From contig JASHNS010000028.1 in NCBI GenBank assembly GCA_030041515.1, positions 1-64,000 on the forward strand: a stretch of 64,000 nucleotides of DNA, read 5' to 3'. The notes under the pieces were generated by a model. It made no database searches. It was given only the letters and a program-made list of their open reading frames with translations, and was not told the DNA's origin. Each line of letters starts with the position of its first letter. Position 1 is the first letter of the stretch. Both the position numbers and the translations under genes were made by a program. The stretch is from Acidobacteriaceae bacterium. GTDB lineage: Bacteria; Acidobacteriota; Terriglobia; Terriglobales; Acidobacteriaceae. Positions 1-64,000 of this stretch are shown piece by piece.

Positions 1-643
1 CTTCAACACGCCGCTGAACAAATATAACCAGCGGCCCGAATACGCCGTCTCCAACGATGATCAGAAATACCTGGTGCGCGTGGCCACCACCTATGCCCTG
101 CCCTTCGGCCCGGGCCAGGCGTGGCTGAACAACCGCCGCCTCACCGGTGAGGTGCTGGGCGGATGGCAGGTGAGCGGCATCTTCGACTACGAAGGAGGCA
201 CGCCGATCGGCCCCACGGAAAGCCTGAGCGGTATCGATGGCTTCGATCGCCCTTTCGTGGTTCCTGGCGTGAGTCGGCAAACCTTTAACTATGACCAGGC
301 CAAGGACTACTTTCTCGGCAAACTCGGCACCCCGCCGAAGATGTTCACCACGAACGCCTTTACTCCCACGGCGAACCAATATCAGCTGGGAGACTCAGCG
401 AGAAACTATGCGTCGCTGCGCAATCCCCCGCTGCGAATGGAAGATCTCGATCTGATCAAGCACTTCGGCATCACAGAAAGGATCAACGCTCTTCTCCGCA
501 TCGACTACTTCAATGCGTTCAATCGAACCATCGTCAATGGTCCCGATAACAACATCGAGGACTCGACGTTCGGCGAAGTGACCAGCGAAGGCTCAGCGAT
601 TATCAACCGTCAGGGACAGGCCACGTTCAGAATCGAATTCTGA
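1..643 (+). CDS. TonB-dependent receptor (Oar-like), C-terminal part only
   Basis: The reading frame is open from base 2 to the stop at 643, so only about 213 C-terminal residues are in the window. The sequence shows outer-membrane beta-barrel character: alternating aromatic strands, a stretch ALPFGPGQAW, a GGWQVSGIFDYEGGTPI segment, RIDYFNAFNRT, and a terminal phenylalanine (QATFRIEF) as expected for Bam-dependent barrel insertion. These segments are typical of the large acidobacterial receptors with an N-terminal carboxypeptidase-regulatory domain, and match the style of the complete receptor at 59124-62588 (VLGGWEASGITTFESG, FRGEFFNAFNHN). The role would be TonB-driven import of an oligosaccharide or other large ligand across the outer membrane, but the substrate cannot be read from the fragment. 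No close downstream gene follows on the same strand. Confidence 0.85.
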   Translation, partial: FNTPLNKYNQRPEYAVSNDDQKYLVRVATTYALPFGPGQAWLNNRRLTGEVLGGWQVSGIFDYEGGTPIGPTESLSGIDGFDRPFVVPGVSRQTFNYDQAKDYFLGKLGTPPKMFTTNAFTPTANQYQLGDSARNYASLRNPPLRMEDLDLIKHFGITERINALLRIDYFNAFNRTIVNGPDNNIEDSTFGEVTSEGSAIINRQGQATFRIEF

Positions 644-1301
644 GTTTGTCCAGTGGCGTTTGTTCGAACGAATGTCCCAGCTCGCCTGGAGGGGCTCGGT
701 TCTCCGCAATTCTCAGGTTTACGTCTGAGGATCGGGCCAGGGTCCACGGATTCTCAGGGCTGTGTGGTGAGTCGTCGATGAGCGCTCTATCGCCAATGCG
801 CTCAGCTAGCCGCGTCTGATGTCCTGAGTGGTTGCGGAAATACGGGAGCGATTCAACTAACGCCATTGCGATTGGACTAAACTCGTACCGGGATGCCATA
901 CCCGTCATGGAACGAGAGCTACGCCTCCGGATATCTACCCTGGGACACCGGCCAACCAGAGCCTGTGCTCGTCGAGTTCGTCGCTTCGGGCCGACAGATG
1001 CTGCGAACTTTCCCGGTATAGCTTCGCCGGACCGGACCGCTCCCGTAAGGAGGCATCCGGACTGGTGACGGACGCGGAATATCAGCGGCAGCGAGTCCTC
1101 CCCGCGCGGTGTTGTCATAAGAGCCCGCCGGATGCGCAGAGGGAACGCCGTCCCTCACCGGAGATTCTGCACGCCCTGTGGGCTACTGTTTTCATCGTGA
1201 ACTTTAGCCCTTGCCGATGATGAGGGCAGCCTTCTAAAGTTGCAGGTTCATCATGTGCTGCCGGGTGGTGTGCTCCGCATATGCCCGGACTGGAGATCCT
1301 G
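644..1301. other. intergenic region, no gene recognised
   Basis: About 660 bases between the receptor stop and the MHYT kinase. Short open frames occur on both strands, but none has a ribosome-binding site, a recognisable domain or a plausible composition. I see no clear terminator hairpin with a T-tract. The last 100 bases presumably hold the promoter of the kinase-regulator pair. Confidence 0.5.
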
Positions 1302-2798
1302 ATGACGGCGCCTTCAGACGCGGTGATGTCATTTTCCTATGATCCCCTCCAGGTGGGGCTTTCCGTTCTGATAGCGATTGCTGCTTCCTACGCGGCCCTT
1401 GACCTTGCCGGACGGGTCATGGCGAACCGAAAGGTGGTGCGGGCAGCGTGGCTGGCTGGCGGAGCCTTTTCGATGGGGAGTGGGATCTGGACGATGCATT
1501 TCGTCGGAATGCTTGCCTTCCATCTCCCCGTGCCCGTCTTCTATTACTGGCCCACAGTGGTTGAGGCACTGTTCCTCGCCATTCTGGCTTCGGCTGCGGC
1601 TCTCTATGTCGTCACTCGGAAACGCATGGGATGGCGCTATGCGCTGATCAGCGGCACGGTCCTGGGCTCAGGCGTGGCGGCGCTGCATTATCTGGGCATG
1701 CAGGCCATGCGTATGGATGCGGAATACACGCTGCACCCGATCATCGTGGTTGCAGCGGTTGTTCTTGGAATCCTATTTGCCACCAGCGGCATGTGGCTGG
1801 GCTATTACTTCCGGGACGAGCCGCTCCAGACTGCCTGGAGAAGACTCGGAGCGGCAGTGCTGATGGGTATTGCTATTGCTGCCATGCACTACACAGGCAT
1901 GGCCTCCGCTACCTTCAGGGCGGCGCCCTCTCACTTTTCAGCGGCACATACGGTCTACATTTCGACACTCGGCACGCTGGGCATTGCCGCCACCATCCTC
2001 GCGCTGCTCGCGGCCACGATCGTCTCATGTCTTGTAGACCGCCGATTTTCGGCACAATATCTCCAGCTAACCGTGGCACGGGGCAAAGTGGATCTTGCAA
2101 ACACCGCCACGCTGACGCTGATGGCCGAGCTGACGGCCTCAATCTCCCATGAGATCAAACAGCCTCTGACTGCGATCATCACGAATGCAAACTACTCGCT
2201 GGGTCAGCTCGCGAAAGCCACGCCCGACCTGAAGGAGGTACGCCAGGCTATTCAGGAAATCGTCGACGACGGGAATCGCACGAATGCCATCATCTCCCGC
2301 GTTCGTGACCTGCTGATGAAAGAGTCCCCTGAACGGGCCCTGACAGACGTAAACGCAATTATCCGCGACGTGCTCCAGTTCCTCCATGCTGAAGCGGAGC
2401 AGAACCGAGTTGACATACAGCTGCAGCTGGCGGATCCATTAAGCCCAGTTCACGTGGACCGCGTGCAGCTCCAGCAGGCCTTTATGAATGTCCTTATGAA
2501 CAGCATGGAAGCGTTGCGGCCTGTTCCCCAGCCACAACGGAAGATCGTGATCACATCTAAGGCAAAAGCCGACGAAATCGTGATCCGAATTGAGGATTCC
2601 GGCCCAGGCCTTCTTCCAGATGTATCCGACCGGCTCTTCGAGCCTTTCTTCACGACCAAGGCGGAGGGTATGGGTCTTGGCCTGTCGATCAGCCGTTCGA
2701 TCGTTGAGGCACATGGGGGCCGGCTTTCCTACATCCCGGGCTCGGACGGTGCGATCTTTGAATTTGCGCTTCCTCAGGCGGCCGGAGAACTCCCATGA
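1302..2798 (+). CDS. MHYT-domain membrane sensor histidine kinase
   Basis: Likely autophosphorylating sensor for the regulator encoded next. Residues 1 to about 245 form seven hydrophobic segments carrying three MHYT-type motifs (MHFVGM, LHYLGM, MHYTGM), a domain proposed to bind a metal and sense small gases or redox state. A cytoplasmic kinase follows: H-box SHEIKQPLTAI, N-box NVLMNSMEA, G-boxes EDSGPGL and GMGLGLSIS, and FEPFFTTK. The H-box and transmitter are of the FixL/DctB-like HisKA class. An in-frame ATG at 1281 lies seven codons upstream, but the ATG at 1302 has a GGAGA ribosome site 5-6 bases before it, so I prefer 1302 (498 residues). The stop overlaps the next gene as ATGA, indicating translational coupling. 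The natural signal is not deducible. Confidence 0.9.
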   Translation: MTAPSDAVMSFSYDPLQVGLSVLIAIAASYAALDLAGRVMANRKVVRAAWLAGGAFSMGSGIWTMHFVGMLAFHLPVPVFYYWPTVVEALFLAILASAAALYVVTRKRMGWRYALISGTVLGSGVAALHYLGMQAMRMDAEYTLHPIIVVAAVVLGILFATSGMWLGYYFRDEPLQTAWRRLGAAVLMGIAIAAMHYTGMASATFRAAPSHFSAAHTVYISTLGTLGIAATILALLAATIVSCLVDRRFSAQYLQLTVARGKVDLANTATLTLMAELTASISHEIKQPLTAIITNANYSLGQLAKATPDLKEVRQAIQEIVDDGNRTNAIISRVRDLLMKESPERALTDVNAIIRDVLQFLHAEAEQNRVDIQLQLADPLSPVHVDRVQLQQAFMNVLMNSMEALRPVPQPQRKIVITSKAKADEIVIRIEDSGPGLLPDVSDRLFEPFFTTKAEGMGLGLSISRSIVEAHGGRLSYIPGSDGAIFEFALPQAAGELP

Positions 2799-3421
2799 AC
2801 GATCAGCCGGGCGTGGTTTTTGTGATCGACGACGACGCCTCCCTGCGTCGCGCAATTCAGCGCGTGCTCGGATCCGTCGGTCTGCGTGTTGAGCTATTTG
2901 GGTCCGCCCAGGAGTTTCTTGACGCCTCGCGTCCGGATGTGCCCAGCTGCGCGGTACTCGACGTCCGGCTGCCTGGAATGAGCGGACTCGAATTGCAGCG
3001 TGAACTCACGTCGGCTGGCATGCACATCCCGCTCATCTTCATCACCTCGTATGGCGATATTCCAATGAGCGTACGGGCGATGAAAGCAGGCGCAGTTGAG
3101 TTTCTGACGAAGCCGTTCCGAGATCAGGATCTGCTGGATGCCATTCAACTCGCGCTCAAACGGGACCGGCTCCGTCGGGAGACTGAGGCAGATATTCAAT
3201 TGCTGCGGGAGCGGTTTGAGTCACTCACCCCCCGCGAACGCGAAATCCTGCCGCTGGTCGTCTCCGGCCTGCTCAATAAGCAGATCGCAGCCTCAATCCG
3301 GACGAGTGAAGCAACGGTTAAGGTCCATCGCAGCCAGTTGACGCGCAAGATGGGAGCTCAGTCTTTGGCCGATCTGGTGAGAATGGCCGAGAGGATTGGC
3401 GTCAGGACAAAGAAACCTTAG
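2795..3421 (+). CDS. FixJ-family two-component response regulator
   Basis: A 208-residue regulator: receiver domain at residues 8-122 with the acidic pocket VIDDD, phospho-acceptor Asp in AVLDVRLPGMSG, Thr/Ser in FITSYGD and Lys in FLTKPF; LuxR-type helix-turn-helix at about 140-205 (LTPREREILPLVVSG, ASIRTSEATVKVHRSQL). The start overlaps the kinase stop by four bases and GGAG lies 8 bases upstream, so kinase and regulator are cotranslated. It is closely similar along its length to the regulator at 5162-5776 (shared DVRLP.MSGLELQ, RAM..GA.EFL.KPFRDQDLLDA, SEATVKVHRSQLTRKMGA), which points to a local duplication. Targets are unknown. Confidence 0.93.
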   Translation: MNDQPGVVFVIDDDASLRRAIQRVLGSVGLRVELFGSAQEFLDASRPDVPSCAVLDVRLPGMSGLELQRELTSAGMHIPLIFITSYGDIPMSVRAMKAGAVEFLTKPFRDQDLLDAIQLALKRDRLRRETEADIQLLRERFESLTPREREILPLVVSGLLNKQIAASIRTSEATVKVHRSQLTRKMGAQSLADLVRMAERIGVRTKKP

Positions 3422-3449
3422 CCGAATGTATACCCGCACGCAACTCCGA

Positions 3450-5081
3450 TCATGAGGGAAGACGTTCCGTGCGCGAATCGTTCGTCCGGCTCAACTCGTC
3501 GAGCTCTCGCAAGGTAACAGCGCTTCCTTCGACGTGGCCGTCGCGGCCGACAATCGGTCGAGCGGACAAACTCACCCATGCCCAGCTGCCGTCGGCCCTC
3601 TCGCAGAGCAGCTCTTCGTTATGGATCGATTCTCCGCGCAGGAGCGCGCGGGCTATCGGATATTCGGAGGGTTCAAGTTGTTGGCCGGCAGCCCCGGGGG
3701 CGAGCCATTGATCAAACGCATTGGGCATTCCCTCCGCATCGAGGGGACGACGAAGGATCTTTGCTGCCTGCCGGTTTGCTGCAATGATTCGTCCGTCACT
3801 CACGTCGGCAATCATGATTCCAACAGGTACCGCATTAAAGACGGCCTTCAGGTATGCTTCGCTTCTTCGCAGCGCCTCTTCCATCTGCTTGCGGGCGGAG
3901 ATGTCCACGACCGCTACACATACGCCCACGACCTCGCCTGCTTCATCGCGCGCGGGCTGGTAGGTGGCGAGCAGTACGCGGCCGGCGTCGCTGGGCGATG
4001 CTCCGGGAATTCTAACCTCCAGGTCCTGAATAGATTCGCCCTCGAGGGCGCGTTGCAGATGCGGCTTGATCTGCTCAAAGACGTCTGGAACGATTTCTCC
4101 GACGTTCCTCCCCAAATGTTCCGGAACGGTGCGGCCGTGCAATGCTGCCAGACGCTCGTTGATGCTGACGAAGCGCATCCTCGAATCGACAAAACAGAGA
4201 CCTACGGGCGCGCCGTCGTAGATGGCCTGGAGCTGCGCAAGCCGCTGCGCCGGATATGACTCCAAATTGGCGCATGTCTCTCTTGCGTTTGGGCAATCAA
4301 TCCGGTGGCCTGAACCTTTGCCGCTCGGCGGAGCGATCATATTCGTTAACTCGGACGCGGGCGCCGGCTTTCCGTAGAGCCAGCCCTGCCCGTGATCGCA
4401 CCCCATGCTGATGAGCATGGCCGCCTGTGCCGTTTCTTCGACACCCTCGGCGACCGTGATCATCCCAAGACTGTGGCCCAATCCGACAAGGGCCGCGACA
4501 ATCTTCCGGCTCTCGCGTTCGTGCAGCACGGAGCGCACGAATGACATGTCGATCTTAATCTCGTCGAAGGGGAGCACCTGGAGGTGATGCAGGCTGGAAT
4601 AGCCGGTCCCGAAGTCGTCGATAGAAAGCCGCACTCCGAGTGATTTGAGCCCTTTCGCGCTGGCGCGCGCTCGGTCGAGATCATCCAGCAGAGCTGATTC
4701 TGTAATCTCGAGAACGAGCCGATGCAGGGGAAAGCCTTCTTCTTCCGAAGCCCTTTGAACCATTGCGGGGAGGGAGCCTCCAAGCATCTGAGGCGGAGAG
4801 ATATTGACCGACACGGACAGCGACGGAGGGAGGAAGTCACGCGCCTCGGCAAAGACTTTGCGCAGCATCCTCGTCGCAAAAGCATGAGACAGCCCCGTTT
4901 TCTCAAGGATGGGGATGAAACTGCCCGGTGAGATGAGGCCATGCTGTGGGTGATTCCAGCGGCTTAGCACCTCGAATCCGAGTACAGCGCCGGTTCGAAG
5001 GTCCACCTTCGGTTGAAAATGACAGACAAACTGATCTGCCTTAATCGCCTTGCGCAATTCGGATTCAGCCCAGGAAGCCAT
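3450..5081 (-). CDS. EAL-PAS-PAS protein, probable c-di-GMP phosphodiesterase
   Basis: A 543-residue soluble protein with unusual order: EAL domain at the N-terminus (residues about 1-250) and two PAS domains behind it (about 280-400 and 405-525). The catalytic set appears complete: GFEVLSRW (EVL variant of EAL), VNIS, EITES, IDDFGTGYS, EIKIDMSFV, AEGVE and GCDHGQGWLYGKP. Hydrolysis of cyclic di-GMP to pGpG is therefore expected. No GGDEF domain and no membrane segment is seen. It lies 80 bases downstream of the FixJ-like regulator on the same strand and is probably cotranscribed with it and the sensor-less kinase. A paralogue with one extra PAS domain is at 6805-8904. The stop is 28 bases from the convergent regulator stop at 3421. 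Confidence 0.9.
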   Translation of the reverse strand: MASWAESELRKAIKADQFVCHFQPKVDLRTGAVLGFEVLSRWNHPQHGLISPGSFIPILEKTGLSHAFATRMLRKVFAEARDFLPPSLSVSVNISPPQMLGGSLPAMVQRASEEEGFPLHRLVLEITESALLDDLDRARASAKGLKSLGVRLSIDDFGTGYSSLHHLQVLPFDEIKIDMSFVRSVLHERESRKIVAALVGLGHSLGMITVAEGVEETAQAAMLISMGCDHGQGWLYGKPAPASELTNMIAPPSGKGSGHRIDCPNARETCANLESYPAQRLAQLQAIYDGAPVGLCFVDSRMRFVSINERLAALHGRTVPEHLGRNVGEIVPDVFEQIKPHLQRALEGESIQDLEVRIPGASPSDAGRVLLATYQPARDEAGEVVGVCVAVVDISARKQMEEALRRSEAYLKAVFNAVPVGIMIADVSDGRIIAANRQAAKILRRPLDAEGMPNAFDQWLAPGAAGQQLEPSEYPIARALLRGESIHNEELLCERADGSWAWVSLSARPIVGRDGHVEGSAVTLRELDELSRTNDSRTERLPS

Positions 5082-5166
5082 GTGTCGCAGGCTAGACCCC
5101 GCCGCGAGGAGAAGATATTGTGCCGTCGGCTAGAGAGACCTCACTTTGGTAAAGGCCAGTACTACG
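5078..5166 (-). repeat. diverged repeat element, copy 1
   Basis: This stretch of about 89 bases spans the EAL start codon, its leader and the end of the regulator gene. It aligns colinearly with 6675-6761: both contain CCATG, GCAGG-TAGACC, an ATTG, AGA.AGAC-TCAC-TTGGT-AA and GCCAG in the same order. By eye the identity is roughly 70%. It may be a duplicated leader or a regulator-binding region. Confidence 0.45.
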
Positions 5167-5776
5167 TTTCGCGAGGATTTGTGCCGGGAATGCCGATCTT
5201 TTCAGCGATTCTCACCAGCTCAGGAAGAGAGCGAGCCCCCATTTTCCTCGTGAGCTGGGACCGATGGACCTTGACCGTGGCCTCGCTGGCCCCGATCAAC
5301 GCAGCGATTTGCTTATTGAGCAGGCCTGAGACGACCAGAGGGAGTATTTCTCTTTCGCGGCTCGTCAGAGACCTGAAGCGGTCGCGCAGCACACTCATTT
5401 CCGCATCCCTGCGGCGCCGTAATCTGTCCTTTTCCAGTGCGATCTGAACGGCATCGAGCAAGTCCTGATCCCGAAAAGGCTTGGGAAGAAATTCTATCGC
5501 CCCGGATCGCATCGCGCGCACTGTCATGGGGATATCGCCGTAAGCCGTGACGAAAATGATGGGGATGGGAGCGCCGTTGGCGGCGAGTTCACTCTGGAGC
5601 TCCAGACCGCTCATTTCGGGCAATCGGACGTCGAGAATGATGCAACTGGGAACCTCGGGCCGGTTGGTGCGAAGGAATTCTGTGGCCGATCCCATGACTT
5701 CCACGCGGAGGCCAACGGATTCGACCAGACGGCGGATAGCGCGTCGCACCGAAGCATCATCATCAATCACGAACAC
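5162..5776 (-). CDS. FixJ-family response regulator, paralogue of the one at 2795
   Basis: A receiver-LuxR protein of 204 residues. The receiver contains VIDDD, the acceptor Asp in IILDVRLPEMSG, VTAYGD and FLPKPF; the C-terminal helix-turn-helix contains LTSREREILPLVVSG and SEATVKVHRSQL. The first codon is GTG at 5776 with no good ribosome site, 13 bases after the kinase stop, so translation probably depends on readthrough of ribosomes from the kinase. The frame stays open somewhat upstream inside the kinase gene, so a slightly earlier start is possible. With the kinase at 5790-6470 it forms a two-component pair whose likely outputs include the adjacent EAL gene. Confidence 0.9.
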   Translation of the reverse strand: MFVIDDDASVRRAIRRLVESVGLRVEVMGSATEFLRTNRPEVPSCIILDVRLPEMSGLELQSELAANGAPIPIIFVTAYGDIPMTVRAMRSGAIEFLPKPFRDQDLLDAVQIALEKDRLRRRRDAEMSVLRDRFRSLTSREREILPLVVSGLLNKQIAALIGASEATVKVHRSQLTRKMGARSLPELVRIAEKIGIPGTNPRET

Positions 5777-5789
5777 CTGGGAAGAAGCG

Positions 5790-6470
5790 TCAGCGATGAG
5801 AACTCTCCGCTGTGATGGGGAGGATGAATTGAAAAATTGCGCCTTCCGTGGCTGGGATGACGGTCAAACTGCCCCCGTGCGCCTCCGCGATCGACCGGCT
5901 GATCGGCAAACCCAAACCCAGCCCGTCCGTGCGGGTTGTGAAAAGAGGTTCGAAGATCCGCTCGGACCTGTTCGCAAGAACTCCGGGGCCCAGATCCCTG
6001 ATCTCGACAAAGATTCCTTTGGGGCTTGTGCCGGTTTCGACGAAAATGGCCCTGCGTTGCCCGGGGATGGAGCGCATCGCCTCAATGCTGTTCATCATTA
6101 CATTTACGAATGCCTGCTGAAGCTGGACGGGGTTGCCCATCAGTAGCGGCAGGTTTTTGGCAAGCTCCAGGGCCAGGTCTGTGCCGCTCCGGTCCAGCTC
6201 AGGCCGCAGAAGCTCGAACGCCCTGCTAAGAATGTCGTTGATCTCCAGCGCTGCTCGTTCCTGGCACTGTCTCGCCAGATCCGCTCCCATACGAGAAATG
6301 ATCAAAGTCGCGCGATTGCCCGCGTCAATGATTTCCTGAATTGTCTCGCGCACCTCATTCAGGTTCGGCGATGACTCGGACAGCAGCCGCAGGCAATAGT
6401 TACCATTGGAGATAACTGCGGTCAGAGGTTGTTTGACTTCATGCGCGATCGCAATTGCCTCATTCAGCAT
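5790..6470 (-). CDS. short cytosolic histidine kinase lacking a sensor domain
   Basis: Only the transmitter is present: H-box AHEVKQPLTAVISNGNY near residue 10, N-box NVMMNSIEAM, G1 EIRDLGPGV, F-box FEPLFTTR and GLGLGLPISRS. An in-frame TGA six codons before the ATG closes the frame upstream, so no sensor is encoded in frame. No membrane segment is present. The transmitter is similar to that of the MHYT kinase at 1302, so this may be a duplicated kinase that lost its N-terminus, or one fed its signal by a separate protein. The ATG has no obvious ribosome site. It is followed after 13 bases by its regulator. Confidence 0.85.
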   Translation of the reverse strand: MLNEAIAIAHEVKQPLTAVISNGNYCLRLLSESSPNLNEVRETIQEIIDAGNRATLIISRMGADLARQCQERAALEINDILSRAFELLRPELDRSGTDLALELAKNLPLLMGNPVQLQQAFVNVMMNSIEAMRSIPGQRRAIFVETGTSPKGIFVEIRDLGPGVLANRSERIFEPLFTTRTDGLGLGLPISRSIAEAHGGSLTVIPATEGAIFQFILPITAESSHR

Positions 6471-6804
6471 TGTGGTCAGCAGGTATCAGCATGAGGTGTT
6501 TTCGCATTGAGTGCGAAGAATGGAGAACCGAAGTTGGCCGAAGCGCCGCCTTCGCCGCATATCGGACGCCTTAAGGATCTGAGCGGCCCAGGTGGCACAG
6601 GAGCCTCCTGCGGGACCTGGGTAGTGACAGGCATTGTTTGCGTTTTCCGCTCAGATGACCTGCGCGTGAGGAGACCATGCCTGCAGGTTAGACCTCCGGT
6701 AGGCGCGAATCTATTGAACCACCGTAGAACAGACTTCACCTTGGTGAATGCCAGCTATACGTCCGGCCAGGAGCTGAGTTCGAGCTTTCCGCAAGCTGCC
6801 AGTT
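6471..6804. other. intergenic region between kinase and EAL-PAS gene
   Basis: About 330 bases without a supportable gene. It carries the second copy of the diverged element (6675-6761) with a perfect 6-bp inverted repeat TTCACC-TT-GGTGAA at 6735-6748. It probably contains the promoter for the minus-strand kinase-regulator-EAL unit. Confidence 0.5.
6675..6761 (-). repeat. diverged repeat element, copy 2, with inverted repeat
   Basis: Partner of 5078-5166. It includes the palindrome TTCACC-TT-GGTGAA (6735-6748), of which copy 1 keeps only a weaker form (CTCACT-TT-GGTAAA). It lies upstream of the sensor-less kinase and downstream of the second EAL gene, so it fits a regulatory element of this signalling cluster. 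Confidence 0.45.
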
Positions 6805-8904
6805 TCACCAGCAGGCCTCCGCCCGGCCAGATACAGCCGCAGTCGGCGGACAAGAACTAGTTGCCGTCGCCGAAGACGGCGATTCGGTAGAAGACTGTGT
6901 GTGTCTCCGTTTGTAATCGGTGATATCCACACCGATGCCAATCATGCGCGAGGAAGATGGGTGGGCGATCACACCGCGTGCATCAATCCAGCAAACGGAG
7001 CCGTCGGGTCGTTGAACGCGGTATTGGGATGAATATTCATCTGTTTCGCGGGAGATGACTCGGTGGATGGCCGCTTCAACCCGGGGGCGGTCGTCCGGGT
7101 GGATTCGCGGCACCGCTTCAGCTACTTTGCCGGAGAATGTATCGCGTGTAAATCCCCATTGCCGATAGGACTCATCGGACCACACGACTGTGTTTTCCCG
7201 AATGTCCCAATCCCAAAGCCCAATTCGAAGGCCAGCGCCCGCCGCCAGTTCGATGCGCTTCTGCCAACCGGTTTCCACAGTCTCAATGCGTTTCATATCC
7301 GTCACGTCCCGAAGCACGCACGCGACTGCCTCCACGGATCCGGAAACTTCAATGGGAGAACAGGAAACGGTTAATGCACGCCTCCCGATGCGAGGCAAGC
7401 TGTATTCCATGCCAAAGAGAACGTGCCTGCCGGCGAAGCACTCTTTGAGCCTGGGGACGACGATTTGCAGGAAGACCTTCCGGTCCACAAACTCCGAAAT
7501 GAGCCGCCCGGCAATCGACTGTTCGCTCGGAGCAAAGGCATCAATGAAGGCGCGGTTCGTCAGGATGTAGCGGTAGCTGCGGTCCACAACGGCAACCATT
7601 TCATCCAGACCTTCGACCACTCTCTCGTACTGGCGGAGCCTGTCCTCGGCCGCTTTGCGAGACGTGAAGTCCAGGACTGCACACGATACGCCAATTACCT
7701 CTCCCGCTTCGTCAAAGGCAGGCTGATAAGACGCAAGAAAGACTCTACCGGGATTGCCTGGGGAGGTGCTCGATTCTCGGATCTCCACATTGGCGATACT
7801 CTCGCCGTTCAGGGCTCGGTGTATGTGGGGCTCGATCAGCCGGTACAGGCTGGGAATCATCTCCCTGACCGTTTTGCCACAATGGTCCTCGATGGAGCAG
7901 CCATGCATCTCGGCGAGCCTTCGATTGATGTTGATGTACTTCAGACTGCGGTCGACAAAACTCAATCCGACGGGTGCGCCGTCATATACCGCCTCAAGCT
8001 GAGCCAGTCGCTGTGAGGGTAGTCCCTCCCTGCATGCGACGGAAGGTTCATTGCCGCAGGCGTTCCGGATCGTCGGAGCTTGCGGCCGCCGCTCGATGAT
8101 TGCCGGAAGAACGTCCGCCGTCTCCGGACGGCCAAACAGCCAACCCTGCCCCATATCGCAGCCCAGCCGCAACAGCAGGTCGCGCTGTTCCCGGGTCTCG
8201 ATGCCTTCGGCGACAGTGGTAAGCCCCAGGCTTTGTCCCAGTCCCACCACAGCGGCGACGATCTTGCGACTTTCGCGTTCTGTGGCCATGGAACTGACGA
8301 AGGAACGGTCCACTTTCAATTCGTCGAAGGGAAGAGATTTCAGATGATACAGACAGGAGTAGCCCGTTCCAAAATCGTCCAGTGCGATCCGGCATCCAAT
8401 GGCCTTCAGGTCCTCCGCGATGCGCCGAGCCGATGCAATATCGTCGGCCAGGGCGCTCTCCGTAATTTCAATTGTCGCGTGCTCAGGAGGAAACCCGGCA
8501 TTCTCCGCAAGCTCTCGGATCTGTGCCGGTAAACTTAGATCTTTGAGTTGGCGCGGAGAGATATTGAATGCGAGGTGCAGGTCCAGCGCATAATTGGCGA
8601 CCGCGGCAAAGGCTCCCTGCAGGATTTGCCTGGTCACTTCGGTGATCCATCCCTCCCTTTCCGCGACAGGAATGAACGTATCCGGAGAAATAAGGCCCAC
8701 GCGGGGGTGCTGCCAACGCGCAAGCACCTCAAAGCCGCGTATCTTGCCGGTGGCTAAGGCCACAATTGGCTGAAAATGCGGGACGAATTCTCCGCCGTCC
8801 AGGGCGCGGCGAAAAGTCCTGGCATTGGTTTTCAGTTCCGGCAGTGTAGCCATCATAGCGCGATCGTATGTTGCGGTTTCTGCCCGGAATGTGATCAATG
8901 TCAC
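6805..8904 (-). CDS. EAL protein with three C-terminal PAS domains, probable c-di-GMP phosphodiesterase
   Basis: A 699-residue protein. EAL domain at about residues 25-275 with the motif set GFEVLARW, FNIS, EITES, LDDFGTGYS, ELKVDRSFV, AEGIE and GCDMGQGWLFGRP; then PAS domains at about 300-425, 430-550 and 555-665. The GTG at 8904 is preferred because GAGGAA stands 5 bases upstream; ATGs 16 and 17 codons later are alternatives. The first PAS is close to the first PAS of the protein at 3450-5081 (GAPVGLSFVD, LASYQPAFDEAGEVIGV). The final 35 residues, after VDITDYKRR, are Ser/Thr/Ala-rich and do not look like the end of a PAS-linked domain, so the gene may have been truncated by a frameshift or deletion. 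Confidence 0.88.
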   Translation of the reverse strand: MTLITFRAETATYDRAMMATLPELKTNARTFRRALDGGEFVPHFQPIVALATGKIRGFEVLARWQHPRVGLISPDTFIPVAEREGWITEVTRQILQGAFAAVANYALDLHLAFNISPRQLKDLSLPAQIRELAENAGFPPEHATIEITESALADDIASARRIAEDLKAIGCRIALDDFGTGYSCLYHLKSLPFDELKVDRSFVSSMATERESRKIVAAVVGLGQSLGLTTVAEGIETREQRDLLLRLGCDMGQGWLFGRPETADVLPAIIERRPQAPTIRNACGNEPSVACREGLPSQRLAQLEAVYDGAPVGLSFVDRSLKYININRRLAEMHGCSIEDHCGKTVREMIPSLYRLIEPHIHRALNGESIANVEIRESSTSPGNPGRVFLASYQPAFDEAGEVIGVSCAVLDFTSRKAAEDRLRQYERVVEGLDEMVAVVDRSYRYILTNRAFIDAFAPSEQSIAGRLISEFVDRKVFLQIVVPRLKECFAGRHVLFGMEYSLPRIGRRALTVSCSPIEVSGSVEAVACVLRDVTDMKRIETVETGWQKRIELAAGAGLRIGLWDWDIRENTVVWSDESYRQWGFTRDTFSGKVAEAVPRIHPDDRPRVEAAIHRVISRETDEYSSQYRVQRPDGSVCWIDARGVIAHPSSSRMIGIGVDITDYKRRHTQSSTESPSSATATSSCPPTAAVSGRAEACW

Positions 8905-9160
8905 TCTGTTCCTCGAGGGTTTCTGTTTCGGCTATGCTCCAGCAGATCTTATAAGGGAACTTAGGGCAGGGTATTCTTCGCAGGCCCGTTGCGCGATATC
9001 TCCCCGAATAGTCCTGTAACCGGAGCATCCTGAACGAGTTAGCAGTGGGTGCATGGCATGGAAACTGACGCCGCGCCGAGTTTAGGATGAATCTCGATAC
9101 GATCCTGCTGCGCGAGTGCCTTTGGAAGCCTAATCGGCAACGGCCTGTCCGGGGATCACC

Positions 9161-9847
9161 TCATTCGTCGCGACGGATACCGATCTCATCGAGGTGGGCC
9201 AGCATATCTGCAGGATCCTGATAAACGCGGTACGCGCCGACCTGTTGAAGTTCTTCCCTGCCGTAGCCCCCTGACAGTACACCAACACCGAGGCAGCCCG
9301 CGCGGCGGGCGGCGAGAAGGTCCCACACACTATCGCCGACTACCATCGCCCGGCTGACAGGCACCCGCAACCGCTTCGCGGCCGCCAGAAAGAGATCGGG
9401 ATCGGGCTTCGCACGATGGACCTCCTGGCGGGTGATGACGGGATCTGCGGAAAGCACGCCGAGCTTCTCCAGAGCCGGGGCCGCGGCTTCCCTGCGCCCA
9501 CTGGTGGCGATGGCCCAGGGAATGCCCGCTTCGCGGAGCGTTGCCAGTAAGTCCGCGGCGCCAGGGAGGGGCTGGATCTCGTTCTGGTATTTCAGGAAGG
9601 CAGCGGCGTGACGCTTCTGGAGTTCTTCGGCCTGCTGGTGGGTGACCCGTTGACCGATCTCGCGGCCCAGCGCCTGGGCCAGAAGACCGCCGCTCATGCC
9701 GATGCGACGGTGGATCCGCCAGACGGCGAGCAAAAACCCCATGCTTTGTAAGGCCTCATACCAGGCGAGGACATGCTGATAGACGCTGTCGATGAGAGTG
9801 CCATCGAGGTCGAAGAGCAGCGCGGGCGAATCAAAGGGCTCATCCAT
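9161..9847 (-). CDS. HAD-superfamily hydrolase (phosphoglycolate phosphatase-like)
   Basis: A 228-residue cytosolic enzyme with the four HAD motifs: FDLDGTLIDS near the N-terminus, ATSGR, a conserved Lys in HRAKPDPDLF, and VVGDSVWDLLAAR. The helical cap between motifs I and II places it in subfamily I with phosphoglycolate phosphatase and beta-phosphoglucomutase. The exact phosphorylated substrate cannot be told. Its ATG lies inside the end of cydB (8-base overlap), so it is the last gene of the cydA-cydB-HAD unit. That location could reflect metabolite repair or simply operon hitch-hiking. Confidence 0.88.
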   Translation of the reverse strand: MDEPFDSPALLFDLDGTLIDSVYQHVLAWYEALQSMGFLLAVWRIHRRIGMSGGLLAQALGREIGQRVTHQQAEELQKRHAAAFLKYQNEIQPLPGAADLLATLREAGIPWAIATSGRREAAAPALEKLGVLSADPVITRQEVHRAKPDPDLFLAAAKRLRVPVSRAMVVGDSVWDLLAARRAGCLGVGVLSGGYGREELQQVGAYRVYQDPADMLAHLDEIGIRRDE

Positions 9848-10910
9848 GACCGTTCCCTCCCACCGGCTCGGGCCCGTGGGGCGGCGCGGTCCGCACGCGC
9901 CCGCGGAACATCCGGTACACGAAGATGAAATATGCGATGGCGATGCCGATTCCGACGCCCCACCAGATCAAGCCGACGGACAAACCGTAATAGGCCGCCT
10001 GCGTATTCGCAATCGTGAGGTCTCCGGCGGACCCGAGAGTGGACGGCAAGACCACAGGATAGAGAGCAAATGCCGCACCGAGCAACATAGCAATTAGATA
10101 GAGGATGCTGCCGGCAAAGGCCTTCTCGTCCTCCTTGCGAACGGCAAAGGCGAACATCATTCCCAACCCTGCGGCGATTGCCGCCGGAAAGAGGAAACCC
10201 ACTGGATTGCGGAGATAGGCAGCTGTCGACCGTGGATCGACGATGATGGTCGCGGCCAGGCTCAGGGCGGTCAGTGCCGCGAGGGGAAACCAGAGCCGCT
10301 TCGCGATGTGCCTGGCTCGTTGCTGCAGCATGCCTTCGGTCTTGATGGTGAGGTAAAGAGCCCCATGCTCGGCGAGAGCCGCCAGGGCGAGTATGCCGCC
10401 GAGCACCGTATACCAGTCGAGAATGCCCGGTTGCGGGCCCGGACGGAAGTTTGTCCACAGGGGCAGAAAGAAGAAATGGTCAACCTGAAGGGGCACACCG
10501 CGGATCACGTTGGCGAGCGCAACTCCGAAGAAGAAGGCCAGCAGACCGCTCCCGAGTGAGAAGATACCGTCAAAGAAGTCCCGCCAAATGCCGAGCTCGA
10601 AATGCGAACGCAACTCAATGCCGATTCCGCGCAGAATCAGCAGCCAGAGGACGATCATGAGCGGCAAATAGAATCCACTGAAAGCGGAAGCATAGAGCAG
10701 CGGAAAGGCGAAGTAGAGGGTGCCGCCGGCGGCTACCAGCCAGACTTCATTCCCGTCCCAGACTGGCGCGATAGTTCGAAGCACCAGCTCGCGCTCCTGC
10801 GCGGTGCGCCCGGCGAAAAAATGGAGCGCACCGACTCCCAGATCGAATCCATCGAGGACCACGTAAAGGGCCAGGATCAGCGCGACCAGCCAGAACCAGA
10901 TCGTTCCCAT
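9840..10910 (-). CDS. cydB: cytochrome bd ubiquinol oxidase subunit II
   Basis: A 356-residue integral membrane protein starting MGTIWFWLVALILALYVVLDGFDLGVG, the classic CydB N-terminus with a conserved Asp-Gly-Phe-Asp-Leu-Gly segment. PVWDGNEVWLVAAGG is also diagnostic. About nine hydrophobic helices are visible. CydB supports the heme-bearing subunit CydA in the quinol:O2 oxidoreductase, which does not pump protons but contributes to the proton-motive force. It begins 16 bases after cydA ends, with AAGGA about 8 bases before the ATG, and overlaps the downstream HAD gene. Confidence 0.95.
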   Translation of the reverse strand: MGTIWFWLVALILALYVVLDGFDLGVGALHFFAGRTAQERELVLRTIAPVWDGNEVWLVAAGGTLYFAFPLLYASAFSGFYLPLMIVLWLLILRGIGIELRSHFELGIWRDFFDGIFSLGSGLLAFFFGVALANVIRGVPLQVDHFFFLPLWTNFRPGPQPGILDWYTVLGGILALAALAEHGALYLTIKTEGMLQQRARHIAKRLWFPLAALTALSLAATIIVDPRSTAAYLRNPVGFLFPAAIAAGLGMMFAFAVRKEDEKAFAGSILYLIAMLLGAAFALYPVVLPSTLGSAGDLTIANTQAAYYGLSVGLIWWGVGIGIAIAYFIFVYRMFRGRVRTAPPHGPEPVGGNGHG

Positions 10911-10926
10911 GCCAAATCCTTTGCTC

Positions 10927-12291
10927 CTACCCCGCAGAGACGTGCGTGCCTGCGCCTGCCTCAGAAGCCTGTTTGCATGCCGGGCCGTTCGCGATCACAT
11001 GCCACACCAGGAAGAGGCACAGGATGGAGAGCACCGTGTACATGCCCATAAATCCCAGCAGAGTAAAGAGAATATTGCCCGCCGAGATGTGGATCGAATA
11101 GCCGGCCGAAGTTCTTAACAGACCATAGACCACCCACGGCTGACGTCCTGCTTCTGCTGTCACCCAGCCGGCGGTATTTGCAATATAGGGCAGGGGGAAA
11201 CTGAGCATCAGAGGCCAGAGCAGCCATCGGGTTAGAAAGAGGCGCCCCCGCCAGAGGAAAAGGGCCGCCACGGCCATCACTGCGACAAACCACGTCCCGA
11301 GTCCGACCATGATGTGATACGCGTAGTAGACGATCGGAATACTTGTCGGCCACTGATTGCGCGGGTATGCATCGAGGCCTGGCACCACGGCGCGCGGCGT
11401 GCCGTAAGCCAGAAAACTGAGCATATCGTTGACCGCAAGAGGATTGTCGATTCGCTGCTGTTCGACGTCCGGCTGTCCGACCAGGACGATCGGAGCACCC
11501 TTTTCGGTGTGGAAGAGTCCCTCCATGGCCGCCGTGGTGACCGGCTGATGCCGCGCCATGTATTTGCCGTGTTCATCTCCGGTGGGAAACACCTGGAGAA
11601 CCGAGGCCACGACGCCGACAATCACGCCGGTTCGCAGAAAGATCCTAGCGTACTGCTCGTGGCGGTGGATCAGCAGATAGAACGCTCCGACCGCGGCCAT
11701 GACGAAGGATCCTGTGACCACCGCACCGCACATCGTGTGAGCGTACTGAATCAGCGCCCATGGATTGCCCAGCAATTGGGTGAAGCTGCTGACCTCAAAC
11801 GTGCCGCCTGGCCCCATACGGTAGCCGACTGGATGCTGCATCCACGCGTCCGTCACGATGATGAAGTAACCGGAGAGCCATGAGCCAGTCATGACGGCCA
11901 CCGCCGTGGCCCAGTGGGCGCGCCGGGAAAGCCTCTGCTCACCAAAGAGAAAGAGTCCGAGGAACGCGGATTCGAGAAAAAAGGAGAAGACACCTTCCAT
12001 GGCAAGCGGCTGCCCGATAACGCTGCCGGTGAGACGCGAGAACTCAGCCCAGTTGGTGCCGAACTGGAATTCCATCGGGATTCCAGTGACGACCCCCATC
12101 ACAAAGTTGATCCCGAAAATGCGCGCCCAGAAACGGGCTGCATCGTCATAGCGACTGTCATTCCGACGGAGCCCCAGGGTCTTTAGAACAACAATGAGCA
12201 AAGCCAGTCCCATCGTGAGCTGAGGGAACAAATAGTGATAGCTGATGGTGAAAGCGAAGTGCAGGCGGTCAAAGAATTCGCGATCTGTCAC
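10927..12291 (-). CDS. cydA: cytochrome bd ubiquinol oxidase subunit I
   Basis: A 454-residue heme subunit. His19 (ISYHYLFPQLTMG) matches the high-spin heme ligand; QYAHTMCGAVVTG and HIMVGLG hold the other axial His and Met; GWVTAEAGRQPW is the signature near the C-terminus. In the last segment the residue two before the ligand Met is His, whereas in E. coli CydA it is Arg. The periplasmic Q-loop after FPTGDEHGK is short, placing it with short-Q-loop (often called CIO-type) enzymes. The start is GTG with GAGGGAG upstream. The enzyme gives high-affinity, cyanide/NO-tolerant oxygen reduction. It lies 121 bases downstream of the molybdenum dehydrogenase genes on the same strand. Confidence 0.95.
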   Translation of the reverse strand: MTDREFFDRLHFAFTISYHYLFPQLTMGLALLIVVLKTLGLRRNDSRYDDAARFWARIFGINFVMGVVTGIPMEFQFGTNWAEFSRLTGSVIGQPLAMEGVFSFFLESAFLGLFLFGEQRLSRRAHWATAVAVMTGSWLSGYFIIVTDAWMQHPVGYRMGPGGTFEVSSFTQLLGNPWALIQYAHTMCGAVVTGSFVMAAVGAFYLLIHRHEQYARIFLRTGVIVGVVASVLQVFPTGDEHGKYMARHQPVTTAAMEGLFHTEKGAPIVLVGQPDVEQQRIDNPLAVNDMLSFLAYGTPRAVVPGLDAYPRNQWPTSIPIVYYAYHIMVGLGTWFVAVMAVAALFLWRGRLFLTRWLLWPLMLSFPLPYIANTAGWVTAEAGRQPWVVYGLLRTSAGYSIHISAGNILFTLLGFMGMYTVLSILCLFLVWHVIANGPACKQASEAGAGTHVSAG

Positions 12292-12411
12292 AACGGACTC
12301 CCTCAGACGGGAGGTAAGGATTCACGACCCTGACTTGCGCGTACATTTCCCATGGTCTGCGCTGACGAACGGACAACATTGTAACTCTCCGTTATATCCC
12401 CCGCTCACAGG

Positions 12412-14715
12412 TCAGGCCTTTTGGGCGAGAGCCTCGCGCACGGTAACTGGTCGAATGGGCAGATCGCGGACCCGCGCTCCTGAGGCCGCAAAGATAGCGT
12501 TGCCAATGGCCGGCGCGACGACCGTTGTCGCTGGCTCGCCGAGGCCCACGGGAGTTTCTGTGCTGGGGATAAACTCAATCTCGACTTCCGGCGTATCGCC
12601 CATGCGGAGCATGCGGTAGGTGTCGAGATTCGCATCCTTCGGCTGGCCATTGACGAACTCGGAGCCTTCGAACAACGCCATGCTCAATCCCCAGAGCGCC
12701 CCGCCTTCCACCTGGGCAGCGGCGCCGTCGGGATGAACGATGGTGCCGGCATCGACCACCAGGGTGAGTTTCTCAACGGTGACACGACCGCTGTGCCGAT
12801 CGACCCGCACGCGAGCCACGCAGGCCACCCACGTAGGCATGGTGCGTTCCTGACCGAAGCTGGAGGCGACGCCCAGTCCGGTGTCTTTGGGCAACGGGCT
12901 GCCCCATCCGGCCTTCTCGGCGACGCGAGCGAGCACAGCGGCCTGCCGGTGCGCGCCTCCAACCGAGTTCGGCGCCGAGCCGGCATTGCGACCGGTGCCG
13001 GTCAACAGGCGCAAACGAAAATCAACCGGGTCGATTCCGGCAACTTGCGCCGCTTCATCCATAAAACTCTCGAGAGCCCAGTTAATCCATCCGGAACCCA
13101 CGGAGCGGAGCCATCCCGGGCGGAAAGTGCGATCGGCCAGGTCATTGCGCAGTGCGCGCACACGCTGAGCGCCCACCGTGTACCAGTGGTCGGCGCCGTG
13201 AATTGCAAACGGATCGTAAGGCACGCCGCGCGCGTCCTTCAGCAGGAATGAGGGCGCCATCACAGCCGTCGGCCAGCCGGCAGCTGCCTGATGATCCATG
13301 GCGATCACCTGACCGTTGTTACCAAAGGCCATGCGCAGGACCTGCAGGGATGGCGAGCGCGGACAGTCGAAGCGCGAGTCGTCTTCCCGAGTACAGAGCA
13401 TCTTGACGGGCCTGGCGGCTGCTTTGGAGGCAAGCGCAGCGGGCACCGCGTAATCACCATCCAGGCGACGCCCGAATCCGCCGCCGAGAAAATAGCTGCG
13501 CAGCACGATAGTATTTTGGCTGCGGCCAAGAGCTTTCGCCAACACCGGCAGGATCAGCGTTTGCCATTGATTCCCTGTGTGGATCTCAAAAATGCCGTTC
13601 CTTTCGAAAGCCAGTGCATTGACAGGCTCCAGCGCGAAGTGCATCACGGTGCTGGTGGTGTAGGCTCGCTCGATCTTTTTCCTCGCAATTGCAAAAGCAG
13701 CTTCTAACCCGGGATCATTCACGACCAGGGCGCCGGCCCCTGGATCGGCGATCAGTTCGGCGGCCCGGCGCTGCAGGTCTCCCTCGGAAACATGCGCTGC
13801 ATCGCCCGACTTCCACCTGACCCTCACCCGATCAGCCGCCCGGTTTGCCGCGACGAAGCTGTCCGCGTAGACCATGACCCAGCCCGGCACCGTGCCCGAG
13901 GGGTCGTTCAGAGCCAGACTCCGGATGTAGCCTGGCACCTGTTTTGCCGCTGAATCATCGATCGAGAGCACTTTTGAGCCGTACCGGGTAGGAGGAACTT
14001 TCGGACGCGCATAGATCATGCCTTCGACTGCGGCGTCGATGCCGTAGCGACCCTGGCCGTTGGTTTTGGCTGGGATATCGAGCGCCTGTGTATTACGCCC
14101 GATCAGGCGCCGATCGGCTGGCGGCTTGATGGGAATCCTGATCAGTTGCTCGGGTGTGTAGGCGCGCCGCAGATGGCCCCGCGCGACGATTTCTCCATAA
14201 GGTACGGATCGTCCCTGCGCGTGGACAGCACCGTCGCGCGCCACACAGAGGTACGGCCGCACGCCCAGCAGTCTGGCGCCTTCCTCAAGCAGAGCCGTTC
14301 GACCTGCGGCCCCTGCCCGGCTGAGAACGGGAAAGCTCTGCCACACCGACCAGCTGCCGCCGGTGACCATTTCGCCCCATTTGGGATCAGAATCGGCCAT
14401 TACGATATGCACTTTGCTCCAGTCGGCTTCGAGTTCATCGGCCACGATGCGCGCCAGTGCGGTGCCAACATGTTGTCCCATCTCGGCGCGGATGATGTTG
14501 ACCGTGACATTGCCGTCTGGATCGATGGCGTACCAGATCGTCGGTTCGAATAATTCTGCTGGACTATGCACCCGGCCGGTGCGCACGGCAAGAGCTTCCG
14601 CCCGGGCCAGGCCGGAACGGGCATAGCCCAGGATCACGCCCGCGCTGGCCATGGAGATCAGAAAGTATCGCCGTGAGGGCAGGTGGCCAGACCCGAGGCG
14701 CCACGCGTTACCCAT
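12412..14715 (-). CDS. molybdopterin-binding subunit, Tat-exported aldehyde/isoquinoline-type oxidoreductase (beta subunit)
   Basis: A 767-residue large subunit of the xanthine-oxidase family, IorB/CoxL-like. A twin-arginine signal is at residues 14-40 (SRRYFLISMAS followed by a hydrophobic stretch), so the enzyme is exported folded. Motifs include RAEMGQHVGTALARIVADEL, ESFMDEAAQVAGIDPVDFR, and the C-terminal GLGEPATTVVAPAIGNAIF characteristic of this family. Two beta-subunit halves are visible, as in IorB. The partner 2Fe-2S subunit is encoded directly upstream with an 8-base overlap, and a triheme cytochrome c precedes both. The combination is that of membrane-associated aldehyde dehydrogenases and related enzymes, which pass electrons to quinone. 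The substrate (aldehyde, N-heterocycle or other) is not determined. Confidence 0.9.
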   Translation of the reverse strand: MGNAWRLGSGHLPSRRYFLISMASAGVILGYARSGLARAEALAVRTGRVHSPAELFEPTIWYAIDPDGNVTVNIIRAEMGQHVGTALARIVADELEADWSKVHIVMADSDPKWGEMVTGGSWSVWQSFPVLSRAGAAGRTALLEEGARLLGVRPYLCVARDGAVHAQGRSVPYGEIVARGHLRRAYTPEQLIRIPIKPPADRRLIGRNTQALDIPAKTNGQGRYGIDAAVEGMIYARPKVPPTRYGSKVLSIDDSAAKQVPGYIRSLALNDPSGTVPGWVMVYADSFVAANRAADRVRVRWKSGDAAHVSEGDLQRRAAELIADPGAGALVVNDPGLEAAFAIARKKIERAYTTSTVMHFALEPVNALAFERNGIFEIHTGNQWQTLILPVLAKALGRSQNTIVLRSYFLGGGFGRRLDGDYAVPAALASKAAARPVKMLCTREDDSRFDCPRSPSLQVLRMAFGNNGQVIAMDHQAAAGWPTAVMAPSFLLKDARGVPYDPFAIHGADHWYTVGAQRVRALRNDLADRTFRPGWLRSVGSGWINWALESFMDEAAQVAGIDPVDFRLRLLTGTGRNAGSAPNSVGGAHRQAAVLARVAEKAGWGSPLPKDTGLGVASSFGQERTMPTWVACVARVRVDRHSGRVTVEKLTLVVDAGTIVHPDGAAAQVEGGALWGLSMALFEGSEFVNGQPKDANLDTYRMLRMGDTPEVEIEFIPSTETPVGLGEPATTVVAPAIGNAIFAASGARVRDLPIRPVTVREALAQKA

Positions 14716-15181
14716 GAGCGCCTCTTTCCTGCATCCTTGCGGCCGCCAGCTTGATTGCCTTGCGTATCCGCAGGTAGGTCATGCAGCGACAGAGATTCCC
14801 GGCCATTACGGCATTGATCATCGCATCGTCCGGATCCGGATAATCTTTCAGCAGCGTGGCTGCCTGCATGATCTGTCCTGGCTGGCAATAGCCGCATTGG
14901 GGAACCTGCAATTCCACCCACGCAATCTGCAGTGGATGCTTTCCTCCGGGATCGAGTCCCTCGATCGTCTTCACTTCGGCCTGAGCAACCGACGCAACCG
15001 GCGTAATGCAGGATCGAGTGGCGCGCCCACTCACATGTACCGTGCAGGCGCCGCAGAAGCCGATGCCACAACCGAACTTCGTCCCTGTGAGACCCAATTC
15101 GTCGCGGATCACCCATAGCAGTGGGGAATCCGGTGGGCTGTGTACCGAGACGCTGCGGCCGTTCAGTGTGAAGGTGGTCAT
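14708..15181 (-). CDS. (2Fe-2S)-binding subunit of the molybdenum oxidoreductase
   Basis: A 157-residue small subunit (IorA/CoxS type). The N-terminal plant-type ferredoxin domain has the cluster cysteines in GCGIGFCGACTVHV plus RSC; the C-terminal four-helix domain has the second cluster in CGYCQPGQIMQA and NLCRCMTYLRI. These carry electrons from the molybdenum cofactor. It has no signal peptide of its own, consistent with co-export with the Tat-targeted large subunit. It overlaps that gene by 8 bases and follows the cytochrome gene by 24 bases, so the three form one operon. Confidence 0.95.
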   Translation of the reverse strand: MTTFTLNGRSVSVHSPPDSPLLWVIRDELGLTGTKFGCGIGFCGACTVHVSGRATRSCITPVASVAQAEVKTIEGLDPGGKHPLQIAWVELQVPQCGYCQPGQIMQAATLLKDYPDPDDAMINAVMAGNLCRCMTYLRIRKAIKLAAARMQERGAHG

Positions 15182-15205
15182 GATCGCATGGCTCCATTCT
15201 TCCGC

Positions 15206-16501
15206 TCACTCATAAGGCAGATCCCTGCGGGCCGCAGATACCTTCTTCTCCAGATCCTTCCAGGGTGGCAGTGTTGTGCGCGTTCTGCGGAGATAGGCCG
15301 CGAGCCGGGCCACTTCGGCATCGCTCAACGCCGCTGCGTAAGCGGGCATCACCAGCCCTGGCGCGCCATCCCGGCTACCGATGCCCCTGAGCACGGGCTC
15401 GATGAAATTGGCGGGTTCGGCCAGCGTGAGTGCACTGTTGAGGGCCAGTTCAGGTCGCGCGGGGAGAGGACCTGAGGCGGCGTTGGCATGGCACGAAAGA
15501 CAAGCGGCATGATAGAGATAGGCGTCTGAATCATACTTCTCCTCGCTTCGGTGCGAGGAGATTGCTACCGCCTTTCTCATCATGGCCCCGAGGTCGGTCG
15601 CGCGTTCGCGCGCGTGGTCGACATCGCTGAAGTAGAGCGCGATCGCGCGAACGTCAGAGTCCGAAACCACCGGAAGAGCGAGACCGTCTCGGATGACCGG
15701 AGTCATGGTCGCAGCCGTCGCTGCCCCGTGCAGCGGACTGACCCCGGTGCGGAGGTAACGGAACAACGCATCTGCAGTCCATGGAAGCGGAGAGGGATTC
15801 GCGTCGGTCAGTGCTGGCGCGATCCAGCCATCCACTACGGCGCCCGCATAAACGTGGCGCATCTTTTCGCCCCCCAGCAGGTTCCGCGGCGTATGACAGC
15901 CGCCGCAATCGCTGAGCGCTTCCGACAGATAGGCACCGCGATTCCATTCCGCGCTCTTTGATGGATTCGCCTGGTAGCGCCGGTTCCTGAAGAACAGAAG
16001 TTTCCATCCCTCCTGAAGGAAGCGGACACTGAGAGGAAAGGGAAGGGTGCTCGGCGGTACCGTGGCGCTCACGGGACGACGCGTCATCAGATAGGCGTAC
16101 AGCGCCTGAACATCCCCGTCCGAGAGTTCCGTGTACGCGTAGTACGGGAACGCGGGAAACAGATGATCGCCGTCCCGGGAGACACCCTCGTGCATTGCAC
16201 GAGTAAACGCTGCCAGCGACCAGCGTCCGATTCCGGTCTTTAGATCGGGCGTAAGATTCGATCCGTAGATGACTCCGAAAGGTGTGTTGACCCCATAACC
16301 CCCGGCGTAAGGAGGCCCGTCGGGTCTGGTATGGCACGACACGCAATGGCCTTCCGCGGCGAGAACCTCTCCTTTGGCAACCAGGGCTGCAGGGAAACTG
16401 GAGGGATCTGGTCGCTCAATGGGAGCGATCGCGCGCCGCCAGGACAAAAGAGCAACAGCCAGCGTTCCGAGCACAACGGCACCTACTATCAGAATTGTCA
16501 T
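15206..16501 (-). CDS. triheme cytochrome c subunit (alcohol/aldehyde dehydrogenase type)
   Basis: Three heme-attachment motifs CVSCH, CGGCH and CLSCH are spaced as in the triheme cytochrome subunits of acetic-acid-bacterial alcohol and aldehyde dehydrogenases. The frame is open further upstream to 16699, but the natural N-terminus is most likely the ATG at 16501, which places the hydrophobic anchor or signal (MTILIVGAVVLGTLAVALL) at residue 1; that gives 431 residues. Other family signs are GVNTPFGVIYGSNLTPD and FPYYAYTELSDGDVQALYAYL. The protein should sit on the periplasmic face and carry electrons from the molybdenum enzyme to quinone or directly toward the oxidase encoded downstream. The ribosome site is weak. 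Confidence 0.9.
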   Translation of the reverse strand: MTILIVGAVVLGTLAVALLSWRRAIAPIERPDPSSFPAALVAKGEVLAAEGHCVSCHTRPDGPPYAGGYGVNTPFGVIYGSNLTPDLKTGIGRWSLAAFTRAMHEGVSRDGDHLFPAFPYYAYTELSDGDVQALYAYLMTRRPVSATVPPSTLPFPLSVRFLQEGWKLLFFRNRRYQANPSKSAEWNRGAYLSEALSDCGGCHTPRNLLGGEKMRHVYAGAVVDGWIAPALTDANPSPLPWTADALFRYLRTGVSPLHGAATAATMTPVIRDGLALPVVSDSDVRAIALYFSDVDHARERATDLGAMMRKAVAISSHRSEEKYDSDAYLYHAACLSCHANAASGPLPARPELALNSALTLAEPANFIEPVLRGIGSRDGAPGLVMPAYAAALSDAEVARLAAYLRRTRTTLPPWKDLEKKVSAARRDLPYE

Positions 16502-16995
16502 TCGCCAAATCAAGCCTGGTCCTCTGCGAGCTCGATCTTCGGAGACAATCCTGGCAAACCGCGCGTCCTTCCACAATTGGCCATGAGATGGACATGCTTT
16601 TCGAGAAACCGCGCAGGACGGCAGGAGACGATGGATGGCTACGGCTCTAAGACCTTCGTTATAGTCTGCGCATTTTGTCGGAGCAGAGAGGGTCCTCAAT
16701 GCAGGCGCTCAGATGCTCATCCAATGGTCGTAGCTCGAAACTTGCTTTTCGGAGCAGGGCGCGTGCTACTCGCTTGTGTACCGGCCTTCCTTCATCAGGA
16801 GAATTGCTTTACCACGAAGCTCATCGTTAGCGTGCCTTCATGGGTTCGTCTGTCTCTTCTCCGGAATCCAAATGGTCATGCACTCGTCGACCTGTGCCCA
16901 GGGACATTTAGCGGCAGGGCGCGGGGGCAGCGTCCTGTTTCCGCCGATTTTTCGCAATTCGATGCGGCACCATCCCAGAGAATGAGGTGGGGTCT
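16502..16995. other. divergent intergenic region
   Basis: About 490 bases between the divergent cytochrome and aldo/keto reductase genes. Open frames through here are continuations or shadows of neighbouring genes. Promoters for both directions should be here, but I cannot point to convincing -35/-10 pairs. Confidence 0.4.
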
Positions 16996-17841
16996 ATGGA
17001 ACATCGTCCGTTTGGCCCGACGAAGCGCGAAGTACCGGTGATCGGTCAGGGGACCTGGTACATCGATGAAAGGGATCGAACGGCCGCTGTGAGCGCGTTG
17101 CGCCGTGGCCTTGAGCTTGGCATGACGCACATCGACACGGCGGAGATGTACGGGGGCGGCGCTGCGGAGATGATCGTTGGGGAGGCGATCGCCGGGCGCC
17201 GCGATGAGGTCTTCCTGGTTTCCAAGGTTCTTCCCCAGCATGCTTCGCGCAGCAGAACGGCTGAAGCCTGCGAGGCGTCGCTGCTGCGCCTCAGAACGAA
17301 CAGACTGGATTGTTACCTCCTGCACTGGCGCGGGAATTATCCGCTGGAGGAGACGATCGCAGGGTTTGAGGATCTGCAGAAGAACGGCAAGATTCTTTCC
17401 TGGGGGGTGAGTAATTTCGATGTAGCCGATCTGCGGGAAGCGGCGAAGATTGCTCCGGAGGGCCATATGGTCTGCAATCAGGTTCTCTATCATCTGAGGG
17501 AGCGGACGGCGGAGGAAGCGGTTCTTCCGTGGTGTGAGCGGCATGGTGTGGCGGTGATCGCTTACAGTCCCTTTGGCCATGGAAGCTTTCCCAGCCCCCG
17601 GACCGCTGGCGGCCGGGTCCTGCAGCAGATAGCCGCCGCCCATCAGGCCACTCCCCGCCAGGTGGCGCTCCGATTCCTGGTGCGATCGCCGGCGGTATTT
17701 GGGATTCCCAAAGCTTCGAGCGCTGAGCATGCCCGCGAAAACGCAGGTGCCGGAGACCTGCGCTTAACGAAAGCTGAACTGGCGCAAATCGATGAGGCCT
17801 TTCCCCGTCCTCCCGGGCATCATTCGCTGCCCATGCTGTAG
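16996..17841 (+). CDS. aldo/keto reductase
   Basis: A 281-residue TIM-barrel NAD(P)H oxidoreductase. The catalytic tetrad is visible: Asp and Tyr in HIDTAEMYG, Lys in FLVSKVLP and His in YLLHWRG. The C-terminal nucleotide site reads GIPKASSAEHARENAGA. I choose the ATG at 16996 because GAGGTGGGG stands just upstream; a GTG three codons earlier overlaps that ribosome site. The family reduces aldehydes and ketones, often reactive carbonyls. It is followed by an Old Yellow Enzyme and a flavoprotein on the same strand, which suggests a redox-detoxification unit. Confidence 0.93.
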   Translation: MEHRPFGPTKREVPVIGQGTWYIDERDRTAAVSALRRGLELGMTHIDTAEMYGGGAAEMIVGEAIAGRRDEVFLVSKVLPQHASRSRTAEACEASLLRLRTNRLDCYLLHWRGNYPLEETIAGFEDLQKNGKILSWGVSNFDVADLREAAKIAPEGHMVCNQVLYHLRERTAEEAVLPWCERHGVAVIAYSPFGHGSFPSPRTAGGRVLQQIAAAHQATPRQVALRFLVRSPAVFGIPKASSAEHARENAGAGDLRLTKAELAQIDEAFPRPPGHHSLPML

Positions 17842-17915
17842 GCGACGGCAGGACCTTTACCCAGGTGAATTACCGAGCCGGCGTCTGTCGATGCACCTAT
17901 TACGGGGAGATGCTC

Positions 17916-19076
17916 ATGATGGATATGCTGTTTCAGACCTTCAGGCTTGGCCGCTACGATCTGCCGCATCGGATCGTTATGGCGCCTCTTACCCGGTCAC
18001 GTGCTCGCCAGCCGGGGAACATTCCCTCACCGATGAATGCGTGCTACTACGCTCAGCGGGCCTCCGCGGCTTTCATCATTACGGAAGCCACCCAGGTCTC
18101 GATGCAGGGACAGGGATACGCGTGGACTCCTGGGATCCATAGCCGGGACCAGGTGGAGGGTTGGCGGCTTGTCACCGAAGGCGTTCACAAAGCTGGCGGT
18201 CTGATCTTCCTTCAGCTATGGCACGTCGGCCGTATCTCGCATCCTGCACTGCAGCCTGACGGAATGCTGCCAGTTGCTCCCTCCGCGGTTCAACCGAAAG
18301 GGATGGCCTTTATTGAGAATGAGCGCGGCGAGGGTGAATTGGTTCCGTTCCTGGCACCGCGCGCACTGCAAACAGAAGAGATCCCCTACATTGTGCAGCA
18401 ATACGTACGCGGGGCGAAAAAGGCGCTGGAAGCCGGCTTCGACGGCATCGAGGTTCACGCAGCGAACGGATATCTGCTCGATCAATTCCTGTGTTCTTCG
18501 ACAAACCAGCGCGCGGATGACTATGGCGGTTCGGTCGAGAACCGTATGCGTTTGCTGAACCAGGTTGTGGAGGCGCTCGCAGGAATATGGGGACCTGACC
18601 GGATGGGCGTGCGGCTTTCCCCCATGGGTACGTTCAACGATATAGAAGATCACGATCCGGAACGAACGTTCGATCTGGTGGCAAGCGCGCTCAACGAATA
18701 TGGGCTGGCGTATCTGCACCTGGTCAATCCGGACGTGCCGGCACTGGAGAGAGGGACAGAGCCGCACCCACGCGCACTCCGAATGCTCGACACGATCCAC
18801 AAGCAATTTCGCGGCCCTCTGATCATTGCTGGCGGCTTCGATCATGAAACGGCGGAATCGTGGCTACAGCTGGGCCGGGCCGATCTCATTGCCTTCGGAC
18901 GAAAGTTTTTGGCCAATCCCGACCTGCCGGAACGCTTTTGCCAGCATGCCCGCCTCAACGCCGACGATCCGGCGACCTATTACGGAGGAGGAGCCATCGG
19001 ATACATCGATTATCCGACGCTTGCTCAGGAACGAGGGGAAGAGCCCAGGATCCAGATCGACGAGAGGTGGCGTTAG
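17916..19076 (+). CDS. Old Yellow Enzyme family alkene reductase (NemA/XenB-like)
   Basis: FMN-dependent TIM-barrel enzyme of about 386 residues. Typical segments are LPHRIVMAPLTRSRA, FLQLWHVGRISHPA, FDGIEVHAANGYLLDQFL, DDYGGSVENRMR and LIAFGRKFLANPDLPER. Such enzymes use NADPH to reduce activated C=C bonds, nitro compounds or nitrate esters. The frame opens further upstream (GTG at 17865); several ATGs follow GGGGAGA at 17904-17910, and 17916 or 17919 has the best spacing. It begins 74 bases after the aldo/keto reductase and is followed within 13 bases by the thioredoxin-reductase-like gene. Confidence 0.92.
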   Translation: MMDMLFQTFRLGRYDLPHRIVMAPLTRSRARQPGNIPSPMNACYYAQRASAAFIITEATQVSMQGQGYAWTPGIHSRDQVEGWRLVTEGVHKAGGLIFLQLWHVGRISHPALQPDGMLPVAPSAVQPKGMAFIENERGEGELVPFLAPRALQTEEIPYIVQQYVRGAKKALEAGFDGIEVHAANGYLLDQFLCSSTNQRADDYGGSVENRMRLLNQVVEALAGIWGPDRMGVRLSPMGTFNDIEDHDPERTFDLVASALNEYGLAYLHLVNPDVPALERGTEPHPRALRMLDTIHKQFRGPLIIAGGFDHETAESWLQLGRADLIAFGRKFLANPDLPERFCQHARLNADDPATYYGGGAIGYIDYPTLAQERGEEPRIQIDERWR

Positions 19077-19089
19077 GGGCGGTGAGCTT

Positions 19090-20394
19090 ATGGAACAAAC
19101 TCCTGTGGTTATCAGATCGGCTATGACGAAGTTTGATATGAATAACGGTAAGTCGCCGCTGCAGCTCCTGGGAAGACGCGGATCGGCAGAGGCCTATGCT
19201 CTGCGCGATTTCTTCTATAGAAGTGGCGTTCCCTTCGAGTGGATTGAGCTCACCACCGACTCTGAAGCGCGCGAGCATGCTCAGTTGGCAGGGTTGACCG
19301 ACAGTCGCCTGCCACTGTGTTTGTTTCCAGACGGCACGCGGCTGGACCATGCAACCATCCACCAGGTTTGCGATAAGTTGGGATGGCTTCGGGCGCCTTC
19401 CCGCACTGAATACGATCTGGCCATTCTGGGCGCCGGGCCGGCTGGCCTGAGTGCCGCGGTCTACGGCGCATCGGAGGGGTTGAAGACTCTGGTGATCGAG
19501 CGCTCGGCGGTCGGTGGGCAGGCGGCGACCAGTTCACGCATCGAAAATTATCTGGGATTTCCCGAAGGAGTCGCGGGCTCGGAACTTGCCTGCCGGGCGC
19601 GCGAGCAGGCGCTTCGTTTTGGGGCTGAGATTCTGCTTCTCCAGGAAGGTGTACGCGCTGATTTTGCGGGCGGCGCAGGCATTGGTTACCTCGCGGACGG
19701 AATCCGGTTTGGGATGCGATCCTCGATCTGTGCCTCCGGTGTGGATTATCGCCGCCTGAATCTCTGGAATGAAGACCAGCTGCGCGGTGCAGGCGTATAT
19801 TACGGCGCCGGCGCAAGCGAAGCCGATCTGTGTGCCCACGAAACGGTCTTTGTCGTGGGCGGTGGCAACTCCGCCGGCCAGGCGGCATTGCATTTCTGCG
19901 AGCGTGCCAGGAAAGTTGTCATCCTGATTCGCGGGGACGGATTAAAGGAGACGGTCTCGCAGTATCTGGTCGACCGCATCCTCACAGCGGCAAATATCGA
20001 AGTGCTGCCGCACACCGAAGTTGTAGAACTCCACGGCGACCCGATACTTGAGGCCATTACGATCAGGAACAATCAGTCAGGCAATGAATGGGTGGTGAAC
20101 ACGCACTGGCTCTTTCTCTGCCTTGGTGGCGTGCCCAACACGGCGTGGGCGGCGCACTCTCATATTCTGCGGGATGAGCAGGGGTATCTCGTGACCGGGC
20201 CTGATCTCAGGCGGTATGGCGTATCCGCGGACAACTGGCCGCTCGAGCGGGAGCCGTTCTACCTGGAAACGAGCATTCCGGGGCTCTTCGCCGCCGGCGA
20301 CGTGCGCCATGGATCGGTGAAGCGCTGCGCGTCGGCAGTAGGCGAAGGAGCCATGGCGGTGACTTTCGCCCATCGATATCTTGCACGCCAGTGA
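19090..20394 (+). CDS. thioredoxin-reductase-like FAD/NAD(P)H oxidoreductase without the redox CXXC
   Basis: A 434-residue protein. Residues 1-100 look like a thioredoxin/glutaredoxin-fold domain but contain no CXXC. Residues 105-430 follow the thioredoxin-reductase plan: FAD site ILGAGPAGLSAAVYGASEG, GGQAATSSRIENYLGFP, NAD(P)H site VVGGGNSAGQAALHF and the FAD tail PGLFAAGDVR. Where the thioredoxin reductase CATCDG motif is expected, after GRGV-like GAGVYYGA, the sequence is ASEADLC, so no dithiol centre is present. It therefore probably does not reduce thioredoxin; the acceptor is unknown. It starts 13 bases after the previous gene and is followed 17 bases later by a zinc-finger gene, a pairing that suggests a shared function. 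Confidence 0.88.
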   Translation: MEQTPVVIRSAMTKFDMNNGKSPLQLLGRRGSAEAYALRDFFYRSGVPFEWIELTTDSEAREHAQLAGLTDSRLPLCLFPDGTRLDHATIHQVCDKLGWLRAPSRTEYDLAILGAGPAGLSAAVYGASEGLKTLVIERSAVGGQAATSSRIENYLGFPEGVAGSELACRAREQALRFGAEILLLQEGVRADFAGGAGIGYLADGIRFGMRSSICASGVDYRRLNLWNEDQLRGAGVYYGAGASEADLCAHETVFVVGGGNSAGQAALHFCERARKVVILIRGDGLKETVSQYLVDRILTAANIEVLPHTEVVELHGDPILEAITIRNNQSGNEWVVNTHWLFLCLGGVPNTAWAAHSHILRDEQGYLVTGPDLRRYGVSADNWPLEREPFYLETSIPGLFAAGDVRHGSVKRCASAVGEGAMAVTFAHRYLARQ

Positions 20395-20411
20395 AGAAGG
20401 GAGGATGATAA

Positions 20412-20705
20412 ATGGCCTCTTGTTCTCATCTCGACCACATTCGCTCCGTAACTCCGCGCACTCCCCGCGGATGTGAGGAATGCCTGAAGCTGGGGGATCC
20501 GTGGGTGCACCTGCGCCTGTGCCTGGAGTGCGGACATGTAGGGTGCTGCGACTCATCGAAAAACAAGCATGCGCGGAAACATTTCCACTGGTCGGGTCAC
20601 CCGATCATGCGGTCCCTCGAATCAGGGGAAAACTGGGGATGGTGTTACATCGATCACGTTGTCCTGGAATTTGCAGCCTTCATTTTTCCGACGGGTACAA
20701 CATAG
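20412..20705 (+). CDS. UBP-type zinc finger protein
   Basis: A 97-residue protein that is essentially one ZnF-UBP domain: CEECLKLGDPWVHLRLC, CGHVGCCDSSKNKHARKHF and HPIMRSLESGENWGWCYID give the expected Cys and His ligands and the conserved Gly-Trp segment. In eukaryotes the domain binds the free C-terminal Gly-Gly of ubiquitin; bacterial stand-alone versions have unknown ligands. GGGAGGA lies about 7 bases before the ATG. The gene is 17 bases downstream of the flavoprotein, so cotranscription and a joint role are likely. Confidence 0.9.
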   Translation: MASCSHLDHIRSVTPRTPRGCEECLKLGDPWVHLRLCLECGHVGCCDSSKNKHARKHFHWSGHPIMRSLESGENWGWCYIDHVVLEFAAFIFPTGTT

Positions 20706-21103
20706 CCGCGCCGAGTGGCAGGCGCCCATTTCGAGACACCCAGGCTATGTCTCATCTCAGCGATTGCCGGCAGGACATGTCGTTGGGAAGATAGTTCTGC
20801 GAATTCATTCGCGCTTCGCAGCGACGTAGACCACATTCAGTACCTGTCATGTGCCCGGATCGTCCCGCGAGCTATCAGGCAACCGGCAAATCAGCTCTCC
20901 ACAGAGGGCATCTTCGGCTACGACGAATCGCCCATGGATCCCCTCTCCTCCTGGCCAATTGTTTTTCCCGGGAAGTCAGGGCTTATCGTGTGTCCGTGGA
21001 GTTCCTTCCAGATCGCCCCACCAGTATCAACTGTGCGAGGCGGAGCAACGACAATCAATTCGAGTGGCAGCTCTCAACGGGAGACCGCCATGTAAGGAGT
21101 GCT
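20706..21103. other. intergenic region with a short palindrome
   Basis: About 400 bases without a recognisable gene. A perfect 10-base palindrome TTCCCGGGAA at 20965-20974 could be an operator for the YfdX gene that follows, but a palindrome this short also arises by chance. Confidence 0.35.
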
Positions 21104-21985
21104 ATGACTGAAACCGACACACGACCGGCGCTGGAAACACAACGCAGCCATGCCGAAAAACAGGCTCGTCCGGAGCTTGAAAAATGGCGTCAGACAGCCG
21201 AGCACAAAGCCGAGGAGACGCTGGACGAAGATGCCATGGCCGCCATCAATGAGACAGTGAGGGCCATCGATGCCATCGCCTCCGGCAATACGAAAGAGGC
21301 CTTGCAGAGGATCGAGCAGGCGACGGGCAAGGTGGACGTTGCCATCGCGCGCAACCCAAAGCTGGCACGCATCCCTGTCCGGACGGAGGCGGTGATCCTT
21401 GATGCGGCCCCTGCAGATATGGGCAAAATCCGGCGGCTTGCCGATCTGGCCGAGACCGCGATGTTGCTGGAGGATTACCCGGGCGCCCGGTCGCTGCTCG
21501 ATGCGCTGCGCAGCGAAATCAGGATCCGTACATGGTATTTGCCGCTGGTGGATTTTCCGACAGCATTGCGCGATGCGGCGACTCTGCTCGACCGGGACCG
21601 CGAGGTTGCAGGCAAGGCACTCTTGGCGGCGCTGCGCACGCTGATAGCATCCGATCGAGTGATGCCGATCCCCCTGCTGCTGGCGCAGGAGGCTGTCGAG
21701 CACGCGCAGATGCTGGCCGCTAAAGACAAGGATGCGGCGCAGGAGGAGCTCGAGCGCGCGCGCTTCGCATTAAATCGGGCTAAGACGCTGGGTTACAGGC
21801 GGAAAGATACGGAATACGAAACGCTGAAGAGCCAGATAGAGACCCTGAGGAAGCAGTTGCGCGGGAGCGGCGATACTGCGTCGAGTTTCCAGAAGCTCAT
21901 ACAAAACCTCACCGCATTTGTGAAGCGGCAATCGGAGCATTCCACGTCCTCCGCGGGTCAGGCACCCGCGAACAAGGCCGCTTGA
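21104..21985 (+). CDS. YfdX family protein, cytosolic-looking copy
   Basis: A 293-residue, strongly helical protein. The YfdX core runs from about residue 45 (DEDAMAAINETVRAIDAIASGNTKEAL, then IEQATGKVDVAIARNP) to about 230 (MPIPLLLAQEAVEHAQMLAAKDKDAA). YfdX proteins are associated with acid and heat stress; E. coli yfdX is in the EvgA regulon. There is no signal peptide or lipobox, unlike the second copy at 25347, with which it shares AMAAI, AIDAIASG, ATGK, RNP, MLLEDYP-like and the IPL.LAQ motif. The frame is open upstream, but AAGGAG at 21094-21099 fixes the ATG at 21104. The tail is rich in Ser, Ala and Gln. Confidence 0.9.
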   Translation: MTETDTRPALETQRSHAEKQARPELEKWRQTAEHKAEETLDEDAMAAINETVRAIDAIASGNTKEALQRIEQATGKVDVAIARNPKLARIPVRTEAVILDAAPADMGKIRRLADLAETAMLLEDYPGARSLLDALRSEIRIRTWYLPLVDFPTALRDAATLLDRDREVAGKALLAALRTLIASDRVMPIPLLLAQEAVEHAQMLAAKDKDAAQEELERARFALNRAKTLGYRRKDTEYETLKSQIETLRKQLRGSGDTASSFQKLIQNLTAFVKRQSEHSTSSAGQAPANKAA

Positions 21986-21999
21986 ATAGAAAATGGATC

Positions 22000-22059
22000 G
22001 CTCTTCTGCGGCAGCCGGCGTCGTCGCCTGAACGGAAGAGCAAGGGGCAGGAGTTTTTT
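22000..22059. terminator. possible terminator between convergent genes
   Basis: GCTCTTC (22000-22006) pairs with GAAGAGC (22035-22041) around an inner GGCG-TCGT-CGCC hairpin, and six T residues lie at 22054-22059. It sits between the convergent YfdX and HdeD genes. The T-tract is 12 bases from the stem, so an efficient intrinsic terminator is not certain. Confidence 0.35.
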
Positions 22060-22096
22060 GCTGGAGCGGCGGCAGTCTGGATCGATCCCTTCCACT

Positions 22097-22663
22097 TCAA
22101 GCTGCGTTCACCGGTCTCGGCCGCAGCATCGGGAGCGAGAGCCGCGCGATACCGCTGAACAACAGGCTGACTCCCACGAGCGTCCCCAGCGCCCACAGCG
22201 AACTCGACGGCCAGCCCACGAAGATCAGAACCGACAAAAATAATGAGATGATTCCGTCGACCAGGAACCATGCCGATCCCGGCAGCAGCCGCAGCCAGAG
22301 GAAGAACGCCAGTTCGAGCACGCCTTCGATCGCGATGTAACAGGCCAGAACCAGGGTAAGCGCGAAGACCGCGTTGACCGGCAGCAGCAGCATGGTGACA
22401 CCGGCAATGGAGTAGATGAGCCCGATGAGAATCTGCCAGATCACGCCGCCGCCCTTTCTTCCAAACCAGGCATAGACCAGGTGTGCGATCCCGCTGATCA
22501 GCACCAGACTCCCGAAGAAGATGGTACCGACAAGACCGGCGGCAAAGGGAACCCAAATGGCGGCAAAACCGGCCAGCATCAGAATGATGCCCATGAAAAT
22601 GGACCAGCCGGTCTCGCGTCGCGTCCTCAGCGGAGCGCTGTGAGTCGATGCAAATGTGTTCAC
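22097..22663 (-). CDS. HdeD family acid-resistance membrane protein
   Basis: About 188 residues with six hydrophobic helices, beginning after a short charged N-terminus (TGWSIFMGIILMLAGFAAI, LVGTIFFGSLVLISGIAHLV, LIGLIYSIAGVTMLLLPV and so on). This is the DUF308/HdeD architecture; in E. coli HdeD contributes to acid resistance at high cell density. The frame continues to 22744, but GTG at 22663 follows TCCGGAGGAA at a good distance, so I start there. It lies downstream of Hsp20 and DUF4136 genes on the same strand. Within the island it matches the HdeD member of the enterobacterial stress-tolerance locus. Confidence 0.9.
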   Translation of the reverse strand: MNTFASTHSAPLRTRRETGWSIFMGIILMLAGFAAIWVPFAAGLVGTIFFGSLVLISGIAHLVYAWFGRKGGGVIWQILIGLIYSIAGVTMLLLPVNAVFALTLVLACYIAIEGVLELAFFLWLRLLPGSAWFLVDGIISLFLSVLIFVGWPSSSLWALGTLVGVSLLFSGIARLSLPMLRPRPVNAA

Positions 22664-22740
22664 CTCAGCGTTCCTCCGGATTGAGCTTGGTAGTACCCAA
22701 ATCAGCGGCTTCTTCTGGCGTGAAATACATAGAATGCATT

Positions 22741-23274
22741 TCACTCGACATGTGGCGGGAAGTGAGAGAACATCTTGTCAACCGCCTTGCGCATCTTCTC
22801 GGTGTCCTTCTCTGGCTTGTCAGAGAGCGTGTCGCGTGCCACGCCGCGCCATATCAGGCCCTTTCCCGCTGTGTCGTACAGGTCTACGATCAGCGTGCCT
22901 ACGGGAACTTCTTCCACGTTCGTGGTTGCCCAGCCGGTGCCCCAGCCGTGCCATCGCCAACCGCCTCCCAGGCCGTCGTAGAACGTGGTGTATTCCCTCT
23001 GGTGCTTCAGGATCGCAACCGCAGACACCGTTACGTCTCCGCCCTCGGGAGTCAGTTGCCATCCTTTCGACTGCAGTGCCTGATCGACAGCATCCTTAAT
23101 ACGAGGCTCAAAGAGCGGGTCGGAGCAGTAAAGGTGTCCCCACGAGTAGGTGTGATATTGCGAGAAGTGAACGGAGTGATCGTAGTCGGTGACTATCTGC
23201 TGCGCCCGTGCGATCAACGGCATCACGCCAAGTGCGAGCGCCATCATGAATCCGGTTTTCTGAAAGAACTTCAC
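22741..23274 (-). CDS. DUF4136 exported protein
   Basis: A 177-residue protein with an N-terminal signal peptide (KTGFMMALALGVMPLIARAQ). The mature part has DUF4136 features: DYDHSVHFSQYHTYSWG, RIKDAVDQALQSKGWQ, VPVGTLIVDLYDTAGKGLIWRG and the closing KMFSHFPP. Function is unknown; the family is found in the envelope of many Gram-negatives. The start is GTG at 23274, supported by AAGGAGA 8 bases upstream; the longer frame to 23319 lacks such a site. There is no lipobox Cys. It lies between the Hsp20 and HdeD genes in one probable operon. A decayed relative is at 35464-35605. Confidence 0.88.
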   Translation of the reverse strand: MKFFQKTGFMMALALGVMPLIARAQQIVTDYDHSVHFSQYHTYSWGHLYCSDPLFEPRIKDAVDQALQSKGWQLTPEGGDVTVSAVAILKHQREYTTFYDGLGGGWRWHGWGTGWATTNVEEVPVGTLIVDLYDTAGKGLIWRGVARDTLSDKPEKDTEKMRKAVDKMFSHFPPHVE

Positions 23275-23325
23275 AAAGCGTCTCCTTCTATGTGCTCTCT
23301 GCATGGTTCGAGGGCCCACGGTGCG

Positions 23326-23964
23326 TCACGCCGCCTGTTTTTGCGGCTCAGCCGGCTTGCTCTCTTCGCTCGCCGCCTGGCTTGCGGCAGTCCCCTGTTC
23401 GCTTCCCGATTCAATGGCAACGGGCCGCCGCTCGCTGGCTCGTGGCGGAGCGGGAACCGTGATCTCGAGAAGGCCGTTGCGGAACCTGGCCTTCGCCTGA
23501 TCGACCTGCGCGCCTTCCGGCAATGGAATTGTGCGATAAAAGACGCCGTACTCGCGTTCGGTGCGTCGCACACCGCGACGATTCTCCTCATGCTGGACGC
23601 GACGCTCGCCCTGAATGACGATCTCGTTATCGTCGATCTCCACCCGAACTTCTTCGGGCGACAGTCCCGGCAGCTCCGCCTGCACATGTAGCTTGCCGTT
23701 GCTCTCGCTCACTTCAACCGCCGGCAGCCACCCTGCATCGCCGCTCATGAGGCCGAGGCCTCCCGCCGCACGTTCCAGCTCCCGGGTCATTCTCCTCATC
23801 ATTCCCAACGGGCTGAACCACAAGAGATCGAAAGGATTCAGCAGCAGTCCCGTGTCGGGAATTCTGAGCCGGCGTGCCAGCGATGCGGATCCCAACGACC
23901 CCTGCTGCTCTTTCCCCTGTTGCTCATTCGTTGTTGCCAATGCCTTCTCGCTTTGTGCTGCCAT
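23326..23964 (-). CDS. Hsp20 / alpha-crystallin small heat-shock protein
   Basis: A 212-residue small chaperone. The alpha-crystallin domain spans about residues 80-180: WLPAVEVSESNGKLHVQAEL, LSPEEVRVEIDDNEIVIQGER, YGVFYRTIPLPEGA and the signature ARFRNGLLEITVP. A long Gln/Glu-rich N-terminal arm and an Ala/Ser/Glu tail flank it. It binds unfolding proteins without ATP. ATG at 23964 has AGGAG 8 bases upstream; the frame extends 35 codons further without a site. It is the first gene of the minus-strand unit Hsp20-DUF4136-HdeD. No CIRCE-type inverted repeat was found upstream. Confidence 0.93.
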   Translation of the reverse strand: MAAQSEKALATTNEQQGKEQQGSLGSASLARRLRIPDTGLLLNPFDLLWFSPLGMMRRMTRELERAAGGLGLMSGDAGWLPAVEVSESNGKLHVQAELPGLSPEEVRVEIDDNEIVIQGERRVQHEENRRGVRRTEREYGVFYRTIPLPEGAQVDQAKARFRNGLLEITVPAPPRASERRPVAIESGSEQGTAASQAASEESKPAEPQKQAA

Positions 23965-24357
23965 GGGATGTCTCCTGTTGTCGTTCACAACGGCGATCGA
24001 TCCACGCTGAACGCTCGCCTCGTACCGTGCCAGTGAGGAGCGGGAGCTGTCATTGAGCATCGTGCCCACAACGCAGGTGCGGAAACAATTGGTCGTGAGT
24101 ACGTGAGCGGTCTATCTCCGCGAGGGTGCGCGTCTCTGCGAAGATCAGGGGACTGAGGGCTACTACTTTTTACCTATGTGCTCCCAGCACAGACGGAGAA
24201 CCGCTCCGTAAACGCTTCGTGGGTTTGCGGCCATGATCCATGGCTGTGCCAACAAACTCTCCACCTGACGAATTGTCGATCAACTTGCCTGTTTGCCAGG
24301 ATGCACAGGTAACGTTGGGAGCGGCACAATTCGCGCTCTTCACCAGGATAGAAAGTG
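23965..24357. other. divergent promoter region of the stress island
   Basis: About 390 bases separate the divergent Hsp20 and DUF3300 genes. No coding frame is credible. Promoters for both arms of the island must lie here; I could not identify a heat-shock (CIRCE) or other named operator. Confidence 0.45.
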
Positions 24358-25302
24358 ATGCCATCCGGATTTGCCAGTCGTGACAAGTCACCGCATTTGC
24401 GGGCGACCGCCGGTTCAGCCTTTCGGTCGGGAGGGCCGTTGCCTGGCGTGCGGTATGTGTCACTCTGGGTCGCTCTTCAGATGGGGATTATGTTTCTGGC
24501 ACCAGTCGTTCTGGCACAATATGTGCCACCACCACCCCCACCGCCGTCGACGGAACAAACCACGCTGCCCCCGCCGCCCGGCCCTTTGCTCACCGAGCCG
24601 GAGCTGGAACATCTGGTGTCGCGCATTGCACTCTATCCGGATCCGCTGCTGGCCCATGTGCTCACAGCGTCGAGCTACTGGGACGAAATCCCCGAAGCAG
24701 CGCAGTGGGCAAATGAGCACAGCTACCTCAGGGGAAGCGCGCTGGCCGACGCGATTCGCGCCGACAATCTGCCCTGGGATCCTTCTGTGCTTGCCCTGCT
24801 CCCGTTCCCTTCTGTGCTGAACATGATGGCTCAGGACATGGCGTGGACCGAAAGACTGGGAAAGGCGGTGCTGAACCAGCGTGCAGATCTGATGGATGCG
24901 GTCCAGCGACTGCGGCAGCGCGCGTACGACTATGGATATCTCCGCCCCTCGCCTTACGATGCGGTTGTCAATTCCGCAGGCTACATCGAAATCCTGCCGA
25001 TCAATCCTGAGTACATTTACGTACCCACCTATGATCCGGCGATTGTGTTTGGACCGCCGCCGCCCGGATTCGCGATCTCTGCCGCCATCCGCTTCGGACC
25101 CGCGGTGATTGTGGGGGCCGCATTCGCACCCTGGGGATGGATCAGTCCTGGCTTCGTGTGGGGAACGCACGCCATCATCATCGACCGCTCGCCATGGAAC
25201 CGCGTCTGGTTCAATCGCGGCTTCTATGTTCACCCTTATATTCATCCGTGGATTCGCCACGCCGGGCCACGCATTGAAGTTCACCACCTCCATCGCAGAT
25301 AG
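24358..25302 (+). CDS. DUF3300 exported protein
   Basis: A 314-residue protein. After a charged N-terminus there is one hydrophobic segment (LWVALQMGIMFLAPVVLAQ) and a Pro-rich linker; then the DUF3300 core with ELEHLVSRIALYPDPLLAHVL, SYWDEIPEAAQWANEH, NLPWDPSVLALLPFPSVL and the YVPTYDP element near residue 225. The C-terminal part is hydrophobic and His-rich (IHPWIRHAGPRIEVHHLHRR), which could bind metal. The role of the family is unknown; the protein is probably periplasmic or attached to the membrane. GTG at 24355 is adjacent to ATG 24358. It heads the plus-strand arm of the island, 44 bases before the YfdX lipoprotein gene. Confidence 0.85.
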   Translation: MPSGFASRDKSPHLRATAGSAFRSGGPLPGVRYVSLWVALQMGIMFLAPVVLAQYVPPPPPPPSTEQTTLPPPPGPLLTEPELEHLVSRIALYPDPLLAHVLTASSYWDEIPEAAQWANEHSYLRGSALADAIRADNLPWDPSVLALLPFPSVLNMMAQDMAWTERLGKAVLNQRADLMDAVQRLRQRAYDYGYLRPSPYDAVVNSAGYIEILPINPEYIYVPTYDPAIVFGPPPPGFAISAAIRFGPAVIVGAAFAPWGWISPGFVWGTHAIIIDRSPWNRVWFNRGFYVHPYIHPWIRHAGPRIEVHHLHRR

Positions 25303-25346
25303 AGTTGCCACGCCAGCAACACCCATATCCGGAAGGTGCCATTGCC

Positions 25347-26309
25347 ATGCGAGTGATTCCTGAAATACCGCGCATCCTGCTCCCAACCCTCCTGGTGATC
25401 TCTGCGAGTATCACCGCAGGCTGTAACTCCCATCGATCTGCGACGCAGAACCCTCCTTCGAATCCCTCGCCTTCTCAACCCGCACCGGCCGCCTCTCCAG
25501 GTCAGCAACAGTATCCTAACCCTGATGTTGAAAAGCAGCGCGAGGAGCAAAAGCAGCAGGCGCAAGGCAGCCTCAACCCCGATGCCATGGCCGCTATCGG
25601 GGATACGCGGAAGGCGATCGACGCGATTGCATCCGGCGACAAAAACAAAGCAATGTCTGCCATTGAGGAGGCCACCGGCAAGATCGACATCCTCCTGGCC
25701 CGCAATCCGGCGACGGCGCTCCTGCCCGTCGACGTTACAGTCGAAGTGATTGATGTTGCTCCGCTCGATGACAAGGACGTTGAACGGCTCGTTGCCGCAG
25801 CTGAGGCCGCAGTCGCTCTGCACGATTTTCCTGCCGGCCGCCTCCTGCTTTACAACCTGACGAGCGAGCTGCGTGTGCGCACGTTCAACCTGCCGCTGGC
25901 TTCCTATCCCGACGCCCTGAAACAGGCGGCTCGCCTGCTGGGCGAGGGGAAGAACAGCGATGCCAGCGGCATCCTGCAAACAGCGCTGAATACGCTGGTC
26001 GTGGTCGATCATGTCACGCCGATTCCCCTGATCCTGGCACAGGCGGCTGTCGGGACTGCGCAGAAACTTCGAGAAAGCGATAAAGCCACCGCGCAGACGC
26101 TGCTGACCGCGGCGAGCAATCAGTTGAAGAGATGCGAAGAGCTTGGCTATATCAGCAGCGATTCCCATGACTACAAATCGCTGAACAGGGAGATCTCAGA
26201 TCTTCAGAAACAACTGAAGGGAACGGCCAACACGACCGAGCCCTTTGAGCGCCTCAAAGCAGATATCGCTGGCCTGCTCAAAAAGTTGTCCGGCAAAGAA
26301 CACCGATGA
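25347..26309 (+). CDS. YfdX family lipoprotein
   Basis: A 320-residue second YfdX protein. The N-terminus is a lipoprotein signal (PTLLVISASITAGC with the acylated Cys near residue 26), followed by a Ser/Pro/Gln-rich linker and the YfdX core from about residue 78 (NPDAMAAIGDTRKAIDAIASG, EATGKIDILLARNP, VTPIPLILAQAAVG). It should be anchored in the envelope, whereas the paralogue at 21104 is cytosolic. GGAAGGTG precedes the ATG at 25347. It lies between DUF3300 and a secreted protein of unknown function. Confidence 0.9.
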   Translation: MRVIPEIPRILLPTLLVISASITAGCNSHRSATQNPPSNPSPSQPAPAASPGQQQYPNPDVEKQREEQKQQAQGSLNPDAMAAIGDTRKAIDAIASGDKNKAMSAIEEATGKIDILLARNPATALLPVDVTVEVIDVAPLDDKDVERLVAAAEAAVALHDFPAGRLLLYNLTSELRVRTFNLPLASYPDALKQAARLLGEGKNSDASGILQTALNTLVVVDHVTPIPLILAQAAVGTAQKLRESDKATAQTLLTAASNQLKRCEELGYISSDSHDYKSLNREISDLQKQLKGTANTTEPFERLKADIAGLLKKLSGKEHR

Positions 26310-26373
26310 TGCAATGCCGTATGAACATCGGTCCCCGATGCGCACAGCGTTTCGGATGGAAAGGAGAACGAAC

Positions 26374-26940
26374 GTGAATCGTGTCACACATCCCTGGCGG
26401 CTGGTCCTGGCAGCGTCGCTGGCAATCACCGTGGTCTTCTGCCTGATGCCAAACCTGCATGCGGTAGAACGCGAGGGCAGCGTCACGGTTACTGACCTCC
26501 TCTCGCAGGCCGCGCAGGAAGCAGCCCAGCTCAGCCGCGACGCCGATGATATGGAGTCGCTGCTGAATTCCGACGTGAGCTGGCAAACCCATGCCGACAT
26601 GCTGGATCGAATCCGAGAAGACGTGAACACGCTGGGCAGGACCGTGGCGCGTCTCAATACAACCTATGAGTCGGGATCGGAGTGGCAGCAACAGGCGGTC
26701 GATCGCATCCTTCCTCTGCTCCGGGAACTGGCTTCCAATACGACGGCAGCGATCAACCACCTGAACGCGAATCAAGTTCGGCCGACTACGCCTGATTACG
26801 TGACTTACCTCAAGGAGAATGCAGACACCGCGCATCAGTTAGCCGACATAACCTCCGACCTGGTGAAATACGCAAAGTCTCGAACCACCCTCGAGAAGAT
26901 GGAGGAGAAGCTCGGAATCCCCAGCGCACAGGAGCCATAG
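26374..26940 (+). CDS. secreted protein of unrecognised family, copy 1
   Basis: A 188-residue protein that I do not recognise. A signal peptide is at residues 5-33 (WRLVLAASLAITVVFCLMPNLHA). The rest is predicted mostly helical: LLSQAAQEAAQLSRDADDM, SWQTHADMLDRIREDVNTL, RLNTTYESGSEWQQQAVDRI and LLRELASNTTAAINHLN. The start is GTG at 26374, chosen because AAGGAG lies 8 bases upstream. A clear paralogue is encoded at 32355-32900 (SDAD, WLTHDLML, QQQAVEQMLPLVREL, NTTAAIHYLN). Both copies lie inside the stress island, suggesting an envelope-stress role, but nothing indicates the activity. Confidence 0.8.
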   Translation: MNRVTHPWRLVLAASLAITVVFCLMPNLHAVEREGSVTVTDLLSQAAQEAAQLSRDADDMESLLNSDVSWQTHADMLDRIREDVNTLGRTVARLNTTYESGSEWQQQAVDRILPLLRELASNTTAAINHLNANQVRPTTPDYVTYLKENADTAHQLADITSDLVKYAKSRTTLEKMEEKLGIPSAQEP

Positions 26941-27090
26941 CGGACTTGTTGCTGCCAGCCGGCGTATCGACGTACGAACGCCTGGGAGGGCAGTGCCCCA
27001 TCTCCGGGTACCCCCTGGCTTCGCGTATCGGCGGCATGATCGTTGGTGAAGATCATCGATCACGAACACAGTTGGGAAAAGGAGTCCGCT

Positions 27091-27777
27091 ATGGAAATGG
27101 AATCGGAGTTCGTCAGCCCTTTCTTGCCGCATCTGCGCGAGGATAGTTCTGCTCAGGCGCAGGTTTCGAACATGCGGGGGGTGGGTTGGTTCATTCCCCT
27201 CGGGAGGCGGCTCCTGCCTGCTCCGCTTGCAGACGGCCACGTGGGTAATGAGCGCGATGTCGAACTCGGTTCCCCCGTGGGTGAATGCGACCATTTCCTG
27301 GGCTCGCTGTCAGCACCCGTGACGCTGGTGGAATACGGGGATTTTGAGTGCCTCCATTGCGGCCAGGCGTATCCGGTGGTCCGCGCGATCCGGGAGTCGT
27401 TTGGCGATCGGCTGCGCCTCGTTTTTCGCAATTTCCCGCTTGCCAGCATCCACCCTCACGCGCAGAACGCAGCGGAGGCCGCCGAAGCCGCCGGCTGCCA
27501 GGGGCTTTTCTGGCAGATGCACGATGCTCTCTTCGAACACCAGACGCAGCTTACCGACCGCCATCTCCGCCTCTACGCCAGCCAGTCTGGCCTCGACATG
27601 GACCTCTTCAACCGTGAAATGGCGGCTCACGCCTGGGCGCCCGCCGTCCGCGAGCACTTCCTCGGCGGCGCGCGCAGCGGCGTCAATGGGACGCCCGCCT
27701 TCTTTATCAACGGCATGCGTCATACGGGTTTGATCGACGTGCTCTCGTTGCGCAGGGCTATCGAAAATGCAGCCTGA
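27091..27777 (+). CDS. DsbA-family thioredoxin-fold protein
   Basis: A 228-residue protein of the DsbA/FrnE-like class. The active site is CLHC in VEYGDFECLHCGQAYP, followed by a helical insertion (AAEAAGCQGLFWQMHDALFEHQ) and the cis-Pro loop GVNGTPAFFINGMRH. The first 60 residues are poorly conserved and there is no export signal, so the protein is probably cytosolic. GGAAAAGGAG 6 bases before the ATG at 27091 sets the start. It may repair or form disulfides under stress. In the enterobacterial stress-tolerance locus a thioredoxin-like gene occupies the equivalent role. Confidence 0.88.
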   Translation: MEMESEFVSPFLPHLREDSSAQAQVSNMRGVGWFIPLGRRLLPAPLADGHVGNERDVELGSPVGECDHFLGSLSAPVTLVEYGDFECLHCGQAYPVVRAIRESFGDRLRLVFRNFPLASIHPHAQNAAEAAEAAGCQGLFWQMHDALFEHQTQLTDRHLRLYASQSGLDMDLFNREMAAHAWAPAVREHFLGGARSGVNGTPAFFINGMRHTGLIDVLSLRRAIENAA

Positions 27778-28216
27778 TCCAGCAGCGCAGCCGAGGCTGG
27801 ATCGTTCGCCCCATCAAAAGATAGGGATCGCGAGTATTCCGCTGCGCCTACAATTGATGAGGAGTGGAACTCTGGGACGAATCGAGTTTCCTGCGCGCGA
27901 TCGCGGAATCGCAACGCTTCTCAGAAATCACATCGCAGACTGCGACGGACACACGCAGAACAGCCTGATTCGTGGTTGGGGAGGTCCCCGCTTCGCGGGG
28001 TGATCTCTTCGGCCCGCGGTCGGGACAGACGGCGAGCAGCCTGAACCGAAGTTGACCGAACCGATCCCCCTCGGCGGCTCCCGGATCATTGGAATCCGGG
28101 GCCCGGAACTCTACTACAAATTCAGGAAGAAAGAGGCGCTCTGGCCTTTCGTCACTTGCGTCTGGCTGCCAAATCCGGCTGGAAGGATCCGGCAGTGGTT
28201 TTGGGTACTTTCCGAA
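27778..28216. other. intergenic region with a hairpin
   Basis: About 440 bases. A perfect 6-bp stem with a three-base loop (CCCCGC-TTC-GCGGGG) is at 27986-28000; a short pyrimidine stretch follows, so it may be a weak terminator after the DsbA-like gene. The kinase frame is open back to 28052 but without a ribosome site. Confidence 0.4.
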
Positions 28217-29881
28217 ATGTTTGAGAACGACCGCATGAGACGGGACTCACCGGGGGGAAAGGATCCCCTTGCCGCCCAACTGGACGCCATTCAGCGCCTT
28301 TCCGACTTCAGCACCCGCCTGCTTGGCACAAATGATGTTTCCATAATGATAAGGGACCTGCTGCAGGCCGTCCTTGCTGTCCAGTCTGCGGAACGGGGGG
28401 AGATTCGCCTGTACAACTCTAATCAGGATTCGCTCGATCTGGTTGCGTCGGCCGGATTCCCGGCCGCACTTCCTTTTGACTACGGTGGACTGTACGACCG
28501 CGGTTCGCCTGCCTGGCTCGCTATGCTCACCGGGCAGCGCGTCGTTAGCGAAGATGTTCTTAGCGACTTGAAATTCGCTCCCTGGCGGGACGTTGCAGTC
28601 GCGCGCGGCTTTCGCTCCGTGCATTTCACGCCCATGCTCAATCGCCTCGGTGGACCTATCGGTGTATTGTCAGCCTATTTCCCCAGTCCTCGCTCTTCGC
28701 CGGAAAGTGAGTCTCGACTAATCGAGCTCTACTCCAGGCACGCCACCGAAGCCATCAGTCACAGGCGCAGCCTCGAGAATCAGCTCAGGCTCGCCTCGGT
28801 CGTGGAAAACAGCATGGACTTCGTCGGCCTCGCCTCCCTGGACGGCCAGGCGGAGATCGTGAACCGCGCTGGTCGGGAGATGGTCGGCCTCGACGACCTC
28901 GCAGCTGTGCGCGCCACGCGAATTCCCGACTACATCGCGGAAGAGGACAGGAAGGACCTGCTTCCCCAGATGATGTCCACCTTGATGCGGGAAGGCAAGT
29001 GGCAGGGTGAAATACGCTTCCGACACTTTAAGACCGGTGACCTGATCCCGATGATGCAGCATACCTTTGTCGTTCGCGACGAAGTCAGTGGCCAGGCCGT
29101 GGCTTTCGGAACCATTGCACGGGACATGCGCCGGCGGAAAAGAGCAGCCGAGGCACTGCGGGAAGCCCGGGCGGAGCTGGCCCACATTGCCAGGGTGAAC
29201 ACTCTGGGCCAATTGGCTACAGCCATCGCGCACGAGATCAGTCAACCGCTCTCCGCAGTCGTCAACGCCGGACGGGCGGGGCTGAACTGGCTCCGCCACT
29301 CCCCGCCGGATTTGGAGGAAGCCCGCGACGCCTTCGAGGAGATCCTGCGCCAGGGGCAGCGCGCCGGCGAAGTGATCGACCGGATCCGCAACCTGGTGAA
29401 GAGAGGCCCGCCGCAATTCGCGCCCGTCAACCTTCGCCAGCTCATTGGCGACGTGATCCTGCTGACACGTCCCGATCTCGATCGTCACAGCATTCGTGTC
29501 GAAAGCGAATTGGAGCCCGATATCCCGGCAATTCAGGGTGATTCAGTGCAGCTGCAACAGGTGCTGCTCAATCTGATCCTTAACGCTGTCGATGCAATGA
29601 GCCCGAGACCGGCCGGCGATCGCGATCTGCTGCTGACGCTAACCAGGCAAGCCAACGATACGGTCGTTATCGGCGTGCGGGACTCGGGCACAGGATTTGA
29701 TCCAGGCTCGGCCGATCAGGTGTTTGCGCCATTCTTTACGACCAAAGCTGCCGGCCTCGGCATGGGACTGCCCATCAGCCGCTCCATCGTCGAAGCCCAT
29801 GGCGGAAGTTTATGGGCCGCCCCCAATCCCTCGGGTGGCACCGTGTTCCTTTTTTCTCTCCCCCTGCAGCGCCCTCTCTGA
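28217..29881 (+). CDS. GAF-PAS sensor histidine kinase (FixL-like)
   Basis: About 554 residues, soluble. GAF domain at about residues 20-185 (STRLLGTNDVSIMIRDLLQAVLAVQ..., FRSVHFTPMLNRLGGPIGVLSAYF), PAS/PAC at about 195-315, then a FixL-type transmitter: LATAIAHEISQPLSAVVNAG, VLLNLILNAVDAM, VRDSGTGF, FAPFFTTK and GLGMGLPISRS. The start is uncertain: ATG 28217 and ATG 28235 lack good ribosome sites and the frame is open to 28052. The stop is directly followed by the regulator ATG. GAF plus PAS suggests detection of a small ligand or redox change inside the cell. Confidence 0.88.
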   Translation: MFENDRMRRDSPGGKDPLAAQLDAIQRLSDFSTRLLGTNDVSIMIRDLLQAVLAVQSAERGEIRLYNSNQDSLDLVASAGFPAALPFDYGGLYDRGSPAWLAMLTGQRVVSEDVLSDLKFAPWRDVAVARGFRSVHFTPMLNRLGGPIGVLSAYFPSPRSSPESESRLIELYSRHATEAISHRRSLENQLRLASVVENSMDFVGLASLDGQAEIVNRAGREMVGLDDLAAVRATRIPDYIAEEDRKDLLPQMMSTLMREGKWQGEIRFRHFKTGDLIPMMQHTFVVRDEVSGQAVAFGTIARDMRRRKRAAEALREARAELAHIARVNTLGQLATAIAHEISQPLSAVVNAGRAGLNWLRHSPPDLEEARDAFEEILRQGQRAGEVIDRIRNLVKRGPPQFAPVNLRQLIGDVILLTRPDLDRHSIRVESELEPDIPAIQGDSVQLQQVLLNLILNAVDAMSPRPAGDRDLLLTLTRQANDTVVIGVRDSGTGFDPGSADQVFAPFFTTKAAGLGMGLPISRSIVEAHGGSLWAAPNPSGGTVFLFSLPLQRPL

Positions 29882-29882
29882 T

Positions 29883-30524
29883 ATGACAAATCCCCGCGCG
29901 ATCGTATACATCATCGACGACGAGCCTGGCGTCAGAAACTCGCTCAGCTCTCTGGTGCGCTCGGTGGGTATGGAAGCGCGTACCTTCGCCGGTGGCGCAG
30001 AGTTTCTTGAGTCCACGCGCGAGGATGCCCCGGAGTGTCTGGTCATCGACGTCCGAATGCCCGGCATAAGCGGACTTGATTTGCAGCATCAGCTCTCAAA
30101 GTCATCCTTCCCCATTCCTGTCATCTTCATTACCGGCCATGGCGACATCTCGACGGCGGTGCACGCGATGAAATCAGGCGCCCTGGAGTTCCTTACCAAA
30201 CCGTTTCACGACCAGGATCTCCTCGGCGCTGTCTACCGGGCAATCCGGCACAGCTCCGCTGCCCGACAACAGCGGGCTGAGATGGCTGTGCTGCGTGCCC
30301 GTTTAGCGTCGCTCACACCACGAGAAGCAGAGGTAATGGAAGGCGTGGTCGAGGGACTACTGAACAAGCAGATCGCCTTCCAGTTTGGGACGAGCGAAAA
30401 GACGGTCAAAGTCCACCGCGCTCGGGTGATGCACAAAATGCGGGCGCGCTCTTTGCCCGACCTTGTACGCATGGCGCAGCAATTGTCCATTCGGTCCTCC
30501 CAGCCGTTGGAGCGTTGCGCCTGA
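29883..30524 (+). CDS. FixJ-family response regulator
   Basis: A 213-residue regulator: receiver with IIDDE, acceptor Asp in LVIDVRMPGISG, ITGHGD and FLTKPF; LuxR-type DNA-binding domain with LTPREAEVMEGVVEG and TSEKTVKVHRARVMHKM. The ATG is one base after the kinase stop, so the pair is coupled. It belongs to the same subfamily as the regulators at 2795 and 5162 but is clearly more distant. Position suggests control of the stress genes on both sides. Confidence 0.92.
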   Translation: MTNPRAIVYIIDDEPGVRNSLSSLVRSVGMEARTFAGGAEFLESTREDAPECLVIDVRMPGISGLDLQHQLSKSSFPIPVIFITGHGDISTAVHAMKSGALEFLTKPFHDQDLLGAVYRAIRHSSAARQQRAEMAVLRARLASLTPREAEVMEGVVEGLLNKQIAFQFGTSEKTVKVHRARVMHKMRARSLPDLVRMAQQLSIRSSQPLERCA

Positions 30525-30545
30525 TGCTCCGCTGCGAACGGCTCG

Positions 30546-31811
30546 TCACAGCGGAAGCAACAAAACGAAAACCGAACCGCTGGGTCTGCCGTTCTGGCGG
30601 GTCCGCACCAAAATCCTGCCTCCGTACCGCGTGACAACATGAGCGCAGCCCCATAAGCCGAGGCCCGTTCCGGTCGCCTGCTTGGTGGTAAAGAAAGGCT
30701 CAAAGAGCCGGAGTCGCGTTTCCGCGCTCATGCCGCGGCCTGTATCGCCCACGGTAATGCGCAGACAGCGGCCGCTGCCGGCCCAGTCTTTGCATTCGCA
30801 GATGCGAATCCGCAGCTGGCCTCCGCGCGGCATCGCGTCGAGGGCATTACCCACGAGGTTCGTCAGCACCTGCCGCAGTTCGGCAGCATAGCCGCGAATC
30901 CTGGGCACGACCCTGTACTCCCGCACCACTTGAATCCCCATCGTGTGACATCGGTCTTCGTGTTCCGCAAGCGCATCGTCTGCGATGTCGTGAATCGAGA
31001 TCGTTTCCGGGTCGCCGGCGATGTGGTACAGGTTGAGCGCCTGTGCCGATATGCCTGCAACGCGTCGCAGTTCGCGGTGAGCCAGGGATACATACTGCAC
31101 CCCCTCCGGCGAGAAAACTTCTTTTTCGAGAAGGAAGAGCAGATTGGTCACCGAGGTCAGTGGGTTGTTGATGTCGTGCGCGAGGCGCGATGCCAGACGC
31201 GCCATCGCTTTGAGCCGTTCGTGAATACGGTCGTTTCGCTCCGCCCGCTTCCGCTCAGAGACGTCGCGGGAGATTTCTGCCACACCGATGATCCGAGCCG
31301 CGGCGTCTCGCAGCGGCGACATCGTCGCTGACACAGGGATATGTTTCCCGCTCTTGCAGCACCGGACGGTCTCATAGCTTCCGCTCTCTTCTCCACTGCC
31401 AACTTGTGCCAGCCTCCCCCTCAGATCGTTCTCAGTTGCGCTCCCCGTCAGGCGCATCAGCGGCTGCCCCATCATCTCCTCTTTGGTGTAGCCGAAGATC
31501 CGTTCCGCTCCCCGGTTCCAGCTCATCACGCTGCCTTGCAGCGTGGCGCTGACAATCGCATCGTCCGAAGAGCAAACAATGGAGGAGAGCAGTTGCAGGG
31601 ACGCGTATTGCGCCGCCGGAATTGTGACATCCGGCATTCGGTGGGTGACGCCCGGAAACGCTGTTCCATCATTGAACATAGCTCTGCGGCCTTTCCGTTC
31701 ATCGAATCTTCGGCCTTGCGCCTGTCCTGGTGCCCCGCTCTCACGCAGTGATGCGAGCACCTGCTGTGCCGGCGCCCGTTGACCCTGACAGCAAACGATC
31801 GTTCGGCTCAT
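30546..31811 (-). CDS. PAS sensor histidine kinase
   Basis: Up to 421 residues. PAS domain at about 70-190 (SSDDAIVSATLQGSVMSWNRGAERIFGY, ending in EISRDVSERKRAE), then HisKA LASRLAHDINNPLTSVTNLL, N-box LTNLVGNALDAM, GDTGRGM, FEPFFTTK and GTGLGLWG. No membrane segments. An ATG at 31811 overlaps the PsiE stop as ATGA, favouring coupling; ATGs at 31679 and 31637 are alternatives, and the first 45 residues are of low complexity. No regulator is encoded directly beside it in the same direction; candidates are the regulators at 29883 and 33934. Confidence 0.85.
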   Translation of the reverse strand: MSRTIVCCQGQRAPAQQVLASLRESGAPGQAQGRRFDERKGRRAMFNDGTAFPGVTHRMPDVTIPAAQYASLQLLSSIVCSSDDAIVSATLQGSVMSWNRGAERIFGYTKEEMMGQPLMRLTGSATENDLRGRLAQVGSGEESGSYETVRCCKSGKHIPVSATMSPLRDAAARIIGVAEISRDVSERKRAERNDRIHERLKAMARLASRLAHDINNPLTSVTNLLFLLEKEVFSPEGVQYVSLAHRELRRVAGISAQALNLYHIAGDPETISIHDIADDALAEHEDRCHTMGIQVVREYRVVPRIRGYAAELRQVLTNLVGNALDAMPRGGQLRIRICECKDWAGSGRCLRITVGDTGRGMSAETRLRLFEPFFTTKQATGTGLGLWGCAHVVTRYGGRILVRTRQNGRPSGSVFVLLLPL

Positions 31812-32326
31812 TCAGCCTCCGCATCCATTTCCTGCCCGGAGTGATCGGCGACCAGCCAGAAGACAATTCCCAGAGCCACGGTCGCTCCCGCCAGCGCAGC
31901 GATGATTGCCGGTGAGGCGTCATAGACATCCAGAATGATGAAGCGGCGCACGAGCGCCAGCAGCGCAATCAGAACCACCGAGCGCACCTCCACCACTGCG
32001 CGGCGATGGTGCCTGACAACGAGCAGCGTGTGCTTGAATTCAAGCGCAATCAGAACTGTAAGGACCATGCCGAAGACACCCTGAAAGATCTGCGGATCTG
32101 CTGTCTTCGCCGCACCTCGCCTGAGAAGGCCCGCCATCTCACCCAGCAACTGCCACGTGGCAAGCACCACGATGAGCGCGATCACCAGGGTCAGTGCCGC
32201 AACCACCGTCTGCTCGAATCGTTCATAGAGCGACAGAGTGCGCCATTTAGACTGCAGCTGGCGGAACTCAGTCGCCAGAGTCAGCATGCCGTTGCTCACC
32301 GGAGCTCCGCTTCCTGCGTCCTGCAT
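31808..32326 (-). CDS. PsiE family membrane protein
   Basis: A 172-residue protein with four hydrophobic helices. PsiE-type signs are YERFEQTVVAALTLVIALIV, LTVLIALEFKHTLLVV, ALLALVRRFIILD and ATVALGIVFWLV. PsiE in E. coli is phosphate-starvation inducible; a PsiE-like gene is also part of the transmissible stress-tolerance locus of enterobacteria. It follows the secreted-family gene by 28 bases and overlaps the kinase gene by four bases. Molecular activity is unknown. Confidence 0.88.
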   Translation of the reverse strand: MQDAGSGAPVSNGMLTLATEFRQLQSKWRTLSLYERFEQTVVAALTLVIALIVVLATWQLLGEMAGLLRRGAAKTADPQIFQGVFGMVLTVLIALEFKHTLLVVRHHRRAVVEVRSVVLIALLALVRRFIILDVYDASPAIIAALAGATVALGIVFWLVADHSGQEMDAEAE

Positions 32327-32354
32327 TCGCCTTCGCCACTTCTTCCGCCAATTC

Positions 32355-32900
32355 TCATTCGCTCGCCAGCTTGCGCCTCAGTGCTGCAATGTCTTCCATG
32401 CTCTGCTCATAGTCGACCAGCGACGAAACCATCGATGACAATTCACGGGCGGTATCGGCATTCTTCTGCAGGTATTGCCTGTAGGTATCCGACGGCGGCC
32501 GGTTCTTATTTTGGTTCAGGTAGTGGATGGCCGCTGTCGTGTTTTCCGATAACTCGCGGACCAGGGGGAGCATCTGTTCCACGGCCTGCTGCTGGATATC
32601 GGAACCTGACTTCTGTGTTTCGTTCAGTTTTCTGACGATCAGAGCCATGTCGTCCACGTGGCCCTGGATTCTATGCAACATCAGGTCGTGGGTCAGCCAG
32701 TTGCTATCGCTCAGAATGAGCATCTGGTCTGCGTCACTCGCCAGTTGGGCAGCCTCATCTCGCGCATCCCACAGCAACTCGGTGAGCTGTGCACTTGTCT
32801 CCCGGGGAACGACGGCAGAGAGCAAGGGCAGCACTGCCAGAGACAACAGGACCATGATTCCTTCAACCATTAGCCGCGTGCGTGCGTGTGCAAGTCTCAT
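32355..32900 (-). CDS. secreted protein of unrecognised family, copy 2
   Basis: A 181-residue paralogue of the protein at 26374-26940. Signal peptide at about residues 10-35 (VEGIMVLLSLAVLPLLSAVV). The helical mature part shares DEAAQLASDADQM, SNWLTHDLMLHRIQGHVD, RKLNETQKSGSDIQQQAVEQ and REL.ENTTAAIHYLNQ with copy 1. The ATG at 32900 has GAGG upstream; the frame extends to 33071 without support. It precedes PsiE in the same operon. Function unknown. Confidence 0.8.
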   Translation of the reverse strand: MRLAHARTRLMVEGIMVLLSLAVLPLLSAVVPRETSAQLTELLWDARDEAAQLASDADQMLILSDSNWLTHDLMLHRIQGHVDDMALIVRKLNETQKSGSDIQQQAVEQMLPLVRELSENTTAAIHYLNQNKNRPPSDTYRQYLQKNADTARELSSMVSSLVDYEQSMEDIAALRRKLASE

Positions 32901-33083
32901 GAGGAACCTCGCGTTTGCTGGGCTGTGAGCGATCGCCGAACTACAACGTCTCCTGGCCCCGGCCCTCCCACGCGACCCGGTGCCGGGGCAGGAGACTGCG
33001 AACCAAAGCAGAAAGTCGTACAGGGTTTCCCTGGCGCGCGTCGCCTTCGCACGGACGACGGATCGCCTCATCCCCGCTTTGCC

Positions 33084-33746
33084 TCAGAACAGGCTGATCT
33101 GGTTATCCACGGAGGTGATCCCTGGAGCCAGCCACGCAACGCGTTCGGCTTCCTCCCGTTCGGCCCATGAGCGGACTTTGCCCTTCAGGACTGCCTTGCT
33201 CCCCTGTACCTCCACCGTAATCCGCTCCGCATCGACCTGCGCGTTGCGCACCAGCGCATCCTCGATCTTCCTCTTCAGATCGGAGGGCGTTGCCGCTGGC
33301 TTCACCGTGATCAGATTGCTGACACCCTTGACGCCGAGAAGACGCCGTACCGCACGTTCGGCTTCCTGGCGCTGGTACTGCCACTCCACGTCGCCCTTGA
33401 GAGTGACCCAGCCCTTGTCCACCGTCACGTGAACCTTGCCTTGCGGAACCGTGGAATTCCAGTTCAGGGCATGAAGCGCAGCAGCCGCGATGTCGGAGTC
33501 CGTGCGCTCTCCGATCGAGCGCACCTGGATTTCATTCGCGACGGCGATGACTCCGTTGACTCGATGAGCGCCCTCTTCGGCCCTCCACTTTTTCATATAG
33601 GTATCGACAGTTCCCGTCAGCGTAACGACGCCATCTTTCACGACGACGCCGATTTCGGTGGCGGGAACACTCGGATCCCAGCGAAGTTCAGCCATTACGT
33701 TTGCCTGAATCTCCTGGTCCGTATGTGTCAGTGTTGCTGTTGTCAT
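33084..33746 (-). CDS. triple-BON-domain protein
   Basis: A 220-residue protein made of three BON domains in tandem (about 8-75, 80-145 and 150-218), each with the pattern V.DGVVTLTGTVDTY / DKGWVTLKGDVEW / QGSKAVLKGKVRSW followed by an A-rich helix and a Val-rich strand (ITSVDNQI). BON domains bind phospholipid or polymers; OsmY is the stress-induced E. coli example. No signal peptide is visible, so this version seems cytosolic. GGCAGGAGAAA lies upstream of the ATG at 33746. It is first in the minus-strand set BON - secreted copy 2 - PsiE - PAS kinase. Confidence 0.9.
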   Translation of the reverse strand: MTTATLTHTDQEIQANVMAELRWDPSVPATEIGVVVKDGVVTLTGTVDTYMKKWRAEEGAHRVNGVIAVANEIQVRSIGERTDSDIAAAALHALNWNSTVPQGKVHVTVDKGWVTLKGDVEWQYQRQEAERAVRRLLGVKGVSNLITVKPAATPSDLKRKIEDALVRNAQVDAERITVEVQGSKAVLKGKVRSWAEREEAERVAWLAPGITSVDNQISLF

Positions 33747-33933
33747 GAAATTTCTCCTGCCCGGCACGCTTCGTACAGCATGCTGTTTGCGTGATTTACG
33801 GCTGATGTTAGCTGCCGTTGCTGCGCTGTACAATCAGGCAGCCGATGGGGTGCGGTCTCAGCAGTAAGTCGATCGTCAGAACCCCCGCTCCCGGGAGAAG
33901 TGGAAATCCTACCATTGTCGTAGCCGGCATCCG

Positions 33934-34725
33934 TCACGCTGCACTGGGAAGGTCGAAGTGCACAAGTCCGCGCTGCACTGCGACTCGAATCGCGTCCGTA
34001 CGGCCGCTGGCTCTCAACTTTTCGAGGATGTGGGTCACGTGCACTTTGACCGTAGACTCGCTGATGTTCAGCACCACTCCTATCTCTTTGTTGCTTTTGC
34101 CGTTGGTGATGCTAACCAGCACCTCGCGCTCGCGCGTGGTGAGTTCGCGTTCGACAATGCGACGTGCCAGCTGGACTCCGACGGCGGAGGGAATCCACTG
34201 CTGTCCGGCAGAGACCGCCCAGATGCTCTGGATCAGTTCCTCCACCGGCGCATTCTTGAATACGTACCCCCGGGCGCCCGCGCGCACGGCGCGATAGACG
34301 TCCTCGGTGCTCTGACAGGTCGTGAACATCACCAGCCGCGCATCTGGAACCTGCCGCAGGATCACGGCCACCGCCTCGATCCCGCCGAGCAGCGGCATTT
34401 GTACCTCGAAAATGCCCACATCCGGTCTTGTCGCCAGGAATCGGTCCACCGCCTCGCGTCCATTTCGTGCCTCGCCGACGATTCTCACCCGCTCGTGGCT
34501 GGCGAGCAGAGCTGTCACCCCTGCCAGCACCACTGGATGAGGATCGGCGACCAGAACGTCGAGAGTTTTCCGGGGAAGGGGCTCGGCAGCCGGTCCGGCA
34601 ATACCCGCACCATCGACGGGAACAGCGCGGGGGTCATCGACCATCCGCAGCTGATGCGGATCGCGCAAAATCGGGGAAAGCACGGTTCCCCCGTTCGAGA
34701 TGAGATTCGGAACGTACCTGTTCAT
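33934..34725 (-). CDS. NarL-type response regulator with atypical receiver
   Basis: A 263-residue protein with an extra N-terminal segment of about 50 residues, then a receiver (about 53-165) and a NarL/LuxR helix-turn-helix (about 190-255; LTTREREVLVSITNG, LNISESTVKVHVTHIL). The receiver keeps the Lys (YVFKNAP), but the acceptor position reads PDVGIFEVQMP, with Glu where Asp is normal, and the second acidic residue near the N-terminus is Pro (LVADPHP). Phosphorylation in the usual way is therefore doubtful; Glu may mimic the phosphorylated form. AAGGAG 8 bases upstream fixes the ATG at 34725. It closes the stress island. Confidence 0.88.
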   Translation of the reverse strand: MNRYVPNLISNGGTVLSPILRDPHQLRMVDDPRAVPVDGAGIAGPAAEPLPRKTLDVLVADPHPVVLAGVTALLASHERVRIVGEARNGREAVDRFLATRPDVGIFEVQMPLLGGIEAVAVILRQVPDARLVMFTTCQSTEDVYRAVRAGARGYVFKNAPVEELIQSIWAVSAGQQWIPSAVGVQLARRIVERELTTREREVLVSITNGKSNKEIGVVLNISESTVKVHVTHILEKLRASGRTDAIRVAVQRGLVHFDLPSAA

Positions 34726-35463
34726 GACAGATCTCCTTGTTGGCGGTCCGCGATCCCGAAGGGTTGAGTGTTGTGCAGGTAAAGTCTGGGGAGTCCTGCA
34801 AACGAGCCTGGAAATCCACTTCATCGAAATTACGGAACAACGTTCGGTCCCACTATCCACGATTCGTCATACGAGAACACGATGAGGGGGAACCGGTACG
34901 GGACCTGCGTGCAGGGCCACGATCTCCTCCCCGATAAGCCATCCGGCCACGCGAATGCTGTTCTCCAACGGGTGCTGCATTTCTTCGGTGGCCAAAAATC
35001 CGCAGCGGAGGGATCCTCAGAGTGATACAGATCGCCGGGCGATGGGCGCCGTGCAAGGGACCGACCAGAGCCGCTGCTTCAAGGCGACATGGGTGCGACG
35101 AAGTGCACAGCGCAGGCCTCGCCTTTGTCGTCGACGATGACGATCCGGTGTTCCATCAACCGTCCTTGTATGGAAAAGTATCTGGCTTCAGCAGTGTGTG
35201 TCTATTGGCCTTTGGTCCTACATCAGGCCATTCGAAAGGGATGGTTCGCCTTATCGAAGAGTATTCACGACTGCTGTGCCAGTCGTCCTATTTCCAGGAG
35301 TCTTGCCAGAAGAGACTGACGTTGGCCGACAATCTGCTGCAAAGGGCGCAATCTCGCCCAATGCATTCCTGAATGCGCTGCAGTACCGGTAACCCGGCCT
35401 TTCGCTGGTTGAATGGCGTCCAGAAAACTTAGTTGGTGCACGAGTCCGCCGATGAGAAACAGC

Positions 35464-35605
35464 ATGACTCTACCAGACGGGATCGCTCGTCTGGTCTGGC
35501 GCGGCGTGGCGCACGACATGTTAACCGGTAATCCGAGAGAGAATGGAAGAACCTCCAAACGGGATCGACGACCTGCTCAGCGAAATCCCCGGACATTGGC
35601 GCAGT
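35464..35605 (+). pseudogene. DUF4136 C-terminal relic
   Basis: The frame from 35464 reads RLVWRGVAHDMLTGNP, which matches LIWRGVARDTLSDKP of the intact DUF4136 protein at 22741-23274. After a shift of frame near 35545 the DNA reads NGIDDLLSEIPGHW, resembling the closing KAVDKMFSHFPPH of that family. Upstream family segments are not recognisable. I infer a frameshifted fragment of a duplicated copy. Confidence 0.35.
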
Positions 35606-35753
35606 TCCGCTGGGAATGGTGGGATCTGGCTGCTTCTGCGTCGGGATCCAATCCCGTCGCCACGGGCTGCGCCGTGGCCGGCCCATGGACATCCGAAACT
35701 GCATTGCGGGTGGGTAAGTCATCGGCAATCCGACAGTTTTGGCAAGGGCCATC

Positions 35754-36009
35754 TCAATTGGCGCGTGATCGCCTCTTCACTCGTCGAGGGCAGATTAGGA
35801 CCGGAATGTCGGCCTGGCTTCAGCGGTCTCCGAAGACCGATCCTCGCCGCCCCGGAGCCGCCCGCAATTTAAACCACAGCGGCAGATGATGGAGGCAACT
35901 TTGGGGGCAACTCTTCCCTGCCCTGTGCTGCCATCACCTATGTTTTACAGTCGCATGGACTCGTTCGTGGTAGCCGATGACGCCACCAAGCCCGCTTCCG
36001 AGCCCATCC
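35754..36009. repeat. 256-bp direct repeat, copy A
   Basis: Matches 38015-38270 without gaps, with about 10 mismatches in 256 bases by my count (about 96% identity). It contains GGAGGCAACTTTGGGGGCAA. Together the copies bracket the TetR and NmrA genes. A stem-loop follows directly at 36021-36038. No integrase or transposase frame is recognisable in it. Confidence 0.9.
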
Positions 36010-36338
36010 GAGACTGACCGGCGATTTCGCTAAATCGCGTTGAACCAGAAGTATGGGACGGCCACCCTGTTTTCGGCCAGCATGCGGCTGGCCGGCGCCG
36101 CCGCCCCGGCCCGGATCGCATTCACCAGCATCCCGGACCTGTTCTGACCATCAGACGGTAGCGACACTTGTCGCTCAATGAGTGATTTGCCCTGGAGGCG
36201 ACAGTTCATGTGGAAAGCAAGGGGTGAGTGCCTCATGCACCCGCAGCTGTCGCCCACCTCCGAGAAGCAGGCCGAGCCTGTCGGGCCAGCCGCCGGCATT
36301 CCCGTCTCCGGTGCGGTTTCCTGCGGCCGTAGGCCCGA

Positions 36339-36956
36339 TCAGGATTTGAGGCAGGCAAGGATCGCCTTACAGGACTCGATCCTCGCGTTTCGCTGCGACA
36401 GCGCAGGCGGCCTTCGCAGCACGACGGCGTGCCCAAAGGCTTCCAGCATATTGGCGAGAAGGAACGCCCGCAGATCCAGCTTTACGGCGCCCCCCAGATC
36501 CTTTGCGTGAGGCAGCAGCGCTTTCCGCAGGGGTCCGTGGAGTCTGAGCGGGAACTCTCTGGCCTGATCGGCGCGGTGAGGAACTTCAGAATCCAGCAGG
36601 GCGGCAAGCTCGGGATCGGAGGCATGCACCTCGATCATGCCGTCCATCAAGTGAGAAACCAGCCGGTCAAGCGGTTCGCCAGCGCTCTCGCCGATCTTCC
36701 GCTGAAGCACCCGGTCGACCTCTTCGATATGCCGCTCGTGCAGCGCGATAAAGATAGCCCGTTTGTCCGGAAAATACTGGTAGATCGAGCCAATGCTTAC
36801 GCCCGCTGTCTGAGCAATGCTGTTGGTGGTGATTCCCGATGCATCGGATCGCTTCAGCAGCCGGATGACTGCGTCGAGGATGGCACTCACAGTCTCCTGC
36901 GCCCGCTTCTGGGCGGGGTGGCGTCGCCGAATCGGGCTCCTGACTGGCTTCCGCAT
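36339..36956 (-). CDS. TetR family transcriptional regulator
   Basis: A 205-residue repressor-type protein. The N-terminal helix-turn-helix contains AILDAVIRLLKRSDASGITTNSIAQTAGVSIGSIYQYFPDKRAIF (seen at residues 25-70), and the ligand-binding half is helical. A basic start MRKPVRSPIRRRHPAQKR precedes it. It is divergent from the NmrA-like gene with 175 bases between the starts, the usual layout for a repressor controlling its neighbour, possibly sensing the substrate of that enzyme. Both genes are enclosed by the 256-bp direct repeats. Confidence 0.9.
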   Translation of the reverse strand: MRKPVRSPIRRRHPAQKRAQETVSAILDAVIRLLKRSDASGITTNSIAQTAGVSIGSIYQYFPDKRAIFIALHERHIEEVDRVLQRKIGESAGEPLDRLVSHLMDGMIEVHASDPELAALLDSEVPHRADQAREFPLRLHGPLRKALLPHAKDLGGAVKLDLRAFLLANMLEAFGHAVVLRRPPALSQRNARIESCKAILACLKS

Positions 36957-37131
36957 TCACCATGGAGTCTATCTGAAAATGTGAGCAATCGTTGAATTAT
37001 TCCGCGCCGCAGTACGAAGGGGCAGGCTCCTGCTTGAGGCCGGAATGCGAGTAGACAGAGCCTGCAATGCCCTTAGACTTTTCCTGAAGACGACTCACCG
37101 GGACGAAACCGTGAGCGTCGAGGCGAGGACA

Positions 37132-37983
37132 ATGACCTACATGATTACCGGCGCCACCGGCGACGTTGGTGCGCGAGTGGTGCGGCAATTGACAGAGCGA
37201 AATATCCGTCCGAGGATTCTGGTGCGTGACGCGGAAAAGGCGCGTGCGCTGTTTGGACAGTCCGCAGAAGTCTGCAGAGGCGATCTCGCAGATGCGACAA
37301 CGATTCGGTCGGCAATGAAGGGCGCGCATACCCTCTTTCTGGTGAACGTCGGTCCGGAGATCCCGCAGCGCGACGAGGCCGCGGCGGCGATCGCCAGGGA
37401 CGAAGGAGTACAGCGCATCGTCAAGCTGTCTTCGCTCGATGTCGAGCAGGGGCTTGCCATCGGAGTATGGCACTCAAAGGGCGAGGCCGCGATTCGAGCC
37501 TCCGGTGTCGCCTTCACCTTCATCCGGCCCACTGGATTCATGAGCAATCTGCTGGCATGGGCGCATTCCATCAAAACTGAAGGAATCGTGCGATCGTCCA
37601 CGGGAGACGGCGGCCGGCCCTTCATCCATTCCGACGATATCGCCGCAGTTTCGGTGGCAGCTCTGCTCGATGAGAAATATGCGGGCCGGATTCTATCGCT
37701 TACCGGGCCCAAATCGCTGACCTTCCGAGACGCCACGCAGATCATTGCCCATGCGATTGGGAAGCAGCTGGTTTATCAGCCGATATCGGACGAGGAGGCG
37801 CGCGAACGCTACTCCAGATTCAGCGGTTCTGCTGAGGAGACCGAAGCTCACGTTGCGCTGTGGCGCGCCATCCGCGAGGGACGTCTCGCTGCTGTCGGCG
37901 ATGGCGTCGAGCGGACCCTGGGACGAAAGCCCATTTCCCTGGAACAATGGGCGTCAGAGAATGTTCACCACTTTTTGTCCTGA
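37132..37983 (+). CDS. NmrA-like NAD(P)-binding SDR protein
   Basis: A 283-residue atypical short-chain dehydrogenase fold. The nucleotide motif is TGATGDVGARVVRQL near the N-terminus, with ILVRDAEKARAL, AHTLFLVNVGP, KLSSLDVE and FIRPTGFMSNLL. Close relatives include NAD(P)H:quinone oxidoreductase-type (QorB-like) and NmrA redox-sensing proteins; enzyme or sensor role cannot be decided. GAGGCGAGGA upstream supports the ATG at 37132 although the frame is open to 37045. The stop is 31 bases before repeat copy B. Confidence 0.88.
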   Translation: MTYMITGATGDVGARVVRQLTERNIRPRILVRDAEKARALFGQSAEVCRGDLADATTIRSAMKGAHTLFLVNVGPEIPQRDEAAAAIARDEGVQRIVKLSSLDVEQGLAIGVWHSKGEAAIRASGVAFTFIRPTGFMSNLLAWAHSIKTEGIVRSSTGDGGRPFIHSDDIAAVSVAALLDEKYAGRILSLTGPKSLTFRDATQIIAHAIGKQLVYQPISDEEARERYSRFSGSAEETEAHVALWRAIREGRLAAVGDGVERTLGRKPISLEQWASENVHHFLS

Positions 37984-38014
37984 AGGCGCGTGCCGGGCTG
38001 TTTCCCGCAGGTTG

Positions 38015-38270
38015 TCAATTGGCGCATCATCGCCTCTTCACTCGTCGAGGGCAGATTAGGACCGGAATGTCGGCCTGGCTTCAGCAATCTCCGAAGACCG
38101 ATCCTCGCCGCCCCGGAGCCACCCGCAATTTAAACGACAGCGGCAGATGATGGAGGCAACTTTGGGGGCAACTCTTCCCTGCCCTGTGCTGCCATCACCT
38201 ATGTTTTACAGTCGCATGGACTCGTTCGTGGCAGCCGATGACGCTACCAAGCCCGCTTCCGAGTACATCC
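38015..38270. repeat. 256-bp direct repeat, copy B
   Basis: Partner of copy A at 35754-36009, same orientation, constant offset of 2261 bases. Like copy A it is followed within about 10 bases by a short hairpin. The pair delimits a 2-kb segment holding tetR and the NmrA-like gene. Confidence 0.9.
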
Positions 38271-38679
38271 AACACCATCCGAAGATTTCGGCAAAAGATT
38301 GATTTTGTGCGTTACTTTGGGCCTGGCTTGGCCGCGCCTGTCCGTTGAGAGCCGGAAAATCCGGGGGCAACAATGGGGCAACTCACCCATTGCAAAAGAG
38401 AGTTCCTCCCGCTCCTGCCGTGACAGATCAGGGGAATGGCGTGCTACCGTGGTGCCCTGAGAGGCAATCCGTCCCTGGCGTGTACGCGGAAGCTGGCTGG
38501 CTCGGCAGGATGGTTCAACCCTGGCCGACTTTTCGTTCGGCATCCCTGGCGTGATCGGGAGCGTATACTACGGGAAACCCAGGCTACTCAGGGCCGGTTT
38601 CATCAATAAGGATAGGTTTCATAAGGAGGTCCCCGGCTCCGGCGAACCGCCTGGGACCCGCTTCGATGGCGCTTCGCAG

Positions 38680-38840
38680 TCGAGGCGCTTTCGAGCGCGG
38701 GGCGCAGATGAGACAGGGTGTAATGTTCTCGCTGCGATGTTGAAATTCTTCGCCTTCAGGCGAAGGAAATTGGTCGAAGCCTCCGCAAGGAGGCCAGACA
38801 TTCGTCGACCGAAGGTCGGCACCCCGGACGAGTCGGGTCA
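38680..38840 (+). ncRNA. candidate structured RNA (cluster of stable hairpins)
   Basis: Within 160 bases there are five stem-loops: GCGCT-TTCG-AGCGC (38685-38698); CTTCGCC-TTCA-GGCGAAG (38748-38765), extendable by AATT/AATT across a two-base bulge; GCCTCC-GCAA-GGAGGC (38779-38794) with a GNRA tetraloop on the plus strand; CGACC-GAA-GGTCG (38806-38818); and an imperfect CCC-GGA.. / ..TC-GGG stem (38823-38837). The GNRA loop suggests that the plus strand is the RNA, in the same direction as the kinase starting at 38993. It could be a 5' leader element or a free RNA. No known RNA family is assigned. Confidence 0.4.
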
Positions 38841-38992
38841 GCATTTGTCGCCTACCACGCAGCTTGCCCGCTCCAGCCCACAGGCATGAAGCCGGTGGCC
38901 GTCTGGCTTGAAGCATCTGCTGCAATGGGAAGCGGAGGAAAGCAGCATCCTGGAGTTTTACATAGCCAGCCACTGCGACGGGCGGATCAGGG

Positions 38993-41900
38993 ATGGACGA
39001 CCCAAAGGGGCAGAAGTACGACCAGGAAGCTCCGACGATCATGGTGAGCACAGGTGTGTCTACCCCGCCCACCTCAGGTGAGAGAGAGCCAATCTCCGAT
39101 TCGCCAGCAGAGGCAGGGGCGACACCGTCTGCAACCGATCCGGGGCTGCCAGGCAGCGTCAGGTTGTCTCCCGAAAGGCCGGTCCGCTCCCCAGGCGGCG
39201 GCAGCGAAGCAGGGAGTGGCGAGGCCCTGCAGCCGGGAAGCGTCTTTGCGAATCGGTACGAAATCCTCATGAATCTGGGCGAGGGCGGCATGGGCGCGGT
39301 TTACAAAGCCCGTGACCTCGAACTGGAGCGAGAGGTTGCCCTCAAGGTCATCCGACCTGAGCTGTCCCGAAATCCTGAAATCCTGCAGCGGTTCAAGCAG
39401 GAGCTGATCCTTGCCCGGCAGGTGACCGACCGTAATATCATCCGCATTTTCGATCTCGGAGAGGCGGACGGCATCAAGTTCATCACGATGGAGTACATCG
39501 ACGGCCTGAGCCTCCATCAAATCCTGAAGCGGCAGAGAAAGCTGGAGGCCGCGGAAGCCATCGACATCATGGAACAGGTGGCTGCCGGACTGGCGGCTGC
39601 CCACCGCGAAGGGATTATTCATCGCGATCTGAAACCCGGCAACATCATGCGGGACAGCCATGGCCGGGTGGTGGTCATGGACTTCGGGCTGGCGCGCAGC
39701 ATCGGCGGCGACGGCCTTACGCGCAGCGGCGCAATGCTGGGCACCATGGAGTACATGTCGCCGGAGCAGGCGCAGGGCAAGGAACTCCAACCCAGCTCCG
39801 ACATCTTCACGGTGGGCCTGATCCTTTATGAACTGCTCGCCGGAGTGACGCCGTTTCACGCGGAGAGCGCGATCGCCAGCCTGTTGATGCGCACGCAGCA
39901 GCGTGCAGCACCCCTGGTGGAGATCGATAAGAACATCCCTGGCTCGCTGAGCAATATCGTTGCCAGGTGTCTCGAGAAGGATCCGGCCAATCGCTACCAG
40001 AGCGCTGCGGAACTGGATGCCGATCTGCGCGCGTGGCAGGGCCGGGGCGAAGGAAAGAAGGTTTCCGCGACGGCCATGCGAATGCGCATGAACCGCGTTC
40101 GAGAGCTTCCGTGGACACGTTTTGCGATCACAGGTGTGCTGGTTGTGGCGGTGGGCGCCGGACTTGCCTGGTTTGCCATGAGGCAACGGGCCGCGAAATC
40201 AGGTACTCACGCCCCGGTCTCGGTGCTGGTCGCCGACTTTACCAACCTCACCGGCGACCCTCTGCTGAACAATACGATCGAACCGATGCTCGGCGAGGCC
40301 CTCGAAGGCGCCAGCTTCGTGAATGTATTCAGCCGCGAAGACGCGCGCAAGCTGGCGGAAAAGCTCTCCCATCCCTCCAACAAACTGGACGAGCAGACAG
40401 CGCGCCTGGTCGCCATCAACCAGGGCATCAACGTGGTAGTTACGGGTCAGATCACTCTGCGCGGTGACAGTTACGGCATTTCGGCGGTGGCTCTGGATGC
40501 GGTGAGCGGCAAAGTGCTCGCAACGTCGGATGTCGGCGTGGGCAGCGAGAAGGAGATCCTCGCGAGCCTTCCGAAACTAGCGGTGCCGATTCGCAGAGCT
40601 CTGGGCGACACCACGCCCGCCTCGGTTCAGTTCAACGAGGTCGCGGGGGGATTCAAAGCCGCATCTCTGGAGGCGGTTCACCAGGTTTCGATCGGTCTCG
40701 ACGAGCAGTTCGCGGGCAAATTCCAGGAGGCATTCGATTCGTTCCAGAACGCCGCGGCGATGGATCCGGGCTTTACGTGGGCGTATACGGGTATGGCGGC
40801 CATGTCGGAAAACCTCGGCAAACCCGAGGACGCCGTCAAGGAAATGAATCAGGCGATGGAACACATCGACGACATGACCGAAAGGGAGCGCTATCGCGAC
40901 CGCGGACTCTACTATCGGATCACGGGAGACTGGCAGGACTGCGCGCAGGAGTACACGAAGCTCGTGACTCACTACCCCGCCGACCGCGTCGGCTGGAATA
41001 ACCTTTCTGTTTGTTACACGCAGTTGCGCAACGCGCCGAAGGCACTCGAGGCGGCCAGGCGCGCCGTGGCCATCGTGCCCCGAGGGGTCTCGGAGCGGCT
41101 GAACCTGGCCTTCATCGACGCATTTGCCGGAAATTTTGCGGGGGGCGAAAAGGAAGCGCGCACCGCGCTGGCGATGAATCCCTCGGCTGCACAGGGATAC
41201 CTTTCGCTGGCCGAAGCCAGCCTCGGGCAGGGGCAACTGGATCAGGCCGCGGAAGCCTATCGCAAGCTGGAGACCTTTGGTCCGGGCGCGACATCGACCG
41301 CGGTGGCCGGGCTGGCCGATCTTGACGCCTACCAGGGCAGGTATGCGGAAGCGGAACGCGTTCTGACGGAGGGAGCAGCCGCCGATCTGGCCGCCGGGGA
41401 TGCCGACGCCGCGGCCAGGAAATACGTGGCGCTGGGCACGATCGAGGAATCGCTGGGAGAACAGGCCGCAGCCATTTCCGATACAGACAAGGCACTGGCG
41501 CACAGCAGGATTGTTCCCATTGAGTTCCTGGCGGCACGCACGTATGCCAATGCGGGAGAGTTTGCGAAGGCGCAAAAGCTGGCGACAGGCCTCTCTTCCG
41601 AGCTGTCCGGCGAATCCCAGGCGTACGGCAAAATCATCGAAGGCCTGATCGCGCTGAGGCGAAACGATACGAATGGGGCGGTTGAACAGATCAGAGCTGC
41701 GAACGGCCTGCTGGATACCTGGATCGGCCACTTCGATCTGGGGCACGTTTACCTTGCCGCGGGAGCATTCAACCAGGCGGATTCGGAGTTGAGCGAATGC
41801 ATCCAGCGGCGGGGAGAAGCGATCGAGCTGTTCGACGACAATGTTCCGACGTACGAATATTTCCCGCCGGTGTACTACTACGAGGGGCGCGCGCGGCAGG

Positions 41901-42010
41901 GAATGAAGAGCGCAGGATTTGCGGACTTCTACAGGGACTATCTGGGCATTCGCGGGCAGTCGTCCGACGATCCGTTCCTCTCCGATATCCGCCGCCGTCT
42001 CAGCCACTAA
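38993..42010 (+). CDS. Ser/Thr protein kinase with transmembrane segment and TPR repeats
   Basis: A 1005-residue Hanks-type kinase. An unstructured Pro/Ser-rich arm (1-80) precedes the kinase domain (about 88-355): GEGGMGAVYKA, VALKVI, HRDLKPGNI, DFGLARS and GTMEYMSPEQ are all intact, so activity is expected. One membrane helix is at about 380-400 (FAITGVLVVAVGAGLAWFAM). The outside part begins with a segment (SVLVADFTNLTGDPLLNNTIEPML) common in acidobacterial and planctomycete kinases, followed by TPR-like helical repeats from about 560 to 960. Such kinases sense periplasmic or protein-protein cues. The gene ends 88 bases from the convergent giant gene, which may encode a functional partner. 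Confidence 0.93.
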   Translation: MDDPKGQKYDQEAPTIMVSTGVSTPPTSGEREPISDSPAEAGATPSATDPGLPGSVRLSPERPVRSPGGGSEAGSGEALQPGSVFANRYEILMNLGEGGMGAVYKARDLELEREVALKVIRPELSRNPEILQRFKQELILARQVTDRNIIRIFDLGEADGIKFITMEYIDGLSLHQILKRQRKLEAAEAIDIMEQVAAGLAAAHREGIIHRDLKPGNIMRDSHGRVVVMDFGLARSIGGDGLTRSGAMLGTMEYMSPEQAQGKELQPSSDIFTVGLILYELLAGVTPFHAESAIASLLMRTQQRAAPLVEIDKNIPGSLSNIVARCLEKDPANRYQSAAELDADLRAWQGRGEGKKVSATAMRMRMNRVRELPWTRFAITGVLVVAVGAGLAWFAMRQRAAKSGTHAPVSVLVADFTNLTGDPLLNNTIEPMLGEALEGASFVNVFSREDARKLAEKLSHPSNKLDEQTARLVAINQGINVVVTGQITLRGDSYGISAVALDAVSGKVLATSDVGVGSEKEILASLPKLAVPIRRALGDTTPASVQFNEVAGGFKAASLEAVHQVSIGLDEQFAGKFQEAFDSFQNAAAMDPGFTWAYTGMAAMSENLGKPEDAVKEMNQAMEHIDDMTERERYRDRGLYYRITGDWQDCAQEYTKLVTHYPADRVGWNNLSVCYTQLRNAPKALEAARRAVAIVPRGVSERLNLAFIDAFAGNFAGGEKEARTALAMNPSAAQGYLSLAEASLGQGQLDQAAEAYRKLETFGPGATSTAVAGLADLDAYQGRYAEAERVLTEGAAADLAAGDADAAARKYVALGTIEESLGEQAAAISDTDKALAHSRIVPIEFLAARTYANAGEFAKAQKLATGLSSELSGESQAYGKIIEGLIALRRNDTNGAVEQIRAANGLLDTWIGHFDLGHVYLAAGAFNQADSELSECIQRRGEAIELFDDNVPTYEYFPPVYYYEGRARQGMKSAGFADFYRDYLGIRGQSSDDPFLSDIRRRLSH

Positions 42011-42098
42011 ATGGCAGCAGCATCGAAGCTCCCGGAGGAGCGCTCAATTTCAGCGTTCGGCCGGCAAAGCTCAGGAAGGACTCAGCCGGCGCGGATGG

Positions 42099-45000
42099 TT
42101 ATGGCGATGCCTGGCCTGACAACGAAATGGTCTGCGTGCTTCCGGCGACTCCATTGTTGTTGTCGATGATCGTGATGGCTCCCGAGCGCGAACCGACGCT
42201 GGTGGCGAGCGGCTGGAACCACACGGAGATCGTGCAAACCCCTCCCCTCGCCAGGGTCGCCGGAGATACGGGGCAGGTGCTCGACGCGCCGAATTCGCCG
42301 CTGGCCGCGATGCTGTTGATGGTCAGCGGTCCGCCCCCGGCATTCACCAGCGTCACCGTTTGGGATGAACTGGTGGTGCCCTGTTCCTGGTGGGGGAAGG
42401 TGAGGCTCACAGCGGACAAGCCGACAATCGGATTGGACCCGCCGGCTCCCGTGCCGTAGAGCTCCACCGTCTGCGGCGGAGGAGTCTCATTGGGAGCCAT
42501 TCCGGGTGGGGTGGCGTACGTAAACACCAGAGAACTGGTACGGGTGCCCAGGTCCCCGGGCGTGAAGACAATCGACAGGGTGCAGCTATTGGCGCCGCCG
42601 CCGGCCGGAGCCAAAGTCAGAGCGCCGACGGAATTGCCCGAGAAGGTGGCTGCCCCGCTGGCATTCGTACAAGTGGTTGCTGTAATTGCGAAATCCCCCG
42701 CATTCGATCCGGTCAGGCTCACGCCGGACAGATTGAAGGGCAGGCTTTCGTTCTGGTTCGTCATCGTGATCGTCATCGCGCCACTGGACTGGCCGGCATT
42801 GACCGGCATGAACACCAGCGGACTCGGCGTGAAGATCACAGGCGTGACAGCCGGAACAACGCCAGCGCTCTCTGAAGCCTGACCTGTGTAAAGGTCAGGA
42901 GGACCAATCTCACCGTGTCCAGGCTGCTCGTTCGAGACGAGGTCGGCGAGGAAATTATAGGGCGTGCCTGCGTTGTAGCTGTTCTCCTGAGCAATCGGGC
43001 ACTTGCCAGGATCGGCGCTGTTGACGCCGAGCACACCCAGATTGGCCATATTCAGCGATTCGCCCGCACAGGTTGGATTCGCGCTGGTGGGCTGGTTTCC
43101 GAAGCATGGGTTATAAACCGCAGCTCCCCATTGCCAGTTGATGAGCACTCCCGGCGTGTCCGTGGTGAACTCCGCGGACCAGGTGACGTTCTGGCTGGCG
43201 CCCGGGCCGTTGCCCCAACCTCGGGGTAATTGCCCGATCGCGGCCGGCAGGAGGTACGGAACACCGGAGACGAAAATGTTTCCCGGAATCGTGAACTGCT
43301 GCCTGCCACTCGCGGGGTCGGTCATGGGAACCTGCGTGACCCAGCGATTATTGGTTGCATCGAAGGTGGTACTCGCCTGGGTCAGTCCGGGGACGAACTG
43401 GATCAGCGCATCCGGGACAGGGATGGTCGTGGTCGTGCCATTGGTAGGATTGGTGAACGAAATGCTCCCGTTGGTGACCATGATCTGCACTTCGTCCGTA
43501 CTCATCTTCAACGGATTGCCATTCGGATCGAGCGGACCTTCCACGGACAGTTCGCTGTTGAACCAGAGGTAGTCGCCGGCTGGAACGCTCTGCGCCGGCG
43601 GCATGGGGAAGGTGCCGCTGATACCGCTGAGCGCCGACCCTGTCAGCGCAATCGAGTCCGTAGCTCCTGTCTGGCCGCCGTCGTTGTCGGTGAAGACCAG
43701 AGTCCCCGTGCGGACGCCTTCGCCTTGTTTTGGGTTGGGGGCGAACGCGAGGGTTACGGTACAGCTGTCACCGGTGGCTATCGTGCTGGTGTTCGCTGCC
43801 AGCGGAGCCGGAGCCGCGGCCCATCCGCTGTCGACACGCTGCGGTCCTAATGGCGTCTGCCAGGGCAGCAGGCTGCCGCTGCAGGTGGACGACTGGATGA
43901 TGAAGTCGGCCGGTCCCGAATCGCCGGAGACGATCTGGGCTCCGGTGACATTCAGCGGCGCTGTGCCGATGTTCGTGAGAACCACAGTCATGCTGGCGCT
44001 CGTTGATCCGACATCCGTACTGGGGAACGCCACACCGTCGGGGCTGATGAACGCGACCGGCACAGATGCGACCACCTGCGTGACGGAGGCCGAGCTGGAC
44101 TGGAAGTTCGGATCTGAATTGGCCCCGCCGAAGGTTGCGGTCACCGTGTTGGTGCCCGGAGGCAGGAGGAATGTGCTGTAGGCCTGGGTGACGGGCACAC
44201 TCCCGAGCGGAACCGAGGCGCCGCTGTTGATCGTGCTGTTCGTGTAGGAATAGAGGACCGAGTCGGTGCCTGGCGGAACCGGCGTCACGGTCGGGGTGAA
44301 CGTAACCAGCTGGCCATAATTCGAGGCCCCCCCGGTGGAAGACACGAGTGAGATGCTCGAGCCTGCGGGAGCGATCGTCAATGTCCCGTTGACATAGAGG
44401 AACGAGTAATTTGCCGCAGCTAAGGTGCCCGTGGATACGGTGATGGGATATGCGCCGACGCCGCTGGTTGGGGTGGCAGTCGTGGTTAAGCCCGGCGCAC
44501 CGCTGACCACCGAGGCCGTGTCACCGTTCACAAAGCCGGTGATGCTGTACGTCACATTGAGGGCTGGAGTCAGGGATGGGAGCGACTGCCCGTACACGGC
44601 GCCGAAGCTGGCCGCCGTGACCGTAAGCGGAGCGGCGGCGATGTAGAACGACTGCGTCACGGTTGCCTGGCTGTAGGAAGAGCTGCCTACCTGTCCGGCG
44701 GGCGCCGTGACCGTAATCAGGCACAGACCGGCCCCGCTGGCAGTGCCGGTTGTGGTCCATAAGCCGCCTCCGGACGACGACGCGCTGCCCACGGCACAGG
44801 GCCCGTTGAGCGGCGCCGCGAAGCTGAGGGGCAATCCAGAGCTCGATGTCGCGCTGATCGTGAATCCGTTGCCATATTGCACGGTGGGCGCCGGACCCAA
44901 AGCGATGGTTTGCGACTGCGTGGTGGAACCCTGCGGCAGGATCGTGAAGGTTCCCGTCGCAGGAGTGGCCGCGCTGTAGGCGGGTGGGGTCGTCGCCGTG

Positions 45001-48000
45001 GTGCTGTCGCCCGCCTGCGTCGCGGTAATGGTGCAGCTTCCCGTACTGTTCAGGGCCACCGTAGCCGAGGAAACTCCATTCGTGTTGATTGTCGAATCTC
45101 CCACGGAGCAGGGACCTGAGGCGCTGAAGCTCACCAGTTGCATGTTTGGAGCGCCGTTCGACTCGGCGGTCGCGGTGACCGGAACTGTCGAATTCGTAAT
45201 CAACACCGAACTGGGCAACGAGCCAAGAACAACCGTCTGGTTCATGGTGAGCACCGCCGGGGGAGATGGAGCGCTCTGGCGTTGAGAACCGTTTGCGTCC
45301 GCAACGAGCGTGGTCGTAATCGTGTAGACCAGGGTCCCGGCGGGCGGATTCGTGTCGGTAAACGTGGTCGCCGGCGCGTTCCCGTTCACGCCGCTCACAC
45401 TTCCAATCACCACCGCGGGCGCCCCGTTCACGCTGCGAGAAATCGTGTAGGTCGCAACGACTCCGAAGACCGGCGCCGTCCAGTTCACCTGGATACTTTC
45501 CGGCGTATTGGTGGTTGCGGGCACGACGGAATAGGTGGGCGAACCCGGTGGGCGAACGATCGAGTTGGCTGTGTCGTAATCCATCTCGGTCGTCGTGGAA
45601 CCGCCGCCGCCCAATGTGACATTGCCGCCGCCGCCCAGCGTCACATTGCCGCCGGCTCCCAGCGTGACATTGCCGCCACCGCCCAGCGTGACATTGCCGC
45701 CGCCACCCAGCGTGACATTGCCGCCGCCGCCCAATGTGACAGTTCCGCCACCGCCCAGCGTCACGGTGCCGCCGCCGCCCAGGGTGACATTGCCGCCGCC
45801 GCCCAGCGTCACCGTGCCGCCGTTGCTCAGCGTCACTACGCCGCCGGCGGGTACCGTATACGAACCTCCGGTTGGGGGTACGGTCTCCGTGCCGCCGCCC
45901 CCCAGAGTGATCGTGCCGCCACCGCCCAGCGTGACGTTGCCGCCGCCGCCCAGCGTAACGGTCCCGCCCGCGCCCAGAGTGATGGTGCCGCCGGCTCCGA
46001 GTGTGACGTTGCCGCCGGCTCCCAGAGTGATCGTGCCACCGGCTCCGATCGACAGGTTCCCGCCACCCCCCAGGGTAACGCTGCCGCCGCCGCCGAGGGT
46101 GACATTCCCGCCGCCACCGAGCGTCACCGTGCCGCCGCCGCCCAGAGTGACCGTACCGCCGGCTCCCAGTGTGACATTGCCGCCGCCGCCCAGAGTGACA
46201 TTGCCACCGCCGCCCAGCGTCACTGTGCCCCCCGCGCCCAGGGTGACGTTGCCGCCGGCACCGAGCGTGACATTGCCGCCCCCGCCCAGGGTCACATTGC
46301 CACCGCCGCCTAAAGTGACCGTGCCGCCGCCACCCAGGGTCACGTTTCCACCGCCGCCCAGCGTCACCGTACCGCCGGCGGGAACTGTGTAGGAACCTCC
46401 CGTCGAAGGAATCGTCACTGTGCCGCCGGAATCGGGAAGCGTGATTGTGCCGCCGCCGCCCAGGGTCACATTGCCGCCGCCGCCCAGCGTCACCGTGCCA
46501 CCGGTGCCGGTCATGGTGATGGTTCCCGTACCGCTCAGGGTGACCGTGCCGCCGCCGGGCAACACGATCTTCCCGTCGGCTCCAGGGGTGATGGTATTCG
46601 GGCCGGCGGCATCGTTGCTCAGCGTCAGGCTGCCTCCTGTGCTGAAGGTCATGGTTCCGCCGCCACTGAGAACTGCACCGCTGCCAACGCTTGCGCTGCC
46701 GCCGTTATTCAGTTCCACGCTGCCGCCGTCGCCCACACTTACTGTGCCGCCGGCGCCAACAGCCACGCTCTGACCGGAGCTGACGCTGACCGGCGTTGAA
46801 GAAGCGCCGAAAGAAAGGAAGTTCGCGAGCGATGCGTATTCGCCGCCGGTCGCGCCCACCTGGCGCAGGTCGATGTTGGCGACGTCGTCGTATCCGGGCA
46901 GCCCCGTCAATCCCGTTGACCCGGGTTGCACGCCATCGAAGGTAATGTCCTGGTCGGCCTGCCACGGTGGAGTGACCGGTGCGACAGACCCCTCCACAAA
47001 ATATCCCGTATCCCCGTTGAGAGGAGTGCCGTCACAGTGCAGCTGGGCTGCGCTCTCCGTCGAAGACGGGCTGCCGGTGGAATTGGCTGGTGCGGACGCC
47101 TGGTACCACGCCGAGCTGGAAAAAGTCGCCGGCGTCGTGTTGTCATTGGCCAGAAGGTCACCCACCGAATTCAACGTCGATTCGGACAGGGTTTCCAGCG
47201 TCTGGTTGGAGTAAGCAACGGCTGCATTCAGTCCCACGCCGTCGAGCTGGAACAGATAGTTCATCGAGCTCTGATAATTGGGCTTGCAGTTGATGTCGAA
47301 GGTCGGAATATAACTGCCCGCTCCTCCCTTGAAGTAAAGGCCGCCGTGGGTTAAGCCGAGGGTGTGGCCGATCTCGTGGAACAACGTGCCGGCAATGACC
47401 TGGGCGCGCTTGCTCATGTCCTGAGTGGGATCCGTCTCCCACAGGCCCAGTGTTACAGCCGAATCCTGGCCGCCCAGATCGGAGTAACCGGAGATGCTTG
47501 TGACTGTGCCCGAAGTGAGGCTCGTCACCGGCTCTGCCGGTGTGTTGTTGGCGTAACTCCAGTTGGCAACGCCCGGCGTTGAGAGAATGATCGTCGAGCC
47601 GTCAGGGCACGACGCCGTGTTGTAGACGCCATTGAGACCCGGATCACTCAGTACTCCGGAGATGGTGAATCGGCTTGGGCAATAGTTGATGTCGCCCTGC
47701 GAACCCCGGTCGGCGGTTGTGATGGTGGTTTGGCCGGTCGAGGCGTTGGCGGTGATCGTTTTCAGCGTTCCGAACAGCGTGCTCCACGCTGGTACCGCCA
47801 GGGAGTGCCCGAAGAGAACGTAGTGATAGCTGTCTTTCTGCCCGTAGGGGAAGCGAGCTGTGCAGTCGCCACCGGCAGCGCAGGAATTGAAATTGCGAGG
47901 CCACAGCTTGGTGAATTCCAGGCTGTTCTTCCAGCCGATCACCCCCGGCTGCCCCGGGAACTCGCAAAGCTGCGGCGGCGTGGTCGAAGTGTTGTCCGTG

Positions 48001-51000
48001 CAGGTGGTCTCCGGAACTGGGTTACCGATCTTAAGGTGCAGCACGATTCCCGTGTTGGCGAATGCCTTTTCGACCATGGACAGCGGGTCAGCGCCGCTGG
48101 GGTCCGGCGATGGGAACAGGTCTTCACCCGTGCAGTTACCCTGCGAATCCACGGAGCCGCACATCCAGTCAAGCTGAACGAATAAGTCCTTCTCGCCGTG
48201 TTTTGCTCCAGGCAACGCGACCCACGACTGCGTCCTTACGTCGTAGTAGCCCGGCTGCCCGGCAAAGAAATCAGGCGCCGCGGGGCCGGCCTTCCACGAG
48301 TCCAGAATCCCGTCGTTGTCGCTATTCGCCACCGGTGTCGAGAAGATCACCGCGGCATAAGCCGCGCCCGCATTCAGCGGCGCGTTGGCGCTGCTCGCTC
48401 CTGCTGCCAGCGAAACAGAACTGGAGCTGGTGCTCCAGGTTCCACCCGCGTTGTAGAGCGTCGTGAGTTCTCCGTTCCCACCCACTGCGTCATAGAATCC
48501 CTGGATCGTCTGCGTTGTGGAAGCGGACGGCAGCGCCGACCCGTCGTATATCACGATCGATTTCAGCGGCAGGCTTCCTGGGTTGCCAGGAGCCACGAGC
48601 GCGCGATAAAGAACCACCATGCTCGCACCCTCGGGGACGGTGAGTTGTCCGCTGGGTATGTTGATGTCTGTCAGAGAGACCGTAAAGGGACCGGAGGCGA
48701 GGCGTTCTCCATTCCAGCTTGGCGGGGGCTGGAAATAGGTGTTGATGTCGGCGCGATACACGCGCAGCGTCCCGCTGTTGGTACCGTCGCTGTAGTTCGG
48801 GATATCGCTTCCCACCTGCTCCCCGGTGATGGAGTAGCCGAGGAATGTTCCGTTATTCCCGGAAGGTGTCGCTGTATTTTCGATCGTTGTCCAGTACAGG
48901 AAAGCATCGATAATGTCAGCTCCGTCGGGAACGCCCTGGCTGCACCCGCAGGTTGTCAGATCCGGGACGGTGATGGTTCCGGTAGCCAGGTTGTTGGCGG
49001 CGGTGGCTCCCTTCAGGCTCACTCCCGCAGCGGCATAATCGCCCGTGACGAAGTAGTTGTTCTCGAACGTGAGCGGGTCTGGCGCCGGTGGCGGCGCTTC
49101 ACCGGTTGAAACGAGAAGCGCGACCGGGGATCCGAGATTCACCGGCGATCCGGCAGCCGGGCTTTCGCCGATCACACTGCCCTGGGGCTCGCTGCTGCTG
49201 TACTGCGTGCTCACCGTGCCCACAGTCAGTCCCACTGTGGTAAGGGTCGTCGTCGCGTTCGGCACCGTCATCCCCACCACGTTGGGAACGGCAGCCCCGG
49301 TCGCGCCGTACAGGCTGCCGATGCCGCTCAGGTTGACCGTCTGCACGCTCACCGACGATGCAAGGTTCATCGTGTTGTCGCTGAAATCCGCGCTGTCGGT
49401 CAGGATGCCTGTGGTCGTCGGCGTGAAGGTGAAGCTTGCATAGCAGAATCCGCCTGGCAGGACATTCGCGGGCGTACTGGTGCCGCAGGCAGAACTCGCC
49501 GCGTTTTCGCTGAAGTTCCCGGTCGACGTCGCGCCCACCGAAACCGACAGCGGCTGGGTGCCGTTGCCAACATTTTGAACAGAGGCCGTCTGGGGTCCGT
49601 TGGACGCCCCGACGTTCGTGACCGCAAAGCTCAGGGACGGCGGCAGCGACCGGGTGATCTCCAATACCTCTGGCTGTGTTGCGGAGACATTGCCGACGAA
49701 GACATCGCCCGCTCCATCCAGTGCCACGGCAGCCGGCAAAATTCCGCTGACGACTGAGGTCTGGCAGGCGCTTGCCGCGCAGCCGGCTGGAACCTCCACA
49801 ACCGCACCCAGCCCTTCATCCGCAACGTAGACGTCGCCCGCTGCGTCGACCGCTACATCATCCGGAGCCTGCCATCCACTGCCGATCAGCTTCTGGCAGC
49901 TGGCCGCGGTGCAACCGGCCGGAACCTCGACGACGGCTTTGCGGCCATTGTCGGCGATGAAAACATCGCCCGCCGCGTCTGCTGTCAGGCCGACCGGGTT
50001 CGAAGGGGCCCCTGGGCTATAAACGATCTTCTGGCAGACGGTGCTCGTGCACCCGGAGGGAATCTCCGCAACTTCACCGTTGAAGTCGCCCACGAAGAGG
50101 TCACCCGCTCCATCGACGGCCACTCCCAGCTGAGCGGTGAGGTTGGTGCTCACAGGCGCCTGGCAGCTGCTTTGAGTACAGCCCGCCGGAATCTTAATCA
50201 CTTCGTTCAGGTTGTTGTTCGCAACAAACAGGTTGCCGGCTCCGTCTTCCGCCATTCCCTGCGGAAGCGCGAATCCGGAGCCCACCGTGGAGATGCTGCC
50301 ATCCGGCGCAAGCTTCAGCACCTGATTGTCGGTGTCTCCATCGGCGATGAAAAGGTTGCCGGAAGCGTCCACCAGCAGGCCAGCGGGGTAGACCAGCGAG
50401 TAAGAGCCGGTATGGATCTGGACCTGCGCCGCCGGGCTAAAGGCAGCCACCGGTCCCACCCCGATGCCATAGATCGGCGCGCTCGCGATCAGGCCGCCGG
50501 TGGCGTTATACAGTTCCACCGCGCCCAAACGCAATCCAGGCGCCAGCGGAGCGAAGTTCACATTCACATTGCAGGAACCGGGAGCGGAGAAGGCGGGCGT
50601 GCATGTGCTGCCGCTGGCCTGCGTGAAGTCGAGGCCCGATGCTCCCTGAGTCACTACCAGGACCGCGCCGATCGTCGTGTTCGCCGGAATATTGAAGGTT
50701 ATCGGGAAAGCGGCGCTGCAGGGCGCAGGAGTGGTCTGTCCGGCCGGACAGGCGTTGGCGCTGCCGAAATCCTGCTGCACAAAACTCGCGGTCACACTGG
50801 CGGCCGCGTTCACGGTGACGATACACGTAGAATTGGTGCCTGAACTCGCGCACGCGCCACCCCAGCCGAGGAACGCCGAGGTTCCGGTGACTGTAGCTGT
50901 CAGCGTCACATTCGTTCCGCTCGGATAGCTCCCTGAACACGTGCCTGTGAGGGTGCCGTTCGAACCCGTGCAGGCAATCGCGCTCGAATTGTCGGTCACC

Positions 51001-54000
51001 GTGCCCGAGCCCGAACCCACGGTGGCCACGGTCAGTGTGAAGTTCGGGGAAATGCCTGTGGCGCTGAGACTGATGACCTGCGTGGCGGGATTGCCATTGA
51101 AAGAGTTGTCGCTTACGGCAGCCGTGCTGCTGAGCGGGCCGGCGGTTGTCGGCTGGGCATAGAAGCCCTCAACGCAGGTCGCGCCCGGCACCAGAGAAAC
51201 CCCATTCACACTGGTACAAGTGGAGTTGACCAGGTCCTCGGCAAAATCGGCGGTCGTGGTCGGCCCGAGTGAGCCTGTCAGAGCCTGGTTGCCGACGTCC
51301 TGAATCGTGATTCCGATATCGGCGCTTCGGGAGCCCACATTGATCGCACCGAAGTTCAAGGCTGCCTGCGAAAGGTTCTCCTCCACCACCCGGTTATTAT
51401 CGAAGTCCGCGATAAAGATATCGCCCGATCCATTCACGGCCACGCCAAGAATGTTGGTACCCAGTCCCGTGGCGGCGACCGTCGTCTGAACGCCACTGGG
51501 TGTTAGCTCAAACACGCTGCTGATCCAGTAGTTCGTGACGAAGACGTCGCCCGCCGCGTCCGCCGCCACTCCGATGGGATCATCCAGCCCGGTGAATGGC
51601 AGCGTGGTTTGCACCCCGCTGGCGCTTACCTTCACAACACGGTTGTTTCCTGAATCCGCGATAATCACATCGCCCAGTCCATCCACGGCCACGCCTTGCG
51701 GGACGTTCAGCCCGCTGCCCACCGTCGTCTGCGCACCGCCGTTCGCCGGAACCTCCACCACCCGGTTGTTAAAGTAATCCGCGATAAAAACATTCCCTGC
51801 CCCGTCCACGGCCACGCCTGCCGGGCGGTTCAGTCCGCTGCCCACCGTAATCGGCGCTCCGCCCCCTGCTGGAATCTTCAGCACGAGGTTGTCGTCGATT
51901 TCGGCTGTGTAGACGTTGCCCGCTCCATCCACGGCCACGCCTTCGAGATAGCTCAGTCCGCTGGCGATTGTGGTCTGTGCGCCGCCGCCAGCCGGGATCT
52001 TGACCACCCGCCCGTCACCCCAATCTGCGATGAAAATATTGCCCGCCGCATCCTCGGCGATACTGTACGGGTTAACCAGTCCGCTGCCCACGGTGGACTG
52101 CACTCCCAGGCCAAACGCAATCGCCGGCGCCTGGCCGACGCCATAGATAGGCAGCGCGGCAAGCACATTGCCGCTGCTGTCGAGGAGATGCACCGCGCCC
52201 ATGCGCAATCCGGGCGCCAGCGGCGCGAAGTTCACATTTACGGTGCAGGAACCAGGAGCGGAGAAGGCACCCGTGCAGGTGCCGCCCGTGCCTTCCGTGA
52301 AATCGAGTCCGGTTGCGCCCTGGGTGACCACCTGGGTCGCGCCGAAGTTCGTGGTTGCCGCCGCGTAGTAACTCAGCGTGACCGTCGTGCTGCACGGAGC
52401 AGGTGTGCTCTGGCCGGACGGACAGACGTTCACGTTACCGAAGGGCCCGTACTCGAGCACTCGATTGTTCGAGTAGTCGCTCACGTAGACGTTGCCGCTG
52501 TTGTCCACCGCCACGGCCCACGGTTCGGAGAAGCTGTTGGCGCTGATTCCCCCGTTGTTCGCGGCGCCGCTTGTGAAGCTGCCCAACTGGCCATAGACCC
52601 GCGTGGCCGTCGTGCTGCCGAAGGGGTAGAACACCATGCGGTTGTTCGAGCGATCGACCACGTAGAGGTCGCCGGCGCTGTCCAGCGCGGGATACATCGG
52701 ATTATCGAGGCTATCGGCGGTAATCCCGCCGTTGTTTGCGGTGCCGCTTGTGAAGCTGCCCAACTGGCCATAGACTCGCGTGGCTGTGGTGCTGCCGGAA
52801 GGATAGAACAGGACGCGGTTGTTGTAGATGTCCGCTATGTACAAATCCCCGCTGGAGTCGAGCGCGACTCCGGTCGGCTGGTTCAGGCTGCTGGCGCTGA
52901 TTCCGCCGTTGTTCACCGCGTTACTTGTGAAGCTGCCGCCCTGTCCGTACACCCGCGTCGCGGTGGTGCTTCCGGCGGGATAGAAGAGTACCCGGTTGTT
53001 CTGGTAGTCGCTTACATACAGACCGCCGCTGGCGTCCACAGCTAATCCGTAGGGTTGGCCCAGACTGTTGGCGCTTACTCCACCGTTGTTCTCGGTCTTC
53101 GTTGTAAAGCTGCCGTTCTGCCCGTAGACCCGCGTCGCTGTCGTGCTCCCCGCCGGATAGAACAGCACCCGGTTGTTGTACTCGTCGGCGACGTAGAGAT
53201 CGCCGCTGCTGTCGAGCGCAAGACCCTGAGGATTGGACAAGCTGTTGGCGCTGACTCCGCCATTATTCGCGGTGCCCGTGGTAAAGCTGCCGTTCTGTCC
53301 GTAGACTCGCGTCGCCGTCATACTGCCGCGTGGGAAGAACAGCACTCTGTTGTTCTGGCCGTCGGCTGCATAGAGATTGCCGGCCGGGTCGACGAGAACT
53401 CCACCAAGGGCCTGCATGCTGCTGGCGCTGATGCCGTTGTTTGCATTGCTGGTAAAACTGCCCCCCTGTCCCCAGACAACGCCCGCTGTGATGGGTTCGA
53501 GGTTTCCGGGTTGAGCCGCTCCAGGCGCGACAAAGCTTGCGCTGGCGCCCATCGCCGCGCTCATCGTCACTGTGCAGGTCGGGCTGACTCCTGAGCTCGC
53601 GCAGGCTCCGCCCCATCCGGCGAAGATCGAGTTCCCCGTTGCCTCCGCTGTAAGCGTCACGGTGGAGTTCGTTTCCGCTGCCGAACACGTTCCCGATACG
53701 GTTCCGTTCGTATCCAGGCAGGTGATCAGGTCCTCGCTGTCCGTCACCGTACCGGAGCCGTTGCCTGTGTCCGTCACCGTCAGCGTATAGACCGGACTAA
53801 ATACCGCGCTCACAGTGAGAAACGGGCTCACGGTAACGTTGCAGGTCGGGTTGGACGAGTTGGCGCAGGAGCCGGCCCAGGTGGTGAATGCGGACCCTGC
53901 TGCCGGAGTCTCCTCCAGCGTCACGATCGTTCCTCCGGCGAAGGTGGCTACACAGGTCCCGGATGTGGTTAAGCCCACAATGCTGCAGTCGATGCCCACC

Positions 54001-56678
54001 GGAGTCGAAACCACGGTGCCGCTGCCCCCGCCAGGACCGTTTACGTACAGCGTGTCGTTCGGCTCCACAGCCGTGCCTGCGACATTGAAGGTCTGTGTCG
54101 CGGGATTGCCATTCAGAGAGTTGTTCTGGAGCGTGGCCGCGTCGCTGATATTCCCCCCGGCGACAGGGACGAAATCGATGGTGAGGCTGCATTCCTGGCC
54201 CGGCAACAGCGTGAAACTCATATCGCAGGCGGGGGAAATTCCATTCGTCAGCTGAAAGGCAGTCGTGAGGCCGATTGCGGAGTTGACCAGTGGCTGGTCG
54301 CCCGCATTCAGAATCGAGAAGTATTGTGGGTTGCTCATGCTGCCGACGTCCGTAGTCTCAAAGCTCAGCGATGGCGGCTCCGACTGATTGATCTCGAGAA
54401 TCTGCGTGGCAGGAGACTGCTCGGAGATGAAAACCTCCCCCGAAGCATTGGTGGCGACGCCGTAGGAAAGACCGTTGAACAGCAAAACCTGACAACTGCT
54501 GCTTGTGCAGCCGGCCGGAACCTCCTCCACCCCGCCCGAGCCGCCGTTCAGCTCGGGGTCCGCGACGAAAACATCACCCGCCGCATCGACCGCGACGCTT
54601 TGCGGAGAAGACCATCCGCTGCCCACGGTGCTTTGGCACGCGGCGGTGGCGCAACCAGCAGGAACCTTAACGATTTTCTGCAGACCGGCGTCGGCGACGA
54701 AGAGATCTCCCGCGGCGTCCACCGCCACGCCTTCAGGCTGAGACCATCCGCTGCCCACTGAGACCTGGCAGGCAGAGCTCGTGCAGCCGGCGGGAAGCTC
54801 CAAAACTCCGGCGACCGGATCGGCGATAAAAAGATTCCCTAATCCATCCACTGCCACGCCGGCCGGGCTGGGGTGCACCACCGGCGCATACACCGGAACC
54901 TGGCAACTTGGGACCGTGCACCCGGCCGGAATCTCAACCACCTCGCCCAAAGGTGTGTTCAGCCCAGGATCGGCGACAAACAGGTCGCCCGCTCCATCGA
55001 TGGCAACGCCTTGGGGGGTGACGAACCCAGATCCCACCGTGCTCACGGCGCCATTGGGCGTTACCTTGAGCACGTTCGACTCGCCGGAGTTCGCGAGATA
55101 GAGATTGCCCTGCTCATCCGCCGCTATGCCGAGGGGGCCGGATAGAACTGCCGTTCCGGTGGAGACCGGCGAGCCGCTCACTCCGCTCACCGACGGCGCT
55201 GGGGCAAAGGCGATCTCCGGCGCAAGGCCGTTGCCGTAGATCGGCGTGCTGGTCAGCAGCGTGCCCGAGCCGTCGAACAGATTCACCGCGCCCGTCCGCA
55301 AACCGGGCGCCTGGGGAGCGAAGGTGACGAGGACGGTGCAGGACGTTCCCGCATTGACGGCGCCGGCGCAGGAGCCGCCGCTGCCCAGCGAAAAGTCCAG
55401 CCCGGCCGCTCCCTGCATGACCACCTGCGGCGTACCGAAGGTAGTGGTCGCCGGAACGTTGTAGGTGAGTGTCAGAGTGTTGCTGCAAGTGGACACAACC
55501 CCGGTTCCCGGGGCACAGACGCTCACGCTGCCGAAGTTCTGCGGCAGACCCCAGTTCCAGGTGTCGCCATAGGTGTTGATGTTGCTGTACCCGCCGAAAA
55601 GGACCACCTGGTTCTGCGCCGCGTCGTAGGCCATTGCAGATGTTGCGCGCGCTGCCGGGCTGGTCCCGGAGGTCTGCTGCGTCCACGTAAGATTGCCTGG
55701 GGAATTCCCGCTTAACACCCACGTATCGTTCAGGTACGTGCCGTTGAGGGCGAGTTCTCCCCCAAACAGGACGATCTGCCCCAGCGCAGCGTCATAGTCC
55801 ATCCCTGCGCTGTCGCGCCCGGTGGGGCTGCTCGCGGGGCTGAGCTGAGTCCAGGCGCTTCCGTTCCACGCCCACGTGTCGTTGTCCTCGACTCCGGTTT
55901 GATCAAATCCCCCGAACAGAATCACCTCGCCGAGGGCGGCGTCGTACGACATGCTCGCGCCCCAGCGCGCCGAGGGGCTCGCTGAGAGGCCGGTCGCCTG
56001 AGCCCAGCTCGTCCCATTCCACACCCAGGTGTCGCCGAGATCGGAATTACTCACGCCCAGACCGCCGAACAAAACAATCTGCCCGTCCGCCGCGTCGTAA
56101 GCCATGGCGGCGCTGCTGCGCGCCGGAGGAGTCGTGGCCAGGCCTGTTACCTGGCTCCAGCTGGTCCCGTTCCACAACCACGTATCACCGAGGCGGCTGC
56201 TGCCCGTTCCGGAAGTGGATCCACCGAACAGCACGACCTCGCCCTGCGCATCGTCGTAGGCCATGGTCTGGTTCGAGCGCGCCGAGGGGTTGCCCGAAGA
56301 AGGGGTGACATTGGCCCAGTTCGTTCCGTTCCACACCCAGGTGTCGTTCAGGACGCTGCTGTACCCGAATCCCCCGAACATCACCACCTGGCCGTGTGCA
56401 GCGTCATAGGCGAGACTGGTGGCAAAGCGTTCGGGAGGCGCCGTTGTGGGCGACAGCTGAGCCCAGCCCGCCTGCAGCGTGGGCGCCTGTGCGAACGCGG
56501 GGATCGCAGTCGCCAACATCGCGGCGCCGGCGAACGCGACAGCGATTTGTCGCCACGCGAGCTGGCGCGCCCCGCGCTCCGATCCTGAGCCGATATGCCG
56601 GCCAGAGAGACTGTGCGAGGAAAAGCGTGCGCATCTGCAGCGCCCGCTGGAGTCCACACCTGATGACTGACCGGCCAT
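42099..56678 (-). CDS. giant secreted mosaic protein (kelch/NHL/PASTA/metzincin/Gly-rich repeats/Ig-like)
   Basis: About 4,859 residues. ATG 56678 follows GGGGGGAA; signal peptide AVAFAGAAMLATAIPAFAQA ends near residue 64. Order of parts (nucleotides): six kelch-like blades with MAYDAA..QVVLFGG (56470-55560); ASH/choice-of-anchor module repeated three times (FAPLAPGLR.GAV); blocks of NHL propeller repeats (55150-54370, 53460-52440, 52080-51370, 50400-49640); InlB-like modules (GSGTV...WGGAC); one PASTA domain (49300-49090, VPNVVGMTV); a DUF3344-like part; a metzincin-type protease region with HEIGHTLGLTHGG (47341-47380) and SSMNY (about 47260); Gly-rich octapeptide repeats (46800-45590); an FN3-like and MBG/Ig-like part; HYDIN-like modules to the end. 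It is predicted to be a surface or matrix protein. No sorting signal is recognised at the C-terminus. Confidence 0.88.
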   Translation of the reverse strand: MAGQSSGVDSSGRCRCARFSSHSLSGRHIGSGSERGARQLAWRQIAVAFAGAAMLATAIPAFAQAPTLQAGWAQLSPTTAPPERFATSLAYDAAHGQVVMFGGFGYSSVLNDTWVWNGTNWANVTPSSGNPSARSNQTMAYDDAQGEVVLFGGSTSGTGSSRLGDTWLWNGTSWSQVTGLATTPPARSSAAMAYDAADGQIVLFGGLGVSNSDLGDTWVWNGTSWAQATGLSASPSARWGASMSYDAALGEVILFGGFDQTGVEDNDTWAWNGSAWTQLSPASSPTGRDSAGMDYDAALGQIVLFGGELALNGTYLNDTWVLSGNSPGNLTWTQQTSGTSPAARATSAMAYDAAQNQVVLFGGYSNINTYGDTWNWGLPQNFGSVSVCAPGTGVVSTCSNTLTLTYNVPATTTFGTPQVVMQGAAGLDFSLGSGGSCAGAVNAGTSCTVLVTFAPQAPGLRTGAVNLFDGSGTLLTSTPIYGNGLAPEIAFAPAPSVSGVSGSPVSTGTAVLSGPLGIAADEQGNLYLANSGESNVLKVTPNGAVSTVGSGFVTPQGVAIDGAGDLFVADPGLNTPLGEVVEIPAGCTVPSCQVPVYAPVVHPSPAGVAVDGLGNLFIADPVAGVLELPAGCTSSACQVSVGSGWSQPEGVAVDAAGDLFVADAGLQKIVKVPAGCATAACQSTVGSGWSSPQSVAVDAAGDVFVADPELNGGSGGVEEVPAGCTSSSCQVLLFNGLSYGVATNASGEVFISEQSPATQILEINQSEPPSLSFETTDVGSMSNPQYFSILNAGDQPLVNSAIGLTTAFQLTNGISPACDMSFTLLPGQECSLTIDFVPVAGGNISDAATLQNNSLNGNPATQTFNVAGTAVEPNDTLYVNGPGGGSGTVVSTPVGIDCSIVGLTTSGTCVATFAGGTIVTLEETPAAGSAFTTWAGSCANSSNPTCNVTVSPFLTVSAVFSPVYTLTVTDTGNGSGTVTDSEDLITCLDTNGTVSGTCSAAETNSTVTLTAEATGNSIFAGWGGACASSGVSPTCTVTMSAAMGASASFVAPGAAQPGNLEPITAGVVWGQGGSFTSNANNGISASSMQALGGVLVDPAGNLYAADGQNNRVLFFPRGSMTATRVYGQNGSFTTGTANNGGVSANSLSNPQGLALDSSGDLYVADEYNNRVLFYPAGSTTATRVYGQNGSFTTKTENNGGVSANSLGQPYGLAVDASGGLYVSDYQNNRVLFYPAGSTTATRVYGQGGSFTSNAVNNGGISASSLNQPTGVALDSSGDLYIADIYNNRVLFYPSGSTTATRVYGQLGSFTSGTANNGGITADSLDNPMYPALDSAGDLYVVDRSNNRMVFYPFGSTTATRVYGQLGSFTSGAANNGGISANSFSEPWAVAVDNSGNVYVSDYSNNRVLEYGPFGNVNVCPSGQSTPAPCSTTVTLSYYAAATTNFGATQVVTQGATGLDFTEGTGGTCTGAFSAPGSCTVNVNFAPLAPGLRMGAVHLLDSSGNVLAALPIYGVGQAPAIAFGLGVQSTVGSGLVNPYSIAEDAAGNIFIADWGDGRVVKIPAGGGAQTTIASGLSYLEGVAVDGAGNVYTAEIDDNLVLKIPAGGGAPITVGSGLNRPAGVAVDGAGNVFIADYFNNRVVEVPANGGAQTTVGSGLNVPQGVAVDGLGDVIIADSGNNRVVKVSASGVQTTLPFTGLDDPIGVAADAAGDVFVTNYWISSVFELTPSGVQTTVAATGLGTNILGVAVNGSGDIFIADFDNNRVVEENLSQAALNFGAINVGSRSADIGITIQDVGNQALTGSLGPTTTADFAEDLVNSTCTSVNGVSLVPGATCVEGFYAQPTTAGPLSSTAAVSDNSFNGNPATQVISLSATGISPNFTLTVATVGSGSGTVTDNSSAIACTGSNGTLTGTCSGSYPSGTNVTLTATVTGTSAFLGWGGACASSGTNSTCIVTVNAAASVTASFVQQDFGSANACPAGQTTPAPCSAAFPITFNIPANTTIGAVLVVTQGASGLDFTQASGSTCTPAFSAPGSCNVNVNFAPLAPGLRLGAVELYNATGGLIASAPIYGIGVGPVAAFSPAAQVQIHTGSYSLVYPAGLLVDASGNLFIADGDTDNQVLKLAPDGSISTVGSGFALPQGMAEDGAGNLFVANNNLNEVIKIPAGCTQSSCQAPVSTNLTAQLGVAVDGAGDLFVGDFNGEVAEIPSGCTSTVCQKIVYSPGAPSNPVGLTADAAGDVFIADNGRKAVVEVPAGCTAASCQKLIGSGWQAPDDVAVDAAGDVYVADEGLGAVVEVPAGCAASACQTSVVSGILPAAVALDGAGDVFVGNVSATQPEVLEITRSLPPSLSFAVTNVGASNGPQTASVQNVGNGTQPLSVSVGATSTGNFSENAASSACGTSTPANVLPGGFCYASFTFTPTTTGILTDSADFSDNTMNLASSVSVQTVNLSGIGSLYGATGAAVPNVVGMTVPNATTTLTTVGLTVGTVSTQYSSSEPQGSVIGESPAAGSPVNLGSPVALLVSTGEAPPPAPDPLTFENNYFVTGDYAAAGVSLKGATAANNLATGTITVPDLTTCGCSQGVPDGADIIDAFLYWTTIENTATPSGNNGTFLGYSITGEQVGSDIPNYSDGTNSGTLRVYRADINTYFQPPPSWNGERLASGPFTVSLTDINIPSGQLTVPEGASMVVLYRALVAPGNPGSLPLKSIVIYDGSALPSASTTQTIQGFYDAVGGNGELTTLYNAGGTWSTSSSSVSLAAGASSANAPLNAGAAYAAVIFSTPVANSDNDGILDSWKAGPAAPDFFAGQPGYYDVRTQSWVALPGAKHGEKDLFVQLDWMCGSVDSQGNCTGEDLFPSPDPSGADPLSMVEKAFANTGIVLHLKIGNPVPETTCTDNTSTTPPQLCEFPGQPGVIGWKNSLEFTKLWPRNFNSCAAGGDCTARFPYGQKDSYHYVLFGHSLAVPAWSTLFGTLKTITANASTGQTTITTADRGSQGDINYCPSRFTISGVLSDPGLNGVYNTASCPDGSTIILSTPGVANWSYANNTPAEPVTSLTSGTVTSISGYSDLGGQDSAVTLGLWETDPTQDMSKRAQVIAGTLFHEIGHTLGLTHGGLYFKGGAGSYIPTFDINCKPNYQSSMNYLFQLDGVGLNAAVAYSNQTLETLSESTLNSVGDLLANDNTTPATFSSSAWYQASAPANSTGSPSSTESAAQLHCDGTPLNGDTGYFVEGSVAPVTPPWQADQDITFDGVQPGSTGLTGLPGYDDVANIDLRQVGATGGEYASLANFLSFGASSTPVSVSSGQSVAVGAGGTVSVGDGGSVELNNGGSASVGSGAVLSGGGTMTFSTGGSLTLSNDAAGPNTITPGADGKIVLPGGGTVTLSGTGTITMTGTGGTVTLGGGGNVTLGGGGTITLPDSGGTVTIPSTGGSYTVPAGGTVTLGGGGNVTLGGGGTVTLGGGGNVTLGGGGNVTLGAGGNVTLGAGGTVTLGGGGNVTLGGGGNVTLGAGGTVTLGGGGTVTLGGGGNVTLGGGGSVTLGGGGNLSIGAGGTITLGAGGNVTLGAGGTITLGAGGTVTLGGGGNVTLGGGGTITLGGGGTETVPPTGGSYTVPAGGVVTLSNGGTVTLGGGGNVTLGGGGTVTLGGGGTVTLGGGGNVTLGGGGNVTLGGGGNVTLGAGGNVTLGGGGNVTLGGGGSTTTEMDYDTANSIVRPPGSPTYSVVPATTNTPESIQVNWTAPVFGVVATYTISRSVNGAPAVVIGSVSGVNGNAPATTFTDTNPPAGTLVYTITTTLVADANGSQRQSAPSPPAVLTMNQTVVLGSLPSSVLITNSTVPVTATAESNGAPNMQLVSFSASGPCSVGDSTINTNGVSSATVALNSTGSCTITATQAGDSTTATTPPAYSAATPATGTFTILPQGSTTQSQTIALGPAPTVQYGNGFTISATSSSGLPLSFAAPLNGPCAVGSASSSGGGLWTTTGTASGAGLCLITVTAPAGQVGSSSYSQATVTQSFYIAAAPLTVTAASFGAVYGQSLPSLTPALNVTYSITGFVNGDTASVVSGAPGLTTTATPTSGVGAYPITVSTGTLAAANYSFLYVNGTLTIAPAGSSISLVSSTGGASNYGQLVTFTPTVTPVPPGTDSVLYSYTNSTINSGASVPLGSVPVTQAYSTFLLPPGTNTVTATFGGANSDPNFQSSSASVTQVVASVPVAFISPDGVAFPSTDVGSTSASMTVVLTNIGTAPLNVTGAQIVSGDSGPADFIIQSSTCSGSLLPWQTPLGPQRVDSGWAAAPAPLAANTSTIATGDSCTVTLAFAPNPKQGEGVRTGTLVFTDNDGGQTGATDSIALTGSALSGISGTFPMPPAQSVPAGDYLWFNSELSVEGPLDPNGNPLKMSTDEVQIMVTNGSISFTNPTNGTTTTIPVPDALIQFVPGLTQASTTFDATNNRWVTQVPMTDPASGRQQFTIPGNIFVSGVPYLLPAAIGQLPRGWGNGPGASQNVTWSAEFTTDTPGVLINWQWGAAVYNPCFGNQPTSANPTCAGESLNMANLGVLGVNSADPGKCPIAQENSYNAGTPYNFLADLVSNEQPGHGEIGPPDLYTGQASESAGVVPAVTPVIFTPSPLVFMPVNAGQSSGAMTITMTNQNESLPFNLSGVSLTGSNAGDFAITATTCTNASGAATFSGNSVGALTLAPAGGGANSCTLSIVFTPGDLGTRTSSLVFTYATPPGMAPNETPPPQTVELYGTGAGGSNPIVGLSAVSLTFPHQEQGTTSSSQTVTLVNAGGGPLTINSIAASGEFGASSTCPVSPATLARGGVCTISVWFQPLATSVGSRSGAITIIDNNNGVAGSTQTISLSGQASP
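45595..46560 (-). repeat. 24-bp tandem repeat array coding for GGGGNVTL octapeptides
   Basis: Roughly 36-40 copies of a 24-base unit inside the giant gene, each giving GG(G/A)G-(N/T)-(V/I)-T-L on the minus strand. Two less regular spacers with GGSYTVPAG interrupt it (near 45845 and 46375). Third positions vary, so the protein pattern is under selection rather than the DNA being a very recent expansion. Such regular 8-residue Gly/Thr/Val patterns fit a beta-roll or beta-solenoid. Confidence 0.9.
47240..47385 (-). other. metzincin zinc-protease signature inside the giant protein
   Basis: The minus strand encodes HEIGHTLGLTHGG (HExxHxxGxxH zinc site) at 47341-47380 and, about 30 residues on, QSSMNYLFQ near 47250-47280, the position and form of a Met-turn. 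This combination defines metzincin metalloproteases. The domain is preceded by a typical NDNDGILDSW and KDLFVQLDWM segment found in related secreted peptidases. Confidence 0.75.
52440..53470 (-). repeat. 177-bp tandem NHL repeats within the giant gene
   Basis: About six copies of a 59-codon unit (YGQ.GSFT......NGG, LA.D.SGDLYVAD..NNRVLFYP.GSTTATRV). The copies are highly similar at DNA level, so recombination may change copy number. Six blades correspond to one NHL beta-propeller. Confidence 0.85.
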
Positions 56679-56899
56679 TTTGAATTCCCCCCGAAAATCG
56701 GCGTGGCCGCCGATGACATGTACCGCTCCCGTGAGGCGCACTGATTGCCGAAGCAAAGCCGTTCGCCTGTTCGGCAGGAATCCACACTCTCGCAGCGTCC
56801 TTGTCGGCGCCAGATGGAACCTTCAAATGGCCATTGGGGAAATGGCGTCTGCGGTGCTGTTCATCCCGAATAAGCGGAGCAGGATCGTCAGGTACTTAT

Positions 56900-57422
56900 T
56901 GGGAGTGAACCTGTGGGGAGAGTGGTATTTGAAACTAACGAGGCCCGCCAGGCTTGTCAAGGGGATTCTGTCCGGGTATCGCGTGGCTTCCAGCGCACTT
57001 ATTGACCGGAGCCCTGCGCACACATCCCACCTCGGCTACTTTCACAGCAGCGCCCGCAGAGCGTCGAGCCGTGCGGCGCTGAGCGCGACCTATCTGGCTG
57101 ACGACACGCCGTGTGGAAAGCGCTGGATCTTTCAGGACGTCCACTCTGGCGGAGCCGCGTCGATGGCCGGGATCGCGCCGGGGAACATCCTAGTCACCGT
57201 AGATGGCCGGGAAATCGCATCGCCGGAGCATCCTGTCTTTGTCAATGGTCAAACAGACCAGTATGGAGGTTATCGCTCACGACGTTGTCCTTCGCAACGG
57301 GAGCGCTGCGCCAGGGCGCCCGATACGCGGAATTGACTGTGCATTCCGACACGGCGTTTCCGAAAACGTCAGTAACCATCAGCTTCACTCGCAGAACAGG
57401 AGCCAATGAACGACAGGGCTGA
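56900..57422 (+). pseudogene. PDZ-domain protein relic, frameshifted
   Basis: One frame reads TYLADDTPCGKRWIFQDVHSGGAASMAGIAPGNILVTVDGREIASPEHPVF (57089-57240), which has the form of a PDZ domain from a processing or S41-like protein. Near 57255-57270 the reading frame shifts to one giving GALRQGARYAELTVHSDTAFPKTSVTISF, which ends at 57422. I take this as a broken gene with a frameshift and no credible N-terminus. Its last bases overlap glpD by 17 bases. Confidence 0.5.
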
Positions 57423-59088
57423 AGAACTCACGAACATCGCCGGCGGGCATTTCGATCTCTGCGTGATTGGCGGGGGAGCCACAGGAGCTGCCTGTGCTCT
57501 GGATGCGCAGCTGCGCGGGATCGAGACAGCGCTGGTGGAAGCGGGAGATTTTGCCGGCGCCACCTCCGGCGCCGCGACCAAGATTGCCCACGGCGGAGTC
57601 CGCTATCTCGAACAGGCGATCAGGGGCGCCGATCTCCAGGAGTATCACGTGCTGGTGCGCGCTCTGCACGAGCGGGTGCGGATGCTTGAAAATGCTCCGC
57701 ATCTGACCCGGACCCTTGAGTTTCTCGTGCCCAGCTACCGTTGGCTGGACGCTGCCTATCTGGATATGGGCCTGAAGATTTACGACTGGCTTGCAGGACC
57801 GGGGCGCATTTCGCCCAGCAGGTTCTTTTCCGCTGCAGAAACGCTGCAGCGAATGCCAAAGCTGAACGAGCGTGGACTGGTTGGCGCGGTTGGGTACGCT
57901 GACGGACAGTTCGACGACGCCCGGTACAACCTCGCACTGGTGCAAACTTTCACGATGTGCGGCGGACATGCGCTGAACTACGCGCGCGTCACCGACTTCA
58001 TCCGTGGTGAGGACGGGAAGCTCTGCGGCGTGATCGTCAGAGACCAGATGAAGGACGTGACGATGGAGGTGCGCGCCCGGGCCATCGTCAACGCTACAGG
58101 CCCGGTTTCGGATTCGATCCGGCAACTGGCAACTCCCGGAGTGCAAAAGCGGATGCGGCCGAGCAAGGGAGCACACATCCTGCTCCCGCTGGATGTATTT
58201 CTGACCGAGAAAGCCCTGCTGATTCCGAAGACGGAAGACGGGCGCGTGCTGTTTGCCCTTCCCTGGAGTGGCCGACTGCTGGTTGGGACGACCGATGAAG
58301 AAGTTGAACCAGATGCCGAACTTGTCGTGACGAAGGCCGACGTCGATTACCTGCTTCGTCACCTCAATCAGTACCTCGCACAGCCGGTCACGGCAGACGA
58401 TGTTGTGAGTGGCTTTGCAGGCGCGCGACCGCTGGTGGGCTCGGAGGAAGCCGGCGATACTAAAACGCTGGCACGCGACGATGTGATCGAAGTCGACTCA
58501 TCGAGCGGACTGATCAGCATCATGGGCGGGAAATGGACGACGCACCGCGCCATGGCGGAAGACACGATCGACCGCGTCCAGGACGCTCTGCGCCTTCCCC
58601 GTTCCGCGCCGCAAACTCGCTGCCACGTTCTGCACGGTGGCGCCGGGTTCACCGGCGATTATTGGGAGAAGCTTTGTCGTGACTTCAGCATTAGCCGCCC
58701 GACAGCGCAGCATCTCGCCGCCAAATTTGGCACAGCAGCTGGCACAGTTCTCGACCTCTGCGGGGAGAATCCGGAGCTCGCCAGGCCCATCGTGGCCGGA
58801 TATCCCGCGATCCGCGCCGAGGTTGTCTATGCGGTGCGCCACGAAATGGCGGTCACGATTGAGGATGTGATGGCACGCCGCATCGGCCTGCAACTGCACT
58901 CGTGGCGCGACGCGATCACGGCTGCGCCGGTCGTTGCTGCCCTAATGGGCACGGAACTGCACTGGGATTCCGATGCTGAGAGCCTGGCAGAGGCGCAGTA
59001 CGTGGAGAGGATCAATTATCTGCTCGACTCAGCAGGCCTGCCCCGGGAGCACCGGCGGAGACCAGCTCGGGTTCTTACTGCGGAATGA
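57406..59088 (+). CDS. glpD: FAD-dependent glycerol-3-phosphate dehydrogenase
   Basis: A 560-residue flavoenzyme that oxidises sn-glycerol 3-phosphate to dihydroxyacetone phosphate and reduces quinone at the inner membrane. The FAD motif CVIGGGATGAACALDAQLRG is at residues 19-38; ATSGAATKIAHGGVRYLE is the family signature; WSGRLLVGTTDEE and ISIMGGKWTTHRAMAED are conserved further on, and the C-terminal GlpA/D cap (about 400-530) is present. AGGAG at 57398-57402 sets the ATG. It partly overlaps the PDZ relic. No glpK or glpF gene is nearby, so lipid turnover or another glycerol route may supply the substrate. Confidence 0.92.
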   Translation: MNDRAEELTNIAGGHFDLCVIGGGATGAACALDAQLRGIETALVEAGDFAGATSGAATKIAHGGVRYLEQAIRGADLQEYHVLVRALHERVRMLENAPHLTRTLEFLVPSYRWLDAAYLDMGLKIYDWLAGPGRISPSRFFSAAETLQRMPKLNERGLVGAVGYADGQFDDARYNLALVQTFTMCGGHALNYARVTDFIRGEDGKLCGVIVRDQMKDVTMEVRARAIVNATGPVSDSIRQLATPGVQKRMRPSKGAHILLPLDVFLTEKALLIPKTEDGRVLFALPWSGRLLVGTTDEEVEPDAELVVTKADVDYLLRHLNQYLAQPVTADDVVSGFAGARPLVGSEEAGDTKTLARDDVIEVDSSSGLISIMGGKWTTHRAMAEDTIDRVQDALRLPRSAPQTRCHVLHGGAGFTGDYWEKLCRDFSISRPTAQHLAAKFGTAAGTVLDLCGENPELARPIVAGYPAIRAEVVYAVRHEMAVTIEDVMARRIGLQLHSWRDAITAAPVVAALMGTELHWDSDAESLAEAQYVERINYLLDSAGLPREHRRRPARVLTAE

Positions 59089-59123
59089 GCTTTGGCGACG
59101 GCCCGGATCGGTCGGCACTCCGG

Positions 59124-62100
59124 TCAGAAAATGAACTTGCCACCGAGCTGAATCTCGCGGGGATCATGAGACGAGAGCGCCGCTCCGAACGACGGGTCGC
59201 CGACCTCGGTGTCAAGACTGTCACTCACGAAGCTGTTGTGATTGAACGCGTTGAAGAATTCGCCGCGGAACTGGAACGTGCCACGCTCGCCCACAGCGAT
59301 ATTCTTGATTGCGGAGAGGTCCCACAGATCGAGCCCGGGACCGAGGAGTACGCCGTCGGGGCTGTTCCCGAAGTGACCGACGGCATCCGCAAAGGATGAA
59401 CTGGAGAACCATTGCGCCTGCGTCTTTATCATGTGGACGGGGGAGACGCGGTCCGGCCGCGGTGCGATAAAGCCGGGATCCATGTCCAGGCCGCCCGGAT
59501 AGGTTCCTGCAGCACAGGGAGCCGCTGAGCCCGCCGGCGGAGCCTGGCAGTCGAAGTTATCGAAGGGTTGATTAATGGTGATCGACGTTCCGGACTCGAA
59601 GGTGGTGATGCCGGAAGCCTCCCAGCCACCCAACACATGGCCGGCGAAGCCATGCTGCTCTTTATAGAACGGCAAATTGTAAAAGAAGTTAGCGACGAAG
59701 GTCTGAGGCTGGTTCAGCAGCGAATTGCCATAGTCCATCATCGGATCGTAGGTGTCGTAGGTCTCGCTGTCGCGATCCTCCCAGTTGTTCGTAAGCGTGT
59801 GCCCCCAGGTGTATGCAATCCCCGCGGTCAGCCCATGCTCTTCGCGAGTATTGAGAGTAACCTGCAGCGAGTTAAAGTTACTCATATATTCCGGAACTCT
59901 GGATTCAAACCAGGAATAGCCGGCATAGGGCACCACGGCATTGACGGCGGCGGTCGGATTCGCCTCTCGAGCTGCCAGCGTCGGCTGATTGAGGTCCCGG
60001 TCGCCGAGGAGATGGCGCCCGAGCGTTCCGACATAGGAAATCCCGAAGAGCATCGCCGGAGTTATCTGCTGGTCGACGCTGAGATTGAAGTCCTGGTACG
60101 AAGGATTCGGCATGTTCGGAGTGCCCGGAGTGCCGGTAGCGACGATGTGATTGGGGCCCAGCGAAACGCCGGCGGTTCCGGCCAGGGGATTATCGAACTG
60201 CGTGTTGTTGACGGTCGCCTCCACCAGGCCCGGCGACTCCTGAAACGCATTCTGCTCCCAGATGCCGTTGAGCATGCGGTCATAGAAGACGCCATAGCCG
60301 CCGCGGACCGCAGTCTTGCCATCCCCGAAGACGTCGTACGCAAAGCCGAAGCGCGGACCCCAGTTATTCAGAGGAGTCGGATTCACGTGGGCGCCCCAGG
60401 GCGAACAGGTCGCATAGAGAGCCGTGCTCTGGGCGGTGCTGCAGGCCTTTCCAGCCGGATAGATCAGCCCGTTCGCGTAATTTGCCGGAATCACCGTACC
60501 GGCCGGGAAGTTCCCGGCGTTCGTCCCGGTCGGAACGATCGCAGGCGCATTGGCCGAATTGAAGTAATCGGGATCGAAATTGGCCAGCGTGTCCAACACG
60601 TCAGCCGGGGATGGGAAATAGCTCCAGCGCATTCCGAGGTTGAGGGTTACATTTTTGGTTATCCGCCAGTCGTCCTGGGCGTACGACTCGAAATTGAAGT
60701 AATGGAGATCGGGGATGGTATCCCGGCTCGCCTGCGTATACTGGAGCGCGTCGCCAAGAAGGAAGTCGGCAAAGTCATTGAATTCGAAGACGGCCTCTCC
60801 GCTGGAGGCATTCTCCGTCTTGAGCATTTGGGACACAGTGGCGCCAACACGGAAATTGTGGCGACCGAGGGTAACGGAGAAGTTATCAAAGAGGGTGCGG
60901 TCCAGGTTACGCTCGAAATAAGGAGTGCTCCCATAATTGAAGCCCTCGGGAGAGCCGGCGGCTTTGAAGTAAAAACCGGGTATGCGACCGTAAGGGTCCG
61001 GAAACTCGGTATTGTTCGTCAGCTGGCTGGCAATGGAAGGATCCGTCGCGATCGAGCCGGGAGTAAAGGCCGAGCTAATGGTTCCCTGGCTGTATGCGAA
61101 CTCCGCCTCATTCACCATGCGCGGGGAGATTGTCCACGTCAGATTGCCGACCACGTTCTCGCCTGGGGCATTGACGGCGGAACCCGCTACGTTCGGGAAG
61201 TTGGTGCCAGCGAACAGGCCCATGGGAAAATTCTCAGGCGTCTCATCCTGGATCGCATGGGCAAAGAAATGGAGTTTGTCTGTGAGATTGGCGTCGATAC
61301 GAACCAGGTCCTCGCGGGTGTTCTCCAATTGAGAATAGCTAAAGGTGTAAAAGCCGTTGCTGGTGTTGGCGGGGAATTTATCGTAGAGGTCCGTCAGATA
61401 CACTTTGGCATTTTTGCTGTAGCAGGACGGGTTAATCGTGCTCATGTTTGTGGAAGCGTTGTAAGTAACGCATCCGGCTGGAGCGCTGGTGGTAAGGTCG
61501 CCCGAAAATGTGCCGTTCAGATCGTCCGGTGTCGCGGCGTAGACGCTGCTGGTTTCCGGAGCGAGGACCTTGCGCCATTCTTCCGACCAGAAGAAGAAGA
61601 GCTTTTTGGTGCCCGGGTTATACACCTTTGGTATCATGATCGGCCCACCGAGCGTAAAGCCGTAATCGTTATAGCGCTCAACCGTTCTGGGAGTTATGGG
61701 CGTGGTCTGCTTGTTGAAGTAGTTGTTTGCATTGAAGATGTTGTTACGGCCGAATTCGTAGGCGTCGCCGTGAAAGTGGTCGGTGCCCGACCGGATGGAA
61801 GTGAGAATCTGCCCCGCTCCGCTGCGGCCATATTCAGCGTCGTAGGTGCTTCTCTCCATCGTGAACTCCTGAATGGCATCGACGCTGGGCACATTGAGGA
61901 GGGTTGAGTTCGATCCGCTGTCGTTGATGTCGGCGCCGTCGACGGTCCAGTTATTTGCGGTGTCCCGAGCCCCGTTGACTGCGACGGCCGAGGTGTTATT
62001 GAGCCCGAAGCCCACTTCGTCCGGCAGCTGGCTGACCACCCCCGGCTGCAGGGTAACCAGCTGCTCGAAGTTGCGGTTGTTCAGCTGCAGCTGCGTCACC

Positions 62101-62588
62101 TGTTTTCCGGAGATGGTTCCGGACAGCTCGCTGGTGGTAGTGTTCAGCGATACTGAAGTCTGCTGAACTGTAACGGTCTGGGTGACGGCGCCCGGAACGA
62201 GTTTCGCGTTGACTGTGCGCGTCTGCGCAACGTAGAGGGTGATATTTGGCGCCTGGAACGTCTTGAATCCAGCGGCGCTTACGGTCAGATCATAGGTTCC
62301 GGCGGCGAGGCCGGAGATGGTGTAATTGCCGCTCGGGTTGGTGCGTACGGTTCTGGGGACCGCGTTGCCGCCTTCCGCCACCACTTTTACCGTGGCACCG
62401 GGAATGACCGCTCCGGTCGGGTCTGTCACCGATCCGTTCAGGACACCCTCCAGTTCCTGTGCGGAAATGCGGGGCGCGCAGCACACGAGGACCGCCAGAG
62501 TGAACGCTGCCGCCTGCCAACTAAAGATGCGGAGATGAAGACGGTTTCTGAAACAGCGGAATCTCGTCATGCGCTTTGCGTCAAGCAT
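59124..62588 (-). CDS. TonB-dependent receptor, Oar-like, with carboxypeptidase-regulatory domain
   Basis: A 1154-residue outer-membrane receptor. A signal peptide (SWQAAAFTLAVLVCCAPRISAQ) is followed by a carboxypeptidase-regulatory-like beta-sandwich (GSVTDPTGAVIPGATVKV, NPSGNYTISGLAAGTYDLTVSAAGF), a plug (LQLNNRNFEQLVTLQPGV, NWTVDGADINDSG) and a long beta-barrel ending in a terminal Phe (LGGKFIF). GAGGGAG upstream selects the ATG at 62588 over one seven codons earlier. Large receptors of this class are abundant in Acidobacteriota and are thought to import plant or microbial oligosaccharides. It is divergent from a GntR gene and preceded by a good promoter-like pair. Confidence 0.93.
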   Translation of the reverse strand: MLDAKRMTRFRCFRNRLHLRIFSWQAAAFTLAVLVCCAPRISAQELEGVLNGSVTDPTGAVIPGATVKVVAEGGNAVPRTVRTNPSGNYTISGLAAGTYDLTVSAAGFKTFQAPNITLYVAQTRTVNAKLVPGAVTQTVTVQQTSVSLNTTTSELSGTISGKQVTQLQLNNRNFEQLVTLQPGVVSQLPDEVGFGLNNTSAVAVNGARDTANNWTVDGADINDSGSNSTLLNVPSVDAIQEFTMERSTYDAEYGRSGAGQILTSIRSGTDHFHGDAYEFGRNNIFNANNYFNKQTTPITPRTVERYNDYGFTLGGPIMIPKVYNPGTKKLFFFWSEEWRKVLAPETSSVYAATPDDLNGTFSGDLTTSAPAGCVTYNASTNMSTINPSCYSKNAKVYLTDLYDKFPANTSNGFYTFSYSQLENTREDLVRIDANLTDKLHFFAHAIQDETPENFPMGLFAGTNFPNVAGSAVNAPGENVVGNLTWTISPRMVNEAEFAYSQGTISSAFTPGSIATDPSIASQLTNNTEFPDPYGRIPGFYFKAAGSPEGFNYGSTPYFERNLDRTLFDNFSVTLGRHNFRVGATVSQMLKTENASSGEAVFEFNDFADFLLGDALQYTQASRDTIPDLHYFNFESYAQDDWRITKNVTLNLGMRWSYFPSPADVLDTLANFDPDYFNSANAPAIVPTGTNAGNFPAGTVIPANYANGLIYPAGKACSTAQSTALYATCSPWGAHVNPTPLNNWGPRFGFAYDVFGDGKTAVRGGYGVFYDRMLNGIWEQNAFQESPGLVEATVNNTQFDNPLAGTAGVSLGPNHIVATGTPGTPNMPNPSYQDFNLSVDQQITPAMLFGISYVGTLGRHLLGDRDLNQPTLAAREANPTAAVNAVVPYAGYSWFESRVPEYMSNFNSLQVTLNTREEHGLTAGIAYTWGHTLTNNWEDRDSETYDTYDPMMDYGNSLLNQPQTFVANFFYNLPFYKEQHGFAGHVLGGWEASGITTFESGTSITINQPFDNFDCQAPPAGSAAPCAAGTYPGGLDMDPGFIAPRPDRVSPVHMIKTQAQWFSSSSFADAVGHFGNSPDGVLLGPGLDLWDLSAIKNIAVGERGTFQFRGEFFNAFNHNSFVSDSLDTEVGDPSFGAALSSHDPREIQLGGKFIF

Positions 62589-63106
62589 AGGGCTCCCTCT
62601 TTCCTGCATGGTCAGCGTATGGGGTCTGGTGCTCGTGCGTGGCCTGGAATACCGGGTCTTGTTGTTGCCTGTTCACTCGACTCGATTGACTTCCGCAACC
62701 GAGGAGAAATTTTCCGACCAGTGAATCAATGTATTAGAACACAGATAATAGTTTGCTGCGTATTACAGCATCGATAATGCTCTATAGCACTATTCGGAAT
62801 CGACTGTCAAGACACTGCGCCCGCGCGAAGGCCTCCGCCGGCAAGGAAGAAGGCCGACAAACTCCACATCAGGGGGGGCGGCTGTTTGAGCGGAAATACG
62901 CGGAAAATTATTGAGAGCCGTGGCATCGTGTCTCCCCGGCACCTGAATTGTTGATACGATCGCCGCTATATAGCAACGGGTCTGCTATGGTAATCGGGAG
63001 ACGGAAACACCCGACCGCTCACGAGTGCCGAGTGGTCCGCAGGTGTGGCAAGCAGTTGGAGAGCGCGGTCCGTTTCCGGGCCCCGGATGTGAAAACGGTG
63101 GGGGCG
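62589..63106. other. divergent regulatory region receptor/GntR
   Basis: About 520 bases, notably AT-richer around 62700-62800 than the surrounding DNA. It carries the promoter described separately. No other gene is supported. The GntR frame is open back to 62948 without a ribosome site. Confidence 0.5.
62781..62810 (-). promoter_or_regulatory. sigma70-like promoter for the TonB-dependent receptor
   Basis: On the minus strand TTGACA (62810-62805) and TATAGA (62786-62781) are separated by 18 bases. This would give a leader of about 185 bases before the ATG at 62588. Short inverted arms ATAG/CTAT overlap the -10 side (62783-62792), a possible site for the divergent GntR regulator. Confidence 0.4.
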
Positions 63107-63823
63107 ATGCCAAGCCGCAGCGAAGAGCCAGCGTACAAGCAGATACAGAAGGCGATCCGGCGCCGGATCGACGGGGGGCAGCTGAAGCCGGGCCATCCGG
63201 TACCGTCGGAGCGGGAGCTGGCCCGGGTGCACAAGGTAAGCCTGATGACGGCACGCCATGCGCTGAGCGAGATGGCGCGGGAAGGGCTGGTGGAGCGGCG
63301 GCACGGAGCGGGGACATTCGTGGCGCCGCCGCGAGTGCAGTTCAACAAGCTGCTGGGCTACTCCGAGCAGATGGCGAGTCTGGGGCTGACGGCGCATTCG
63401 CGGGTGATCGCGAGCGGGGTTGTGACGCGGGAACATGAGATAGCAGCGCGGCTGGGGCTGGCGCCGACGAGCCGGCTGGGACGGCTGGAACGTGTGCGGA
63501 TGGCGGCCGACGAGCCAGTGGCGCTGGAGACCTGTTACTGGTCGGCGGACGAGTATCCGAGGCTGGTGGACGCGCCTCTGGAGCGGGTGTCGCTGTTCGG
63601 GCTGCTGGAACGGGAATGCGGGGTGGAGCTGGCGTATTCGGACGAGGAGATCGATGCAACCGATGCGGACCTGCGCATCGCCGAGCTGCTGCAGATCCCG
63701 CGGGGAAGCTCGCTGCTGCGTATCCGGCAGCTGATCTTCTCGACGAAGAGCCGGGCGACGGTCTACGCGATGGGGCTTTACCGATCCGGACGCCACACAC
63801 TGCGCGTCCGGCGGTTCCGGTAG
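63107..63823 (+). CDS. GntR/HutC family transcriptional regulator with UTRA domain
   Basis: A 238-residue regulator. Winged helix at about residues 8-72 (YKQIQKAIRRRIDGGQL, LKPGHPVPSERELARVHKVS, GLVERRHGAGTFV) and a UTRA effector domain at about 90-235 (GLTAHSRVIASGV, LGRLERVRMAADEPVALETCYW, LLRIRQLIFSTKSRATVYAMGLYRSGRHTL). UTRA regulators bind sugars, amino-sugars or histidine-pathway ligands. The ATG at 63107 has a GGTGGGGG stretch upstream. It is divergent from the TonB-dependent receptor and may control it. Confidence 0.9.
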   Translation: MPSRSEEPAYKQIQKAIRRRIDGGQLKPGHPVPSERELARVHKVSLMTARHALSEMAREGLVERRHGAGTFVAPPRVQFNKLLGYSEQMASLGLTAHSRVIASGVVTREHEIAARLGLAPTSRLGRLERVRMAADEPVALETCYWSADEYPRLVDAPLERVSLFGLLERECGVELAYSDEEIDATDADLRIAELLQIPRGSSLLRIRQLIFSTKSRATVYAMGLYRSGRHTLRVRRFR

Positions 63824-64000
63824 GGCGCGGGAGCGGGCAAGGAAGAGACAGCGTCTGGCGCCTGAACGCGGGTGAGGAGAAGAATCCCACAAGGCCGGTT
63901 TCAGGAAGGTCGCTCCCGTCCGTACAATGTCGAGGTGCAGGCAACACCATGGAAATCCGCGTTGATTCCTGTCTTTGGAGACGAATCGCCGGCATCAGTC
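63824..64000. other. window end, nothing recognised
   Basis: The last 177 bases contain no supported gene start or RNA. A gene may begin beyond the window. Confidence 0.4.

Follow-up and report, generated by a model that had tools for sequence, protein, structure and literature searches.

The window, by which we mean the whole 64,000-nucleotide stretch of Acidobacteriaceae DNA that was analysed, carries on its minus strand a giant ORF of 4885 aa (42099..56756, from Pfam and reading) that contains the repeat array described here. Pfam places Kelch, NHL repeats, ASH/choice-of-anchor D and PASTA (49104..49289, minus strand) domains in this ORF; further domains are metzincin-type, FN3-like, MBG_2, Big_3_5 and CEP192/HYDIN-type. 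The N-terminus looks by eye like a signal peptide, and we infer that the protein is secreted. The array (aa 3317-3723) lies between the metzincin-type (M12B reprolysin-like) region, which served as the search query (46809..49079, minus strand), and an FN3-like domain (approximately 45252..45536, minus strand, with bounds inferred from relatives). Pfam found fn3 in 4 of 29 relatives, and the structural model of one relative (L055) gives FN3 matches. Tandem repeats of 123 and 177 bp were also seen in the same ORF at 51653-53431, where Pfam puts the NHL repeats. A TonB-dependent-receptor-like outer membrane protein (OMP_b-brl_4, carboxypeptidase-regulatory domain) is encoded at 59124-62609, two genes upstream of the giant ORF. 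On the plus strand, convergent with the giant ORF across a gap of about 90 bp, lies a Ser/Thr protein kinase gene (38993..42010) with a kinase domain at aa 89-336, a TM-like segment found by hydropathy at aa 377-395 (FAITGVLVVAVGAGLAWFA, 40121..40177, plus strand) and a TPR region (aa 397-1005). A paralog of the giant protein, with an array of its own, was found on contig C25 of the same genome.

The peptidase-like region has the HExxHxxGxxH motif and the Met-turn that define a metzincin, as HEIGHTLGLTH (47346..47378, minus strand) and SSMNYLF (47250..47270, minus strand). Across 14 aligned members these motifs keep their three His, their Glu and their Met without exception; some distant relatives deviate at the zinc motif (for example HEFGHTAERRH in L117). 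Reprolysin_5 was found at E up to 0.1 in 25 of the 29 relatives (best 5e-6; L055 scores 17.1 against a cut-off of 27 bits), and the peptidase region of the window ORF gave only DUF4953 at E 0.2. Foldseek with the L055 model returned mainly FN3 domains and no confident peptidase among the 50 matches listed.

The octad array and its stability

The strict octad array, with the pattern [NT][VI]TLG[GA]GG, occupies 45600..46496 on the minus strand (Tandem Repeats Finder and octad split of the protein), and degenerate, looser octads lead into it over 46497..46784 on the same strand (octad split). Tandem Repeats Finder reports period 24 with 31.7 copies at 45601-46364 and 2.4 copies at 46447-46503. 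Splitting the window protein into eights gives 48 octads over 45600-46769, and in the strict part there are 32: NVTLGGGG (11), TVTLGGGG (10), NVTLGAGG (5) and six others. At the DNA level 31 of the 32 strict octads are distinct, the variation being mostly in third codon positions. At a lag of 8, 212 of 291 residue pairs in the array are identical, versus a mean of 70.8 in 5000 shuffles (sd 6.2, maximum 91). Two spacers interrupt the array on the minus strand, spacer 1 at 46371..46409 (PSTGGSYTVPAGG) and spacer 2 at 45840..45878 (PPTGGSYTVPAGG), both from the octad split and alignment; each consists of two atypical octads and one inserted residue, and the G and Y columns of spacer 1 are invariant across 11 aligned arrays. 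The octad array that the sequence-only reading had placed at 45595-46560 without a strand is therefore real and sits on the minus strand inside one ORF, while the 36-40 copies that it had counted fall between our strict count of 32 and our loose count of 48. Its two spacers are real too, but its statement that irregularity is confined to them is not quite right, since TITLPDSGG, VVTLSNGG, NLSIGAGG and the loose region also break the pattern.

The array was compared with that of the ortholog in Acidobacterium sp. isolate clean1663 (L037), which differs from the window at ~30% of synonymous sites. The octads of the two are 96.4% identical over 302 residues, and since only one residue has been inserted or deleted, no octad has been gained or lost. 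The flanks are 92.1% (peptidase region) and 83.5% (C-terminal part) identical. Over the array pN is 0.027 and pS 0.299, and 70% of the codons for identical octad residues are the same. Inside the window array adjacent copies share 98 of 197 codons (0.50), which equals the null of 0.50 obtained when the codons are dealt randomly within the array. Pooled over 35 arrays, adjacent-codon identity is 0.483 versus a null of 0.473, where the slot was unplaced in L061, L063, L064, L065 and L071 and the rows of L055 and L057 hold one unit each. Five of the 35 arrays (the C25 paralog, which is L009, and L014, L020, L038 and L070) lie above the codon null with z 2.3-3.4, a trace of recent duplication. As judged from these sequences, the array is under selection at the protein level, its units staying alike while their codons drift. 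The pattern suggests that it was born by duplication and that its protein sequence was then kept up for a long time.

In the window array pN/pS is 0.233 between copies and 0.089 between orthologs. This resembles the repeat proteins of Persi, Wolf and Koonin (2016; PMC5120217), where copies are reported to diverge faster than orthologs and repeats are strongly conserved between orthologs. The short arrays of relatives differ from those proteins, being almost without protein divergence between copies: in most, pN between copies is 0 to 0.04 and pS 0.3-0.9, and the DLGQT array of L071 has pN 0 and pS 0.91, although choosing the units by pattern biases pN downwards.

These comparisons bear on whether the array is a hypervariable VNTR or contingency locus, which we consider highly improbable. 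Array length does vary among more distant species (337-488 aa including short flanks), and the slot of L068 holds a young-looking DDGYWDLG array in whose best segment all 23 adjacent codons agree, so that new copies can arise. Against this stand the unchanged octad number over a pS of 0.299 and the 31 of 32 units distinct in DNA. The variable tandem repeat of the sequence-only reading thus finds no counterpart in the comparison with L037 or in the chance-level codon sharing of adjacent copies. Its warning that a short-read assembly could misjudge the length was fair, because 5 of the 16 contig records of this octad type (L039-L043 among L037-L051 and L059) break off at the array or within it.

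Fold of the array

Each octad would form a short beta-strand (NVTL) followed by a Gly-rich turn, and an array of such octads would most likely be a beta-solenoid rod, perhaps a three-sided one. The AF2 model has a strand in nearly every octad at a low mean pLDDT of 43.8. Foldseek with this low-confidence model gave 8 structural matches at E 0.001 or better, to the beta-helices of the autotransporters TibA and Ag43 (4kh3, which we take to be Ag43), with a TM-score by query length of at most 0.27; these are its best structural matches and serve as a weak hint. When the array together with the looser octads was searched by sequence against PDB chains, 23 matches came back, of which 19 are VgrG, gp5 or phage/T6SS spikes (best 1.1e-8). 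The octads match those of the VgrG/gp5 beta-helix in the order of their residues, the alignment with 9gtr resembling the order NVTLGGGG by eye. All 11 aligned arrays are hit by the Pfam family DUF2345 when E values up to 1 are allowed (best 1.2e-23); the window array scores 24.5 bits, below the curated cut-off of 30.7, and the strict octads alone give E 0.002. None of 8 permuted, shuffled or reversed copies of the array matched DUF2345, so the match needs the residue order. One scrambled control matched the unrelated Bflower_2 at 2.3e-8, which means that low-complexity repeats do yield spurious matches.

Relatives also show a phase of three octads. The pooled lag-3 identity has z 9.3, with the window counted twice and the arrays related to each other, and in a phase test over the longest chain (continuing across the spacers in it) p is below 0.05 in 7 of 11 arrays. 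This phase is absent from the window array (phase test z -1.2, p 1.0; lag 3 p 0.07-0.08). A recent 72-bp duplication was considered as the source of the phase and rejected, since the codons are without it (codon identity 0.525 at lag 3 and 0.48-0.52 at other lags).

The spike matches raise the reading that the array is a VgrG/gp5-type trimeric spike through common descent, and the PDB matches, the octad order in the 9gtr alignment and the DUF2345 matches in all 11 arrays speak for it. The octapeptide repeat of gp5 is described in PMC3004832; the window array shares with this beta-helix (DUF2345 in VgrG and phage T4 gp5) the eight-residue unit and a residue order, detected by profile, that goes beyond composition. 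It differs in that Pfam lists no VgrG-type N-terminal domains on the whole window ORF, the array stays under the Pfam cut-off, and units of 5-7 residues occupy the same slot in relatives. Also, at E 0.001 DUF2345 has a single match in this genome, the paralogous C25 array, which passes the cut-off only after neighbouring stretches are added. The three-octad phase of the relatives would, by our reasoning, fit a single-chain coil better than a symmetric trimer. We therefore rate descent from such a spike as very unlikely.

Other known repeats were compared as well. Pentapeptide repeats (PF00805, PF01469) resemble the pentad arrays that some relatives have in the same slot, and 6 of the 10 pentad and hexad arrays scanned pass the pentapeptide-repeat cut-off, whereas neither family is listed by Pfam for the window octads. 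The RTX beta-roll is a nonapeptide with a Ca-binding Asp, a Gly-rich turn and a short strand; the window octads share the turn and the strand, but the unit has eight residues, not nine, and the strict octads are without Asp. The regularity that had led the sequence-only reading to propose a repetitive beta-solenoid is hence borne out in part, by the modelled strands and the VgrG/gp5 octad match, and is held back by the low pLDDT and the missing super-period in the window. On balance we lean, by a small margin, towards a beta-solenoid fold.

A conserved slot in which the repeat unit changes

A profile scan of genome contigs with the peptidase region found 167 relatives, of which the best 80 were kept, and the slot was read in the 39 of these with a broad match (L037-L074 and L087). 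A repeat is present in the slot of all 36 readable loci; the contigs of L053 and L066 end before the slot, L041 is illegible at this point, and the repeat of L087 is down to about three degenerate copies. The remaining 41 of the best 80 are more distant and match mostly near the zinc motif. By script, none of these 41 has an array after an in-frame HExxH and none has the kinase at E 1e-60.

The unit itself changes by lineage. Units of 8 residues include NVTLGSGG, TLAMGSGG and GLKVGGGG; those of 7 are GGGIAFT, RLTGGAG, KLTVGTG, INFAGGG, VKFEGGG and IFGVGGG; those of 6 are DLGSGG, VRVGGG and ASQADL; and those of 5 are DLGQT, DLGQE, DLGVN, DLGRG, DLGSR and GFGDL. On a quick tree of 40 tips, built with the array excluded, from rows chosen for having an array and with unit labels assigned by hand, we count a minimum of 29 switches in the unit consensus and of 9 in the period. 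In viral contigs 153 stretches fit a pattern, and none of them encodes a relative. As the best reading of these sequences, the GGGGNVTL array would be one lineage's version of a repeat segment kept at one place in giant, apparently secreted Acidobacteriota proteins, and a lineage would replace its repeat unit over long times. This poses an evolutionary puzzle, as the whole array switches its unit between lineages, yet in most arrays the adjacent copies are alike in codons only at chance level.

Two further explanations of the array meet this turnover differently. If its part were to link domains flexibly through a Gly-rich stretch, a repetitive spacer of any kind would suffice, and the variation of unit and period between lineages is what such a linker would allow; the short array of L055 also has a very low AF2 score of about 20-27, as disorder would. 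A loose linker, however, would not need the copies within each array to be alike in protein with scrambled codons, nor octads that are better conserved than their flanks, and we regard it as unlikely. The other explanation, raised by the sequence-only reading, is that a regular face of the array binds ice, polysaccharide or mineral. Ladders of T-V-T and T-I-T would be regular, and an antifreeze beta-helix (3p4g, E 0.07) is among the weak matches of the low-confidence array model. Relatives nevertheless swap the whole unit, the ladder residues being wholly replaced in the same slot (DLGQT, GGGIAFT), which makes such binding less likely as the role of the family, and we think it improbable for the array.

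The kinase gene beside the array gene

A Ser/Thr kinase-TPR gene adjoins the array gene at 33 of 43 loci, at a distance of 10-538 bp. In eight of the remaining 10 (L039-L043, L053, L061 and L070) the 3′ sequence runs out, where either the contig or the fetched stretch ends; L048 has no kinase within 6 kb on its 3′ side, its 5′ side being cut, and no kinase lies within 9 kb of L060 in either direction. Not counted as adjacent are a kinase fragment 5.6 kb from the peptidase ORF in L041 and a 27% match at 7.8 kb in L043. The two genes are convergent at 27 loci and co-directional at 6 (L062, L063, L064, L066, L071 and L087), and the adjacency therefore outlives a flip in orientation. In an order-wide sample of 200 genomes, 16 match the kinase at E below 1e-180, and every one of them has the peptidase; this cut was fixed after seeing the gap to the next match (5e-145). 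Only one genome, G181, has the peptidase, at a contig end, without a strong kinase. The co-occurrence over the 200 genomes gives a Fisher p of 1e-22 with kinship ignored. Kinase and peptidase distances correlate with r 0.883 over the 435 pairs of 30 loci (0 of 1000 permutations), which is what co-inheritance predicts. The source genome has two kinase-array pairs. The kinase of the second is split over contigs, with query aa 539-1003 beside the paralog on C25 (L009, 14225-15625) and aa 1-537 on another contig of the same genome (G000 C97:1-1677).

The TM-like segment is found in 50 of 54 related kinases at a hydropathy cut of 1.6, and the other four reach 1.38-1.56. From these features we infer that the kinase is a membrane protein, and its C-terminal TPR region would be extracytoplasmic. 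PASTA kinases are membrane Ser/Thr kinases with sensor ectodomains. The window kinase is like them in its kinase domain, its one TM-like segment and its presumably extracytoplasmic C-terminal region, and differs in having a TPR region instead of PASTA and in the adjacent gene for a giant array protein. A role as a defence gene was considered and set aside, as the PADLOC matches (PD-T4-6 and others) are best in the generic kinase region.

More distant kinases have partners of a second type. In six genomes of the order sample the kinase is 38-42% identical across its TPR part, and the peptidase gives no match at E 1e-20. Beside all six, 74-159 bp away, lies a long ORF without an HExxH motif, and five of these ORFs have by eye a signal-like start, while that of L129 is truncated where the contig stops. 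Apart from L129, which is related to the others only over what remains of it, the ORFs resemble each other along their full length (39-53% to L127). A Pfam search of four ORFs gave BNR_2 above the cut-off in L127 and weakly in L128, and the Ig-like He_PIG in three. The array detector was passed by 4 of the 6, with PSVGN, NPAIQ, TNPDI and PAITG; L130 and L131 are below it and show by eye weaker repeats of IFTPKI and NTPRI. These distant kinases thus adjoin a BNR-type protein that also has an array, which makes the repeat segment the feature common to the partners.

The prediction that an array ORF lies beside kinase hits outside the order was fixed beforehand. Of the 23 such hits 20 were fetched; of the rest, G490 was already known, and neither G347 nor a second piece in G382 was included. 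An array ORF was found beside 14 of the 20 loci, 13 by the set gap rule and also L161, added afterwards because its array ORF overlaps the kinase by about 60 bp and was missed by that rule. Since thirteen of the 14 are BNR-type proteins related to L127 (30-48%), the positives do not count as independent trials. The remaining one, L152, is a metzincin locus on the same contig as L068, seen earlier, and without it the count is 13 of 19. Among the misses, sequence is cut off next to the kinase in L153 and L158, and L163 is masked; L154 and L165 have the BNR-type partner with the array only as fragments, and in L167 an array ORF is absent on the open 3′ side. As a control, none of 20 third-tier kinases, nine of them from the source genome, has an array ORF within 1.5 kb (0 of 16 when L135, L137, L140 and L148, with under 0.5 kb of 3′ sequence, are left out), and a chance neighbourhood of a common kinase type was rejected on this ground. 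In 17 BNR-type arrays the adjacent-codon match is 0.31-0.80, near their own nulls, with L155 higher (0.76 vs 0.62). Separately, NAEVY/NSEVY interruptions occur between the pentad blocks of L162 (3427-8922), L128, L164, L169 and L171 and echo by eye the SYT spacers.

Taken as a whole, our reading is that an apparently secreted protein linked to a kinase carries a beta-solenoid segment with Gly turns, its unit lineage-specific and its slot conserved, and we hold this reading to be evenly balanced. The array would join the metzincin-type peptidase domain to the FN3/Ig-like domains, and the repeat segment could serve as a stiff spacer, or as a rod for docking, in contact with the extracytoplasmic TPR region of the kinase. 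That the array contacts the TPR region at all is a tentative proposal, drawn from sequence, that we find rather doubtful. A description of the pairing of kinase and array protein was not found in the open-licence full-text literature, and our results suggest that the array gene and the membrane kinase form an undescribed two-gene system. Its parts are of known kinds (metzincin, BNR domain, Ser/Thr kinase, TPR and solenoid-like repeats), and their pairing is the new element. More speculatively, and with still less confidence, there may be a phylum-wide module in which the kinase TPR region reads a multivalent array on a dedicated giant secreted protein; the unit would then be a lineage-specific code, rewritten over time and separating paralogous pairs, and the enzyme-like part would be exchangeable between metzincin and BNR types. 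If the kinase does read the array, this would provide a testable ligand for a group of uncharacterised Acidobacteriota kinases.
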